Shown here: one piece after another, positions 1 through 64,000 of the stretch
Layout of the letters: each line of letters starts with the position of its first letter
How positions within the stretch are numbered: the first letter of the stretch is position 1
NCBI GenBank assembly: GCA_946699065.1
Contig: CAMPDV010001191.1
Span: forward strand, 1-64,000
Direction: 5' to 3'
Source: Loxodes magnus
Lineage: Eukaryota; Ciliophora; Karyorelictea; Loxodida; Loxodidae
Length of the DNA stretch: 64,000 nucleotides
Program-made: the position numbers and the translations under genes
Notes under the pieces: model-generated
The model's database searches: none
Told to the model about the DNA's origin: nothing
Seen by the model: only the letters and a program-made list of their open reading frames with translations

Positions 1-2533
<2,533 letters not shown>

Positions 2534-2559
2534 TATTATTACGGCTACCACGAAGGATT

Positions 2560-3465
2560 CTCTTAATTTCTTGTTCATAGTTTCTATTTTTATATGCATT
2601 ACTCAGTTATCCAAAATTTGTTTAAGTTTCTTCGGGTCTTTTATTCTTCATTGTACTTGAATTATCTTAATTTCTTACAATGTCTTAGTAAGCGATACCA
2701 AGATTAACGGTACCAACAATTTTTATATCGTTTTTCTAATTTCTATTTTAAATAAAATTTTTTCTCCAGCATCTCAATTCTTTTGCTTATGTTTGCATCA
2801 TTTTTTTTCTTAATTTTACTTTTCTTAAAGTTGTATTTTGTGCTAATCTTCTTCTATGATCATTCTTTGTGATTAAGTGAAGTTAGTTTACTACATTTCA
2901 TAAAGTTAATTTTCTGTTACTACTGGGTTTTTAATCAGTTAATTTTTGAGAATTAGCAGTTCGTTATTTTAGTCTTATATGTATTTCATTATCTCACGGA
3001 TTTTTCTCCTTGATTAAAAGATATCTCTTCATATTTTGCAATTTTTGCTTTCATTTTTTCGATTTCGCTTTGGAGTAAATTGTTATTTTTGGTTTCAGGG
3101 TTTTATTGTTCATTCGGACCAACCATTACTTTTCCCTCTGAAGACGAGCTAGATTCTCTATCCTTTCTTTGCTTTTTAGCTCCTCGTTCGTCACTTGTTT
3201 TCTTATTTTTCTTTGTTATTTCTTAGAAAGACGAATGTTCTTCTCCATTTTTTCGTTATAAAATATATTTATTTAGATTACAGTATAAACAATTTTTTGC
3301 TTATTTTTCCTGATATTTTTCTAATTCTATTTTCTTTTGCAAACTTATTTAATTCTTTTTATCTTGCTTCATTACTTGATCAATTAATTTGCATTTGTCG
3401 TTATCTATAACACTTTATTTTTTATAGCTATGTTGCATTGCTAATAAACTACAAGTTTATTGTTA
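2560..3465 (-). pseudogene. Family Q retroelement ORF1-like protein, copy Q1
   Basis: Read with TAA/TAG as Gln, the minus strand encodes a Lys/Glu-rich protein with a CLYC pair upstream. Next comes an acidic serine block SSSSSEGKVMVGP (about 3121-3160), then a probable coiled coil containing IEKMKAKIAKYEE and NQGE. The serine block and the coiled coil recur in three other places in the window (7.7-8.6, 38.3-39.4 and 62.5-62.9 kb), so this is a repeated element protein and not a unique gene. The 3' part has in-frame TGAs and is cut off at a GTGGTAGCC sequence that also occurs at 39.3 kb. From there the strand runs into the TAA tract. Function is not recognised; an ORF1-type nucleic-acid-binding or oligomerising protein of a LINE is an inference. 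Confidence 0.6.
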
Positions 3466-4640
3466 GGTTATTTTAGACTAGCTGATGACGAAGTTTTAAT
3501 AAATATTTATTTTGATTGCCAATCATATGAATTTGTTTTCTGATACTTTCTCTTAATTGAAAATTTTTTATTAATATTTTTTAATTAATTTTTATTTTTT
3601 AGTTTATCTTAAAAATATTTATTACTTTCATTCTTAGATTTATTTATCTCTACAAATACAATCATATTTTTTTATTTATAAATAATTTGAATCTTGATAT
3701 TGATATTATTTTCTCCATTTCATTTATTGAACTTTTAGTTTTAAATTGCCTTTTAGAGATAAATAGATTTTTTTTAATCAAAATAGCAAATAGAAAGCTA
3801 GTAAAAAAAAGTAAATTTTTAGAAAATGCAAAAATGATCTCTATTATAAGTTAAATTAATTATCATAAAAAAACAAAAAGTTATTAATGCTTCTTTGCAT
3901 AAAATATAAGCACATGTGTAAATTATAAAAAAAGGAAAAAAGCAAGAAAAAATTAGAGATATAATAAAATTACAAAATTTAACATTCAGAAAACGAATTT
4001 CGATTTAATTATTAACATAAGTGCATACAATAATTATAAGGAAAAAATGAATTGATTTTTAATTTCATTTACAATTTAGTAAAAATTACATAAAATTTCA
4101 TAGAAAATTTAAATAAAAGTATAGAAAAATAATTTGAAAAATATATAAAAATTTATCAACTCTTATGTACATTATTCTATCATTTATTATTTAAATTTTT
4201 TAAATAGTTTATAAATAATCCTAATTTTTATGCTTTTATTTTTAGCTAATTAATTTTTCCTTATTTTATTTAGATTTCAACCATTTTGTCATTTTTTAAA
4301 ATTTTAATTTTAATTGAGTTTTTAGATTATTTAAAATTATATACTTTTAAGAATTTAATATAAATATCTTATCTTTTATCTGCATTATTTTTTATTTATT
4401 TATAATTTTTTTATTTTATAATTTTTAATAATATAGTTTTATATCTTTTTAATTCTCTTTAAAAATACCAGAAAAAGTAAGACATTAATCATAATTCGGT
4501 AATAGAATTAGGATAAGGAACATTTTAAGTTAAGTAACGTTCATGAAAATTCAGTCTTCAGTATCAATAAAGTTTCCTTCTGATACGTAAAGTATATTTT
4601 ATATAGACAGGTATATATGAAAATGTGTCTTCTACATAAT
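3466..4640. other. AT-rich DNA, no gene seen
   Basis: More than 80 percent A+T with homopolymer runs and no conserved motif or match to other repeats in the window that I could see. Confidence 0.6.
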
Positions 4641-5160
4641 TAGATTACTGACTCCTACTCAGTTTCAGATAATATTTATGGAAAAGTTACTAATATAGAG
4701 CTTGAACAACAAAGGAGGGAAGTTTTGAATTAACTTGATATTTACAATATTAAAGGGAAAGGAACCATTAGGTCTAATTATACTCAACAAATAAAAAATA
4801 ATGACGGGAAAAGAAGATTCCTGATAAAGTTGGATGATAAGATATTAATATATATTTTATCCTTAGTTTCTCAACTGGGTTATTCACATGTTTATTGTCT
4901 TATATTAAGACACTATAAAGAACTAGAGCGCACGTTTGAGAGGTTGAGAAATACGAGCTCATACTGTACAGCGATGTCGTCCATATCAATTAACTGTACA
5001 ATTGATTGAACTGCCTACTTATATAGGCTTTTTGAAGATTTTCTTTTGTACAAACTCGTTCTTTCCCACATCTTTTTTTCGACCCAGCTCCACATTTTAG
5101 TATATGTTGATTTATTGAGTGTTTTCTCTTTAAAAGAAAGAGCTTTTGGCTATAATCGAA
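4640..5160 (+). other. Possible coding island, unidentified
   Basis: This stretch is clearly less AT-rich than its flanks and has non-repetitive codon-like texture. Two plus-strand frames give protein-like text. One, around MTGKRRFLIKLDDKILIYI, has a single TGA; another uses several TGAs as Trp (for example NWLNCLLIQ). Only one can be real, and no second copy exists in the window to decide. It may be a relic of a retroelement ORF1 or a unique gene. I assign no function. Confidence 0.25.
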
Positions 5161-5399
5161 CATAAGTGAATTTTAAATGTAATTAGTGTAAATAAGTAAA
5201 ATTGTCTTTTATTACACTGGCATAAGAATAGTAGATTTGGTAGAAATTATCAAATCGAAAGGAAATTAGTATAATTAACCCATCCAATAGTAAATCATAC
5301 GTCAAATCAGGAAAATAAAAGTTTCTTTAAAATATTCTCTTATCCGGAGTAACAATGAATCTCCCGGATTTCCTAGTTTAAAATCAGTTCAACTATAAG

Positions 5400-6016
5400 T
5401 TTCTCTCTGTATTTGATTAGCTATTTTTCCATATTTTTTCATCGCTTTTTATTCATTCTTCATTTTTTTCTCTTGCATTTTGATCTTTGCTTAATTTTTT
5501 CTTGCTTCATAAAGTCTAGTTTGGTTTATTTTTTCATTAATAATAGATTTTGATCAAACTCTTACATCTTAGCTTCATACTACTCTTTGGAAATATTTAT
5601 AGATATATACTATTTAATTCCGTAGCAAGAAAGTTGATGTCATATTGGATTTGATCAAATTCTTTTTCCATTTCTAAATATTTGAATAATCATTTTTTAC
5701 GCCTTTTTCTATTTCAATGATTTTTCTTTTGCTTAATCATTCCAGTCGTCGTTTGTAGTGGATTTTCTTACTATGTCCTTCCTTCTTTTCGCTTTTTCAG
5801 AAATATTTTAGTTTAAGTTGTCGAAAGATATTAATTTTTTTCTTTCTGTTTTGGAAGAATAGCTGAAAAAGTTGCTTGGGTAATTTATTTTATTTTATTT
5901 TATTTTTCCTTTTTAGTATAATTAAAAAGATGGGCCTTGTTAAAGATAAGAAGTATTTTGAATAAGAGATATTTTTGGTTTTCTCTCCTGGTATGAGCAG
6001 GTGAAAAACCCATCTA
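5400..6016 (-). mobile_element. LINE 5' end with ORF1 start (fragment)
   Basis: The minus strand from about 6016 begins with a GATGGGTTTTTCACC block. It resembles the 5' termini of other elements here (GAAGGGTTTTTATGCCACC at 45.17 kb, GGCTTCTACACCACC at 50.88 kb). A Lys/Glu-rich coding texture follows, for example a stretch starting MEKEFDQIQYD near 5670, typical of the coiled-coil part of ORF1. A short (TTTTA)n run near 5884-5925 interrupts it. No catalytic domain is present, so this is a 5' fragment or a gag-only copy. Confidence 0.4.
5884..5925. repeat. (TTTTA)n microsatellite
   Basis: Seven or so tandem TTTTA units, directly visible, lying inside the LINE 5' fragment. Confidence 0.8.
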
Positions 6017-7715
6017 AAAATAGGTCATTTTACTTATAAATAGTAGTTAAACATTAACTATTCCTTTATCCTAATAAATAAATTTTTATACCTTTTAATA
6101 TAATTTAAATTCTATATTATTTTTAATTTTAATTTTATTCATTCACTTAAAATTATAATAAATATTAAAAAATAATTGCTGATTAAGTAGTGCCTCTTAT
6201 CATATCAATTAAAGAATCTCAAGTTCATTTTTTCTTATACCTAAATTGACATATTTCAGAGATTTTAAGATACCATTTAGATTTTTTTCATCTTCTTGCA
6301 ATGAAAATTTATAAAGAAATTGCTTCAAATTTTTATCTCACTATTTGAGATTTTGTCCTTATTTTTGGTAAAATATAATTCTTATACAACATCGTTCAAT
6401 ATTATTTACACTAGCCAAAATTAAATTTTTTTTAAAGTTTTTTAATTAAATTAAATTAAATTAAATTAAAATTTATTTAATATCATTTTTTTAAAGTCAT
6501 TCATACTGATTTTCCTCTACATTTTTATTTTTTCCTTAAACTTAAATTTAGTTTAGTAGATTTTTATCTATACATTGATAAGATTTATATTTTTAGTGTC
6601 ATTTTTTTCTTTATTTACTTAATTTCCAAAATTTTAAAAGTTTTTTGATTATTATTTTTAAAATTGCTTTGTCTAATCTTTAATATACTATGCTCTAATT
6701 AAAATCCATTTATTAGAACTAATACATTTTCATTTATTATTTATAAGTAAGTAATTTTAGACAAATTTTTATTATTATTGGATGTTAAGATTTAGATTTT
6801 CATTATTTATATTTTTCACCAAGGTTTAAATAAAATTTGCATTAGATTTATTTACTTTTCTAATTAAAAAAGTATTACTTTAGTATAAGCTCCTTTATTT
6901 TTTGCTTTCTTAAAATTCTCACTTATAAAAATTTACTTAAAAGAAAATAAAATTAAGTTCTTTGAACAAAAAGTAAGAATTTTTTATCTAAATAGTTTAC
7001 TTCTATTATATTACTTGCTTTACTGTTTTAAAGATAAATTAATATTATAAAGCAATGAAAAATTTATTTCATGGAAATATTTTATTTAAGCATTAATAAA
7101 AAATTATTTTAATCTAATATCTCTTTAAATAAAATTAAAAATTTCTCCATAAAATACTTTTTTAGAATTTGATAAATGTATATAATTAGAAATAGTATTA
7201 ATCACATTTTACTTTTTATTATTTAAAATCTATATTTTCATTAATTCAAATTAAGCAAAAAGTAAAATCTAATAGAAATTTAAATTAACGCTTTTAAATA
7301 AAGAAAATCTAAATCCTTCTATAATATTTATTCTTTTAAATATCTTATTAAATAAAAAATGGAAAACAAACATCTTTCTTTAATTATAAGGAAAACATAA
7401 TCACTAATTTTCTCGAAAATAGAAAGCTTCACTTAAAGCAGAAAAAATTGAAAGAAAAATTGAAAAAATAATGGAAAGACCTACATTAAATTTAGGGTTT
7501 TAGAACCTTTTACTAGATAATATTAATTCAGATTAAGAAACATTTAGAATTAACTTTAGAAAAAATTAAAGAAATAAAAAAATTGCTATACAAAATACCA
7601 CTTAAGATGCTCTGTAAACAAAAAATGAAATCGACGAAATAATAAAAAACTCAAATAATATAACAAATAGTATAAAACAAAAATTTTATAACAATTGTAA
7701 AAGATAGATTAACCA
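6017..7715. other. AT-rich DNA, no gene seen
   Basis: Long AT-rich stretch with a short (TTAAA)n tract near 6440-6465 and no recognisable motif. Confidence 0.6.
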
Positions 7716-7719
7716 TTTT

Positions 7720-8570
7720 TAATAATAATAATAATGAACTTAAAATTTAAAAATTTTGCAATTTCTGGGATCTCGACCAGATTCTTGCTGCCCTTTTTAA
7801 ATGTGGATGGATACCACAATCAAGTTTTTTACGTGGGAGGTAAGCACTAAAAATCTTCCGAATTTCCAGCAAATATTTTTCTTTTGCAGGCTCCGGTTTC
7901 AGAAATTCATAGCTTATTAAGAGTCTTTCACGTTCTTATTTGTTCTTTTATTTATATTTATTTCCAGCAAACACAATGTTTTAGCAAATGACGATTTTAC
8001 TTGCAAAACCAACATTGTTTAGTTTATCTTTTCTAATTAATTTTATAAATACTTTTTTTTTCTAGTTAATCAATTCTTTTTATTAGATTCAAATCGATAT
8101 TTTCATTGTTCTGTTTTTCTTGAGAATTTGTTTGAGTACAATCTTTTTCTATAATCATTTCTTGGTTTTGTTTAAGATTCGTTTAAGACTGCAAGTATAA
8201 TTGCTATTCCGCGACTAAATTGTTCTAGATTAACCAACGTCTAATTATAAGCAATTCATTATTTTGATTTTCTATAAAATTCATTAATTCTCTTATTTTT
8301 CTCCTTGATTATAAATTGTTTGTTGATACCCTTAGATTGTCATTTTAATTTAATCGAGCTATAGAAAGAGTTCTAATTTCTTTTCAGGCTCATTTGGATT
8401 CTTTTGAATTGTTCCGATCATAGTTTTTCCTTCTGATGAGGAACTTGATTTCTCTTCTAGTTGTTGTTGTTTCATAAATGTTTCATTACCTTCCTTTTTG
8501 CGTTTCTTATTTATTTTTTGGAAAGGCGAATAGATTATTCTATTTTTTTAGCTAATTATTAAGCATTTTT
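7720..8570 (-). pseudogene. Family Q retroelement protein, copy Q2, with ATT tail
   Basis: The minus strand encodes SSSSSEGKTMIGTIQ (about 8428-8460), then NQGE and, after a one-base frameshift, RELMNFIENQNNELLI and WLIQNNLVAEQQLY. The last part aligns residue for residue with copy Q3 at 38.7-38.95 kb. In the EQQLY motif, this copy writes the two glutamines TAG then CAA, and Q3 writes them CAA then TAG, so TAG must be Gln. The 3' end carries a GTGGTATCCATCCAC hairpin (about 7820) also found in Q3, and then an ATT repeat at about 7721-7735 that looks like the element's tail. The frameshift makes it a probable dead copy. Confidence 0.65.
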
Positions 8571-9700
8571 ATTAATGGTTAAAAGATTAATCTAAGATTA
8601 ATTAAAATATATTTTAGATTTAGATGTCATGAATCTTTTAAATCTTTAAAATTAAAACTTAAATTCATAGGATATATTAGATTTAAAAATAATGAATCCT
8701 CAGTATTCAAGTTAGATTTAATCAAATTTTTTATAATAGAAAATAATAAAAAAATAGTAAGAGCAAATATTTAATTAATTTAATTTAAATAAAAACTAAA
8801 CTTTTACTTAATTCAATAAGATTAATAACTAAACAAAGAAATATTAACTGAAATTCATTAAATTAACTAATAATTCAAACAGAATAGTTTAGAAGTAATA
8901 TATCTGTTTAAACTAATTTACTTTATGATCAAATATTTACCTTAAAAGACTTAAATTTTCTTGAGGAATAAACATTTTATAAAATTAGTAAAGAATAGAT
9001 TTGATCTTGTTGTAAATATAGTAATAGTTATAGATTTAAGAAATAAATTTTTAAAAATAAGTTAAAAATTGAGCTTAATGTAGCTTTTAGCAAAATATCA
9101 TTATATTAATTGTATATCTAATCATAAGATGTTTAGTGTTATGAATTAAAAAATAAACTTTTAGAATTTTTAAACAAGATTAGGAAGAATAATTTAAACA
9201 GAAAAACCAATTAATCTATGTATATTAGATAGAGATATAATAGCATAAAAATGATATTGAGAACTTATTCATTTAAAAAGGAAATTGATTTAAAATATAG
9301 TTTAATTCTATATCAACTAATTAAGAAATTATTTCAAATAATATACTGATAACCAAACTCAAACTCTTTAAAAAGTGCATATAAAATTATAATAAAATGA
9401 TTAATAAATATAAATTGATCAGAATAATAAGAAAATGTGAGAAAATTATAGTTAAACTATTGCAAATTAATAATTTAACAAATAGATTTAAACATCAAAA
9501 AAGATTGTGTATAATAGTAAAGCAATGACTAATATATCGGAATAGCTAATAAATCATTTTTTTAGGAATTATAATAATTGAAGTAAAATAACTTGTAATA
9601 ATAATAGGTTTATAATACTTTGAATGCTAAATATATTTAACTAATTAAGGAATATGACTATTAGAATGAACTAAAGTTAAATATCTATGCTGAATTATAA
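8571..9700. other. AT-rich DNA, no gene seen
   Basis: No conserved motif or repeat partner detected. The sequence alternates A-rich and T-rich patches. Confidence 0.55.
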
Positions 9701-10520
9701 GAGCTTTAAAAAATGGGATGTAATCTTAGACTTAGTAATTTTAAAAAGTATTAAAATAAAATATCACAACACAAAACCACTAATTTTAATGAATTATTGG
9801 GAGAGAACTCAAATTTAACTTTAGATACTCCTAATTTTATAGCAAAAAATGATTAATCTCCACATATAGATTACTAATCAGTAGATTTAATAAAATTTGG
9901 TAAGAGAAATTGGAGAGACGCTCATTTAAACTAAGAGAAACTAAATCTTAAATATCTTAATCTATTATTTATTTTGATATTTAGGAGTTATAAAAAGATA
10001 TAACTTTTTAAATGGAAAATTTGCTTAATTTTTAAGATCAAAAAAGTGATATAATTAAAAACTCTTTACTACTATTAAAATAGATTTGCTACTTATCTGT
10101 GATGGAGTTTCAATTCCTATATAAATAGACAAAAGTCTACTTAATAGCATGTTGCCTTAACTTTACAATTATAATTTGATACAGAAATTTAATATTTTAG
10201 GCACCAAAATTACTACAGACTTAATAAGCAATAATTAAAAGTTCCTTTTGCATCTATGGCCCAGGTCTTAAAGGTGAAGCTAAATTGAACTAATTAAAAC
10301 TAGGTCATTGTAATATGAATTAAATTTAGACAAAATAATTAAGTATTTAATAATTTACTAAACGATAAGAAATTTATATATTTTCTATTAATGAAACTTG
10401 ATAGCATTAAAACTTTATTCCTATTTAGATTTGTGGATGTAGAACTTATTTAAAAAACTGTAAAGAGCTGGTAGTGCTTATTTTATTATTAAAGAAGAAC
10501 TTGATTCGAAATGAATAGAA
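9700..10520 (+). other. Possible degenerate LINE ORF1 or APE N-terminus
   Basis: This A-rich plus-strand region leads directly into the APE endonuclease fragment that follows, so it is probably the upstream part of the same LINE. I found no zinc knuckle or RRM motif in it. Confidence 0.3.
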
Positions 10521-10529
10521 TTGGATTTT

Positions 10530-11480
10530 GGTGAATAAAATAATATTTTCTACTGCTAAAAGTGAATAGCATATATTTTGCTACATGCTATATGTTATAT
10601 GCCAACAGATGAAAAATCTTTAACAAAAAAAGATTAATCCTACTCAAATCTAGAATTAATACTTACAAAAGTTGGAAATCAAACAATTATGCTAACAAGT
10701 GATTTCAATGTTATTTTACATGGAAATGATAGCCTTAATTAATAAAAAAACACTTTTGACAATGCTTAAAGACCGCTAAAATTAATTGAAGATTATAATA
10801 TGTAAATACTAAAGATTAAAATTAGAATATTTCTAAAAATCGTGCTAATAATAAAATAATTTGCAATGATTATGTTATAATCAATTATTATATTAGCATT
10901 AACTAGATTTCTGAATTCAAAGTTATATAATGCAGTGGAATTGATACAGATCATTTTCCGATATCACTTAATTTACATATCTAAAATATTAGCAATAGTA
11001 TTCCGATACTTGCTCTCAGAGATGATTTATAGATTAGTAAACTCTAAAATTTAGAAGTAAAATCTGATTACAAAGCTCAATTTGATGGATGTCAATAATT
11101 TTTTACGTGAATAATGAAAATGATATAGATGAACAATAAAACTAAATTAAGCATATTTTAATATATAAAGTAGGTATTGTTCTAGGATAAGTTCGTTTAA
11201 ATAATAATTAAAAAATTACCACCAAGTTTAACTTAAAGTTTTAATGTTGCGAAATAAACATAAAAAGCTTATTGATAGGCCTTAGAATATTAAGAAAAAC
11301 AAATAAAATAATAATAAAATTATTTTAAGAAAAAATTAAATACATCATAGATATAAAAGAAATTACTGGTAATTCAAATAAAATAAGCTATAAATAATAG
11401 AGAAGAAATTAACAAAACTCCACCTAAAATTTTTAAATAAACAAGAAAAATTTTAAATCCAAAGAAGCTCAACAACATTT
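10530..11480 (+). pseudogene. LINE ORF2 fragment: APE-type endonuclease
   Basis: Read with TAA/TAG as Gln, this plus-strand frame carries the middle and C-terminal signatures of an APE endonuclease. A hydrophobic strand leads to MPTDE; TSDFNVIL follows (10695-10718), corresponding to the catalytic GDFN motif with Ser for Gly; GIDTDHFPISL follows (about 10937-10969), corresponding to the terminal SDH motif. A Gln/Lys-rich linker follows to about 11480. The reverse transcriptase domain is missing, because the element stops where a minus-strand LINE fragment begins at about 11.58 kb. The enzyme class nicks the target to prime reverse transcription of non-LTR retrotransposons; this copy is dead. 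Confidence 0.7.
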
Positions 11481-11579
11481 ATTTAGATTCGGAAAGATTT
11501 AATTTTATAAACACAAGGACACTATTAGGAAGAATTAAAAGCCCGCAAATTAAATTTAAATTTTAAACTAAAAGAGTTT

Positions 11580-12075
11580 TTGATATCTATAACTGCAAGA
11601 ATTGGTTCCTTCAATTATAGACATTATTAAATGTTTTTAATATTTTTAATATTTTTAATTATAATATTGATCTCATAAATTTTTAATTACTCTTGTTATA
11701 ATATTATCTTTTATTTCTTCCTTTTTTGCTTTTTCCATCTAATAATTCTAACCTTCTTGACATAAATTTCTTGTGAAATATTTTTATTTATAAATCTATT
11801 ATCCCAAATAAGACTTCGAAAAGGAGTTTATAATTCCTTAGTCATATAATATAAGGCGTCTTAATTCATGATTCCCAATATTTAGGATAGTAAATCTCTT
11901 ATATTAGACGAGTATATACATTTAAAAATGTGCTCGAATTTATCATATTCTCCATATATTCAGTAGGGATTATCAATAGGATAATGAAGATCTAAGAGAT
12001 CTTTTCTAAAATTATAGGATTTGGTTCTAATTTTATATATACTGATAATTTCTTTTCTAAATTATTTGTTTAATT
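11580..12075 (-). pseudogene. LINE ORF2 C-terminal fragment
   Basis: The minus strand gives a continuous protein-like frame including KIRTKSYNFRKDLLDLHYP and GEYDKFEHIFKC, followed by a basic tail. A Cys/Glu/His/Cys arrangement of this kind is usual at the C-terminus of LINE ORF2 proteins. It is homologous to 32.46-33.05 kb, where the corresponding text is ICGEQDKFEQIFKC. A TGA precedes the I in both copies. The fragment abuts the start of the long repeat unit at 12.08 kb. Confidence 0.55.
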
Positions 12076-13089
12076 TCGTATTAAGGCTAGAGAAAACAAC
12101 GCAGACTATTCTTTTATGAAGAATTTATTATGCGATCGAAGGTAAACTATATAAAAATTCATTTAAAGCACGAAATTTCTATAAATAAAATTAGACACAA
12201 GCAAAAACATATGAAAAATTACCACTTGAAGAGTAATCGGACTAAATAGTGATATCATTAAAGACAAAGAAGAGCAAGAAAAATAATAAGCTATCAAGTA
12301 AATCCTTCAAGAATTAATAATTCCTGAAAAAAGAAAAATATTTTAAATTCCTTGATATTAATTTTAGAGTGTTTAAATGATTGATATATAAAAGTACTAT
12401 AATCAATTATTGATTTTGATATTTTTATCTAGTTAAAAAGTTATTTGGACTTAATAATTAAAAAAATAATTGCTTAATGAACTATTTATTAAAATTGTTA
12501 CTTTTACAACATATTTATTCATCAAAACTAAAAAAAAACTATAAATTAAAATAATAAATTGATTAAAAACAGTAAGTCTATTATAAAAGAATTGTCATTT
12601 CTTGAAATTATTATTTTCTTCTTATATATTCAAATATCTTTAAGCTAAAGCTATAGAATATTTAACCTAATCTTATCAGTTTTTTTTAAATAAATTATCT
12701 TTTATTATCTTTTTTATTTAAATTAGTAGTTTTTTCACTAAATACCATTCTAAAATATAAAAGGGACATCTCTTCTTGGTCTTATATATTTTACCTATTT
12801 TTGAGCTCCATAAAGATTATTTTAATTGGAATCGTTTAGTTAACTTATTAGAATTTATGTTTTTGTGCCTATTATTAATGAGCCATCTAATTTTTATCAT
12901 TTTTATCAATCTTTATCTTCTTAGTTCATTTAATAGTTTCTTTTTATTTTAATGAATTACTAACATAAATCGTTGTCTATTTCTTCTAAAGAAAAGCTAG
13001 ATAAAATCATTTTATATTCAAATTTGTAAATTTGCTTTTGAGTATGTAAAACGTCATTATATAAATAATTTAAATAGTTAGAACAATCC

Positions 13090-13350
13090 TCTAAATGAGA
13101 TTAACTTAAACTCTCATACAAACAAGTAACGACGAACTGAGCGAGAAACTGGATAGAAGCCAAGAAGAAAGAACTAAAGTCATCAAGTAACACTAGGAGA
13201 AAGACGCCGGATGATGGTCTCTTGGGACATAATTTCAGCCATATCCTATTAGAAGACAGGATTTTCAAGGAAGTGATAGCACTGGAATAGCCAAAATGAG
13301 AAATATTTACAAATTTAAAAACTTAATTTAAAGAACTGCTCACTAATTAA
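13090..13350 (+). repeat. SINE-like repeat S3, copy a
   Basis: Contains the S3 body: GCCAAGAAGAAAGAACT, then AAAGTCATCAAGTAACACTA, then a GATGATGG block. The same body is found on the minus strand at 36.0-36.2 and 26.3-26.57 kb, and in copy II at 54.67 kb. Here it is fused upstream of the gag-bearing element G. A degenerate version of the shared terminal hairpin (AAAGAACTGCTCACTAATT) closes it. Confidence 0.6.
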
Positions 13351-13359
13351 AAAAAAGAT

Positions 13360-14300
13360 GTTAGGATTCTTCGCGGTTCCAAAAAGGCAGGAGTTAACGA
13401 CACCTAGAAAGGCAAGGACTAGAAAAAAGGTAGCAAAAAGATCACCCACCAGAATGAGTCTCCCACCTCTGAAGAATAGTCTAAGAGATAGGTTAAAAAT
13501 ATAATTCGATCGGAAGTCTCAAATCTCACCACATAAATAAGTTACAATTCATTGATTAAAGTGGTACTGGACCTCCAGGAAGAGGTCAAATGTTGAAGAA
13601 AAACAGTAAGAAGTTAATGGAAAAACTTGGATTTGTAGAGGAAATAGAAGCGAGGCTCATTACCTAAGAAAGAGAACTTATCGCATTTTGAAATATTTCA
13701 CAAGACCAGAACAATTAATTATAACACTAACAATAGAAGCAGAAAGAACTAGTCAACAAAATAGAAAAATAGAAAAATAGAAGAAAATCAGCAAAAATTG
13801 ATGGGTTAAATGGACCTGAAAGAATAAGAAAATAACTCAATGAAAATTAAAGGGTAAATGAACTAAGATTTAAGCCGATATGAGAATCAAAAAGATTCAA
13901 TTATTGTGATTCTCGAACACATTTATGGAAAGGATGCTAGAAATTTCAAAATTTTAAATAAGAATACTGAAACTACTAGAAGAGGTTGAAGAATAGAAAG
14001 AAGATACAACAACTAAAACTAAAAAGAGAAAGATTATATTGCAATAAATTTGAAAAAATATACAAGATAAAAGATCCAATTATTATCTAGGCGAATGGAT
14101 ACCTCAGTTACAGTATACATAGCAAGGAGAAGAGTTGTAGAAGCTTTTAAATTTTTATATTTAGCCTCTAGAGCAATCTAGAGGTTAGTGGGAAAGAAGT
14201 TGAAATACCTCCAAGAACGTAAACATTTGATTTCGTATTTTTATTTATAAAGGACTGTGCACCAACGAGGTTTTAGGCGCTATATAATCCAATTTATTTA
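13360..14300 (+). pseudogene. Element G gag-like ORF, copy I
   Basis: Plus-strand gag-like frame. It has an N-terminal basic part, then LIKVVLDLQEE, then a coiled-coil stretch ending in TQERELIAF[TGA]NIS (TGA at 13689-13691), then a CCHC zinc knuckle at 13896-13937. In this copy the first knuckle Cys is Phe (TTC), and there is a frameshift near 13592, so it is probably dead. Copy II at 55.46 kb keeps all four ligands. The element ends in the hairpin near 14250-14290. A third copy of the surrounding repeat (37.05-37.09 kb) lacks S3 plus G entirely, which shows that this block is an insertion. Confidence 0.65.
14245..14295 (+). repeat. Shared LINE/SINE 3'-terminal hairpin
   Basis: GTGCACCAACGAGGTTTTAGGCGC followed by TATATAATCCAATTTATTT. 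Same core (GYRCACCAAYGAG, then a GC-rich partner, then CTATAATNNATTTATT) as the ends at 18.54, 27.17, 40.58 and 55.85 kb. Confidence 0.6.
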
Positions 14301-16430
14301 TTTCAAAATCTATAAAGAGTACGTTTATTTTATTGTAATTTTCTTAATAAAACTTATCATAAAAATTTATAAAAAACTACATAAATTTAATCTATACTAA
14401 AATTATCTTTTTCTTTCCTTAAAAAATTAGTAAATAAAACTATAATTTACCAAAAAAAAACTTGCAAATTATAAGTTAGAAATTCAATAATTTTTTTTCC
14501 AAAATTTAAAACTGGCTAAAACTATTAAAAAGCATTAAAAGCTAAAAAGAAAATTATAAGATGTAACTTTATATTAATTTTATCTAAATCTTAAAATTTT
14601 TTCTATCTAGAAATAAAAAAATGATTTTCTTTTTTTCTACGCAAACATAATCAAAAATAATCGAAATAACTAGTACTTAAATTAGTTAATTAAATATCAA
14701 AAAAACACTATTGCTTATATAAAATAACTTTTATATTTAAAGATATAAACATCTGTTATTTGAGTTAAATAATAAAAAATTATCAAAGAAATTTATAAAA
14801 AGTTGCTATTTTTATCACCAAAAATTTTAAATAAAATACTTTATTTTATTTAAAAAATACGAGATAAAATAAAAATATTTAAAATTTAAAAAGAATTTTA
14901 ATTAAACTTTTATTTTTTACTTTATTCGTCTTAAAAATTTAGTCAAATTCTTTTATCCTTTAAAGATTGACTCCACTTAATCTCATTTATAATATCAAGC
15001 TTTTATTTGTTTTTTGAATCATATCGAGAACTGGAATAATTAGACACAGAAATTAAAATAAGAACAAAAATAACTAATCAATAAATCAGAAGAAATAATA
15101 GAAATTAAAAAAAGCTGCAAAAATAAATTAATTAGAAAGAACGGAAAGAAAAAGGAAGATAAAAGAGGAAGTTAGTATATAAACTAAAATCCAAAAAGAA
15201 TAACTAAGAAACAATATTACTGGAATTACAAAAACTTCTATTATATTTTTGCAAGTAATTCATTAACCTAAAATTAAAATACTGGAAATGGCAAAGGTAG
15301 AAGCAAGAAGAAGATAGATATATCAGTAAATGAAAATAAGGAGATAAACATTTTTTATTATGCTTTTCTAGGATAAATTTATAAAATAAAAGAAGATAAA
15401 TACCGACAGAGGAATGAAACTAAAAATTAATGTATATTATATAAAACTTTTCAATTAAAACTTAATATTATGTAAAAATATTTATATCTTAAATTTTAAT
15501 ACATTAAAAATATCAAAATTAATTCATTTATATAAAAACTGATATGACTAAAGAAAAATCATAAAATGAAGTTTAAAATTAAAGAATAATTACTTTTTAA
15601 TAAATTAAATAAAAATTAAATATTATAAATATTTAGATAACTAAATATTTTAAAATTTTACTATAAAAAAGTCATTAAAATTGCTTAAAATAGGTTAGTT
15701 TTTATTAAAATATATTCTAAAAAAATTTAAAAAGAAAAGAAACTAAAGCATGAAGAAAAATGTAAAATTTTAACAAAGATTCAATTTAAAAGAAATTTTA
15801 TTAATTAACTTTAAAATAATATTTTTTATTGTTTGTCAAGTGTTTAAAACATAATTAGATTGTCCAGTTTTAAAATTGTTATTTCCTTAATCCAATAAAT
15901 TTTCTATTTATTGAAATAAATGTTTTAGAAATAAAAAATTGTCTTTTCTACTTCTTTAACGTAATAAATTCTTTCACACCTGGCATCAACCAATATAATT
16001 TTTCATTCATTTGAAATAACTATGACATAAAGGAACTAAATTATATAAAATTGCTTCTATAAATTTCTACATTGCACAAAATATAATTTATATCATTGAT
16101 TAAAGAATATTTTCTTTGTATATAGTTTTAAAAATCCTAATTTTAATTAATCAGTTATTATTTTTCCTAAAGCAAAATCCTTTATAATATTTAATAATAT
16201 CTTTGAATAATAGCTTTAATCTTTAAACCAAAGAATAACCTATAAAAAATATTAATACTATGCTAACTTACTTCAGTACGATTTTTCTTTATATTTTCAA
16301 TCAATAAGAGTTAGTTTAATTTTATATGTTTTTATTACTTATAAAATAATAAGGTAAGATAAGATAATTTATTACTGCAACGTAACTTTTATTTGGTTTG
16401 TCACGCATTAATTTATAAAAAAGTTAAAAA
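14300..16430. other. AT-rich body of the long repeat
   Basis: No motif or coding signal recognised. It aligns with 55.87-58.39 kb and, for 14.34-15.0 kb, with 37.08-37.66 kb, so it belongs to the repeat unit. Confidence 0.55.
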
Positions 16431-16439
16431 ATAATTGTA

Positions 16440-17110
16440 AGACTCATTAAAATCGTTCATTTCTTCTCTAGGTTCGTATCTTTTTATTGCATATATATGG
16501 CTGCTTATCTGACCTTCTTTTTACGGCTGGTATCTTACTCCAATTTCAGTTCTTACCAAGCAATTGTTTGATTCTTCTTCTTTGAGTATCTACAATTTAT
16601 TCGATAATTTTTCTCCACCAATTATTTTTCTTTTATATAATTCACCTTTAGATGTACACCAAACTTTGGTTACATTTTTTCAGAAATTTTTATTTTCGTA
16701 CTTTTGAAATTTACGGTATCTCAAACAATTCTTTTTTATGATCCCTATTTTCTTCAGATTCAGCACATAATTGGTCTTCTTTTATTTCTTGATTAATTAT
16801 CTGTTATTTTTCTGCTTGAAAAATATTTAAATTTGACTATTCTATCTCCATTGGATCATGTATAGCTTTAATCATATCTTGCTCGTGATTTAATTAATTA
16901 ATATTTCGAATTTCCTAAATTTTATTTTTAATTTCTTGAATAACTAGATGTGTTAAGGATTTTAATCTCGGTTCTGTGTTCAGTGTTTCATTATCATTTC
17001 GGGAGTTAGTTGATTTTTATATTTAGGCTGTTTATTTGCTAAATTAGTTGCTGCATTGCATCCTAAAGTTTTTATTCTCAGACTATAAAGATAAAATTTC
17101 AATTAAGGTA
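16440..17110 (-). CDS. Unidentified basic protein, family P, copy a (possible Myb-like domain)
   Basis: With ciliate reading, the minus strand encodes a charged protein. It runs from a Gln/Asn-rich stretch through HDPMEIEQS, a Cys/His-containing acidic patch (CAESEENRDHKK), FLKKCNQSL and an aromatic basic helix region NNWWRKIIEQIVD. It ends in LLGKNWNWSKIPAVKRRSDKQ with two TGA codons nearby. The W-x(n)-W-S-K-I-x(n)-R-S-D-K-Q layout resembles a Myb/SANT helix-turn-helix, a tentative match. PMEIE also precedes the zinc knuckle of the gag element at 30.95 kb, so this may instead be a gag-type ORF with a degenerate knuckle. A near-identical copy lies at 58.40-59.07 kb. Start and end are undefined. 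Confidence 0.4.
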
Positions 17111-17159
17111 CTTATTGTTAGTTAGAAGATTGATTTTAGGTTAATTGTTTCATAGGAAT

Positions 17160-17760
17160 CATTTTATTTAAATAATAGTACTTTATTATATATAATTCAT
17201 TTTTTAAATGGATTCTGGCTTCTATTCGACCGAGTAGACAATCTGGTTCAGTCATTCGGCATTGCAAGTACTCTTGCAATAGATATCACCACAAATAAGT
17301 AAGGATAGGCCCATTGTGTGATAAGCCTTACTCGTTTGAATGTTCTCTCTATCGGTACGAGAGATCGACTAGAGGAAACAGAAATCCAGATTTCAGAGTT
17401 ATCCTGATTTTACATATCGCTATTCTGATCAGGAATTATAAAACAAAAAAGATATGACTGAGATAAAAAACAATTATTTATTAGAAGAAATAACCTGATT
17501 GAATCATTTGACGTAAATATTGGAATGTTCTCGAACCCTTCTAACTCCAGCCTTTGGAAGAATTACAAGAAATTGAAGAGTGAAGGCAATCAATTTTGGT
17601 TATAAAAACGGAGAAGAAGTAAAGAGACCAGATGAAGAAAGAAACATTTCTTATCGATTATTAATAATTAAATTTGGTTTCTTTATTTTTTCGAAGTGAA
17701 CAAAACAATGGTGGTACCACGCTAATTTAATTAATTTATTAATCTATATTATTTTCACGC
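17160..17760 (+). repeat. SINE-like structured repeat S2, copy a
   Basis: About 0.55-0.6 kb, repeated at 59.11-59.72 kb (same orientation, in the duplicated unit) and inverted at 22.59-23.13 kb. The head contains the 8-bp hairpin ATTGCAAG-TACT-CTTGCAAT, a long-range stem AGTAAGG/CCTTACT, and TCTCT/AGAGA. The 3' end has TTTGGTTTC pairing with GAAGTGAAC, and the palindrome GTGGTACCAC. It ends in CTAATTTAATTAATTTATT. No protein is evident; a transcribed structured RNA mobilised as a SINE is the likeliest reading. Confidence 0.65.
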
Positions 17761-18135
17761 ATTATCAAACTAACCACTTTAAAATTTATGTTTATGACTA
17801 TCTCTTCTGTTTCCTTTTTTTTTAAATTAAACGTTCTTGCATAAGATACTTGGCAGATTATTGTTTACTTAAACTGCATTTATTAAAATTCTCCTATTAT
17901 ACTTATCTCAAAGCGCTTAATTTATAGATTTCTATTCTTCAACCTTTATTTATAGTAATTCGATTATATAAATTTCTTATTTCTTCAATTTATCATAAAG
18001 TTTTCAATATATTTGCTAATTAGTTTAAAATTTTATCTCTTATATTTCTATTCTCCTAAAAATCTGCAATTTTTTATTTAGTGTTCTATTTTCTTACAAT
18101 ATCAACGTGTTTTAATTCTTTTAATACTATATATT

Positions 18136-18552
18136 TATTTATAAAATGGATATCGGCCGCTTCAACCAAACTAGTAAGTAATCTGGTGCAGTGTATTGCA
18201 TTGCGAGTAATCTCGCACTAGATGCCACCACGGGGAAGGGTGGATAAGTTTTGTTGAGACATACTTATTTTACCCCGAGGGTTCTCTCAAGCAGTATGAA
18301 AGTTTGATCGACGGGCCTTCTAATTATCGACTTAATAACTATCTCTTATTTGGACCTTATTCAAGGAGATTGAAGCATTTGATTCAAGATTTAAGACTAA
18401 TTTTTAATAAGAAGATTCCCCATTTGGAGAAACTGACATGACTCATCAGACCTCTAGAATTTAGCAAGAAACATGAGAACATTTTTTTAATATTAATATT
18501 GAAAGAGCTGCGTGCCAATGAGGTGCTACGTGCTCTATAATAATTTTTATTT
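18136..18552 (+). mobile_element. SINE-like element S1, copy a (insertion)
   Basis: About 0.42 kb, and absent from the matching site in copy II (60095-60102), so it is a discrete insertion. It is flanked by ATTTATTTATAA on both sides. The head has GCGAG-TAAT-CTCGC, at the same place where S2 has GCAAG-TACT-CTTGC, followed by AGATGCCACCAC. A GATAAGT/ACTTATT stem comes next. The tail is AGAGCTGCGTGCCAATGAGG plus TGCTACGTGCTCT, then ATAATAATTTTTATTTA, the same hairpin that ends the LINE at 40.58 kb. A second full copy lies at 26.77-27.18 kb. Confidence 0.75.
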
Positions 18553-18689
18553 ATTTATAAGTTGGGATTTTAAATTTTATATTTCATATGATTATTAAAG
18601 TTATCTGAATTTATTGATTATTTACTCTCTTTTAAATATTTATCTGAATATTGATATCATTAAAATATATTTTTAAATTTTGTTTAAAT

Positions 18690-19868
18690 AAATAAATTTG
18701 ATTATAGAGCGCGTAGCAGCTCGTTGGTTCACAGCTCTTTATATATCTCAATATATGTCCGTTTCTTCAAGTAAGCCTTCAGGTAATTAAATTAAATTAA
18801 ATTTAAGTTATTCAGAGAAGGGATTGTTTTCTTAATAGTATCCTACTCCCTATCCAACTGATAGGTACTTGTACTCTTGGTGGTCTGTTCCTCCACTCAC
18901 TTTCAAGTCTTCGCAGTGGATTGCTCCGAATATTGCTTTTCTTCCTATAAATATTCCCACTGCTAGTTGGGTAGAATTAGGTTAGTTCGTTTCAAATTTT
19001 CTTTTGGATCTCTTTTCTTTATCTGCATTTCCTTCAGAGATGGTTTATTCTTCCATATATAAAACATTTTTTCTTAAAGTATCTTTCTTTAGTTAATTCG
19101 ATTTGTTTATTCTAGACCTCTTCCAACTCCATTGGAACGGAGTGTGCTGTCTAGATCTTGATATAATTCTTGATATTCTCCATTTTAAGGTTAATATTGT
19201 TTTCAATTTTCTCTAACTTGATGTGCATTTTCTCGTTCATATCATATAGCTATTCCAACTGCCTGTCGAATTCGTCAATTCGAATATTCATGGCAGCTTA
19301 GTTTTTGTTTCTAGGAGCATGCATCTCCTCGTCGTCCAGGTGTCATTGTTGTTCTTGGGCAAGCTCCATAACTTATTTCTCCAGGTCTTAGTTCTAATTA
19401 ACGCTATTATTAATTTAGCCATTTCCTCTTTAGCCATTCCGAGTATTTGTTCCTTGTTTATCTCACCGAGCCCATATATGGTGAGAAGTTCCGAATTTGC
19501 GTCTGAAAGTCGCTTATCTTCTGCTTCTTTGGAAGATTTTCCGTTGAGGTAGTAGCATGGCTATGTTTCTGAGGTTGTCTGGGAGGAGTTGTTTAGAGTT
19601 ATTTTTAGGTCTTCAAGGGAGAATGTTATTATTAGAGGGTCTAGGTTTGGGTTTTAGTCTTTAGAACTTCCTGCTTCCTCTCCTCCTTTTAGACTTTGGA
19701 GGAGGTGGTGTAGAAGCCTTTCTTAAGACCTTACATATTTTTTTTTAACCTTCAGGTAATAGAAATTTTTCTCTTATTAGTTACATATCTTCCTCACTTT
19801 CCTCAATGTTAACTCTTGTTCTTCTGTCTTCTATCTATCTACGCTTTATTAGATCTTTATTGTAAGTT
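18690..19868 (-). mobile_element. 5'-truncated LINE tail containing a nested gag-only element
   Basis: Copy II reads straight across this site (near 60229-60240), so the whole block is an insertion. Its outer parts (18692-18775 and 19749-19862) are the last 200 bp of the LINE found at 40.57-40.77 kb, minus orientation. They include the terminal hairpin GCGCGTAGCAGCTCGTTGG as seen on plus. It is split by the 961-bp gag element below. Reverse transcription that stopped early explains the 5' truncation. Confidence 0.75.
18788..19748 (-). mobile_element. Gag-only retroposon, family D, copy b
   Basis: 961 bp, inverted and nearly identical to 50855-51817. It is flanked by a perfect 12-bp direct repeat CCTTCAGGTAAT (18776-18787 and 19749-19760), a target-site duplication inside an older LINE tail. 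The minus strand starts with AAGAAAGGCTTCTACACC and ends in AATTTAATTTAATTTAATT. It encodes the gag-like protein described at copy a, with the CCHC box here at about 19026-19067. There is no room for endonuclease or reverse transcriptase, so it must be mobilised in trans. Confidence 0.85.
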
Positions 19869-20134
19869 AATAAAATTTAAATTACGAACTTATTTTTAAT
19901 AACATATTACTTGTCTTAAAATATTTTGCCTTATTTAATCAGGTTGCGTCTTAGAAAAGTAACTTAGTATAAGCGTTCCATTTTATTTTTAATATCACTA
20001 AAATATATAAATCTATTTTTATTTTCTGGACTTTTAAAAATATTGTTTTTCTTTTTTAACTTTTAAAGTTTTTATTTTTATTTAATTTTTGCTGTATTTT
20101 TAATATTATCCAACTTTTTTTTATCTTGATAAAT

Positions 20135-21660
20135 ATGAGAATTAAAAAAGCTTTCGTTTATATTTTTCTTTTAACTTCTTTTTATTTATTTTATATTTTC
20201 CTTTTTGCAATTTAGAAAGATAATTAGATTTAAGAAAAATTACTAAATGAAACTTATTTGATTAAAAAGCATGATTATTTAAATGCAAACTTAAAGAACT
20301 GAAGTAGTTAAAATTATCACTTTAAGAAACCTCTTTAACAACTTGACTAACTTAAATAAGATTTTGACTTTTTGAATTTTTAAAATGACTAAGAAACAAT
20401 TTAAAACTACGTGTTTTATAAAAATAGAAATTTAACCTTAAGCAAACAAATTTAAGATAACCTAAAATTACAAAATTTCAATAAATACTTTATTTCCAAC
20501 TTTTAATTCAATATCACATCAAACGAGACAGTTCATTCTCCTGTTTAAATTTTAGAATTTTACGATAAGTAAAGTAATTGTGTAGCAATTGATGCTAAAG
20601 AGATGTGATAAAGATAAACTCTTTAAAAGAATAGATATTTAACAGTTGCAAGTAACTCTAATTATTCGGTGACAATGCCTTTTATTACAATTTTTTATGA
20701 TTTATGTGGATGAAACACTGTATTCTTTTAGTATAATAATTTGGAAGAATGAGAAAATGAAAAGCAATAAAGAGTCTTAAATTTTCTAAAATATAGGAAG
20801 GTTAAAATAGTTTATTACAATATAACTAAACCTAAAACTTTTAAATCAAAGGCAGAATAAAAATCATGACATTAAAACTAAAGATTATGAATTCCTTTAT
20901 TCTTTAAGCCACAAGATTTATTACTGTAAACTGACGGTGATACTGCACTTGCAAATTGCGAATTTCTCAGAAGTCCTGAACATAATAAATATAAGTTTGT
21001 TCATTTCTGAAAAAATTCTTACGGAAATTAATAATAATGATAATTTTATGATGAAAAGGTTAATTAACGTTTACTCTTTTATTCCTTATCTTACAAGGCT
21101 CAAGATTATGTTTAACTTTTCTTTAATGATACAGATAAGTTTACATGAGATGCAAATAAAAAATTTGAATATATTTAGAAAAACATGTAAACTATACATG
21201 CAGGACCATCTTGAGAAGGATATGATGAGCTTTATACGTCGAGTTTACTTGAAAAGTGAGAAAAACTTTAATTTAATAAAACTTGACTAGATTAGTTTTA
21301 TAAATAAAATAACATTAATGAAACTGATTAGCTACTATTCTATGGGTAAAAAAGAAAACTTTTTTCTAGAAAACGTTTATATATTTAAAAGCCTGCAAAT
21401 TGATGTTTTCAATTATTATAAGTTAAGAATTGAAAAAGTATACAACAATTTTTAGTATATTGTGATCTTTTGCATTTTTAGTTTAGAATTTACAATTAAT
21501 TATAATGAATTTATACTATAAGACTTGGTTGCAATTTTAGAAGAGAATTACTTGATATTGCATACTTTGCAGCAAAAGATAGAGAAACTAAAAATAAAGA
21601 TTGGGAGGATATCATAAAGTATTTGACTCAAAGATAGCATGATTAAAACAGCAGATAAAA
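20135..21660 (+). CDS. Secreted protein of unknown function, family U, copy 1
   Basis: Starts MRIKKAFVYIFLLTSFYL, a clear signal peptide. Read with TAA/TAG = Gln and TGA = Trp, the frame runs over 490 codons to DWEDIIKYLTQ (Trp codon 21602-21604) and stays in phase with copy 2. The two copies differ by net 3 nt up to the TWL site and net 6 nt from there to DWEDI. Landmarks: SNETVHSPVQILEF, AIDAKEM[W], MPFITIFYDLCG[W]N, KPKTFKSKAEQKS[W], TDGDTALANCEFLRSP, HF[W]KNSYG, GPS[W]EGYDEL, LGCNFRRELLDIAYFAAKD. It has several N-glycosylation sequons and no transmembrane segment beyond the leader. CAA at 21101 is TAA in copy 2, and TGA at 21284 is TGG in copy 2. The C-terminus cannot be fixed because no stop is identifiable. 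No known family recognised. Confidence 0.65.
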
Positions 21661-22590
21661 ATCTTATTTAATTAAATATAAATATAAAAATCATAAAACA
21701 CTTCATTCAATTAGCATTAATAATTCATAGTATTTTTTAAAAAAAGTTTAGATAAAATAAAAAATGATAAAAAGCAGAGTTAAATATAAAACTTAAATGA
21801 GTTTTTTATAAATTAGATTGAATAAAATAGACGTAAAGTGAAAAATTGTAGCAAAATATTTTATAATAAATAATATAAGAAATAGTCAATAAGAAAAAAT
21901 TAATCAAATAAATTAAAAAACACTGAAGGTATCATTATTTTATTTATAAATATAGCAAAGGATTTTATATTATCTTCTCTAAGCAAGCATATTATTTACA
22001 TATATTATATATTTTAAAGCTTTTTAATTTTTAATTTATATAAAAGTAAATTAAAAAATTAATTTTTATCTTTAGTAAAATTCATAAAGTTTGAGAATAT
22101 TTAGTTAATAGTAAAAAGTTGACCAATTAAAAAAATCAAATTTATCAAGTATTATTTTAATTAATTTAAATTTGAAAAATATAATGGAAAAATAGATTAG
22201 CAAAGATTCAATAAAATGTAAAATTCCTCTGAGAAAATTATTTGGAAGTAGTTTTAAAGGATAAATAATTAAGTCTATAATTTTTTTAAAATGAATATTC
22301 ATATTTAAAAGAGTTTAAATAATATATTTATAGTATTTGGAGAATATAATTAAAAACATTGTTATCTGTTATTTTAAATCTGAAAATGCTCATATTTGGG
22401 CATAATTGTAAAATTATAAAAGACAAAAGAACAGTTTTTACGTTGGAAATTAATCCTTTTTTGCAAATTAAAAATGATAATTTGTTAATTTTAAAAAAAG
22501 TGAGAAAATTAAGAAGTTTTGTTAAAAATTTAAAGGAAAAATAAAAATAAGAAAATATCTTAAATATAATAGGATAACTAAATTTATAGA
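21660..22590. other. AT-rich DNA; first ~250 bp is 3' flank shared by family U
   Basis: 21660-21900 matches the sequence 3' of the minus-strand family U copy (about 30.14-30.38 kb), so the repeat unit extends beyond the protein. No gene recognised in the rest. Confidence 0.5.
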
Positions 22591-22591
22591 T

Positions 22592-23130
22592 AAATTAATT
22601 AATTAAATTAACATGGTACCACTATTGTTTGGTTCGCCTCGAAAAAATAAAGAAACCAAATTTAATTATTAATAATCGATAAGAAATGTTTCTTTCTTCA
22701 TCTGGTCTCTTTACTTCTTCTCCATTTTTATAATCAAAATTGATTGCCTTCACTCTTCAATTTCTTGTAATTCTTCCAAAGGCTGGAGTTAGAAGGGTTC
22801 GAGAACATTCCAATATTTACGTCAAATGATTCAATCAGGTTATTTCTTCTAATGAATAATTGTTTTTTATCTCAGTCATATCTTTTTTGTTTTATAATTC
22901 CTGATCAGAATAGCGATATGTAAAATCAGGATAACTCTGAAATCTGGATTTCTGTTTCCTCTAGTCGATCTCTCGTACCGATAGATAGAACACTCAAACA
23001 AGTAAGACTTATCACACAATGGGCCTATCCTTACTTATTTGTGGTGATATCTATTGCAAGAGTACTTGCAATGCCGAATGACTGAACCGGATTACCTACT
23101 CGGTCGAATAGAAACCAGAATCCATTAAAA
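22592..23130 (-). repeat. SINE-like structured repeat S2, copy b (inverted)
   Basis: Reverse complement of the S2 copies at 17.16 and 59.11 kb with scattered substitutions. The hairpin ATTGCAAG/CTTGCAAT, the AAGTAAG/CTTACTT stem and the GGTACCAC box are preserved. It lies outside the long repeat, so it marks an independent insertion of S2 and lets the element ends be placed at about 22.60 and 23.13 kb. Confidence 0.7.
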
Positions 23131-26100
23131 AATGAATATATTATTATTTTTTTTCAAATGGAAAAGTTCTTATATAAATATCTTTAATTTTTTGAATTTT
23201 CTTTTAAACTTTTATTAATTTTCACTATTATTAAGCATTTTTCTTATAAATGATTCTGTTACGAAAAAATAAAGAATGATTTTCTTAATCTTAGTAGAAG
23301 AAAAAAATTAAAAAAATTAACAAATAAAATTTCATTTATTTTCTGTTTTTCTGTTTTCCTTTTAAATTTTATCTTTTAAAAAAATTAATTTTTAACAAGT
23401 TTTGGATTTTCTAAAAATTTTTAGAAAATTTAAACTTTAAATTAAAATATTTTTTTGCTAAATTATAGTTTTTTTAATTTAAAATTTTTAAATATTAAAA
23501 GATCAAATAGAGAGATTTTTAATTTAATTTAATTTAATTTAATTTTTATTTTATAGATATTTATTATATTTTTCAAAAGAAAATTTCAACAAAAAAAAAC
23601 ATAATTATTAGCTTTATAGGTAATAAACTGTGTTTTTTAGAGATTAAAATACAGGTTTACACAATTTTTTAAAGCATAATAATTAATCTTAACTTTTTAA
23701 TTAGAATACTAACAAAAATGAATTAACTCATTTTTAAAATTACTTGGTTTTAATAATTTTGTGATACATTTATTTTTTATTATTTAAATTGGAATGATAC
23801 AACTTAAAAAGACAAAAGTAATTTTGAATTTTATATAGAAAAATCCCTAAGATTATAATTATATTTTTTATTTATTAAAGATAATGGCTGTGTTTAATAA
23901 AATTAATTATTTTTAAAAATAAGGAATTCTTTTGTTAAAGTGCTAAATTATTTTATTTTAATCAAATAGTCAAATCAATTTGTTGAAATTTCAATAGACA
24001 GAGTATAAAAATTTTTAAATAAAAAAGCAAAAATGTTAAATTTAATTAAATAAATTGGAGAAAAAAGATAGAAAAATAATAAAAAACTTAATAAATGAAA
24101 ATATTAAGAATAAATATTTATCATTAATTTTATGAAGAAAAAAAATAGAAAAATGAAAAATAAAAAAATGATATAATAATCTTGAGAGAAAAAAATTTCT
24201 TTGCTTAAAAAATCAGCATTAAGAATTTATAAAAAGATAAAGCTTAAAAGAATAAATTTTCTAAACAAAATAAATAAATTTGATTTATTAATTCTTAAAA
24301 AATAATAAGTTTATTTCATAAAGTAAATATCAAGTTCATAATATTAAAATTAAACATAAAATAACAAAGAATGCTAAAAATAGATTTAAGAAACTAAGCT
24401 TAGTAAAATAAAAAATTATTGAAATAAAATTGCTTTTTATATTCAAAAATTTATAAAATATAAGAAAATTTTTAATTTATAAGATTGCATAAAAGTAAAT
24501 GTTTTTTAATTTAAAAAATTATATAAACATATAGTAAAAATAATAAAATATAAGCTTCCAAAAGAAAAAAAACAATTAGATTGTGTCAGAAAAAATAAGA
24601 TAAAAAATCGTTTAAAATAAATAAATTTCAAATGCAGGTATAAATTTTAAATTTTTTAGGAAAACAAATTAAAATTAAAATAATAAATCAAAAATTAAAA
24701 ATTAAAAATTCAATGAGAATATATCTATGTTGAAAATTATAAATTAATTGTTTGAAAAAATAAAACAAAAACTTTCTAGGAACATAGAAAAATATGGAAA
24801 ATCAAAATGATAATAAATATCTTTTTAAATATTATATAAAGCTTTAATTCTTAAGATTAAAATATACAAGATAAACTAATATAGAAATTTAATCATTTTA
24901 TAAATTTAAAAAAGAAATTGTATATTTAATAAGTAAATAAAATCAAAGAATATCTGAAATAAAAGATTGAAAGTAAAATAATAAAAATAAGATATTTAAA
25001 TATTTTTAAAGTAGTTGCTATAATTAAAGATGATATAGTTTTCAAATTATTAATTTAAATTAAATTAAGATATAGATTTACTAAAATGATTAAACACAGT
25101 TTAATAATTTCTCTCAATTTCTTATTTCTCCTGATTTTATTCAAGTTATATTTCTATCTTTTGTTATTTTTGCTTATTTTATAAATTAATTTTACCTTTT
25201 TATTGATGCATTTTACATTTTAAAGGAAAGGTGACTTCTATTATAGATTTAAAGCTTTTAAATATTTACTTTTATTTTATTTTTCACTGAGTTTTTAGTA
25301 ATAAGATGAAGATATAAAATTAAGTGATTTTTAAATGCTTAATATGATTTATAATGTATTATTAAGAAATACATTTAAAATTAAAAATAAACTATTTTTA
25401 GCATTTATTATTGAAATAAAAGAAAAATTTAATTTTATTAAATAATATTAAATTTACAAAAAGACATTCAAACATATTTTATTTACGTTAATTTGATTGA
25501 TACTATGAAAATTATTATTGATCTCTTTCAATTCTCTTAGTAAATAAAATTATGAAACTATAGAAAAATATGGAAAAATCAAATTAAATTTTTATTTAAT
25601 TATTTTATAAGAAATAAATTAAAATTTATGATTGCGTTAAATATCTAAAATTCAACAATTTCTTTATATAAAAATTGACTTGCTAACCTCTTAATTAAAA
25701 TTACATTATTTTAAATTTTTTAATAATAAACATGTTTAATTAAAAATAAAGTTTAATTTTAAATTATAAAAATGAAAACCTGGAAATAAAATATTACAAA
25801 TTTACAAATTAGCAAACTTTATAAAATAAATTTACAGAATTTAAAAATATGTTTTGAATGATATAAATTAAAGAAAAATCGCAATAAACATATACTATAG
25901 TTTCAAAATATGAATAAATTATAAAAATAAATAATAAATAATATAATAGAAAGAAATTAGTTTAATATATAAAATGATTCATATTTATTAGCAAATAAAA
26001 TTAATACTTTTATCTATTAAGTAAATTTTTATGATAGAGGAATTAAAAAATTAAAAATTAAATAATTGAAATTAATATTCAAGATATCCTTTATCTAATT

Positions 26101-26270
26101 AGGAAAATTAAATGTTTTTTTTTAAAAACTTTTATTGAAAATCTAATGAAATATATAAATTGTGAAATCGATAATTTTCGTTAAATCATCATCCAAGTAT
26201 ATAATAATTAATAAACTTTTACCAAGACTAAAAAATTTTGTGGATTAATAAGCAAATAGCAAATAAATAA
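23130..26270. other. AT-rich DNA, no gene seen
   Basis: About 3.1 kb of very AT-rich sequence with a (TTTAA)n tract at 23519-23545. No motif, repeat partner or coding texture recognised. Confidence 0.6.
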
Positions 26271-26276
26271 ATTTAA

Positions 26277-26570
26277 TTAAAGAATACGTAGCCCTCTTGA
26301 TATTACGCAGCTCTTTAAATTAATTTTATTTATTGTTAATAAAAATTTCTCATTGGAAGTTTCCTCCAGTAATTCACTCCCTTGGAAATTCTGTCTTACA
26401 ATAGAGCATGGTCGTAGTGATGCCCGAAGAGACCTAATCGTCTAGCATCTTTCATCAACCATTACTCAATGTCTCCAGTTCTTTCATGCTTGGCGCCTGC
26501 CAATATTCTTGCATGTCCGTCGTTCTGAAGTACTTCCTGGTACTTGAGTTGGAGGATTACTCTAAATTTA
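26277..26570 (-). repeat. SINE-like repeat S3, copy b
   Basis: The minus strand starts near CAAGTACCAGGAAGTACTTC, passes through GAGACATTGAGTAATGG and AGATGCTAGACG, and ends in AAAGAGCTGCG plus a GGGCTACGT partner of the shared terminal hairpin. It aligns along its length with 35.95-36.235 kb, with one extra 25-bp segment here (near 26350). The head differs from S1 and S2, so this is a third family sharing the same LINE-type end. Confidence 0.7.
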
Positions 26571-26765
26571 AAATATATTTATATATAATAAAATTTGCTT
26601 ATTAGCTAGGTAATTTATTACAGATTTTGTAAAAAAGATAAAAAAATAATAAATTTAAAGCGTTGGAGATTATGAAATCTAAGAGAATGTTTATAATATC
26701 TTAGAAATAAAAAAATAATAATCTAATATAAAATTTAAGAAAAAATATAAGATTATATTATATAT

Positions 26766-27180
26766 AATGGATGTCAGCCACTTCAACCAAACTAGTAGGT
26801 AATCTGGTGCAATGCATACTGCATTGCGAGTAATCTCGCACTAGATGCCACCACGGGGAAGGGTGGATAAGCTTTGTTAAGACATACTTATTTTACCCCG
26901 AGGGTTCTCTCAAGCAGTATGAAAGTTTGACTGAAGGGCCTTCTAATTACCGACTTAATAACTATCTCTTATTTGGACCTTATTCAAGAAGACTGAAGCA
27001 TTTGACTCAAGATTTTAGAATAATTTTTAATAAGAAGATTCCCTATTTGGATAAGCTGACATGACTCATCAGACCTCTAGAATTTTAACAAGAAACATGA
27101 GAACATTTTTTTAATATTAAATATTAATATTGAAAGAGCTGCGCGCCAATGAGGTGCTACGTGCTCTATAATAATTTTTA
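26766..27180 (+). mobile_element. SINE-like element S1, copy b
   Basis: Full-length relative of the 18.14 kb copy. It has ATGGATGTCAGCCACTTC at the head, the GCGAG-TAAT-CTCGC hairpin, AGATGCCACCACGGGG, the GGATAAGC stem region, and the terminal AGAGCTGCGCGCCAATGAGG hairpin followed by ATAATAATTTTTATTTA. It differs from copy a by a few substitutions and small indels, including a duplicated ATATTAA before the final hairpin. Confidence 0.75.
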
Positions 27181-29275
27181 TTTATTTATTAGAAGAAAAT
27201 AATCATAAAATATTAACAATAAATAAAGACCAAATAAAATTAGAACAAATTTAATTAAAAATGTAAAGAAACTTTAATTTTTCTTTTATAAATTATATAT
27301 CAAAAAATTATATAGAAAAATTACATTTGACTGAAAAATAAAATTATTAAAAATAAATAGAAAAAATATAAATAAAAAAAAGACTATAATCTAATAAAGA
27401 ATATCTAAAATATTTAAAAATGATTAAAAATAAAAAATAAGCTTTTCAAGATTAAATTAAAAAGAGAAGCTCTATATTTATAGTATTTTTATTTTTAGTA
27501 AATCTTAAAAGATTTACTTTTCTTCCAATAGTTTTAAGAAAATAAATTTCTATTTTCAATGAAGTAGAATAATTAATAAAAAGATGTTTAATAATTGGGC
27601 AATTTAATATAAATTAAAATTGAAAGTTTAAAAATTAAAGATTAAATATATTAAAGATATTTAAATAAGCATTTCTTAATTAGTAAAAAATTAATATCTA
27701 TTACTTGAGTAAATTAAATAAAATAATTAAAAAATATCAATATTTTCACTAAAAAATTAAGGAAAAAAATATTTAAACATATAAAAAATCACGAATTAAA
27801 ATGAAGATTCACGGATATATAAAAGTCTAAACTAAAACTTTTTAATTATTTTAATTTATTCACCTTCAATATTTCATTTAAATTCTTTAACTAAAAATGT
27901 CACCAATTTGGTCTTGCTTATCATCTCAACATTTTAATTTTTTTTAATATATTTATTTAATTATGATCTTTTGATATTTTTTTCTATTATTTTTATCTTT
28001 TTTTATTTAATTAAAATTTTTTATTCTTTATACTTTCTTTTTGATTTGCTACTTTTTTATAATATTCAATTATATGAAATTTTCGCAAAAATTACTATAT
28101 AAAATATAATTTTTTATAGATATTTTTATATTTAGTTTAAATAATATGATTTTGAAGCTAAAAAAGACTTATAAATCTTTCTAGTCTCTTTTTTATTTCC
28201 ATAAAATTTCTAGATATACTTATTGATTTTCCATTCAGCATTCAGAAGGAAATTTAATATAATGCAAAAATCTTCTATATGATAAACCTCTCTGTAATAA
28301 ATCTTATTATATTTCATCATAATTACTAATTTAAATCTTTTATTAAGAATTTAATTCCTTTTAAATTTTTTAATTAAGTTTTAGATTAAGCTTTTATTAT
28401 AACTATTTTTTCTTAATGTTTCACATCAATGAGGTAAGTTATTTTTCTTTCATTTAACCATTTTTTAGATTTATTTTAAAATAATTCTTCGCACTTCTAT
28501 ATCTTCTTTTATTAAAATTACTATTTTTTTCTACTTTACAATCTTTCTTTTTAGATTTTATTATTTTTAATTAATTAAAATCAATCCCAATTTTTATTTC
28601 TTCAGGTTGTTTTAACGCTTAATTTAGTTACTCTATCTTGATTGCAAATATTCCCCTATTTCATCTGTTTTCTTTAAATTTTAACAGATCTTCTAATTTT
28701 TTTTATTTAACAGATTACCATTTAAAATTTGCAACAAAAAACTAATTTTCCAACGATTATATGTTCTTATGGTTTACAGAATCTTTCTATTCTATTAAAA
28801 TTCTGCATTTTAAATTAAAAAGAGCATATTTTTTTAATCTTTTACTCAGCTTCTTCTTTATTAAATAATAGTCTGATTTCATTTATAATTTTTATTTTTT
28901 AAGTATATTCTACAAGGAATTTTAAATATTTTAATTTTCATTCTTTTAAATAAGAATACCTTTCTCATATGATTATAGATTTGTAGTATATATCTTTTAA
29001 GATACTTTCAAAAGATTTCTTAGATAAATGTTTAATTTTATTTAATCTTTATTCTATTTCTTTTTAATTATATTTTTTATTTTAATTGATAAAATCATTT
29101 CAGATAAATCTTATCTTTTATATAAATTAACCTTTATATAATTAGCTACGTGTTCTCAAACTATTTTAACTTTACTCAATTAAAAAATAATTTAATTTTA
29201 AAGATTTATCTTTATTTAAAATTAATTATAAAGCATAAAAGGGATAATAAATGTAAATAATATGAGTATTTAGTA
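27180..29275. other. AT-rich DNA, no gene seen
   Basis: About 2.1 kb with no recognisable motif, repeat partner or coding texture. Confidence 0.55.
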
Positions 29276-29279
29276 AAGA

Positions 29280-29960
29280 TAGCATAACATAATTAATTAA
29301 AGTGACTTAATCTTCGTAAGATTTGCCACGTATTAGCTTTTAAAGAGAGTAAATTCTCAACAATAATCTTCTTCTTCAGTATGGACTTGTATTATTTCTT
29401 GTTTTCCATTACTTCCTCTCAGATTTGCCTACATAAATTTCCTAGTTCAAATCTGTATAGTCTTTTGTTCCATTCTCTTATTTCTGTTACATTTAAGGTA
29501 TTGCTTGTAGGATTTATTGCTCTTTCTATAAAATATGCTCACTTAGGCAGTATTCTATAAATAATTTTTTTCAGGTTTTCGTTCTTCCTTTTTTCTTTTT
29601 TCCTATAATTTCCAAAAGTTTCTTAGCTTTCTGTCTTGCTTCTTGAAGTACCAGCACCTTGCTATCGTTTTCTTTATGTATATATTAATGCTTAATTTAT
29701 TTCTCCTTTCTCTATTTCTACATCCATAGAATCATAGTTCATCTTATTTTGCATTTCCTAGTTTTTTTTCAAAACTTATTCTTAGTGATCTTTATTCAAT
29801 CTGCAGGATTATCGAATATATTTGCCATCAGAGGATCTACTTATAATATATTATTTTAATTCGTTATTTTCTTGTTTCAATTAATAAATTTGTTAAATTA
29901 GAACAATGACTTTGATTGAAAACTCTTAAAATTCCTGCTAGAATTTAGGATTATTTGTTT
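29280..29960 (-). pseudogene. Retroelement ORF1-like protein, probable family P relative
   Basis: The minus strand gives a protein-like frame with YDSMDVEIEKGEIN, a Cys/His patch SCRLNKDHQEQ upstream, then EIREWNKRLYRFELGNLC and KKKIIVENLLSLKANTWQIL. The order (Cys/His patch, P/S-M-E/D-I/V-E motif, basic aromatic helices) resembles the proteins at 16.44 and 30.95 kb. Several in-frame TGAs occur. No catalytic domain; start and end unknown. Confidence 0.4.
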
Positions 29961-30379
29961 TGTAGATACTAAAAAACAATTAATTGTATTTTATTAATCT
30001 AGTTTGGAGATTGATATTTTTTAGGCGCCAATTTATATATAAAACAATATAATATAAAAATATCTTGCTATTTTTTAAATAAAATGAAAATATCAACAGT
30101 ACTTATTACTTATTTTTTACTACTTTTTTAATTTGATTACTTTAATTTTATCCATTTATAATTTATTATCTACAATTATTTCATTTTGCGTCTATTTTTT
30201 ATTAAATCTAATTTACAGAAATTTTCAATTAATATTTATTTAAATTCTGCTTTTTTTCACTTTTTATTTAATATAAAATTGCTTGAAAAAATCTATAAAT
30301 TATTAATATTAAATGAATAAAAATTTTATAATTTTATGATTTTTAGATTTTATATTTATATTTAATTAAATAAGATATT

Positions 30380-32447
30380 TTTCTGCTGTTTAATCATGTT
30401 ATTTTTTAATAAAATATTTTAAGATATCCTCCCAATCTTTATTTTTAGTTTCTTCATCTTTTGCTGCAAATAATGCAATATAAAGTAACTCTAAAATTTC
30501 AACCAAGTTTTTAGTATAAAATCATTATAACTGATTGTAAATTCCATTTCTAAAATGCAGAAAATCACAATATTATAAAAGATATTGTATATTTATCCAA
30601 CTCCTAATTTATAACTATTAAAAGTATAAATTTGTAGGTTTTTAAATATAAAAATGAAATCTATTAATCAATCTATTTCTTCTTTTGTACTCATTATAAT
30701 TAATCATTAAAATAACTGTTCGCCTTTAGGCTTAATTAAAGTTTTAAATGCATAAAATCTCCGTTCCTGCATGTTCATTCATTTTATTGCTCTTTTTCCT
30801 TAACTTCTCTCTTTTAAATAATCTGAGTTGAGAATTTTTTTTCCAGATTGTCCCATTTTCCTATAGGAAAAATTCCGTCGCTCGTTACTTCAGTTGCTAT
30901 TAGTTAACATTTCTCCATATTTTATTCTTATTTTTTTCTATTGGGGACATTTCCGCCATAAATGTCAAGTGCTGTTGCAAATTTAGCACCTTTTTCTTTC
31001 TCTAGGAAATTTCTTTTCTTGTTTCTCTATTTCCATTGGAGTTTCCTTAAGAAGGTTTCTGCAGGTTTCCTTCTATTAATTTGAGCCTAGAATCTAATTT
31101 TACTCAGTTTTTCTCATCTTGCTCTTGCATTACTCAAAATTTATTCTCTAAACTTGCATTTTGCTCATAAACTCAAACTTTAGTTCTTCGGTCTACTGTA
31201 TGGACTTCATCATCATCTTCATGATTTATAAAATCCTGACTTAATACAAATATCTCTTCCTTCTGGGAGTTTAATTCCTCTTCAAATTTTTTTATGTTTC
31301 TAATAAGTTGATGAGTCAGCTGTTTCATCTACTCCGAGTCCATTTGTTCTATTATAGTATTGTCTAGATCAAAGGTAATAGGATCTATATTGAATTATCA
31401 TATTTTACCTTCTTCGTTATTTTTTATCTTTTCGTTATTATTTTTATCGATTCAGTTGAGTGGCCTCTTTTTTCAATTTTCAATGGAGGTGTTGAGAGCT
31501 ATGTTAACTTTTCTGTTCTTAATTTTTATCTCAGCTCTTACTTTTCCTTTGATGGAAGAGCTCCGCTTTATTTTAATTTTTAGGAATTAATATTTTTTAT
31601 AAGTTCTTCTAATCTATTAGATAGTTTTGGTTATTTTTATTAAGAAAAGCGTTAAGTTGAAGAAGATTTGGTGAGAATATGTGCTTCTGGTTTTCTCTCC
31701 TGTTCTCAGGATGTTGTAAAAACCCTTCTTGAAGCCAGTAATTTTATATGATATCTCTTTTGTACCCATAAAATAATAATTAATCAGTTTCATTAATTTT
31801 ATTTTATTTTAAAACTAATCTAGTCAAGTTTAGTGCTATTAAAGTTTTTCTAACTTTTCAAGTAATTTCGATATATAAAGATGGTCCTGAATGTAAGTTT
31901 ACAAATTTTTTCTAAAAATATTCAAATTTTTTATTTGCTTCTCATGTAAATTTATCTGTATCATTAAAGAAAATCTGAACATAATCTTGAGTCTTGTAGG
32001 ATAAGGAATAAAAGAGTAAACGTTAATTAAATGTTTATCATAAAATTACTATTATTATTAACTCCCATGAGCGTTTTTATAGAAATGGAAAAATTTATAT
32101 TTATCATATACTGAATTTCTGAGAAATTCGCAATTTGAAAGTGCAGTATCACAATAAATTTATTGTAATAAATCTTGTGGCTTAAAGAATAAAGGAATTC
32201 ATAAGCTTTAGTTTTAATATCTTGATTTTTATTCTGCATTGGTTTAAAAGTTTTAGGTTTAGTTATATTGTAATGAATTATTTTAATCTTCCTATATTTT
32301 AGAAATCTTAAGACTCTTTATTGCTTATCGTTTCTAATTCTTGTACATCATTATATTAAAAGAATACATTGCTTCATCCGCATAAATCATAAAATATCGT
32401 AATAAAGGGCACTGTTACCAAATAATTTACGTTACTCGCAACTGTTA
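30380..32447 (-). pseudogene. Family U secreted-protein gene, copy 4, split by a retroposon
   Basis: The N-terminal third is missing; the copy begins at the LTVASN equivalent at 32447, directly after a LINE fragment. It is split in two (32447-31756 and 30690-30380) by a 1.07-kb gag-only element. It retains MPFITIFYD-like text, KPQDLL and KNKDWEDILKYF, but has at least two single-base deletions. At sites where copies 1 and 2 have TGA, this copy has TAT in HF[Y]KN and TTA in EK[L]EKL. Those changes fit Trp-to-Tyr and Trp-to-Leu decay. It is a dead copy, useful as an outgroup. Confidence 0.75.
30691..31755 (-). mobile_element. Gag-only retroposon, family B, inserted in family U copy 4
   Basis: About 1,065 bp, flanked by the 10-bp direct repeat TCTTTTGTAC (30681-30690 and 31756-31765). 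The uninterrupted copies 1 and 2 show the gene reading straight through. The 5' end on minus has GGCTTCAAGAAGGGTTTTTA, matching the LINE at 45.17 kb. The protein has a coiled-coil region (QLTHQLIRNIKKFEEELN), ETPMEIEKQEKK, and a CCHC knuckle at 30947-30988 reading CQICNST[TGA]HLWRKC. A frameshift lies between coiled coil and knuckle. No endonuclease or reverse transcriptase is present. Confidence 0.8.
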
Positions 32448-32449
32448 AA

Positions 32450-34240
32450 TTTTAATTTAAAAGAGTTTTTTGACATCTATAACTGCAAAAATTGCTTACT
32501 TCAGATATAGACATTAGTAAATGTTTTTAATGCTTTTTAATGATAATCTTGATCTCTTTAATTTTTAATTACTCTTGTTATAATGAGAATACGAAATTTT
32601 AATACCAGAGTGAGTTAACAATGTATGAAAAATAGTTGTGTAATTTTGAAAGTAAAAAAAAACATAGTTTTTGATATGTTTTATTATCTTTTATTTCTTC
32701 CCTTTTTGCTTTTGCTTTTTCTATTTCTAGTAATTCTAGTCTTATTGGCATAATTTTCTTATGAATATTTTTATTTATGGATCTAAATATTCTATATAAG
32801 ACTTCGGAAAGGAGCTTATAAGTCCTTAATCAAATATAAGGTGTCTTAAGTCGTAATTCTCAATATTTTAGGATAGTAAATTTCTTATATTAGTATGGTA
32901 TATACATTTAAAAATTTGCTCGAATTTATCTTACTCTCCACATATTCAGTAGGGATTATCAATAGGATAATGACAATCTTAGAGATATTTTCTAAAATTA
33001 TAGGATTTGGTTCTTAATTTATATATACTGACAATTTCTTATCTAAGTTATTTTTCAACTTAGTGTACGTAATTACTGAAAATTGGTTAAGATTACTAAC
33101 TGCTCAGTATATAGTTTAGCTGCTTTCATTCTCTTAAACTTTTGAGTAGTTGTATAATAGAAATAAGGTTGCATTTTGTCTCTTATATATTTAGTAAAGG
33201 TTTTTTAATTTGTAATAATTTAGGAATTTTATGATAGATACTATAAAAGTCTAATAATTGTTAACTTGATCATAATATTGAAATCCTTTTTTTCCAGTTG
33301 GTAATGAAAAGAGAGCCTATTGTCGATCTTGGAAAATAAATGATTTCTTATTTATATTTTATACATAATTTAAAAACTTTATTGTCATAATGTGCTTAAA
33401 AGGTAGCCAGTTTAAAAATAGCATGATTCATTAAAAGTTGAAATTGCTGCTTAAAGTGCTTTTCTTTAAATCCTTCTCATGCTTAATTCAATTTCTATTC
33501 TAAACTCCAGTTTTTTTTTGAATACACCATGGAACTAATTCTCTTTCGTATTCTACTTTAGGTAGTTTAAAAAATCTGTATAAAGTTTTAAAATGTCATG
33601 GAGTCACATTCTTATATCTCATTAGTTGAAAATTTATTTTTTTTAAATTTTCACAGATTATACTTGAAGTCTATCCATAGTAGTTCCGCCATCTTATGAA
33701 GATTATTTAATTATTAGTTTATTCTTCCAGATTTAGTATGAGCTTCTTTATGTACTGAGTTAGCTATTTTAACCTCTATATATTTCTTAGTAAGATATCT
33801 AGAAAGTTTGTCATAATTTGAGTTTGGGATAAAAGATCCTAATATTTAAAACATTGTCTTAGATGTTACTTTTGATAAATTCATATTAATCTTCAAGATT
33901 ATCTTAATCTATGTAAAAGAATTCTAGATAAGTTTGCATAAAGATTATTAATATTTTTGCTTATCTATTGCATCTTATAATCTATTTATTTTATATTTCC
34001 TTTGAGTAATCGTTTCCCAAAAGATCATAGTATTATAAAATCGATAGTGATTTGAATATGATCAGAAAATAAACTATTATTATGAGCAGTGAAGTTTGCA
34101 AACTAATTAATATTCAAATGGTTGTTTATATTGGTATAATAATTACAATATAACTATCCAGTGAATAAATGTGCTAATATTACTATCATTATTTCAAGAT
34201 CATCTTGTAATAGAAACTTTTATATCTATATGTATTATCT
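32450..34240 (-). pseudogene. Broken LINE ORF2 (APE end, linker, C-terminus)
   Basis: The minus strand carries FTAHNNSLFSDHIQITIDF (SDH codons at 34068-34076), the terminal motif of an APE endonuclease. A Lys/Gln-rich linker follows, and then, after a region in which I could not find reverse-transcriptase motifs, the C-terminal ICGEQDKFEQIFKC block near 32.95 kb. The last 600 bp is homologous to 11.58-12.06 kb. No YxDD box was found, so the reverse transcriptase core is deleted or badly decayed. It runs into the truncated family U copy 4 at 32447. Confidence 0.6.
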
Positions 34241-34319
34241 TAATTATTTTCAGGATTGTATAATTATAAATTTAAACGCATTTTCTTTTAAAATTTTTAT
34301 TCTTTTAGAAAACTAAATT

Positions 34320-34600
34320 TTTTATTTAATCAAATAGAAAGTCAAGATCAAACTGTATTTCTCATTTCTTAATTAAAATTCGATTAAAAAATTTAAAGTA
34401 AATTTCGCAGACGGTTATATGAGAGACAAAATTAAAGCTCGAAAGTTAAAATTTTGAGAATTGGGTTCAAATTCTTAGTAATAAAATATTTACCAAAGTA
34501 CCAGTATGAAAAACTCCAATAGAAAGTATGTTACTGATCTTAGTTTTAAATTACTTTTATTGCTCCTATGAACTTTGAATCTTGAATGTTAACTTGCAGA
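34320..34600. repeat. Repeat R, copy a
   Basis: Similar to 52340-52600; both carry a plus-strand frame with ISQTVI[TGA]E and a downstream TAGAAAGTA block. It is probably part of a retroelement upstream of a gag ORF in both places. Confidence 0.5.
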
Positions 34601-34969
34601 AAAACGAAAGAGATTTAAGGGATTCTAGTGTTTAAGAAAACTGAACACTTAATAAGAAATTAAATACTTTTCAATAGTAAAAACCAGATTAATCTTATAT
34701 TTAGAATTTATTTTTTGATCAAAAGTAAATTATAAAACAAAATTAATTTAAAGCATAATTACTAAAAATTAATACACGAAAGGAAAGGCGTGAGCAATTC
34801 ATAAATAAAGAGTATACGAGCTGAATAGCAATATTATATAAAGAAAATAAAATAAAAATTAATAAGTTGACAAGTACTTTCTGCAAGAAGCGTAATCCCA
34901 TAAAAATTACTTAAAATTTTTTTATACAAGCTTTAAAATGATTAACTTATTTATGTATGAAAGTACTAT

Positions 34970-35740
34970 TATTAAATATATAAAATGGCTTCTAAGAAAA
35001 ACAGAACTTTGAGCAAAATATTTAAACAGGAAAATTCTCTAAAAAATAAAAAAGTGAAATAATTAAAATGAGTGAAAGTGAGAAATATGATTGATATGAC
35101 GAACATTAACCACTTGGAAATCCAGAACTAAAAAAACTTCCGACACAAACTCAAACAGAAATATTATCTAATTCATTAAAAGAGTTTATGTTCAAAAATA
35201 GATACCTCACTGATAAAGTAGAAAAACTAATAACATTTTTGCTTGCGAAACAATATCAAACATCATAAGAAATAGAAACAAACTGGATCAAAGAATTCTT
35301 TAAATTTATAATAAATTAAGTTAAAACCATTTTCGTTTTAACAGAATTAGTCAGATCCTATGGAAATAGAAAATGAAGCCTCAAATAAACAGTAAACGTT
35401 TATTTAAAATAATAAGTAAATTTAAATTAAATAAGTGTTACAGGAATAATAGTTTAAAAGAAGAATAAAATGCTACATGTGCAATAAATAACAACAATGA
35501 AAATACTGTTATTAACTAAGCGAAATTTAAAGAAAGAATAAATAAGATATTTTTAAAAAACTATTTAGGATATATCCAACATAAAGCGGAAAAATTTATA
35601 GAAAAAAATTCTTTAATTCAAATTTTAATCCTTGGATAAATAATTAGAAACGCAAAGTGCAAGATCAAAACTATTCAGAATATTAATGGATGGTGCACTA
35701 ATGAAGTGCTACACCACCTAACTAAGCCTAGTAGGAATTC
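34970..35740 (+). pseudogene. Gag-like ORF with degenerate zinc knuckle
   Basis: A plus-strand frame starting MSESEKYD[TGA]YDEH continues as KKLPTQTQTEILSN and TNWIKEFFKFI. After a frame change comes CYMCNKQQQ[TGA]KYC (35471-35509), a CCHC knuckle that has lost its His. The 3' side ends in a worn form of the shared hairpin (GATGGTGCACTAATGAAGTGC near 35690-35715). The layout suggests another gag-bearing retroposon using the LINE-type end. Confidence 0.5.
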
Positions 35741-35819
35741 AAGACAAATTAATGGAGACAAGCTGACAGAATAGGTCAGATGGCTGACTACTAAGGCTTT
35801 AACAAAGCTTTTTAACTTG

Positions 35820-37660
35820 TTAACTTTTTTCTAATTACTGATTTTAATATTTTTATCTAGTTAAAAATTTATATCAATAATTTAAAAAATATTTATAAAA
35901 AACCGTTAAATTTACAACATATTGATACTTTATTTATCAAAAGTTAAAAAAAATAAAATCGATTATAGAATTCGTAGCGCTTTCGATGGTGCGCAGCTCT
36001 TTAAATTAATTTTATTTAAAGTTAATAAAATTTTGGAAATTCTGTATTCTAATAGAGCATGGTCGGAGTGATGCTCCAAAAGCCTAATCATCTGGCATCT
36101 TTCAGCAACCGTTACTCAATGTCTCCAGTTATTTCCTCTTGGCTCCTGCCAAGATTCTTACTCAGTTTGCTCTTCCTGAAGTGCTTCCTGGTACTTGAGT
36201 TAAATTAATCTCAGTTGGAGGATTAATCCTCCCTATTTAAAATATATAATATAATAATATAAATATAATTAAAATTATTAATTTTCCTTAAAAGTAGTAA
36301 ATCTATTATAAAAGGATTAGCAATTTCTTGAGATTTAGTATTTACTTCTTATATATTCTCATATCTTTAAGTATAGCTTGAATATCTTAAACTTTAATTT
36401 TAGTATCTCCTTTAAAAAAATTATTTTATTCTCCTGCTGGTACTACCGTTCTACTTACCATAATTTATGACAATGTTGAGCTGAAAATGACTAAATATAA
36501 GAATAACAAAGAACATGTAGGATGATGAATAAATTCTGAATAATTGAAAATGAAATTTATAAACAGAAAATTTTATCAAGAATTTAAGGTAACTATTAGT
36601 GGTAATCTACCACATATAATAAAACGTGCCAACTCGTCATCATAAAAATGGCAGTAAGTCCAGGGGAAGTTAAACTTTATCTTTTAAATATATTATTATT
36701 ATTATATTTTATTCTCTTATTCTATTGAAATTTATACAACCTCTCACTAAATGCCATTCCAAAATATAAAAGAAGTATATATTTTGAGATTCATTTATTT
36801 TTGAGTTTCTTAGCATGATTTCCATTGAAATTGATTAGTTAACTTATTAGATATTATATCGATGTATCTATTGTAAAAAATTTGTCTCTTTTTGACCTTT
36901 TTTTAATCTTGATCTTCTTATGCTCATTTAACTGTTTTTTTTACATTATTTAACCATTATATTAAATCTTTATCTAGCTCTTCTAAAGAAAAGTTAGATA
37001 AAACTTTTTATAAAAAGTCAGTAAATCTATTTTTAAGTATGTAAAATGCTGTTAGTATTTCCTATAATTATAAAATTGTATTTATTTTGTTGCGATCATC
37101 TTAAAGAAATTAACATAAAAATCTATAAAATTTTAAATTAATTCAAAATTATCTTTTATTACTCTAAAAAATTAAACTTAATTAATTAGAATATAATTTA
37201 CCAAAAAATAGCTTACAATAGAATTTAGAATCTCGATAACTTTTTCTATAAAAATTAAAATTGGATAAAACTATCTTAAAGAACCTTGAAAATTAAAAAG
37301 TTAAAAAGGAAATTCATTATTAAAGGGTTTATTAAGTAAATTTAAATCTTAAAATATTTATTCTATCCAAAAATTTGAGAAAGCCATTTCCTTATTTTCT
37401 GCATAAAAAGATTCATTAATAATAAAAATAACTATTACTTAAATTAGTCCATAATCATTAAAAAAATATGCTCAAATTCAAAAAAAGGTTAAAGATATCA
37501 AATTAGCTTTTATTTTTACTTATGTAAAAATCTACTATTATCACAAAAACTTTTATTATTTTACTTTATTTATCTTCAAAACATACCCAAATTCTTTAAC
37601 CCATACAGAGAGCTACAACTTAATTCCTTTATTATACCAACTTTTTAATTTCCTTTTGCA
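35820..37660 (+). repeat. Long repeat unit, copy III (diverged, partial)
   Basis: Aligns in order with 12.38-13.07 and then 14.34-15.01 kb of copy I (and equivalents in copy II). Landmarks include TTTTTATCTAGTTAAAAA, the AAATGCCATTCCAAAATATAAAAG block and the CTTCTAAAGAAAAG block. It lacks the 1.25-kb S3-plus-G insertion found in copies I and II, and carries its own S3 insertion at 35945-36235. It is more diverged than I and II are from each other. Confidence 0.7.
35945..36235 (-). mobile_element. SINE-like repeat S3, copy c (insertion)
   Basis: Inserted in copy III of the long repeat where copies I and II read AAAAACTATAAATT. The minus strand runs from CCAGGAAGCACTTCAGG through GCCAAGAGGAAATAACTGG and GAGACATTGAGTAACGG. 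It ends in AAAGAGCTGCGCACCATCG with partner GCGCTACGA, then a TCTATAATCGATT tail. The terminal hairpin has the same geometry as the LINE end. Confidence 0.75.
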
Positions 37661-38265
37661 TTCTCATTAAATAATAATATTTTAAGTTTATTTTTTATTT
37701 ATTATTATTTTATTTAATAAATATTTTTTATTTTTTACTTCTTTTCTTATTATTCTTTTATCTATTTATTAATTCGAGAATCACGATTTATAATCAGATT
37801 TGATTTTCAGAAACTTTTTAATTTCAAATAATGAGTTATGAAATTTTATCAAAGTTTAAATGCTGTTCAGTTCTTCTTTTTTATAACCATTTTGCTCTTG
37901 AATATTTTTTCTTGATTTTCATTATGAATTTAGTAGGACAAATATTATAACGAAAATATTCTAAATAAAAATGATTTATTGAAATAGATTTATTTTTCTT
38001 CATAATTATTAGACAAAGTCCTTTGTCAAGTTTAGAAAGATTTTGATTTCTTTACTGTAAGAGAGTTTAAGTTGAAGTGATAATACTTTTTATAAAGGAT
38101 CTTTTAGTATTTAATAATTTAGTTTTTTTATTAATTTATCAGATTCATTTTATATCATTATTTACTCCTTCTAATATACATTTTAATTATATTTTTAGGT
38201 TTTATTCGTACATAATATATTGCTTTTACAAGTTTTCCTATTTTTTTAATTGATAGATTAAGAAA
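37660..38265. other. AT-rich DNA, no gene seen
   Basis: No motif or repeat partner recognised. Confidence 0.5.
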
Positions 38266-38271
38266 AAAAGC

Positions 38272-39965
38272 ATGGAAGGTAAAAAAGGAAGTCACTCACT
38301 AGCTTATTAAAGATAGAGGAGAAAATTGAAGAAACTGAGCAAACTTAGACTTAACCCTAGTAGCAAGCAGCCTTCAAGTACTCCTCTATTTTACTAAGAA
38401 CCCCTTTGGCCACCGAAAAACCTAAGAAGAAGAAAGAATGAAAAAAAAATCAGGGAATTCTAAAAGGTTAATTCGGAATGGCAAGAACAATCTGACATAG
38501 TAGCAATAATAATTGCCAACTTAACAGGAGGTGTCAAAACTCAAAAATAAAACCAAATATGTTATGAAGTCATATAGCAACGGGCTGGCTCTAAATTAGA
38601 AACTTTAAAAAAAAATGGAAATGGAATAGAATATTCGACTATCTAAAAATTAGGCAAAGAACGCAAGAAGAAGAGCTAACAAAGAACTAGAGAAGAAGTA
38701 GAAATCAATGGAACATTTATCAAGCTCCTCTTCAGAAGGCAAAGTAATGGTTGGACAAGTTAATGAGAGCACTTCGCTTTCAATTGAAATGGAAAAGATG
38801 AAAAATTTAATTTCTAAATATGAAGAAGAAACATATAATCAAGGAGAAAGAATTAGAGAGCTTATGAATAACATTGAGGATCAAAATAACGAACTATTAA
38901 TTCTTAGGAAATAGCTTATATAAAACAATATTGTGACAGAACAATAGCTCTATACTCAGTCTTAAAATAATTTCAAACAAGGAGTAAACATGAGTATTGA
39001 AGTCCTCCCTTCTTAAGCAAAAGATTAAGAAATAAATATAGAATAAAATGTTGATAAAAGTTTAATTAAAAGAATAGAACAAATAGAAAAATTAGTTTTG
39101 CCTTAGTTGAATAAAAAAAAAATAGACAAAAAATTGCTGATGTTGTAGGTCGAAATATCACTTATTAAAAAATTGTTAAAAATGATAAAAATTGAAAAAA
39201 AGAGAAGAAATAAAAACATGAAGGATGTTAAACAAACTTTGAATAACCGACTCAGGAATTTATAAATAGAAATTATTTAGTGGTAACATGGAAAATTCAT
39301 TGTGGTAGCCACCCACATTCAAAAAAAGGCCGTGGTATACATCCACGTTAAAAAAAAGGCGGAGCAAAATCGGTTGGAATCCCGAAGAACTCCAAAACTC
39401 TTAACATTTAGTTTACATTATTATTATTAGAAACTTAAGGACCACTTTGAGAAAGAAGTCCAGGGACTTAGAGATGAAATTAAGGATTTTATAAAAAAAT
39501 TAACGGAGTATCTTGAGAAATCGGACAAATTCTAAGAGCAGCCGTAGCAGCAAATAATAGCTCCTGGAAGGATAGAACTAGAAGAGAATAAAAATTCCTT
39601 ACCTATATCTCCTCGCAAAATCTAGCAATCAAGCCTCAGAAATGATGCTACCTATGTGGTAGAGCTTGAAAACTGTGTAGAAAATGCAGAACTTTTGTAG
39701 AAAAATAGAGGAACTTTAGATAATTTAAATTTATCAGGATCAGTAAACAATCAAAAGTAGAGACAAAAGTTACAATATTTAAAAAGAGTACAAAATGTCT
39801 CTACCGTGATTCTATCTGAAGAATGCACAAGAGGAAAATTTCATCCTTAGACAAATTTGGCCTTGTATCAGAGAATTATGTCTCCTTGTGTAGCATATTA
39901 CTAGACAAGCCACATTATTTTAATTTTTAGAACTAACTGGAGGAAAACCGTAAATCCACCGAAAA
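38272..39965 (+). CDS. Family Q coiled-coil protein, copy Q3 (most complete)
   Basis: Begins MEGKKGSHSLAYQ at 38272. The first part is in one frame and the part from about 38.69 kb in another, so one frameshift is likely. The second part has SSSSSEGKVMVGQV (38717-38758), a coiled coil with EMEKMKNLISKYEE, NQGERIRELMNNIEDQNNEL and QLIQNNIVTEQQLYTQSQNN, then a long Lys-rich region. After two tandem hairpins at 39.29-39.37 kb and an ATT run at about 39418, the same frame continues as KDHFEKEVQGLRDEIKDF and SLPISPRK up to a Cys-containing end. Whether the part beyond 39.43 kb belongs to the same protein or to an older element is unclear. Probable ORF1 of a LINE; no enzyme domain seen. Confidence 0.6.
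39298..39358 (+). repeat. Two tandem hairpin units
   Basis: Two copies of a unit of about 28 bp, GTGG-loop-CCAC followed by a run of As and GGC: TGTGGTAGCCACCCACA, then CGTGGTATACATCCACG. A single unit (GTGGTATCCATCCAC) occurs at the same place in copy Q2 near 7820, so the doubling is specific to Q3. Copy Q1 ends inside the equivalent of the first unit. Confidence 0.7.
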
Positions 39966-40639
39966 GCAGAAACAGGTGTTAAAAGTTATTTAACAAATAT
40001 TACCGATTGTTTCATTAATTAAATTAAAATCTTGCTACTTCCTATATGCATATAAGTAAATTGGCAAGACAAAAAGAAGTATAAAAGATTAAAAAAATAT
40101 TTATTAAATTATAAAATTTTAATATCTAAAAGCAAATAAAAATTTAAGGAGATATGATTAATTAAGATATTGAAGCACGTTAAAAGTAAATAAGATCAGT
40201 TGATAAAAATGGACATTTTGCACGAGTTTAAAAATTTATTTAAGATATTGATATTTTATAAAGTAAATATATAAAAATATTTTAAGTTCAATATTTTATA
40301 TTTTACAAATATTTTTTCAACATTGACTAGTATACTTTAAAATATGTAAATTTTTTTTAATTTATATAATTTGCAATTATATAAATGGTTTTTAAAAAAC
40401 TTATACGATTCTTTACATTTTACATTAATAAAAGATGATTTCATTTCTACAATATAAAAATCTATTTTAGTTATAAGTTTCTTTAATTAAAAAATGTTTT
40501 AACTAAAATATTTCCTTTTAAAATTTTATTAATTTATTTAATCATATAAATTTTTCACTTTATCTTTCATAAATAAATTGATTATAGAGCGCGTAGCAAT
40601 CTCGTTGGTGCGCATCTCTTTCCATACTTCAATATACGT

Positions 40640-43425
40640 CCGTTTCTTCAATTAAGCCTTCAAGTAATAGAAATTCTTCTCTTATTAATTACATATCTTC
40701 ATCATTTTCCTCTACATTATCTCTTGTTTTTCTGTCTTCTACCTTTCTACGCTTATTATATCTTTATTGAAAGCTTCCTTTATTTTTTCTTATATATCTT
40801 GCTAGTTTTCGTTTCTAATTCTTTTCTTCTAATCAAACTTTCATAAACTCATAAATACTATCATTTTCCTGCTCTATGATTTTTTCTTATTTCTTTTTCT
40901 CATTCAATTCTCTTTTCTATATATTTTTTTCTCTTTCTAATATATCTTTGATATAATCATAATCTTTTATTACCAAGTCAAATTTAGATCTTTTTAACTC
41001 TTAGGTTCTAATGAATTTCTTAAATTTGGCCATACCTCATATTTTATCAAAAAATTCCATTTCTTATCTCTCTACTCCTATTGCTCTTAGATTTCAAATA
41101 CATATTTATCTTCCTTCTTGTATTCTAAACATTTTTCTATGATATACCTTTCATTTTCTTTTACATCATTGTGGAGCCAGCATTGATTTGTCACAACTAG
41201 GTGTCTCTCTTTTAAGCAATCCTAGCTCCCATTACATCTCGTTCTTATTATAAATATGTAGCATATTTCTTCTTTTCTGTCTTTATTGTATCTCAGGTAG
41301 CTGGTAGCTCTACTACATATTATCAAATCATGTCTTTCTATACTATAACGTTGTTATCTTTTACTCCATTCTTTCTCTTTTTTCTACGTATACTCTATAT
41401 TCTTATATTGCAAGATTAGAGTTTTTCTTCCCTTTTTAGTTGTTATTATAATAATCTATAAATATTTCTTTGTACTCAATTTTTACTTCTAATTTTATTG
41501 CTGTACAATATTATTAAAATATAAAGTTCTCTTCCTTACTTAGGTCGAACATTAATCCGTCTACTGTTTTTTCCTTAGTTACCTATTAATCTGCTTCTTA
41601 ATCTAAACTTTTTTTGTCATGTATAGTGTTTAAATTTCATAAATTAAAATTCTGTTTTAACATCTCATTTTGCACTTAAAAAAGGAGCATCTATGATTGC
41701 TCGTAAAGATCTTCTCTATATTATTTCTAATTACTCCATCACTTATTTTCCTACAAATTATTCACAATATGGAATCACTTCTGTCCCATAACTGAAAAAA
41801 GAGCTTACGAAGGTTTTATTATTATTCCTGCATTATATGGTGTTAATCCTTTATTCATTGTTATTTTTCCCAGTATTCATGTTTACATATTTTATGCTAC
41901 TTCTAGTCTATTCTCCATGTGTTTTTCAAAACTGATGTTTTCTTCTATTATATGACCTAGGTACTAAAAGGTCGTTACTCTTTCGATACTTAAATTTCCC
42001 ATCTCGATAGTATTTCCAATATTTTATCATTTACTATTTTCTGCTGCTTTTCATATTGTTCATTTTGTTTTATCTGAAATTCCAATTTGAATTTTCGTTT
42101 ATTTCCTCTAATTATTCCCATTTACTTATTAAGACTAGATCATCTGCATATGTAAAACATCCTGCATATATTTCTTATGTTCATCCCTCTTCGTTTTTAT
42201 ATTCAATCGTAATTCCTAGCTTTTAATCTTCCAAGTTATGGAGAAGTCTTGCTATTATAAAGTTAAATAGTCTCGGCGACATTATGCTTCCCTGTTTTAG
42301 TCCTTTATTTGTTGCGAATGATTTTGCTATTTAATCAATGATTTTCAATTTAATTTCTTCTTCACAGTAGAAGTTTGCTAGAAGTATAATTATCTAATCC
42401 GGTACTTTTAGATCGTTTAGGATTTATTATATATCTTTACTTTGTACCGAGTCATAAGATTTCTTAATGTCAACAAATATCATAAAAACATCTTTTTTAT
42501 TTCTCATTGATCATTCCTATACTGTTCTTAGATTGGAGATTTATAGTGCGCATGATTTACCTTTTTTAAACCAATATTAATGTTCGCTTTCATCATTATG
42601 CATATATCCTTACAATTGCTAGAAAATTAATGCGTTTATAATTTTTAAAGAATGATTCAATAAAGAGATTGGTCTATAGTTAATTGGGTTTATTAATACT
42701 TTTTTTTATATATAAATATTATGTATTGTTATTTCATCTCCTTAGGTATTAGTCCCTCTTAAATCATCTTAGCTATCATTTTGCAAGTTGCTTCTATTAA
42801 TTTTTTCCCACCAGCTAAAATTATTCCTATTTGAATTTCATCTGGTCCTGCTGCTTTTCATTTCGCCAATTAGTAAATGTTTTCTCAAATTTCATATTAT
42901 TCTATTCCATGAACTGTAACATTCTCTTTCCCGCTGAGTTTGCTTTCTTTGATAACCATTTCTCTATATGCGCATTTCAATCTCCTTTGATCATTACAGT
43001 AAGTCCTTTTTCTATTGCTTATAGTTTAAATTAGATCGCTAAATTATAGAATGGCTCATATTACTCGCTTTCATTTGCAACAGGTGCATATATATTTATT
43101 ACTACCAGTTTTTTCATTACTTCTATGACAATCGCTCTCGCTTCTTCAAAATTTTAGCATTTGGGTTATTTCATTCTATATTTCTCTAATCTCATCACAT
43201 ATGTTTTTTCTAATATAGAATGCTACTTCTTTCCCTTTTTTGACTCCATATTTATTAAACTTTTATATACTGATATATCACATATATCTTTTTTATCTTC
43301 AATCTAAATCTCTTAAATTACCTTTATGTGGATACTTTTTTGAGTCATTAATTTGGCTAGCGACTCTTTTGCACTTCTATATCCCCTAACATTTGCTGTC
43401 CCTATTTTTATGACTTATTCTTATT
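40640..43425 (-). pseudogene. LINE ORF2: APE endonuclease and reverse transcriptase
   Basis: In minus-strand order: IGTANVRGY (43408-43379), an APE start; INIYAP; KGD[TGA]NAH (TGA at 42977-42979), the GDWN catalytic box; an abrupt junction at about 42856 that deletes the endonuclease C-terminus and linker; KAAGPDE; NYRPISLL (42681-42660); FVDIKKSYDSV (motif A, about 42480-42448); GLKQGSIMSPRLFN (motif B, from 42303); YADDLVL (42150-42130), the catalytic aspartates; and FQYLGHIIEE. A run of eight As (T-run 42700-42707) carries a one-base loss just before NYRPIS, and there is another frame change after YADD. TAA and TAG fall at Gln positions (DIQQIL, PDQIIIL). A Cys/Trp-rich C-terminus continues to the terminal hairpin. 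Confidence 0.85.
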
Positions 43426-43699
43426 CTATTTTTCACTCACCCGCTCTACTATCTCTTCACCACTTTCTTCTTTTTATTCATCTTCCTTCTTCTTGTATAT
43501 CATTCTCTTCTTCGATATTATTTTCATTATTAGTTCTTTCTCCTTTATTTATCTTTTTCCACTTATTAACTATCTTTTCCTTATTCTTACCTATCCTTTT
43601 TTTTTTCTTTTGTATTTTCATATCAATTGTTGTTGGGTGTTCATTTTTTTTAGGTTTTTAAGCATAGCAAATTCTAATTAAAGTTTATTTAAGTTTGCT

Positions 43700-45120
43700 T
43701 CTTCTTCTCCCTTTTATCTTTGCATTTTATTCTTTTTCTTCTTAAGCTTATTCTATTTTTTTGCTTTTTTTCTTTATTTCCACTTTTCTTACAAACTCCA
43801 TTATGTTATGTTATTTACTTTTTATTTATTCTATTAGAGTTTGGCATATTTTACCATCGCTTATCCTTTTCTTTTCTCTGATTTTTTTATAATATATCTT
43901 ATTCTTTAGTTGATTTCTTTCTATTTTATTTAATTCTTTGAATATTTATCTGTCTCACTACCTTACATATGTCAAATTCCATTTGATGAAAAATAATTCT
44001 TATTTATTCTTTTTAGCATACAATTTTTTATTATTTAATTGTTATGTTGCTTTAATTATTTTTTATTCTACTTGTTTTATTTCCTTTTTTCTTTCCTTTC
44101 ATCCTCTATAATCATTTATTCTTCTTCAATTATCCTCTTATTTGCTTGATTTATTTTTAAATTTGGTTTTTTTATTATTAATTTAACTTCTCCTTCAAGC
44201 CTCTCTAATTCTCTATATGTAGTTTTTACTTTTTGCTGCTTCCACCCTTCTGCATTATCAGTCTTCGTGATCTTTCAATTTGCATAGGCAGTAAATAAGA
44301 TATACTGAGTATTGTATTCTTCTTTTGTTTCTGTTCAAGTCTATTATTTCTGGTATTTTCTTTGCTTCGTTTATATCATTTAAATTTAGGTACATTACAC
44401 TGCAACCTGTTAGCATTGTAGCGTTTGGGTATATATGCTAAACCTCTCCTTTAGGTTTTCCATAATATCTAATTATTTCTATTACTTCCTTCATGCTTGA
44501 ATATTCGTTTATTATGAATATACTAGATAGTTATGAACGTCAAAGTGCTCTTTGTTTCTTGCTTAGATAGGAATTTTAACGCCTTAGAGTGTTCATTCCC
44601 TAAATTTCGCTAATTGCTAGTATCTTTCTTCACTGTTGAAGACCAAATATATTATTCCGTTTTATTTAGCAAGGAATTTGAAAACTGTTTGTCCGAACTC
44701 GCTTCATATTTTATTCTAAACACTTGTATCATTTCTTAGTCTAATTTCTATTCTAAATCAGTGTTTTCCAGATAGTGGATAAAATATACTGCGGTCATCA
44801 TATCTGATAGATCTTCATATGCATTTTAATAGACTCTTAGTCTTCAGGGACGTTGGTTCAAATAAATTGTTCAATTTTTTCTTAATTTATTGCTTAAGTT
44901 TAGCTTTTTTTACCACTTCACTCTTTTCTTATTTTATGCTCCTCCTTTAGTGAAGTCTGTCCATTCATAATATATTGATATCCTTTTTCCGCTGAGCATA
45001 CTATTATTTCATGTTCATTTGATCAGTGAATTTGGTTCTTTGTAGCCTAAGTGCTTGTGTTATGAGTCTGGTTTTCATTCTTAATAAAGAAGCTTGAACT
45101 TATTAAAGCGAAGAATGGTA
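43700..45120 (-). pseudogene. LINE ORF1: RRM-like domain and zinc knuckle
   Basis: The minus strand encodes a stretch GQTVFKFLAKQNGIIYLVFN (near 44.69 kb) with a following ERYQQL helix and GVKIPIQARNK strand. This is the beta-alpha-beta pattern of an RRM. After a frame change comes MKEVIEIIRYYGKPKGEV and NATMLTGCSVMYLNLNDI (about 44.5-44.37 kb). A knuckle CLCKLKDHED[TGA]QC at 44290-44252 has one residue between the first two Cys rather than the usual two. RRM plus knuckle ORF1 proteins are RNA-binding chaperones of LINE particles, known from plants and protists. Frame changes make this copy defective. Confidence 0.6.
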
Positions 45121-45204
45121 GTAGAATCTGTTTCAGGTTTTCATGCTACTCTGAGGAGGTGGCATAAAAACCCTTCTTGAAGCTAACCGTTTTTAATATA
45201 TATA

Positions 45205-45370
45205 ATAATAGGGTAACAAAAGGAAGACCAAACATGTGCTGATTCTGTAAAAGGTAGGGCTCACGAAAGGAACCTGGTGGAGATATGAACTTAGAGAAGA
45301 AATCTCGATATCAATGAGTTTCAAGATGATTATTGAAACCTTTTGCAAACTAATTCGTAAAATCAAATAA
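45205..45370 (+). pseudogene. Short gag zinc-knuckle fragment
   Basis: Just outside the 5' end of the LINE, on the opposite strand, lies MC[TGA]FCKRQG (about 45231-45258), the front half of a CCHC knuckle. It continues in another frame into AHERNL, which would supply the His. This is a relic of an unrelated gag ORF into or beside which the LINE landed. Confidence 0.35.
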
Positions 45371-45696
45371 AGGCAACGTTATATTATAAATTAAGTTATG
45401 CTATTTAATTTTTTAATTATATGTAATAAAATTAAAATAAAAAGCAGATTTTTTAATTGGCAGATTACGTTAACTTAAAATCTTTAATATTGTTTAATTT
45501 GGCTATGTATTAGAACAAAAATCAGCTTAGTCTATATTTTCAATTTTATTTGTATTATATTTAAAATGTATAAATTAATTTTTTTCTAAAATTTTATATA
45601 TTATTTTATTTCTTTTTTAAATAATAAAATCATTAATTTTATTTAATTTTTGCTACATTTTTTACTTTATCGAAAAATTTTTGTAGTTTAATAAAT

Positions 45697-47255
45697 ATGA
45701 AGATTAAAAAAGCTTTCGCTTATATTTTTCTTTTAACTTCTTTTTATTTACTTTATGGTTTCCTTTTTGCAATTTAGAAAGAAAGTTAGATTTAAGAAAA
45801 ATTACTAAGTGAAACTTAATTGATTAAAAAACATGATTCTTTAAATGAAAGCTTAAAGAATTAAAGCAGTTAAAAGCATCCTTTTGTGAAACCACTTTAG
45901 CAACTTGACTAACTTAATTAGGATTTTGACTTTCTGAACTTTTAAGATAACTAAGACACAATTTAAAACTATGTCTTTTATAAAAATAGAAATCTAACCT
46001 TAAGCAAAAAAATTTAGGATAACATAAAATTAAAATACTTCAGTAAATATTTTACTTCCAAAGTTTAATTTAATACCACATCAAATGAGACAGTTCATTC
46101 TCCTGTTTAAATTTTAGAATTTTATGATAACTAAAGTAATTGTGTAGCAATTGATGCTAAAGAGATGTGATAAAAATCAACTCTTTAAAAGAATAGATAT
46201 TTAACAGTTTCAAGTAACGCAAATTATTCGGTGACAATGCCTTTTATTACAATTTTTTATGAGTTATGTGGATGAAACACTGTATTCTTTTAGTATAATA
46301 ATTTGGAAGAATGAGAAAATGAAAAGCAATAAAAAATCTTAAATTTTCTAAAATATAGGAAGGTTAAAATAGTTTATTACAATATAACTAAACCTAAAAC
46401 TTTTAAATCAAAGGCAGAATAAAAATCATGACATTAAAACTAAAGATTATGAATTCCATTATTCTTTAAGCCCCAAGATTTATTACTGTAAACTGATGGT
46501 GATACTGCACTTGCAAATTGCGAATTTCTCAGAAGTCCAGCACATAATAAATATAAATTTGTCCATTTCTGAAAAAATTCTTACGGAAGTTAATAATGAT
46601 AATTTTATGATGAAAAGGTTAATTAACGTCTACTCTTTTATTCCTTATCTTACAAGACTTAAGATTTTGTTTAGCTTTTCTTTAATGATACAGATAAATT
46701 TACATGAGATGCAAATAAAAAATTTGAATATATTTAGAAAAACATGTAAACTATACATTCAGGACCGTCTTGAGAAGGATATGATGAACTTCATACGTCG
46801 AGTTTACTTGAAAAGTGAGAAAAACTTTAATATAACTAAACTTGGCTTAATTAGTTTTATAAATAAAATAACATTAATGAAACTGATTAGCTACTATTCT
46901 ATGGGTAAATAAGGAGAAATAGATCGTTTTTCAAATTTCATTTTTATATTTAAAATCCTAAAAATTGATGCTTTAAATAGCTATAAATTAGGAAATGAAT
47001 AAATATACAGCATTTTTTATTATATTGTGATTTCTTGCATTTTTAATTGAGAATTTATAATCAATTGTAATGAATTTATACTATAAAACTTGGTTGTAAT
47101 TTTAGAAGAGAATTACTTGAGATTGCACTATTTGCATCAAAAGATGAATAAACCAAAAATAAAGATTGGGAAGATATCATAAAGTATTTGACTCAAAAAT
47201 AACATGATTAAACAGCAAATAAATATCTTATTTAATTAAATATAAAAATCATAAA
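45697..47255 (+). CDS. Secreted protein of unknown function, family U, copy 2
   Basis: Begins MKIKKAFAYIFLLTSFYL (signal peptide, about 26 residues) and stays in one frame to DWEDIIKYLTQKQHDQ (Trp codon 47167, residue 491). With TGA read as Trp there are about thirteen TGA and two TGG codons. TGA examples are residue 158 (46168), residue 193 (CG[W]N, 46273), HF[W]KNSYG and GPS[W]EGYDEL; TGG are residue 383 (TWL) and residue 491. Insertions relative to copy 1 are all multiples of three, and many differences are synonymous, so the protein was under selection until recently. It is Cys-poor with several Asn-glycosylation sequons, and is probably secreted or lumenal. It is not embedded in the long repeat unit that flanks copies 1 and 3. 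Function unknown. Confidence 0.7.
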
Positions 47256-47339
47256 ATTTTATTTATTTAAAATTAATAGTTTATTGCATTTTATGATATA
47301 TTCCTCTATTTTTAAATATATTATAAATTAAAGATGTAA

Positions 47340-48015
47340 AAAAATGGAAAGATTAGAAAGAGGTTTCTACACCACCTCCAAAAAATTGGAGAGGAAACTC
47401 GAATTCAAGACCGGTCTTATTTTTCTTAACCTTCTTCTTAATCTTAACAACCTGGAATTCAATCAGGATATGACGAGTAAAAGAAATCCTAGAAAGCGAT
47501 TCACGTAAGCTGACCTACATCGGTGGAAGAGTCAAGAAAGGAGATGAAGTCTGCTCTCCACCAGGAGGAGTTGAATTTAATCCTTCTGGCCAGATGAGCA
47601 TAGAGTAACTCATCAAAGTGGTGCAGATCCTTTAGGAAGTGATCAAGAAACTAAGGAAGGACAATGAAAGTTTTATGGAACAACTCAGCCTAGCGGAAGG
47701 AATGGAATCCAGACTTATGTCCTAAGAAAGAGAACTAAGCACTTTTTGAAACATATCCTATGACCAGATAAACTACTCCAAAAATTAGCTTCAGAAGAAA
47801 TCTGATCCGAATAACAGACTGCAAAAATTAGAAAAAAAGCTATACGAAAAAAGGAGAGATCCAATCATGTTTTAAGAAATAACATGAAAACTAGGGTTTA
47901 ACCACAAAAATAGTGAAGATTCTACTACTGCAATTCGAAAAAATACTTGTAAAGACGCTGAATAAAATTCCAAAATTTCAAGACATAGTATTGGAATAAA
48001 TAAAGAAGAATACAA
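47340..48015 (+). pseudogene. Gag-type element C
   Basis: Starts with GAAAGAGGTTTCTACACCACC, the 5' motif of the gag elements. The frame has LIKVVQILQEVIKKLRKDNE and SRLMSQERELSTF[TGA]NIS (TGA at 47747-47749), which aligns with element G (LIKVMLDLQEEVKKL and TQERELIAF[TGA]NIS). The conserved F-TGA-N-I-S between two quite diverged proteins supports TGA being read. The knuckle that follows in G was not found here, and the copy ends in an A-rich (AAATAA)n tail near 48040. Confidence 0.6.
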
Positions 48016-48059
48016 GCACAGCAGAGGAAGAAAAAATTCTATTAAAAAATAAATAAAAT

Positions 48060-50840
48060 AAATAAAAAATTATTTTGCCATCATAATTTTATTTTTTATT
48101 ATTCAATTTAACTCAATTTTATTTTTAAGTTAAAATTCTATTTAAATAATAATTCATTTGAAACTTTTAATAATTATAAATTAATTAATTAAATTAACGC
48201 AACTTCACATTATTAGGTCAGTCACAAGTAAATAGGGTTACCTTTAATTTAATACACTTATAATTAAAATCTATTTATTAAAACTTAGGAATTTTCATTT
48301 ATTTTTTTATAAATTTATATTAAAACTTTTATTTTTAAAATTGAAAAAATAATCTTTAATACTTTTTCCTTTATTTTTTGCTTTTTTAATTCTCATGTAC
48401 AAAATTCTATCTGTTAGAAAATAAAATAAAGTTCTTTAAGCAAAACGAAAAAGAAATTAATATATAAATAATTTATTTTTTCATTATATTTATTTTTATT
48501 GCTTTTATGATAGATTTATTTTAAAACAATGACAAATTTGTTATATGCATACGTTTAATTAAAATATTTATTAAAAATTAATTTTAACCTACATTTTATT
48601 AAATAGCATTAAAAGTTCTTCTGTAAAATAATTTGTTAATGTTTTTGATAATTTATATAATTAAAAGCATATTATTAATTGCTTTTTCAATTTTATTATT
48701 TGAAATATATATTTTTATTAATAAGAGTTATAAAAAAGGTAAATTATAAAAGAAATTAAAAAATAAAGATTTATTTAAAGAAAATCTAATTTTATCTTAA
48801 ATATATTTTGCAATTATCTTAAGTAGCCATCAATAATTAATTATTTTTATGAAGTAACTCAATTAGAATTAAAAAAACATTTTTTTTATCTTTATATATA
48901 TGTTTTTTTATTTCTGTTAAGAAATCAAGAAGAACAGATAATTTTTTTACAGCAATAAAAATATAAAATAAATATGCTTAAACATCTTTGTAGTAAATTT
49001 AATATTTATAATTTAAATAGAATTTAAAAAAATTACTTGCTGAAGAATATTTTAAAAGGAAAATAAATATAATCTATATTTTTTATGTTCTTTTTTATTA
49101 GTTAAATTAGTATAAATCTTTTAAACACTAAAAATTAAAAATATAATAAAATATTTAAAATTATTTAAGCATAATAATTTAAAATTATTACTAAGATGGT
49201 TTTTATTTAAAAAGTAAATGAAGCCTAATATTTTAATTAAAAAAGCTATAAATTCTTTTTAGCTATCTCTTTATAAGCAAGTGAAAAATTTGATTCAAAA
49301 TAAATATTAATTAAATAGAAAAATTGAACAATAAAAGAATAAAATAAATACATTTAATGTTTTACAGAAGTAACTAAGAAAAAATTACCCAATCAAAAAA
49401 AAAAAAAGTTTAAAAATTTGCTTTCTTATATTTTGCTTCCTATCTTTTATATCAGAGATTATTTTATTTTTTAATAGATTAATATATAAATTTTATTTTT
49501 ATTTTTAAATTTCTAAAACTTAAAATTAATTTGATTTCGCATATTATAATCTTAAGAATTTAAATAAATAAAAGTTTTAAATTCTTTAAAAAATAATATT
49601 TTCTATATAAATATTTTTCTTATTTTTTTCTAAGTTCATTAACTCAGTTTTTCAACTTATATTTTTGATAATTATTTTTTTAGAACTTTTATTCATTTTT
49701 TAATTATATTTATTTTCTTTTCATATACTTATTCAAAATATTAAGATTAAAATAGAAAATTATTTTTGGCTTAAGAACTCAAGATTTTGGACTTCCAGAA
49801 GTTATTAAAAAAATGAAAATATTTCAAGATAAGCTTTGTTAAAGGATTTTCTTCTCCACTAATTTATTGATAATGTCAAGCCATCATCAACTCTGTAATC
49901 AAACGCAAACATTACGAAAGGTTAGACTCTAATCCTCTTTGACGAAGATAAATCTTACTAGAATAATAATTATATACATCACTTCTAGAAAAAATTTAAA
50001 GGGTGAAATTAGTCAAAATAATTTTGATTTAGGTTCTTTGTGACATTCCCCTTTAGTACCATATTTAATCATTACATATTCAAAATATATTATATTTTCT
50101 GCTTTAAATATAAATTTCTTTATATTACTTTTTTTAATTTTTTTGCGAATTGTTTAATTGCTATTAATCCTTTTTAAGTATATATTTGATCATTATAACA
50201 TAATATTTTAAATTTTTTTTTATTAAAAAATTTTAATTTAATTTTTTTTATTTTTATACATTTTTTTAAATTATTTTAATTTTAATTTTATATTTTTTAA
50301 TTTAGTTACATTAAGCAAAATTTTTTTTTAATTATTTTAAGTTAAATACTAGTCTTATGTTTTTTCTTTTATTTTTTGAAATAATTTTCAATATTTAATA
50401 AAAAAATTGACAAGGTAAAATAAATCAATTTTTTACGAATTTATAAAAAATTTGTCTCATAAAGATTTACTTTTATTATTTTTTTGCTATAATTATATAC
50501 TTTTAATTAATAGAATAATTGAAGATTTTTATTTATTCTATAAAAATTATTTAAAAATATTTTATAATTTTTCCAAATGACGTGATAAAATATATTCTAA
50601 TTTTTATGATTTGCTAAGCCTTTTTTATCTCATTTTTTATTTTTTCTATATTATGTTATTTATCCTTTTTTCTGTTTAAAACTTAAAAAAATAGTTCCGT
50701 TATAATTTTATTTTTCTAACATAAAATACTAATTATTTGTTCTAAATTTCTTTTCTTTAAATGCATTGTAAAAGAAATTTTCTCCAAAATTACATGTAAA
50801 TTATATTTTATAGCTTCTTATTTTTCTAAACTTATATATT
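48060..50840. other. AT-rich DNA, no gene seen
   Basis: About 2.8 kb. No motif, repeat partner or coding texture recognised apart from a slightly GC-richer patch near 49.84-49.95 kb. Confidence 0.55.
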
Positions 50841-50854
50841 ACCTTTTTAAATTA

Positions 50855-51817
50855 TATTAAAAATATGGAAGGTCTTAAGAAAGGCTTCTACACCACCTCC
50901 TCCAAAGTCTAAAAGGAGGAGAGGAAGCAGGAAGTTCTAAAGACTAAAACCCAAACCTAGACCCTCTAATAATAACATTCTCCCTTGAAGACCTAAAAAT
51001 AACTCTAAACAACTCCTCCCAGACAACCTCAGAAACATAGCCATGCTACTACCTCAACGGAAAATCTTCCAAAGAAGCAGAAGATAAGCGACTTTCAGAC
51101 GCAAATTCGGAACTTCTCACCATATATGGGCTCGGTGAGATAAACAAGGAACAAATACTCGGAATGGCTAAAGAGGAAATGGCTAAATTAATTATAGCGT
51201 TAATTAGCCATAACTAAGACCTAGAGAAATAGGTTAAGGAGCTTGCCCAAGAACAACAATGACACCTGGACGACGAGGAGATGCATGCTCCTAGAAACAA
51301 AAACTAAGCTACCATGAATATTCGAATTGACGAATTCGACAGGCAGTTGGAATAGCTATATGATATGAACGAGAAAATGCACATCAAGTTAGAGAAAATT
51401 GAAAACAATATTAACCTTAAAATGGAGAATATCAAGAATTATATCAAGATCTAGACAGCACACTCCGTTCCAATGGAGTTGGAAGAGGTCTAGAATAAAC
51501 AAATCGAATTAACTAAAGAAAGATACTTTAAGAAAAAATGCTTTATCTGTGGAAGAATAAACCATCTCTAAAGGAAATGCAGATAAAGAAAAGAGATCCA
51601 AAAGAAAATTTGAAACGAACTAGCCTAATTCTACCCAACTAGCAGTGGGAATATTTATAGGAAGAAAAGCAATATTCGGAGCAATCCACTGCGAAGACTT
51701 GAAAGTGACTGGAGGAACAGACCACCAAGAGTTCAAGTACCTATCAGTTGGATAGGGAGTAGGAAACTATTAAGAAAACAATCCCTTCTCTGAATAACTT
51801 AAATTTAATTTAATTTA
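50855..51817 (+). mobile_element. Gag-only retroposon, family D, copy a
   Basis: 963 bp between perfect 14-bp direct repeats ACCTTTTTAAATTA (50841-50854 and 51818-51831). The 5' end has AAGAAAGGCTTCTACACCACC. The protein frame (from about 50890, no in-frame ATG at the start) reads ITFSLEDLKITLNNSS, GLGEINKEQILGMAKEEMA, a coiled coil with FDRQLEQLYDMNEKMHIKLE, VPMELEEVQNKQ, and a complete CCHC knuckle CFICGRINHLQRKC at 51539-51580. A basic C-terminal tail follows, then an AATTT-repeat 3' end. Two TGAs fall in frame (QEQQ[W]HLDDEE and KKI[W]NELAQ). It is nearly identical to the inverted copy at 18788-19748. It has no enzyme domain, so it is probably mobilised by a LINE in trans. Confidence 0.85.
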
Positions 51818-52339
51818 ACCTTTTTAAATTAAATAAGTTCAGTTTAATTTCTTACTCAATTAACTGGTCTCCAAAAACTTATAAAAGGACGTTGAACTCT
51901 TCCATCAGTATATGAGGATTCTCATCAAATTTATTCCTAAAACGAGAGCTTCATATCGTATAACTGGAAAGGAGCTTCTGATCACCAAATTCTTTTAATT
52001 AAAATTAATTAAATAATTTATCTTAAACTTTTATTTTCTATTTTTACTTTACAAAATAAAATCTAAACTTGTAATGTTATAGTTTTTTTCTGATTAAAGT
52101 AAATAAAGTATTTATTTTAAATATTGTAATAAATGAAATTTCCTCCAAATTAGTCATTAAATTATGTTTTATAGTTTTCTTTCTTTTAAACTTTATATTT
52201 TATCTTTTCAAATTAAATAAACTCAGCTAAATTTCTTACTCACTTTAGCTAATAAAATTGAAAATTTATTACTTTTTCGTTAAAAATTTTATTTTTTTAT
52301 AAGTTTTAAATTATTTTATTTAATAAAAATAAAATGCAA

Positions 52340-52600
52340 AGCAAAGATCAAGCTCTATTTCTTTGTTCTTTATCGGACCCGATTAAGAAATTTTGAGAAC
52401 ATTTCACAGACTGTAATTTGAGAAAAAGAATTACAGCTAAAATTAAAATTTTTTAAATAAAATTTTTGTCCTTAGCAATAAAATCACTTACCTTAGCACT
52501 TGCCTAAAAACTCTGATAGAAAGTAAATTACTAAACTTAGCCTTAAATTGCTTTTAATTTCCTATGGACTTAATAAAATCATTATAGACATGCAATAGGG
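52340..52600. repeat. Repeat R, copy b
   Basis: Similar to 34320-34600, sharing ISQTVI[TGA]E in the plus frame. It is followed here by AGGGCTTCTTTAGCGCC, a variant of the gag-element 5' motif. Confidence 0.5.
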
Positions 52601-53520
52601 CTTCTTTAGCGCCTCTCATTAAACCAAAAAGGAATAGAGGAAGCGAGATACCATTTATCCAGTTAACCTCACATCTTAGCTTAAATTAACTCGACCTTCT
52701 TAACAGCAATAATCTTAATCTTAGAACTAACAATTTCCAGAACCGGATAAACAACATGAACAAACTCCATAAATACGGAAGAAAGAGATCGAAAGTAAGA
52801 AATGCATTGAATGACTAGATAAGATCTTTGACTTCAACTCCAAATAAGTTGATGTATAACTGTCATTAATGATGAACCTCCAAAAAGATATTTGGAGGTT
52901 GAAGTATTTAAACAAAAAAACTAATGTTCAAACTGGAAGAAAATAATTAAGTGGACGAGTCTCGTATAGATAAATGAGCAATAAATGGATACATTTTCTG
53001 CGTCCAGCACTTTTAGAATAAGAACACGACCTTTCTGATGGATTAAGTTGTGAAATAATAATAAAAAATTCAATTCCTAAAAAAATCAAGAACGTAGCAG
53101 CTGAATACCAAATAAATCCAAATGATCGTTGAATCCTAAGATTAACCTCGAATGAGACTAATTCAAATCAGAAAATATGATTCTGCTACGGAAACCAACA
53201 ACTTCTATATGGAACTGTCTGAAGTTTCAATAGATGCAACGGAATTTCTGCTAAACAAAGAAAAAACAGAAAAATCAGACTGAATACTGCGACAATAATA
53301 AGAATATACAAGAGGAAGAAGATGAAGCTATAAAAAAGGTCCGACAGGAATTAGGAATGAAAATCTACTAAAAAATACTAAAAAGACCACGAAAGGGAAC
53401 GATTAATCTTCCTGTTGTCCCATATATTTTAACAAAAAGCGAAGAGCTTGAAACTCTGTACTTCTAATCGAAGGATGAAATCATTTAATAGCGGAGAAAC
53501 AATTTTAATATATGATTGAA
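52600..53520 (+). pseudogene. LINE ORF1-like fragment S
   Basis: Less AT-rich plus-strand stretch following a GGCTTCTTTAGCGCC motif. Frames include NNFQNRINNMNKLHKYGRK and later MRLIQIRKYDSATE with NNFYMELSEVSIDATEFLL, then EYTRGRR[TGA]SYKKGP. The second part has strand-helix texture like an RRM, but I could not confirm one. Several frame changes; no knuckle found. Confidence 0.4.
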
Positions 53521-54664
53521 TATAATACAATGCTTCTATTAACTTTTTATTTTGAATTCAACTTACAGTAAAAAACAAAAGAGACTTAAGAGATGTTAAT
53601 ATTGCAAGAAAATAGAACTTTTAGTAAAAAATTGCAGATTTTTCAAGAGTAATTAGGCTAGAGAAAGCAAAGCAGATTAATCTTCTATGAAGAATTATTT
53701 TGTAATCGAAGATAAAATATATAAATTGATTTAAAGTATGGAATTACTTTAAATATAATTAGACACAAGCAAAAACATATGAAAAATTACCACTTGAAGA
53801 GTAATCGGACTAAATAGTGATATCATTAAAGACAAAGAAGAGCAAGAAAAATAATAAGCTATCAAGTAAATCCTTCAAGAATTAATAATTCCTGAAAAAA
53901 GAAAAATATTTTAAATTCCTTGATATTAATTTTAGAGTGTTTAAATGATTGATATATAAAAGTACTATAATCAATTATTTATTTTGATATTTTTATCTAG
54001 TTAAAAAGTTATTTGGACTTAATAATAAAAAAAATAATTGCTTAATGAACTATTTATTAAAATTGTTATTTTTACAACATATTTATTCATCAAAACTAAA
54101 AAAAAACTATAAATTAAAATAATAAATTGATTAAAAACAGTAAGTCTATTATAAAAGAATTGTCATTTCTTGAAATTGATATTTTCTTCTTATGTATTCA
54201 AATATCTTTAAGCTAAAGCTATAGAATATTTAACCTAATCTTATCATTTTTTTTAATAAATTATCTTTTATAATCTTTTTTATTTAAATTAGTATTATTT
54301 TCACTAAATACCATTCCAAAATATAAAAGAGACATATCTTTTTGGTCTTATATATTTTACCTATTTCTGAGCTCCATAAACATTATTTTAATTTGAGTAA
54401 TTTAGTTAACTTATTAGAATTTATGTTTTTGTGCCTATTATTAATGAGCCATCTAATTTTTAACATTTTCTTAATCTTTATCTTCTTAGTTCATTTAATA
54501 GTTTCTTTTTATTTTAATGAATTACTAGCATAAATCGTTGTCTATTTCTTCTAAAGAAAAGCTAGATAAAATCATTTTATATTCAAATTTGTAAATTTGC
54601 TTTTGAGTATGTAAAACGTCATTATATAAATAATTTAAATAGTTAGAACAATCCTCTAAATGAG

Positions 54665-54925
54665 ATTAACTTAAACTCTCATACAAACAAGTAACGACGA
54701 ACTGAGCGAGAAACTGGATAGAAGCCAAGAAGAAAGAACTAAAGTCATCAAGTAACACTAGGAGAAAGACGCCGGATGATTGGGTCTCTTGGGACATAAT
54801 TTCAACCATATCCTATTAGAAGACAGGATTTTCAAGGAAGTGATAGCACTGGAATAGCCAAAATGAGAAATATTTACAAATTTAAAAACTTAATTTAAAG
54901 AACTGCTCACTAATTAAAAAAAAGA
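54665..54925 (+). repeat. SINE-like repeat S3, copy d
   Basis: Copy II equivalent of 13090-13350, differing by a few bases (for example GATGATTGGGTCTCTT against GATGATGGTCTCTT). Confidence 0.6.
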
Positions 54926-54929
54926 TGTT

Positions 54930-55870
54930 AGGATTCTTTGCGGCTCCAAAAAGGCAGGAATTAACGACACCTAGAAAGGCTAGGACTAGGAAAAGGATAC
55001 CAAAATGATCACCTGTCAGGATGAGTCTCCCACCTCTGAAGAATAGTCTAAGAGATAGGTTAAAAATATAATTCGATCGGAAGTCTCGAATTTCACCACA
55101 TAATAGTAAATAAGCTACGATTAGCTGATTAAAGTGATGCTGGACCTCCAGGAAGAAGTAAAAAAGTTGAAAAAAAACAGTAAGAAGTTAATGGAAAAAC
55201 TTTAATTTGTAGAGGAAATAGAAGCGAGGCTCATTACCTAAGAAAGAGAACTTATCGCATTTTGAAATATTTCACAAGACCAGAACAATTATTCATACAC
55301 TAAAAATAGAAGCAGAAAGAACTAGTCAACAAAATAGAAAAATAAAAGAAAACCAGCAAAAATTTATGCGTTAAATGGACCTGAAAGAATAAGAAAATAA
55401 CTCAATGATAATCAAAGGGTAAATGAACTAAGATTTTAGTCGAAATGAGAATCAAAAAGATGCAATTATTGTAACTCTCGAACGCATTTATGGAAAAGAT
55501 GCTAGAAATTTCAAAATTTTAAATAAGAATACTGAAACTACTAGAAGAGGTTGAAGAATAGAAAGAAGATACAACAACTAAAATTTAATTGAAAGATTAT
55601 ATTGCAATAAATTTGAAAAAATATGCAAGATCAAAGATCCAATTATTATTTAGGCGAATAGATACCTCAGTTACAGTATACATAGCAAGGAGAAGAGTTG
55701 TAGAAACTTTAAAATTTTTATATTTAGCCTCTAGAGCAATCTAGAGGTTGGTGGGAAAGAAGTTGAAATACCTCCAAGAACGTAAACATTTGATTTCATA
55801 TTTGTATTTGTAAAGGACTGTGCACCAACGAGGTTCTAGGCCCTATATAATCCAATTTGTTTATTTAAAA
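54930..55870 (+). CDS. Element G gag-like ORF, copy II (better preserved)
   Basis: LIKVMLDLQEEVKKLKKNSK and FVEEIEARLITQERELIAF[TGA]NIS (TGA 55263-55265) are in one frame here, without the frameshift of copy I. The frame continues to a complete CCHC knuckle CNYCNSRTHLWKRC at 55461-55502. A basic tail follows, then the terminal hairpin at 55820-55860. It probably encodes an RNA-binding gag. There is no room for a polymerase, so it is non-autonomous. The S3 repeat lies directly upstream and may be its 5' region. Confidence 0.7.
55815..55865 (+). repeat. Shared LINE/SINE 3'-terminal hairpin
   Basis: GTGCACCAACGAGGTTCTAGG then CCCTATATAATCCAATTTG; partner of the 14.25 kb copy. Confidence 0.55.
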
Positions 55871-56797
55871 ATCTATAAAGAGTACGTTTATTTTATTGTA
55901 ATTGTCTTAATAAAACTTATCATAAAAATTTATAAAAAACTACATAAAATTAATCTATATTAAAATTATCTTTTTCTTTCCTTAAAAATTAGTAAATAAA
56001 CTATAATTTACCAAAAAAAAACTTGCAAATTATAATTTAGAAATTCAATAATTTGTTTTCCAAAATTTAAAACTGGCTAAAACTATTAAAAAGCATTAAA
56101 AGCTAAAAAGAAAATTATAAGATGTAACTTTATATTAATTTTATCTAAATCTTAAAATTTTTTCTATTTAGAAAAAAAAAATTATTTTCTTTTTTTCTAC
56201 GCAAACATAACTAAAAAAATAGAAATAACTAGTACTTAAATTAGTTAATAAATATCAAAAAAACTCTATTGTTTATATAAAACTTTTATATTTTAAAGGT
56301 ATAACATCTGTTATTTGAGTAAACAATAAAAAATCATCAAAGAAATTTATAAAAAATTGCTATTATTATCACCAAAAGCTTTGAATAAAACACTTTATTT
56401 TATTTAAAAAATACGAGATAAAATAAATATTTAAAATTTAAAAAGAATTTTAATTAAAACTTTTATTTTTTTACTTTATTCGTCTTTAAAATCTAGTCAA
56501 ATCCTTTTATCCTTTAAAGATTGACTCTACTTAATCTCATTTATAATATCAACTTTTTATTTGCCTTTTGAATCATATCGAGAATTGGAATGATTAGACA
56601 CAGAAATTAAAATAAGAGCAAAAATAAATCATCAATAAATCAGAAGAAATAATAGAAAATTAACATAAGCTGCAAAAATAAATTGATTAGAAAGAACAGA
56701 AAGAAAAAGGAAGATAGGATATAAACTAAAATCCAAAAAGAATATCTAAGAAATGATATTGCTGAAATTAAAAACATATCTATTATGAATTTGCAAG

Positions 56798-57211
56798 ATT
56801 CAGACATTTTTAAGAATTTTAATAAACACAAAATAATAACTGGAAAAGATTAAAGAAGACTAATTTTATATGACAAAAACTATATTAATAAATAATTTAC
56901 AAAAAGTAAGACGATTAAGGTAGACAAGTATATAAAAGTATTCCATCAATAATTATTTAAAAGAAGATTAAAGATTTTTAAAAACTAGAGTGAAAAAGTA
57001 GATCCTATTAAAAGAAAATAATAAATAGATTTAATTAACTCATCAAATCCTTATCAAGATGAGAGTGAAAGAGAAACGTGATTGAAAATGCAGAAATTTT
57101 TAATTTAACATAATTTGCATAATTATTTACTAATAATTATGCAGTTATGTCTCATTATTTCAAATAGTGAAACTCTTATTGTTTATTATTATTATATTAT
57201 GAATTTGCAAG
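56798..57211 (+). mobile_element. 414-bp retroposon insertion with 17-bp target duplication
   Basis: Absent from copy I, where the sequence reads straight through near 15.24-15.26 kb. It is flanked by perfect TATTATGAATTTGCAAG repeats (56781-56797 and 57195-57211). The inserted DNA is A-rich at the start and ends in a short (TTA)n tail, as in family Q copies. No protein recognised; it may be a 5'-truncated LINE end. Confidence 0.85.
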
Positions 57212-58399
57212 TAATTCATTAACCTAAAATTAGAATACTGGAAATGGCAAAGGAAGAAGCAAGAAGAAGATAGAGATATCAGTAAATGAAAATAAGGAGA
57301 TAAACATTTTTTATTGTGCTTTTCTAGGATAAATTTATAAAATAAAAGAAGACAAGTACCGACAGAGGAATGAAACTAAAAATTCATGCATATTATATAA
57401 AATTTTTCAATTAAATCTTAATATTATGTAAAAATATTTATATCTTAAATTTTAATGCATTAAAAATATCAAAATTAATTCATTGATATAAAAACTGATA
57501 TGACTAAAGAAAATCATAAAATGAAGTTTAAAATTAAAGAATAATTACTTTTTAATAAATTAAATAAAAATTAAATATTATAAATATTTAGATAACTAAA
57601 TATTATTAAATTTTACAATAAAAAAGCTATTAAAATAGTTTAAAATAGATTGTTTTTTATAAAATTATATTCTAAAGTAAATTTAAAAAGAAAAGAAACT
57701 AAAGCATGAAGAAAAATGTAAAATTTTAACAAAGATTCAATTTAAAAGAAATTTTATTAATTAACTTTAAAATAATATTTTTTTATTGTTTATCAAGTGT
57801 TTAAAACATAATTAGATTGTCCAATTTTAAAATTGTTATTTCCTTAATCCAATAAATTTTCTATTTATTGAAATAAATGTTTTAGAAATAAAAAATTGTC
57901 TTTTCTACTTCTTTAACGTAATAAATTCTTTCACACCTGGCATCAACCAATATAATTTTTCATTCATTTGAAATAACTATGACATAAAGGAACTAAATTA
58001 TATAAAATTGCTTCTATAAATTTCTACATTGCACAAAATATAATTTATATCATTGATTAAAGAATATTTTCTTTGTATATAGTTTTAAAAATCCTAATTT
58101 TAATTAATCAGTTATTATTTTTCCTAAAGCAAAATCCTTTATAATATTTAATAATATCTTTGAATAATAGCTTTAATCTTTAAACCAAAGAATAACCTAT
58201 AAAAAATATTAATACTATGCTAACTTACTTCAGTACGATTTTTCTTTATATTTTCAATCAATAAGAGTTAGTTTAATTTTATATGTTTTTATTACTTATA
58301 AAATAATAAGGTAAGATAAGATAATTTATTACTGCAACGTAACTTTTATTTGGTTTGTCACGCATTAATTTATAAAAAAGTTAAAAAATAATTGTAAGA

Positions 58400-59075
58400 C
58401 TCATTGAAATCGTTCATTTCTTCTCTAGGTTCGTATCTTTTTATTGCATATATATGGCTGCTTATCTGACCTTCTTTTTACGGCTGGTATCTTACTCCAA
58501 TTTCAGTTCTTACCAAGCAATTGTTTGATTCTTCTTCTTTGAGTATCTACAATTTATTCGATAATTTTTCTCCACCAATTATTTTTCTTTTATATAATTC
58601 ACCTTTAGATGTACAATAAACTTTGGTTACATTTTTTCAGAAATTTTTATTTTCGTACTTTTGAAATTTACGGTATCTCAAACAATTCTTTTTTATGATC
58701 CCTATTTTCTTCAGATTCAGCATATAATTGGTCTTCTTTTTATTTCTTGATTAATTATCTATTATTTTTATGTTTTGAATAATATTTAAATTTGTCTATT
58801 CAGTCTCCATTGGATCATGTATAGCTTTAATCATACCTTGCTCGTGATTTAATTAATTAATATTTCGAATTTCCTAAATTTTATTTTTAATTTCTTGAAT
58901 AATTAGATGTGTCGAGGCTTTTAAGCTCAATTCTGTGTTCAGTATTTCATTATCATTTCGGGAGTTAGTTAATTTTTATATTTAGGCTTTTATTTGCTAT
59001 ATAAATTGCTGCACTGCTTCCAAAAATCTTTTATTCTCCGATTATAAAGATAAAATTTTAATTAAGGTACTTATT
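58400..59075 (-). CDS. Unidentified basic protein, family P, copy b
   Basis: Copy II counterpart of 16440-17110, including the WWRKIIEQ and NWSKIPAVKRRSDKQ region. Differences include a GTG-to-TTG (Val to Leu) change in SLVYI and small indels in the N-terminal part around 58.74-58.79 kb. The conserved C-terminal half suggests that it is the functional part. Confidence 0.4.
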
Positions 59076-59109
59076 GTTAGTTAGAAGATTGATTTTAGGT
59101 TAATTGTTT

Positions 59110-59720
59110 AATAGGAATCATTTTATTTATATAATAGTACTTTATTATATATATAATTCATTTTTTTAAATGATTCTGGCTTCTATTCGACCGAGTAGAT
59201 AATCCGGTTCAGTCATTCGGCATTGCAAGTACTCTTGCAATAGATACCACCACAAACAAGTAAGGACGGGTCCATTGTGTGATAAGTCTTACTTGTTTGA
59301 GTGTTCTATCTATCGGTACGAGAGATCGACTAGAGGAAACCGAAATTCAGATTTCAGAGTTATCCCGATTTTACATGTCGCTATTCTGATCAAGAATTAT
59401 AAAACAACAAAGATATGACTGAGATAAAAAACAATTATTTATTAGAAGAATTTAACTTGATGAGTCATTTGACACAAATATTGGTATGCTCTCTAACCCT
59501 TCTAACTCCAGCCTTAGGAAGAATTACAATAATTTGAAAAGTGAAGGCAACTAATTTCTATTATAAAACGGAGAGAAGAAGATAAGAAGTAAAGAGAACA
59601 GATGAAGCTAGAAACATTTCTTACCGATTATTAATAATTAAATTTGGTTTCTTTATTTTTTCGATACGAACCAAAGAATAGTGGTACCATGCTAATTTAA
59701 TTAATTTATTAATCTATATT
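59110..59720 (+). repeat. SINE-like structured repeat S2, copy c
   Basis: Copy II counterpart of 17.16-17.76 kb. The ATTGCAAG/CTTGCAAT hairpin is intact, and the terminal stem reads TTTGGTTTC/GAACCAAAG. Confidence 0.65.
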
Positions 59721-60505
59721 ATTTTCACACATCAATAGACTAACCACTTTAAAATTCACGTCTATGACTATCTCTTTTGTTTCCTTTTTTTGTAATTAAA
59801 TGTTTTTGCATAAGATACTTGACAGATTATTGTTTTACTTAAACTGTATTTATTAAAATCCTCCGATTATGCTTATCTCAAAGCGCTTAAATTATAGATT
59901 TTTATATTCTTCAACCTTTATTTATAGTAATTCGATTATCTTAAATTTCTCATTTCTTCAATTTATCATAAAATTTTCAATATATTTGTTAATTAGTTTA
60001 AAATTTTATCTCTTATCTTTCTATTTTCCTAAAAATCTGCAATTTTTTATTTAGTGCTTATTTTCTTGCAATATCAACGTGTTTTAATTCTTTTTTTACT
60101 ATAAGTTGGGATTTTAAATTTAATATTTGAAATGATTATTAAAAGTATCTGAATTTAACGATTTTTTACTCTCTTTTAAATAATTATCTGAATATTGATG
60201 TCATTAAAATATATTTTTAAATTTTTAAATTTTGTTTAATAAAATTTAAATTAGGAACTTATTTTTAATAACATATTACTTTATCTTAAAATATTTTGTC
60301 TTATTTAATCAGGTTGGGTCTTAGAAAAAGCAACTTAGCATAAATGCTCTATTTCATTTTTATATCACTAAAATACATAAATCAATTTTTATTTTCTGGG
60401 ATTTTAAAAATATTGCTTTTCTTTTTTAACTTTTAAAGTTTTTATTTTTATTTAATTTTTTATGTATTTTTAATATTATCCAACTTTTTTTTAATTTTGA
60501 TAAAT

Positions 60506-60775
60506 ATGAGAATTAAAAAAGCTTTCGTTTATATTTTTCTTTTAGCATTTTTTTATCCCCTGTACACTGTATTTTTTTAAATTTAAAAAGACAGTTAGAC
60601 TTAAGAAAAGTTACTAAATAAAATTTATTTGATTAAAAAGCATGATTCTTTAAATGAAAGCTTAAAGAAATGAAGAAGTTAATCACGCCATTTTAAGGAA
60701 TGTTTTTAGAAACTTGATTAACTTAAATAAGATTTTAACTTTTTGAATTTTTAAGATAACTAAGACATATTATAA
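60506..60775 (+). pseudogene. Family U secreted-protein gene, copy 3 (5' part only)
   Basis: Starts MRIKKAFVYIFLLAFFYPLY, and keeps QIQKDSQ, QEKLLNK, LIKKHDSLNESLKK and LDQLKQDFNFLNFQDNQD. Similarity to copies 1 and 2 then stops near 60770, so about four fifths of the protein is missing. It marks the right end of repeat copy II. Confidence 0.7.
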
Positions 60776-62490
60776 ATATAAAGCTAAATATGCTAAACGG
60801 CATAAGAAACAAAATTTCTGATTAGAAAATTACAAAAATCTATTCAAATCAGCATGAAAATATTTCAGTAGTGTATAAATATTATTAAATAATAGAAATT
60901 CTAAGGAAAAATAAAATATATAAGAATAATAAAACAATAGAAAAAAAGCAAGATTGAACAGAATTTATTGCAGCTAGAATGGAGATATTTACAAAATCAA
61001 TAAAGATGCGATAAAACCAAGATTGGGGAGGATATGAAGGAAAATCTAGAGAAACCCGAGTTTCTAATCTCACTAAAATTGATGATTACAAACATTTTTA
61101 TTATACAGAGAGCATGAGTTGCTACTTTCCAGATAGAGTTGAAATATCTTATAATGGAAATTAAATTTAAATAGTATTGATAATATAAAATTATAAGTGA
61201 AACTTTTAATTAATAATTAAAATTTTAAATCATAAAAAAACATAACATAAGTTCTTAAAGCGATAGCACCGTTAAAAAGTTTATCACTGGTTAATTTTTA
61301 AATTTTTTTATAAGATCATAGGATTATTCCAATCTTCATTAGGAATAATTTCTTCTAATTACATAGCGGTTTGAACAAATTTAATTCTTCTTGACTACAG
61401 GAAATATCTCCAATCTCATTTAGACCCGAACAGTTATCTTTTCTTTTTTTTTCAGCATTGACTATACCTAATAATAATTAGTCTCCACATTATAACTTTT
61501 TCTTTTAGAGTTTTCCTTTTGGAAAACATTAAAATTAAAAACAATACAAACATCTATTAAAAATACGTTCATTTTTTAAATAGTAGAAGCATCAGTAGAA
61601 GTATCTTGTTTTCATTCATTTAAACCTTAAACTATTTTTAGACATTTTTGCATTTTTAATTATTTAGAATTTTTTTTATTCAAAAAAGTTTTTGGGTTCT
61701 GTTATTCTATTATCGTAGGATTATTATCTGGATTGTGAAGAAAAAGAATTTATACATAATTATTTGGTTTATTAATTTCTATTGTTTTTTATTTCATTTT
61801 TTCCAATTCTTAGTTAATTGTGACATTGAAATCTTAGTGCTAATTTTCGTTTTTAATTATTGATTTTCATTTTATTTTTATTGTAAAGTATAAGTTAGAA
61901 AAATCTATTCTTTACTTTATATTTAATTTTTTAATTTTTTTACCAGATATCCTATTTAATATTTTAAATTTTATACTTTTCATTAATAAATAAAACTTTT
62001 AGAAACATAAGATGGAATACTAAGAAATAAATTGATTACATTAAATAATAAACTTGAAATTATTTTTTAAATATATGAAACTGTTAATAGAGTAGAAAAG
62101 TAAAAATTCTAATTTAATATTTAAATAAATTGTATTAATTTCAATTTTTATTAATTATAATATTAACCAAAAGTAAAATATAAAAACATAAAAACTTAAA
62201 TGTAAAATAAAAGGATAGAAAGTAATAATAACTAATATATTATTTTAAATTTTAAAATATTTAAAAAGCAAAATTATTTCTATTAAAATTGCTATTATTG
62301 TAATGTGATTTTTAACTCTTTATATTTATTCTTTTTTATTATTGATAAAAAAATTGTCTAAAAAGGATTGAATAAATAAAAAGTTAATAAGTTATGTTAA
62401 AATTTCTAAAAATATCAAAAGTCTTATTATTTTTATATTTTTATTTAGAGTTAAATTATGTTAATTATCTTTTTCTTATTTTTAGCTAGG
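60776..62490. other. AT-rich DNA with a few GC-richer patches
   Basis: A patch at 60.97-61.08 kb (around GATTGGGGAGGATATGAAGG) is less AT-rich but has no recognisable motif. Nothing else supported. Confidence 0.5.
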
Positions 62491-62499
62491 AGTATTTTC

Positions 62500-62900
62500 A
62501 ATGTCCATATTTATAACTTATATAAAGTTTCATTGAAATTACTCATATAGTTACTATTTTGTAACCAAATTGTCTTAGATTAATTATCGTCTTAACATCA
62601 ATAGTTCGTTGTTTAAGTCATCTATAGTACTCATAAATTTTCTTATTTATTCTTCTTGATTAATGACAAGTTCCTCGTAATTAGATATTTACTTCTTCAT
62701 TTTTTGTAGTAGCACTTACAGTTGTATGTTTCTATCAGATTCGTTAATTTAAATTGTACCGATAATAATTTTTCCTTCAGACGAATAACTTGAAAGTTCT
62801 GGTTTTTGTTAATTTTTGAAAAGTTGTCTAGTGATTTTTTGGTTATAATTTGATTTGTTGAAAGTCTAATGTTTTGCTCGTAATTTGTTGTTCTATTTAT
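62500..62900 (-). pseudogene. Family Q retroelement protein, copy Q4
   Basis: The minus strand encodes ELSSYSSEGKIIIGTIQ, then KKQISNYEELVINQEEQIRK, then FMSTIDDLNNELLMLRRQLIQ and DNLVTKQQLYEQFQ, aligning without a gap change to Q2 and Q3 over about 100 residues. It is the most frame-preserved copy in this part. Upstream and downstream parts were not recognised. Confidence 0.65.
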
Positions 62901-64000
62901 TAGTTAATGATATAATGAATTTAAAATAATAAATAATTTAATGAATATTTAGTTGAGAGTAATCTTTAAACTAGATGCCTTTTATAAAATTTAGTTTAAG
63001 AAATACTGTATAATATTTAAAAAGGATCTAATAAAGAGAATATATGATAAAAATAAAAAAAGTTAACTTAAATGAAAATGAAGCAATTATTCTGGAATGG
63101 TATTTATGTTGCAATTGTTTAGAAAATGATAAAGATCTATAAGAAATAGTTCATATGTTTATTTTAATAGATAAATAAACATGATAAATATTTTTTTAAT
63201 TAGCAAATATAATTTATTAAAACAGTAATTTTAGTTGGAGTTATTGTTTAAGAGTATTATTTTAGACTCTATTGTAATAAATTCTAATCTTGCTATACAA
63301 TAATAATTACTGAAAATTTATAAATGTAAAATATTTATTTTAGTATTTTTAAATCAAAATAGAATAACATATGAAACAATAGAATTTAAATATAAAGAGC
63401 CACATTCTTTCTATTATTAAAGTTTTTAGTTTTATTACCAAAATGTTTTTATTTATCCTAAAACTACTTTCAATTTTAAATATATCTAATGATATTTATT
63501 AGAATGGAATAATATTTTATGCTTAAATAACTTTTACTCAACTAATTTATTATATTATCATTAACAGCTTTAATTTTCATTTCATCTTCTGAGATTATTT
63601 TATAACCTTTTACCATTTATATTCTAGTTTACCTTAAATTTATTACTTACTTTTACTTCCCAAATTATATTAAAATCTAGTCATTTCCTATAAATGTTAA
63701 ATTATAAAATTTCAGTATTGAATCTCTTTATTCTAAGATATTCTTTACAAAAATATTTTAAACACTTTTAGTTGAAAGAAAAAATCTAATTATGATAGAA
63801 TAATAATACTTAGCTACATTGTATAAACTATGTATATTAAATGCTAATGTAAAAGTAATTTATTTTATAATAAACTTTAATATATCTTACACTAATTAAA
63901 ATTTACCTAAAAACTACTTAGAAGAAAAATTTTAATTCTTGAGTCAAATTATTAACTACAATAATGATAGAATAATTTGGACAAATTGAAGCAGTTTGAA
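62900..64000. other. AT-rich DNA, no gene seen
   Basis: No motif or repeat partner recognised up to the window edge. Confidence 0.55.

What the first reader, a model, noticed from the sequence alone, without database searches (positions are those of the whole stretch)
45697..47255. TGA appears to encode tryptophan, so all three standard stops are sense codons here
Seen: family U copies 1 and 2 stay in phase over about 1,470 nt with net differences of 3 and 6 nt. About thirteen TGAs sit at shared positions. One site is TGA in copy 1 (21284) and TGG in copy 2 (46843). A decayed third copy has Tyr at another (HF[TGA]KN). Independent elements agree: GD[TGA]N in the LINE endonuclease (42977), F[TGA]NIS in both gag C and gag G, and HED[TGA]QC and ST[TGA]HLW in zinc knuckles. 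Known: karyorelictids and Condylostoma read UAA/UAG as Gln and UGA as Trp, with stops set by context. Inference: this genome uses such a code. Decay of TGG in pseudogenes is the rival, but it should bring as many frameshifts as TGAs.
Basis: partly seen in the sequence, partly recalled or inferred. Interest (0 to 1): 0.92.

Follow-up and report, generated by a model that had tools for sequence, protein, structure and literature searches.

The report
UGA read as tryptophan, Loxodes-like ciliate
This stretch of an AT-rich ciliate genome, very probably Loxodes magnus, contains genes in which the three usual "stop" words of the genetic code are read as amino acids inside the gene; that code was already known for this group, and the new part is how heavily one gene family uses it and that the family may end with a different stop word than expected.

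Summary
Two family-U copies (20135-21649, 45697-47211) share one frame for 501 codons, differ by in-phase indels of 3 and 6 nt, and are under purifying selection (dN/dS 0.34). Of 15 columns with TGA, 13 are TGA/TGA, one TGA/TGG, one TGA/TAA. The window's own assembly became searchable late. In 50 fetched U-family members, ten conserved Trp columns mix TGA (28-46) with TGG (1-14), while the last conserved Trp is TGG in 46 of 46. In two housekeeping genes of the same genome the only in-domain TGA falls on Trp: TyrRS, W in the best stretch of 4 of 4 shown structures; TrpRS, W in 3 of 4. TAA/TAG fall on Gln. So TGA is Trp and TAA/TAG are Gln inside genes. Assembly size (705.7 Mb), LINE content and code match Loxodes magnus, for which this code (NCBI table 27) is published: the reassignment is not new. 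Possibly new: U uses TGA for about 80% of Trp, and 15 of 24 distant U members seem to end at TAA/TAG (4 at TGA), whereas two LINE families end at TGA and table 27 names UGA as the only stop.

The parts
45697..47211 (+). U2: ORF with 13 TGA, 11 TAG and 33-34 TAA read as sense; ends TAA(47200) CAT GAT TAA(47209)
20135..21649 (+). U1: second selected copy, 15 TGA in frame
46843..46845 (+). TGG codon opposite TGA 21284-21286 of U1
21284..21286 (+). TGA codon opposite TGG 46843-46845 of U2
30390..32469 (-). U3: decayed copy in two pieces; against U1, 7 of 8 indels break the frame and half of the scorable TGA sites are lost
60506..60776 (+). U4: 5' fragment of a U copy; TGA at the site where U1 has TGA and U2 TAA
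40629..43420 (-). Frameshifted LINE ORF2 (reverse transcriptase PF00078, 85.9 bits; endonuclease PF14529, 24.8 bits, below its cut-off of 27.4)
42977..42979 (-). TGA in GD[TGA]N of the endonuclease; distant homologues that align there with the GD..N motif have M, F, W or V
40629..40631 (-). TGA directly after the conserved ORF2 C-terminus (LIEETDVY-TGA); probable stop
18992..19066 (-). Zinc knuckle with TGA 19036 at the H+2 column, where other copies have TGG (13926, 55491, 30958)
51539..51613 (+). Sister knuckle (98% identical element): TAA at 51569 in that column, TGA at 51611
39135..39221 (+). Knuckle with TGA 39138, 39183 and 39219; the first two face TGG 8011 and TGG 7966
7928..8014 (-). 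Knuckle with TGG 8011 and 7966, TGA 7930

Best explanation
The genome uses the karyorelict-type nuclear code: UAA and UAG are read as Gln and UGA as Trp inside genes, and termination depends on position near the 3' end. Shown by sequence: TGA = Trp and TAA/TAG = Gln in two host genes, in family U and between LINE families; TGA absent just before the end of U; TGA directly after the conserved end of LINE ORF2 in two families. Inferred: decoding by a near-cognate tRNA-Trp, stop choice by nearness to the poly(A) tail (both from the literature on this group), and that the organism is Loxodes magnus.
For: U1/U2 selection: dN 0.071, dS 0.209; in 0 of 2000 placements were nonsynonymous codons as few. 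U family, 50 members down to 32% identity to U2: ten conserved Trp columns carry both codons, e.g. TGA 37/TGG 9/other 4 and TGA 38/TGG 11/other 1. Last conserved Trp: TGG 46 of 46 (4 members lack the column); TGA share of Trp 0.75-0.89 in five upstream bins (0.59-0.80 in the 24 distant members) and 0 in the last 20 codons. LINE families A/B, 937 columns: TGG faces TGA in 6 of 8 cases, TGG in none; A/C: TGA in 4 of 5. TyrRS TGA (residue 71) faces W in the best stretch of 4 of 4 shown structures; TrpRS TGA (residue 26) faces W in 3 of 4, F in one; TyrRS TAR residues 20 and 132 face Q in all four best stretches. RT column with TAR: Q in 21 of 22 homologues. The ORF2 end is followed by TGA in 17 family-A rows (window included) and 2 B rows of 22. 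Organism: G000 has 705,730,643 bases against MAC 706 Mbp, with abundant RVT_1/PF14529 LINEs, long low-complexity repeats and table 27 in PMC11441545.
Against: Against 23 distant LINE homologues the summed score does not name Trp for TGA (K best; F best and Trp not among the best eight). In gag alignments TGG faces TAR 4 times and TGA 3 times. ATG faces ATA 12 times and ATG 14 times in LINE A/B, so an A/G exchange at the third place is common even where it changes the amino acid. B/C gives only one TGG/TGA pair among 3 TGG cases. One U column is TGA in U1 but TAA in U2. In the second half of two shown TyrRS chains the TGA position faces L, and the four shown chains are two closely similar pairs. 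LINE family C (3 rows) and many U members have no TGA at their end, which does not fit table 27 as published. No tRNA was found in the window; no transcript or protein data were available.
Confidence: 0.96

Rival explanations
1. TGA is a real stop and its in-frame occurrences are TGG codons decayed in pseudogenes.
For: The window is repeat-rich; U3 and the LINE are broken by frameshifts and U4 is a fragment; TGG to TGA is a single transition; TGA retention in U1/U2 alone is p 0.07.
Against: U1/U2 under purifying selection; U family matched in TGA-rich open frames at 30-89% identity; TGA at Trp in TyrRS and TrpRS; the decayed U3 loses half its scorable TGA sites and breaks frame 7 times.
Confidence: 0.01
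2. TGA encodes another amino acid (Cys as in Euplotes, or a mixture).
For: Distant LINE profile scores do not pick Trp; one gag column has TGA facing TGT.
Against: TGG is an interchange partner in all ten conserved U columns that hold TGA and the commonest partner of TGG between LINE families A/B and A/C is TGA; W at the TyrRS and TrpRS sites.
Confidence: 0.02
3. Condylostoma-like use of all three codons as context-dependent stops (table 28) rather than UGA alone (table 27).
For: In 24 distant U members, 19 have a stop-type codon within 5 codons after the conserved end: first one TAA 11, TGA 4, TAG 4 (expected about 0.39 per member, p about 1e-4). CAR gives way to TAR just past the end: 22:7 at +1,+2 against 5:28 at +3..+5 in all members; distant members only 8:5 against 3:13, p 0.027. 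PMC11441545 reports depletion of UAA as well as UGA before stops.
Against: PMC11441545 states UGA is the only stop; LINE families A and B end in TGA; CAA is also raised there (11 of 120), so the tail may be Gln-rich and TAR sense; members share ancestry and some fetched loci are near-identical.
Confidence: 0.35
4. UAA/UAG encode Glu (Blastocrithidia-type code) instead of Gln.
For: UGA = Trp is shared with that code; TAR faces GAR 7 times in gag alignments.
Against: TAR faces CAR 23 times in the same alignments, which were however made with TAR scored as Q; RT column Q 21 of 22, with TAR masked; TyrRS TAR at Q of MHIAQG and AAQ in the best stretch of all four shown structures.
Confidence: 0.01

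Closest known systems
Karyorelict nuclear code (NCBI table 27), Loxodes magnus
   Same: UAA/UAG = Gln, UGA = Trp, context-dependent UGA stop; LINE-rich assembly of the same size
   Different: Family U uses TGA for about 80% of Trp and many distant members seem to end at TAA/TAG; published text names UGA as the only stop
Condylostoma magnum code (table 28)
   Same: All three codons are sense; all three serve as stops near the transcript end
   Different: A heterotrich; UGA is 0.042% of its codons (PMC4967479 passages) against about 2.6% in U
Amoebophrya sp. ex Karlodinium veneficum
   Same: UAR = Gln, UGA = Trp, UGA sole stop inferred
   Different: A dinoflagellate; UGG strongly favoured over UGA in its dynein genes (PMC6394959 passages)
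Blastocrithidia nonstop
   Same: UGA = Trp, UAA as stop and sense
   Different: UAR = Glu, trypanosomatid (PMC12153298 passages)

Membership tests
Karyorelict code, table 27 | UGA read as Trp inside genes | tested here: met
Karyorelict code, table 27 | UAA and UAG read as Gln | tested here: met
Karyorelict code, table 27 | UGA is the only stop codon | tested here: inconclusive
   LINE families A and B end in TGA; family C and 23 of 50 U members have no TGA in the stretch read past the end
Karyorelict code, table 27 | Sense UGA depleted just before the stop | tested here: met
   last Trp of U is TGG in 46 of 46
Karyorelict code, table 27 | Short 3' UTR, termination near poly(A) | not testable with these tools
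   no transcripts
Karyorelict code, table 27 | tRNA-Trp(CCA) with 4-bp anticodon stem | not tested
   no tRNA in the window; genome not scanned for tRNA
Loxodes magnus | Assembly size, LINE domains, long low-complexity repeats as published | tested here: met
   against PMC11441545; the name itself was given by no tool
Condylostoma code, table 28 | All three codons also act as stops | tested here: inconclusive
Tetrahymena-type code, table 6 | UGA is a stop, never Trp | tested here: not met
Blastocrithidia code | UAR = Glu | tested here: not met

The most novel reading that the evidence does not exclude
In this Loxodes genome UAA and UAG, not only UGA, serve as context-dependent stops: family U genes mostly end at TAA/TAG while LINE ORF2s end at TGA, so all three codons are both sense and stop, as in Condylostoma, and the stop used differs between gene families. 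Alongside this, UGA has become the dominant Trp codon (about 80%) in family U and the LINEs while housekeeping genes keep UGG.
Probability: 0.35. Interest if true: 0.6.

Novelty: already known. Interest (0 to 1): 0.4.

Why it matters
It confirms from raw DNA alone that a nuclear genome can run with no codon reserved for stop. The usable additions are a large gene family in which sense UGA is the rule rather than the exception, a clean switch from UGA to UGG before the end of the protein, and a testable conflict with the statement that UGA is the only stop in this group. A gene caller that treats UGA as stop would cut U1 and U2 at 13 or more places each.

Tried and rejected
Homologues of U outside this genome: none in 5.8 billion proteins (limited to relatives sharing short exact words), Pfam at E 0.01 or E 10 (nothing for the whole protein, two weak hits to a piece, E 0.043 and 0.12), PDB (one weak hit, E 0.54), viral contigs and genome contigs (those scans may leave out the window's own genome, and the peptide patterns may not cover TAA/TAG for Gln). 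Its predicted structure was unusable (pLDDT 35, two sequences), so no fold search was run. A recalled impression that U resembles a membrane glycosyltransferase rests on no call and is not claimed.

Pfam scans of translated stretches found RVT_1 above its cut-off, PF14529 below its cut-off (24.8 against 27.4 bits) and two weak hits (E about 0.02). Not scanned in all three frames: plus strand about 2.7-11.5, 16-21.7, 28-32.2, 40-44.5, 56.5-60.1 and 62.4-64 kb; minus strand about 12.6-16, 20.2-21.7, 23.7-28 and 44.5-54.1 kb. So other genes may have been missed.

Considered and dropped: an intron near the 3' end of U to bring TGA into frame (by eye; the candidate GT is not conserved in U3); the TGA count as evidence by itself (other frames hold as many); reading TGA from distant LINE homologues alone. 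In one search the family-A codon is a majority over eight copies, some frameshifted in places; one search repeats the count with single copies. Counts over U members and LINE rows count sequences, not independent events; some fetched loci are near-identical pairs.

Full report
Observation. Family U has four copies in the window: U1 19868-21736(+), U2 45424-47292(+), U3 32468-30046(-) and a 5' piece U4 60203-60776(+). U1 and U2 share a 501-codon frame from ATG 20135/45697, with indels of 3 and 6 nt inside it and indels of 1 and 8 nt just after it. Substitutions by codon position are 36/37/61, dN/dS 0.34. With substitutions placed at random, keeping their types, the nonsynonymous count was never as low as the observed 74 in 2000 trials. 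TGA stands in 15 columns: TGA/TGA 13, TGA/TGG 1, TGA/TAA 1. The raw number of TGAs is not unusual, since other frames hold 5-7 and 22-24, and the keeping of TGA/TGG at 14 of 15 sites alone is p 0.07; what matters is that a selected frame runs through them. The decayed copy U3 is the control: against U1, 7 of 8 indels break the frame and 6 of 12 scorable TGA sites remain TGA/TGG, against 0 of 2 and 14 of 15 for U1/U2 (Fisher p 0.067 and 0.024).

Other elements in the window. The window is about 22% GC, begins with a 2.5-kb (ATT)n array, and holds a frameshifted LINE with PF00078 and a sub-threshold PF14529 and several gag-like ORFs with CCHC knuckles. In the knuckles TGA faces TGG at 39138/8011, 39183/7966 and 19036 against 13926, 55491 and 30958. 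Gag alignments also show TGA facing other codons (TGA 5, TGG 3, TAR 2, TCA 2, and eight single others; TGG faces TAR 4 times), so gag alone would not settle the question.

Genome. The genome search answered late. The window is contig 1191, bases 1-64000, of an assembly of 705,730,643 bases in 7843 contigs. PMC11441545 (passages, sections 11 and 9) reports a Loxodes magnus MAC assembly of 706 Mbp, rich in RVT_1 and PF14529 LINEs and in low-complexity repeats annotated at 1 kb or more, with code table 27. I infer the organism from this match; no tool named it.

LINEs. The best RVT_1 matches are open for about 285 codons with roughly 8 TGA, 4 TAG and 8 TAA inside (150 scored of 3403 candidates). 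I took 28 loci (8, 20). Against 23 distant homologues, family-A TGA columns are not Trp columns while TGG columns are W/F/Y: a result against the reading. Closer families resolve it. Using single copies A = L024, B = L012, C = L009: A/B 937 columns, TGG partners TGA 6, TAT 1, GGA 1; A/C 676 columns, TGG partners TGA 4, TAT 1; B/C 738 columns, TGG partners GGG 1, TGG 1, TGA 1. As a control, ATG faces ATA 12 times in A/B, so third-place A/G exchange is common anyway. The LTDMW column is TGG in A, where 11 of 19 homologues have W, and TGA in B and C, where the separate alignments show W in 4 of 14 and 1 of 11. The conserved ORF2 C-terminus is followed by TGA in 17 family-A rows (window included) and 2 B rows, but not in 3 C rows; the pattern found 22 rows, and 7 of the 28 loci were not found by it. 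In the A and B rows the previous TGA in that frame lies 55-79 codons before the motif.

Family U in the genome. The U2 protein has 94 matches (86 of 245 candidates scored), from 89% for its own locus down to 30%, with 1 to 18 TGAs inside. Fifty loci were aligned, 30 and 20, all 50 kept, with TGA masked as X. Ten conserved Trp columns contain both codons: TGA/TGG/other 41/6/3, 44/3/3, 46/2/2, 44/4/2, 42/4/4, 39/1/7, 37/9/4, 28/14/8, 35/10/5 and 38/11/1. The eleventh and last, 7 columns before the last conserved Leu, is TGG in 46 of 46; four members lack the column. Up to the conserved end TGA is 657 and TGG 166 of 25,346 codons. The TGA share of Trp is 0.75-0.89 in five bins upstream (0.59-0.80 in the 24 distant members) and 0 in the last 20 codons. 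This is the avoidance expected if UGA near the end terminates.

Ends of U. In 23 of 50 members no TGA follows in the stretch read, up to 60 codons past the match. In 24 distant members, 19 have a stop-type codon within 5 codons of the conserved Tyr-Leu, first one TAA 11, TGA 4, TAG 4, against an expectation of about 0.39 per member (p about 1e-4). Gln codons switch from CAR to TAR across the end (22:7 to 5:28; distant members 8:5 to 3:13, p 0.027). But CAA is also raised there (11 of 120), so a Gln-rich tail is an alternative, and members share ancestry. This is the basis of the novel case, not a demonstration.

Housekeeping genes. PF00579 found four open synthetase-like frames, two with one TGA each and two with none; the two with TGA were fetched. 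In L082, a TyrRS by its PDB matches (best E 1.6e-138), the single TGA (YLIEI-TGA-KAAGMD) faces W in the best stretch of the four shown chains, which form two closely similar pairs; in the second matched half of two of them it faces L. TARs at MHIA-Q-G and AA-Q face Q in all four best stretches. In L083, a TrpRS whose best match is a mitochondrial enzyme, the single TGA faces W in three shown chains and F in one. Together these two stretches have TGA 2 and TGG 8, so they favour TGG. Three eRF1 domain matches have no TGA.

Literature. PMC4967479 (passages): UGA use 0.042% in C. magnum, 0.12% in Parduczia, Trp by mass spectrometry in C. magnum. PMC12005148 and PMC6394959 (passages), PMC13092985 (passages), PMC12153298 (passages). 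The paper on karyorelict codes by Seah and co-workers was seen only as a reference. I did not search print for the U family or for UAA stops in Loxodes beyond, so no claim is made that these are unpublished.

Verdict. TGA = Trp and TAA/TAG = Gln in this genome are well established by sequence; the code itself is already known for Loxodes. The dominance of UGA in family U and the apparent TAA/TAG ends are worth a transcript-level check.

Noticed in passing
1-2541: 2.5-kb (ATT)n array at the start of the window, which is also the start of its contig.
   Followed up: no
18787-19742 and 50859-51818: Two 98% identical 0.96-kb copies of a GC-richer (36.8%) gag-bearing element; the first is flanked by a 12-13 nt repeat and an uninterrupted relative of its target lies near 40640-40690, which suggests a target-site duplication.
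   Followed up: partly
12078-18131 and 53649-60103: 6-kb direct repeat, 93-94% identical, carrying a gag-like ORF; the second copy holds about 0.4 kb more between the two aligned blocks.
   Followed up: no
L009, L027, L010: LINE family C has two adjacent TAG codons near its C-terminus and no TGA at the end, unlike families A and B.
   Followed up: partly
L033-L036, all on contig C94: Four U copies at 90-96% identity to U2 lie within about 55 kb, so U is locally clustered.
   Followed up: no
U3, opposite U1 20750, 21257 and 21401: Three of the lost TGA sites in the decayed copy are TTA, an uneven spectrum for random decay.
   Followed up: no
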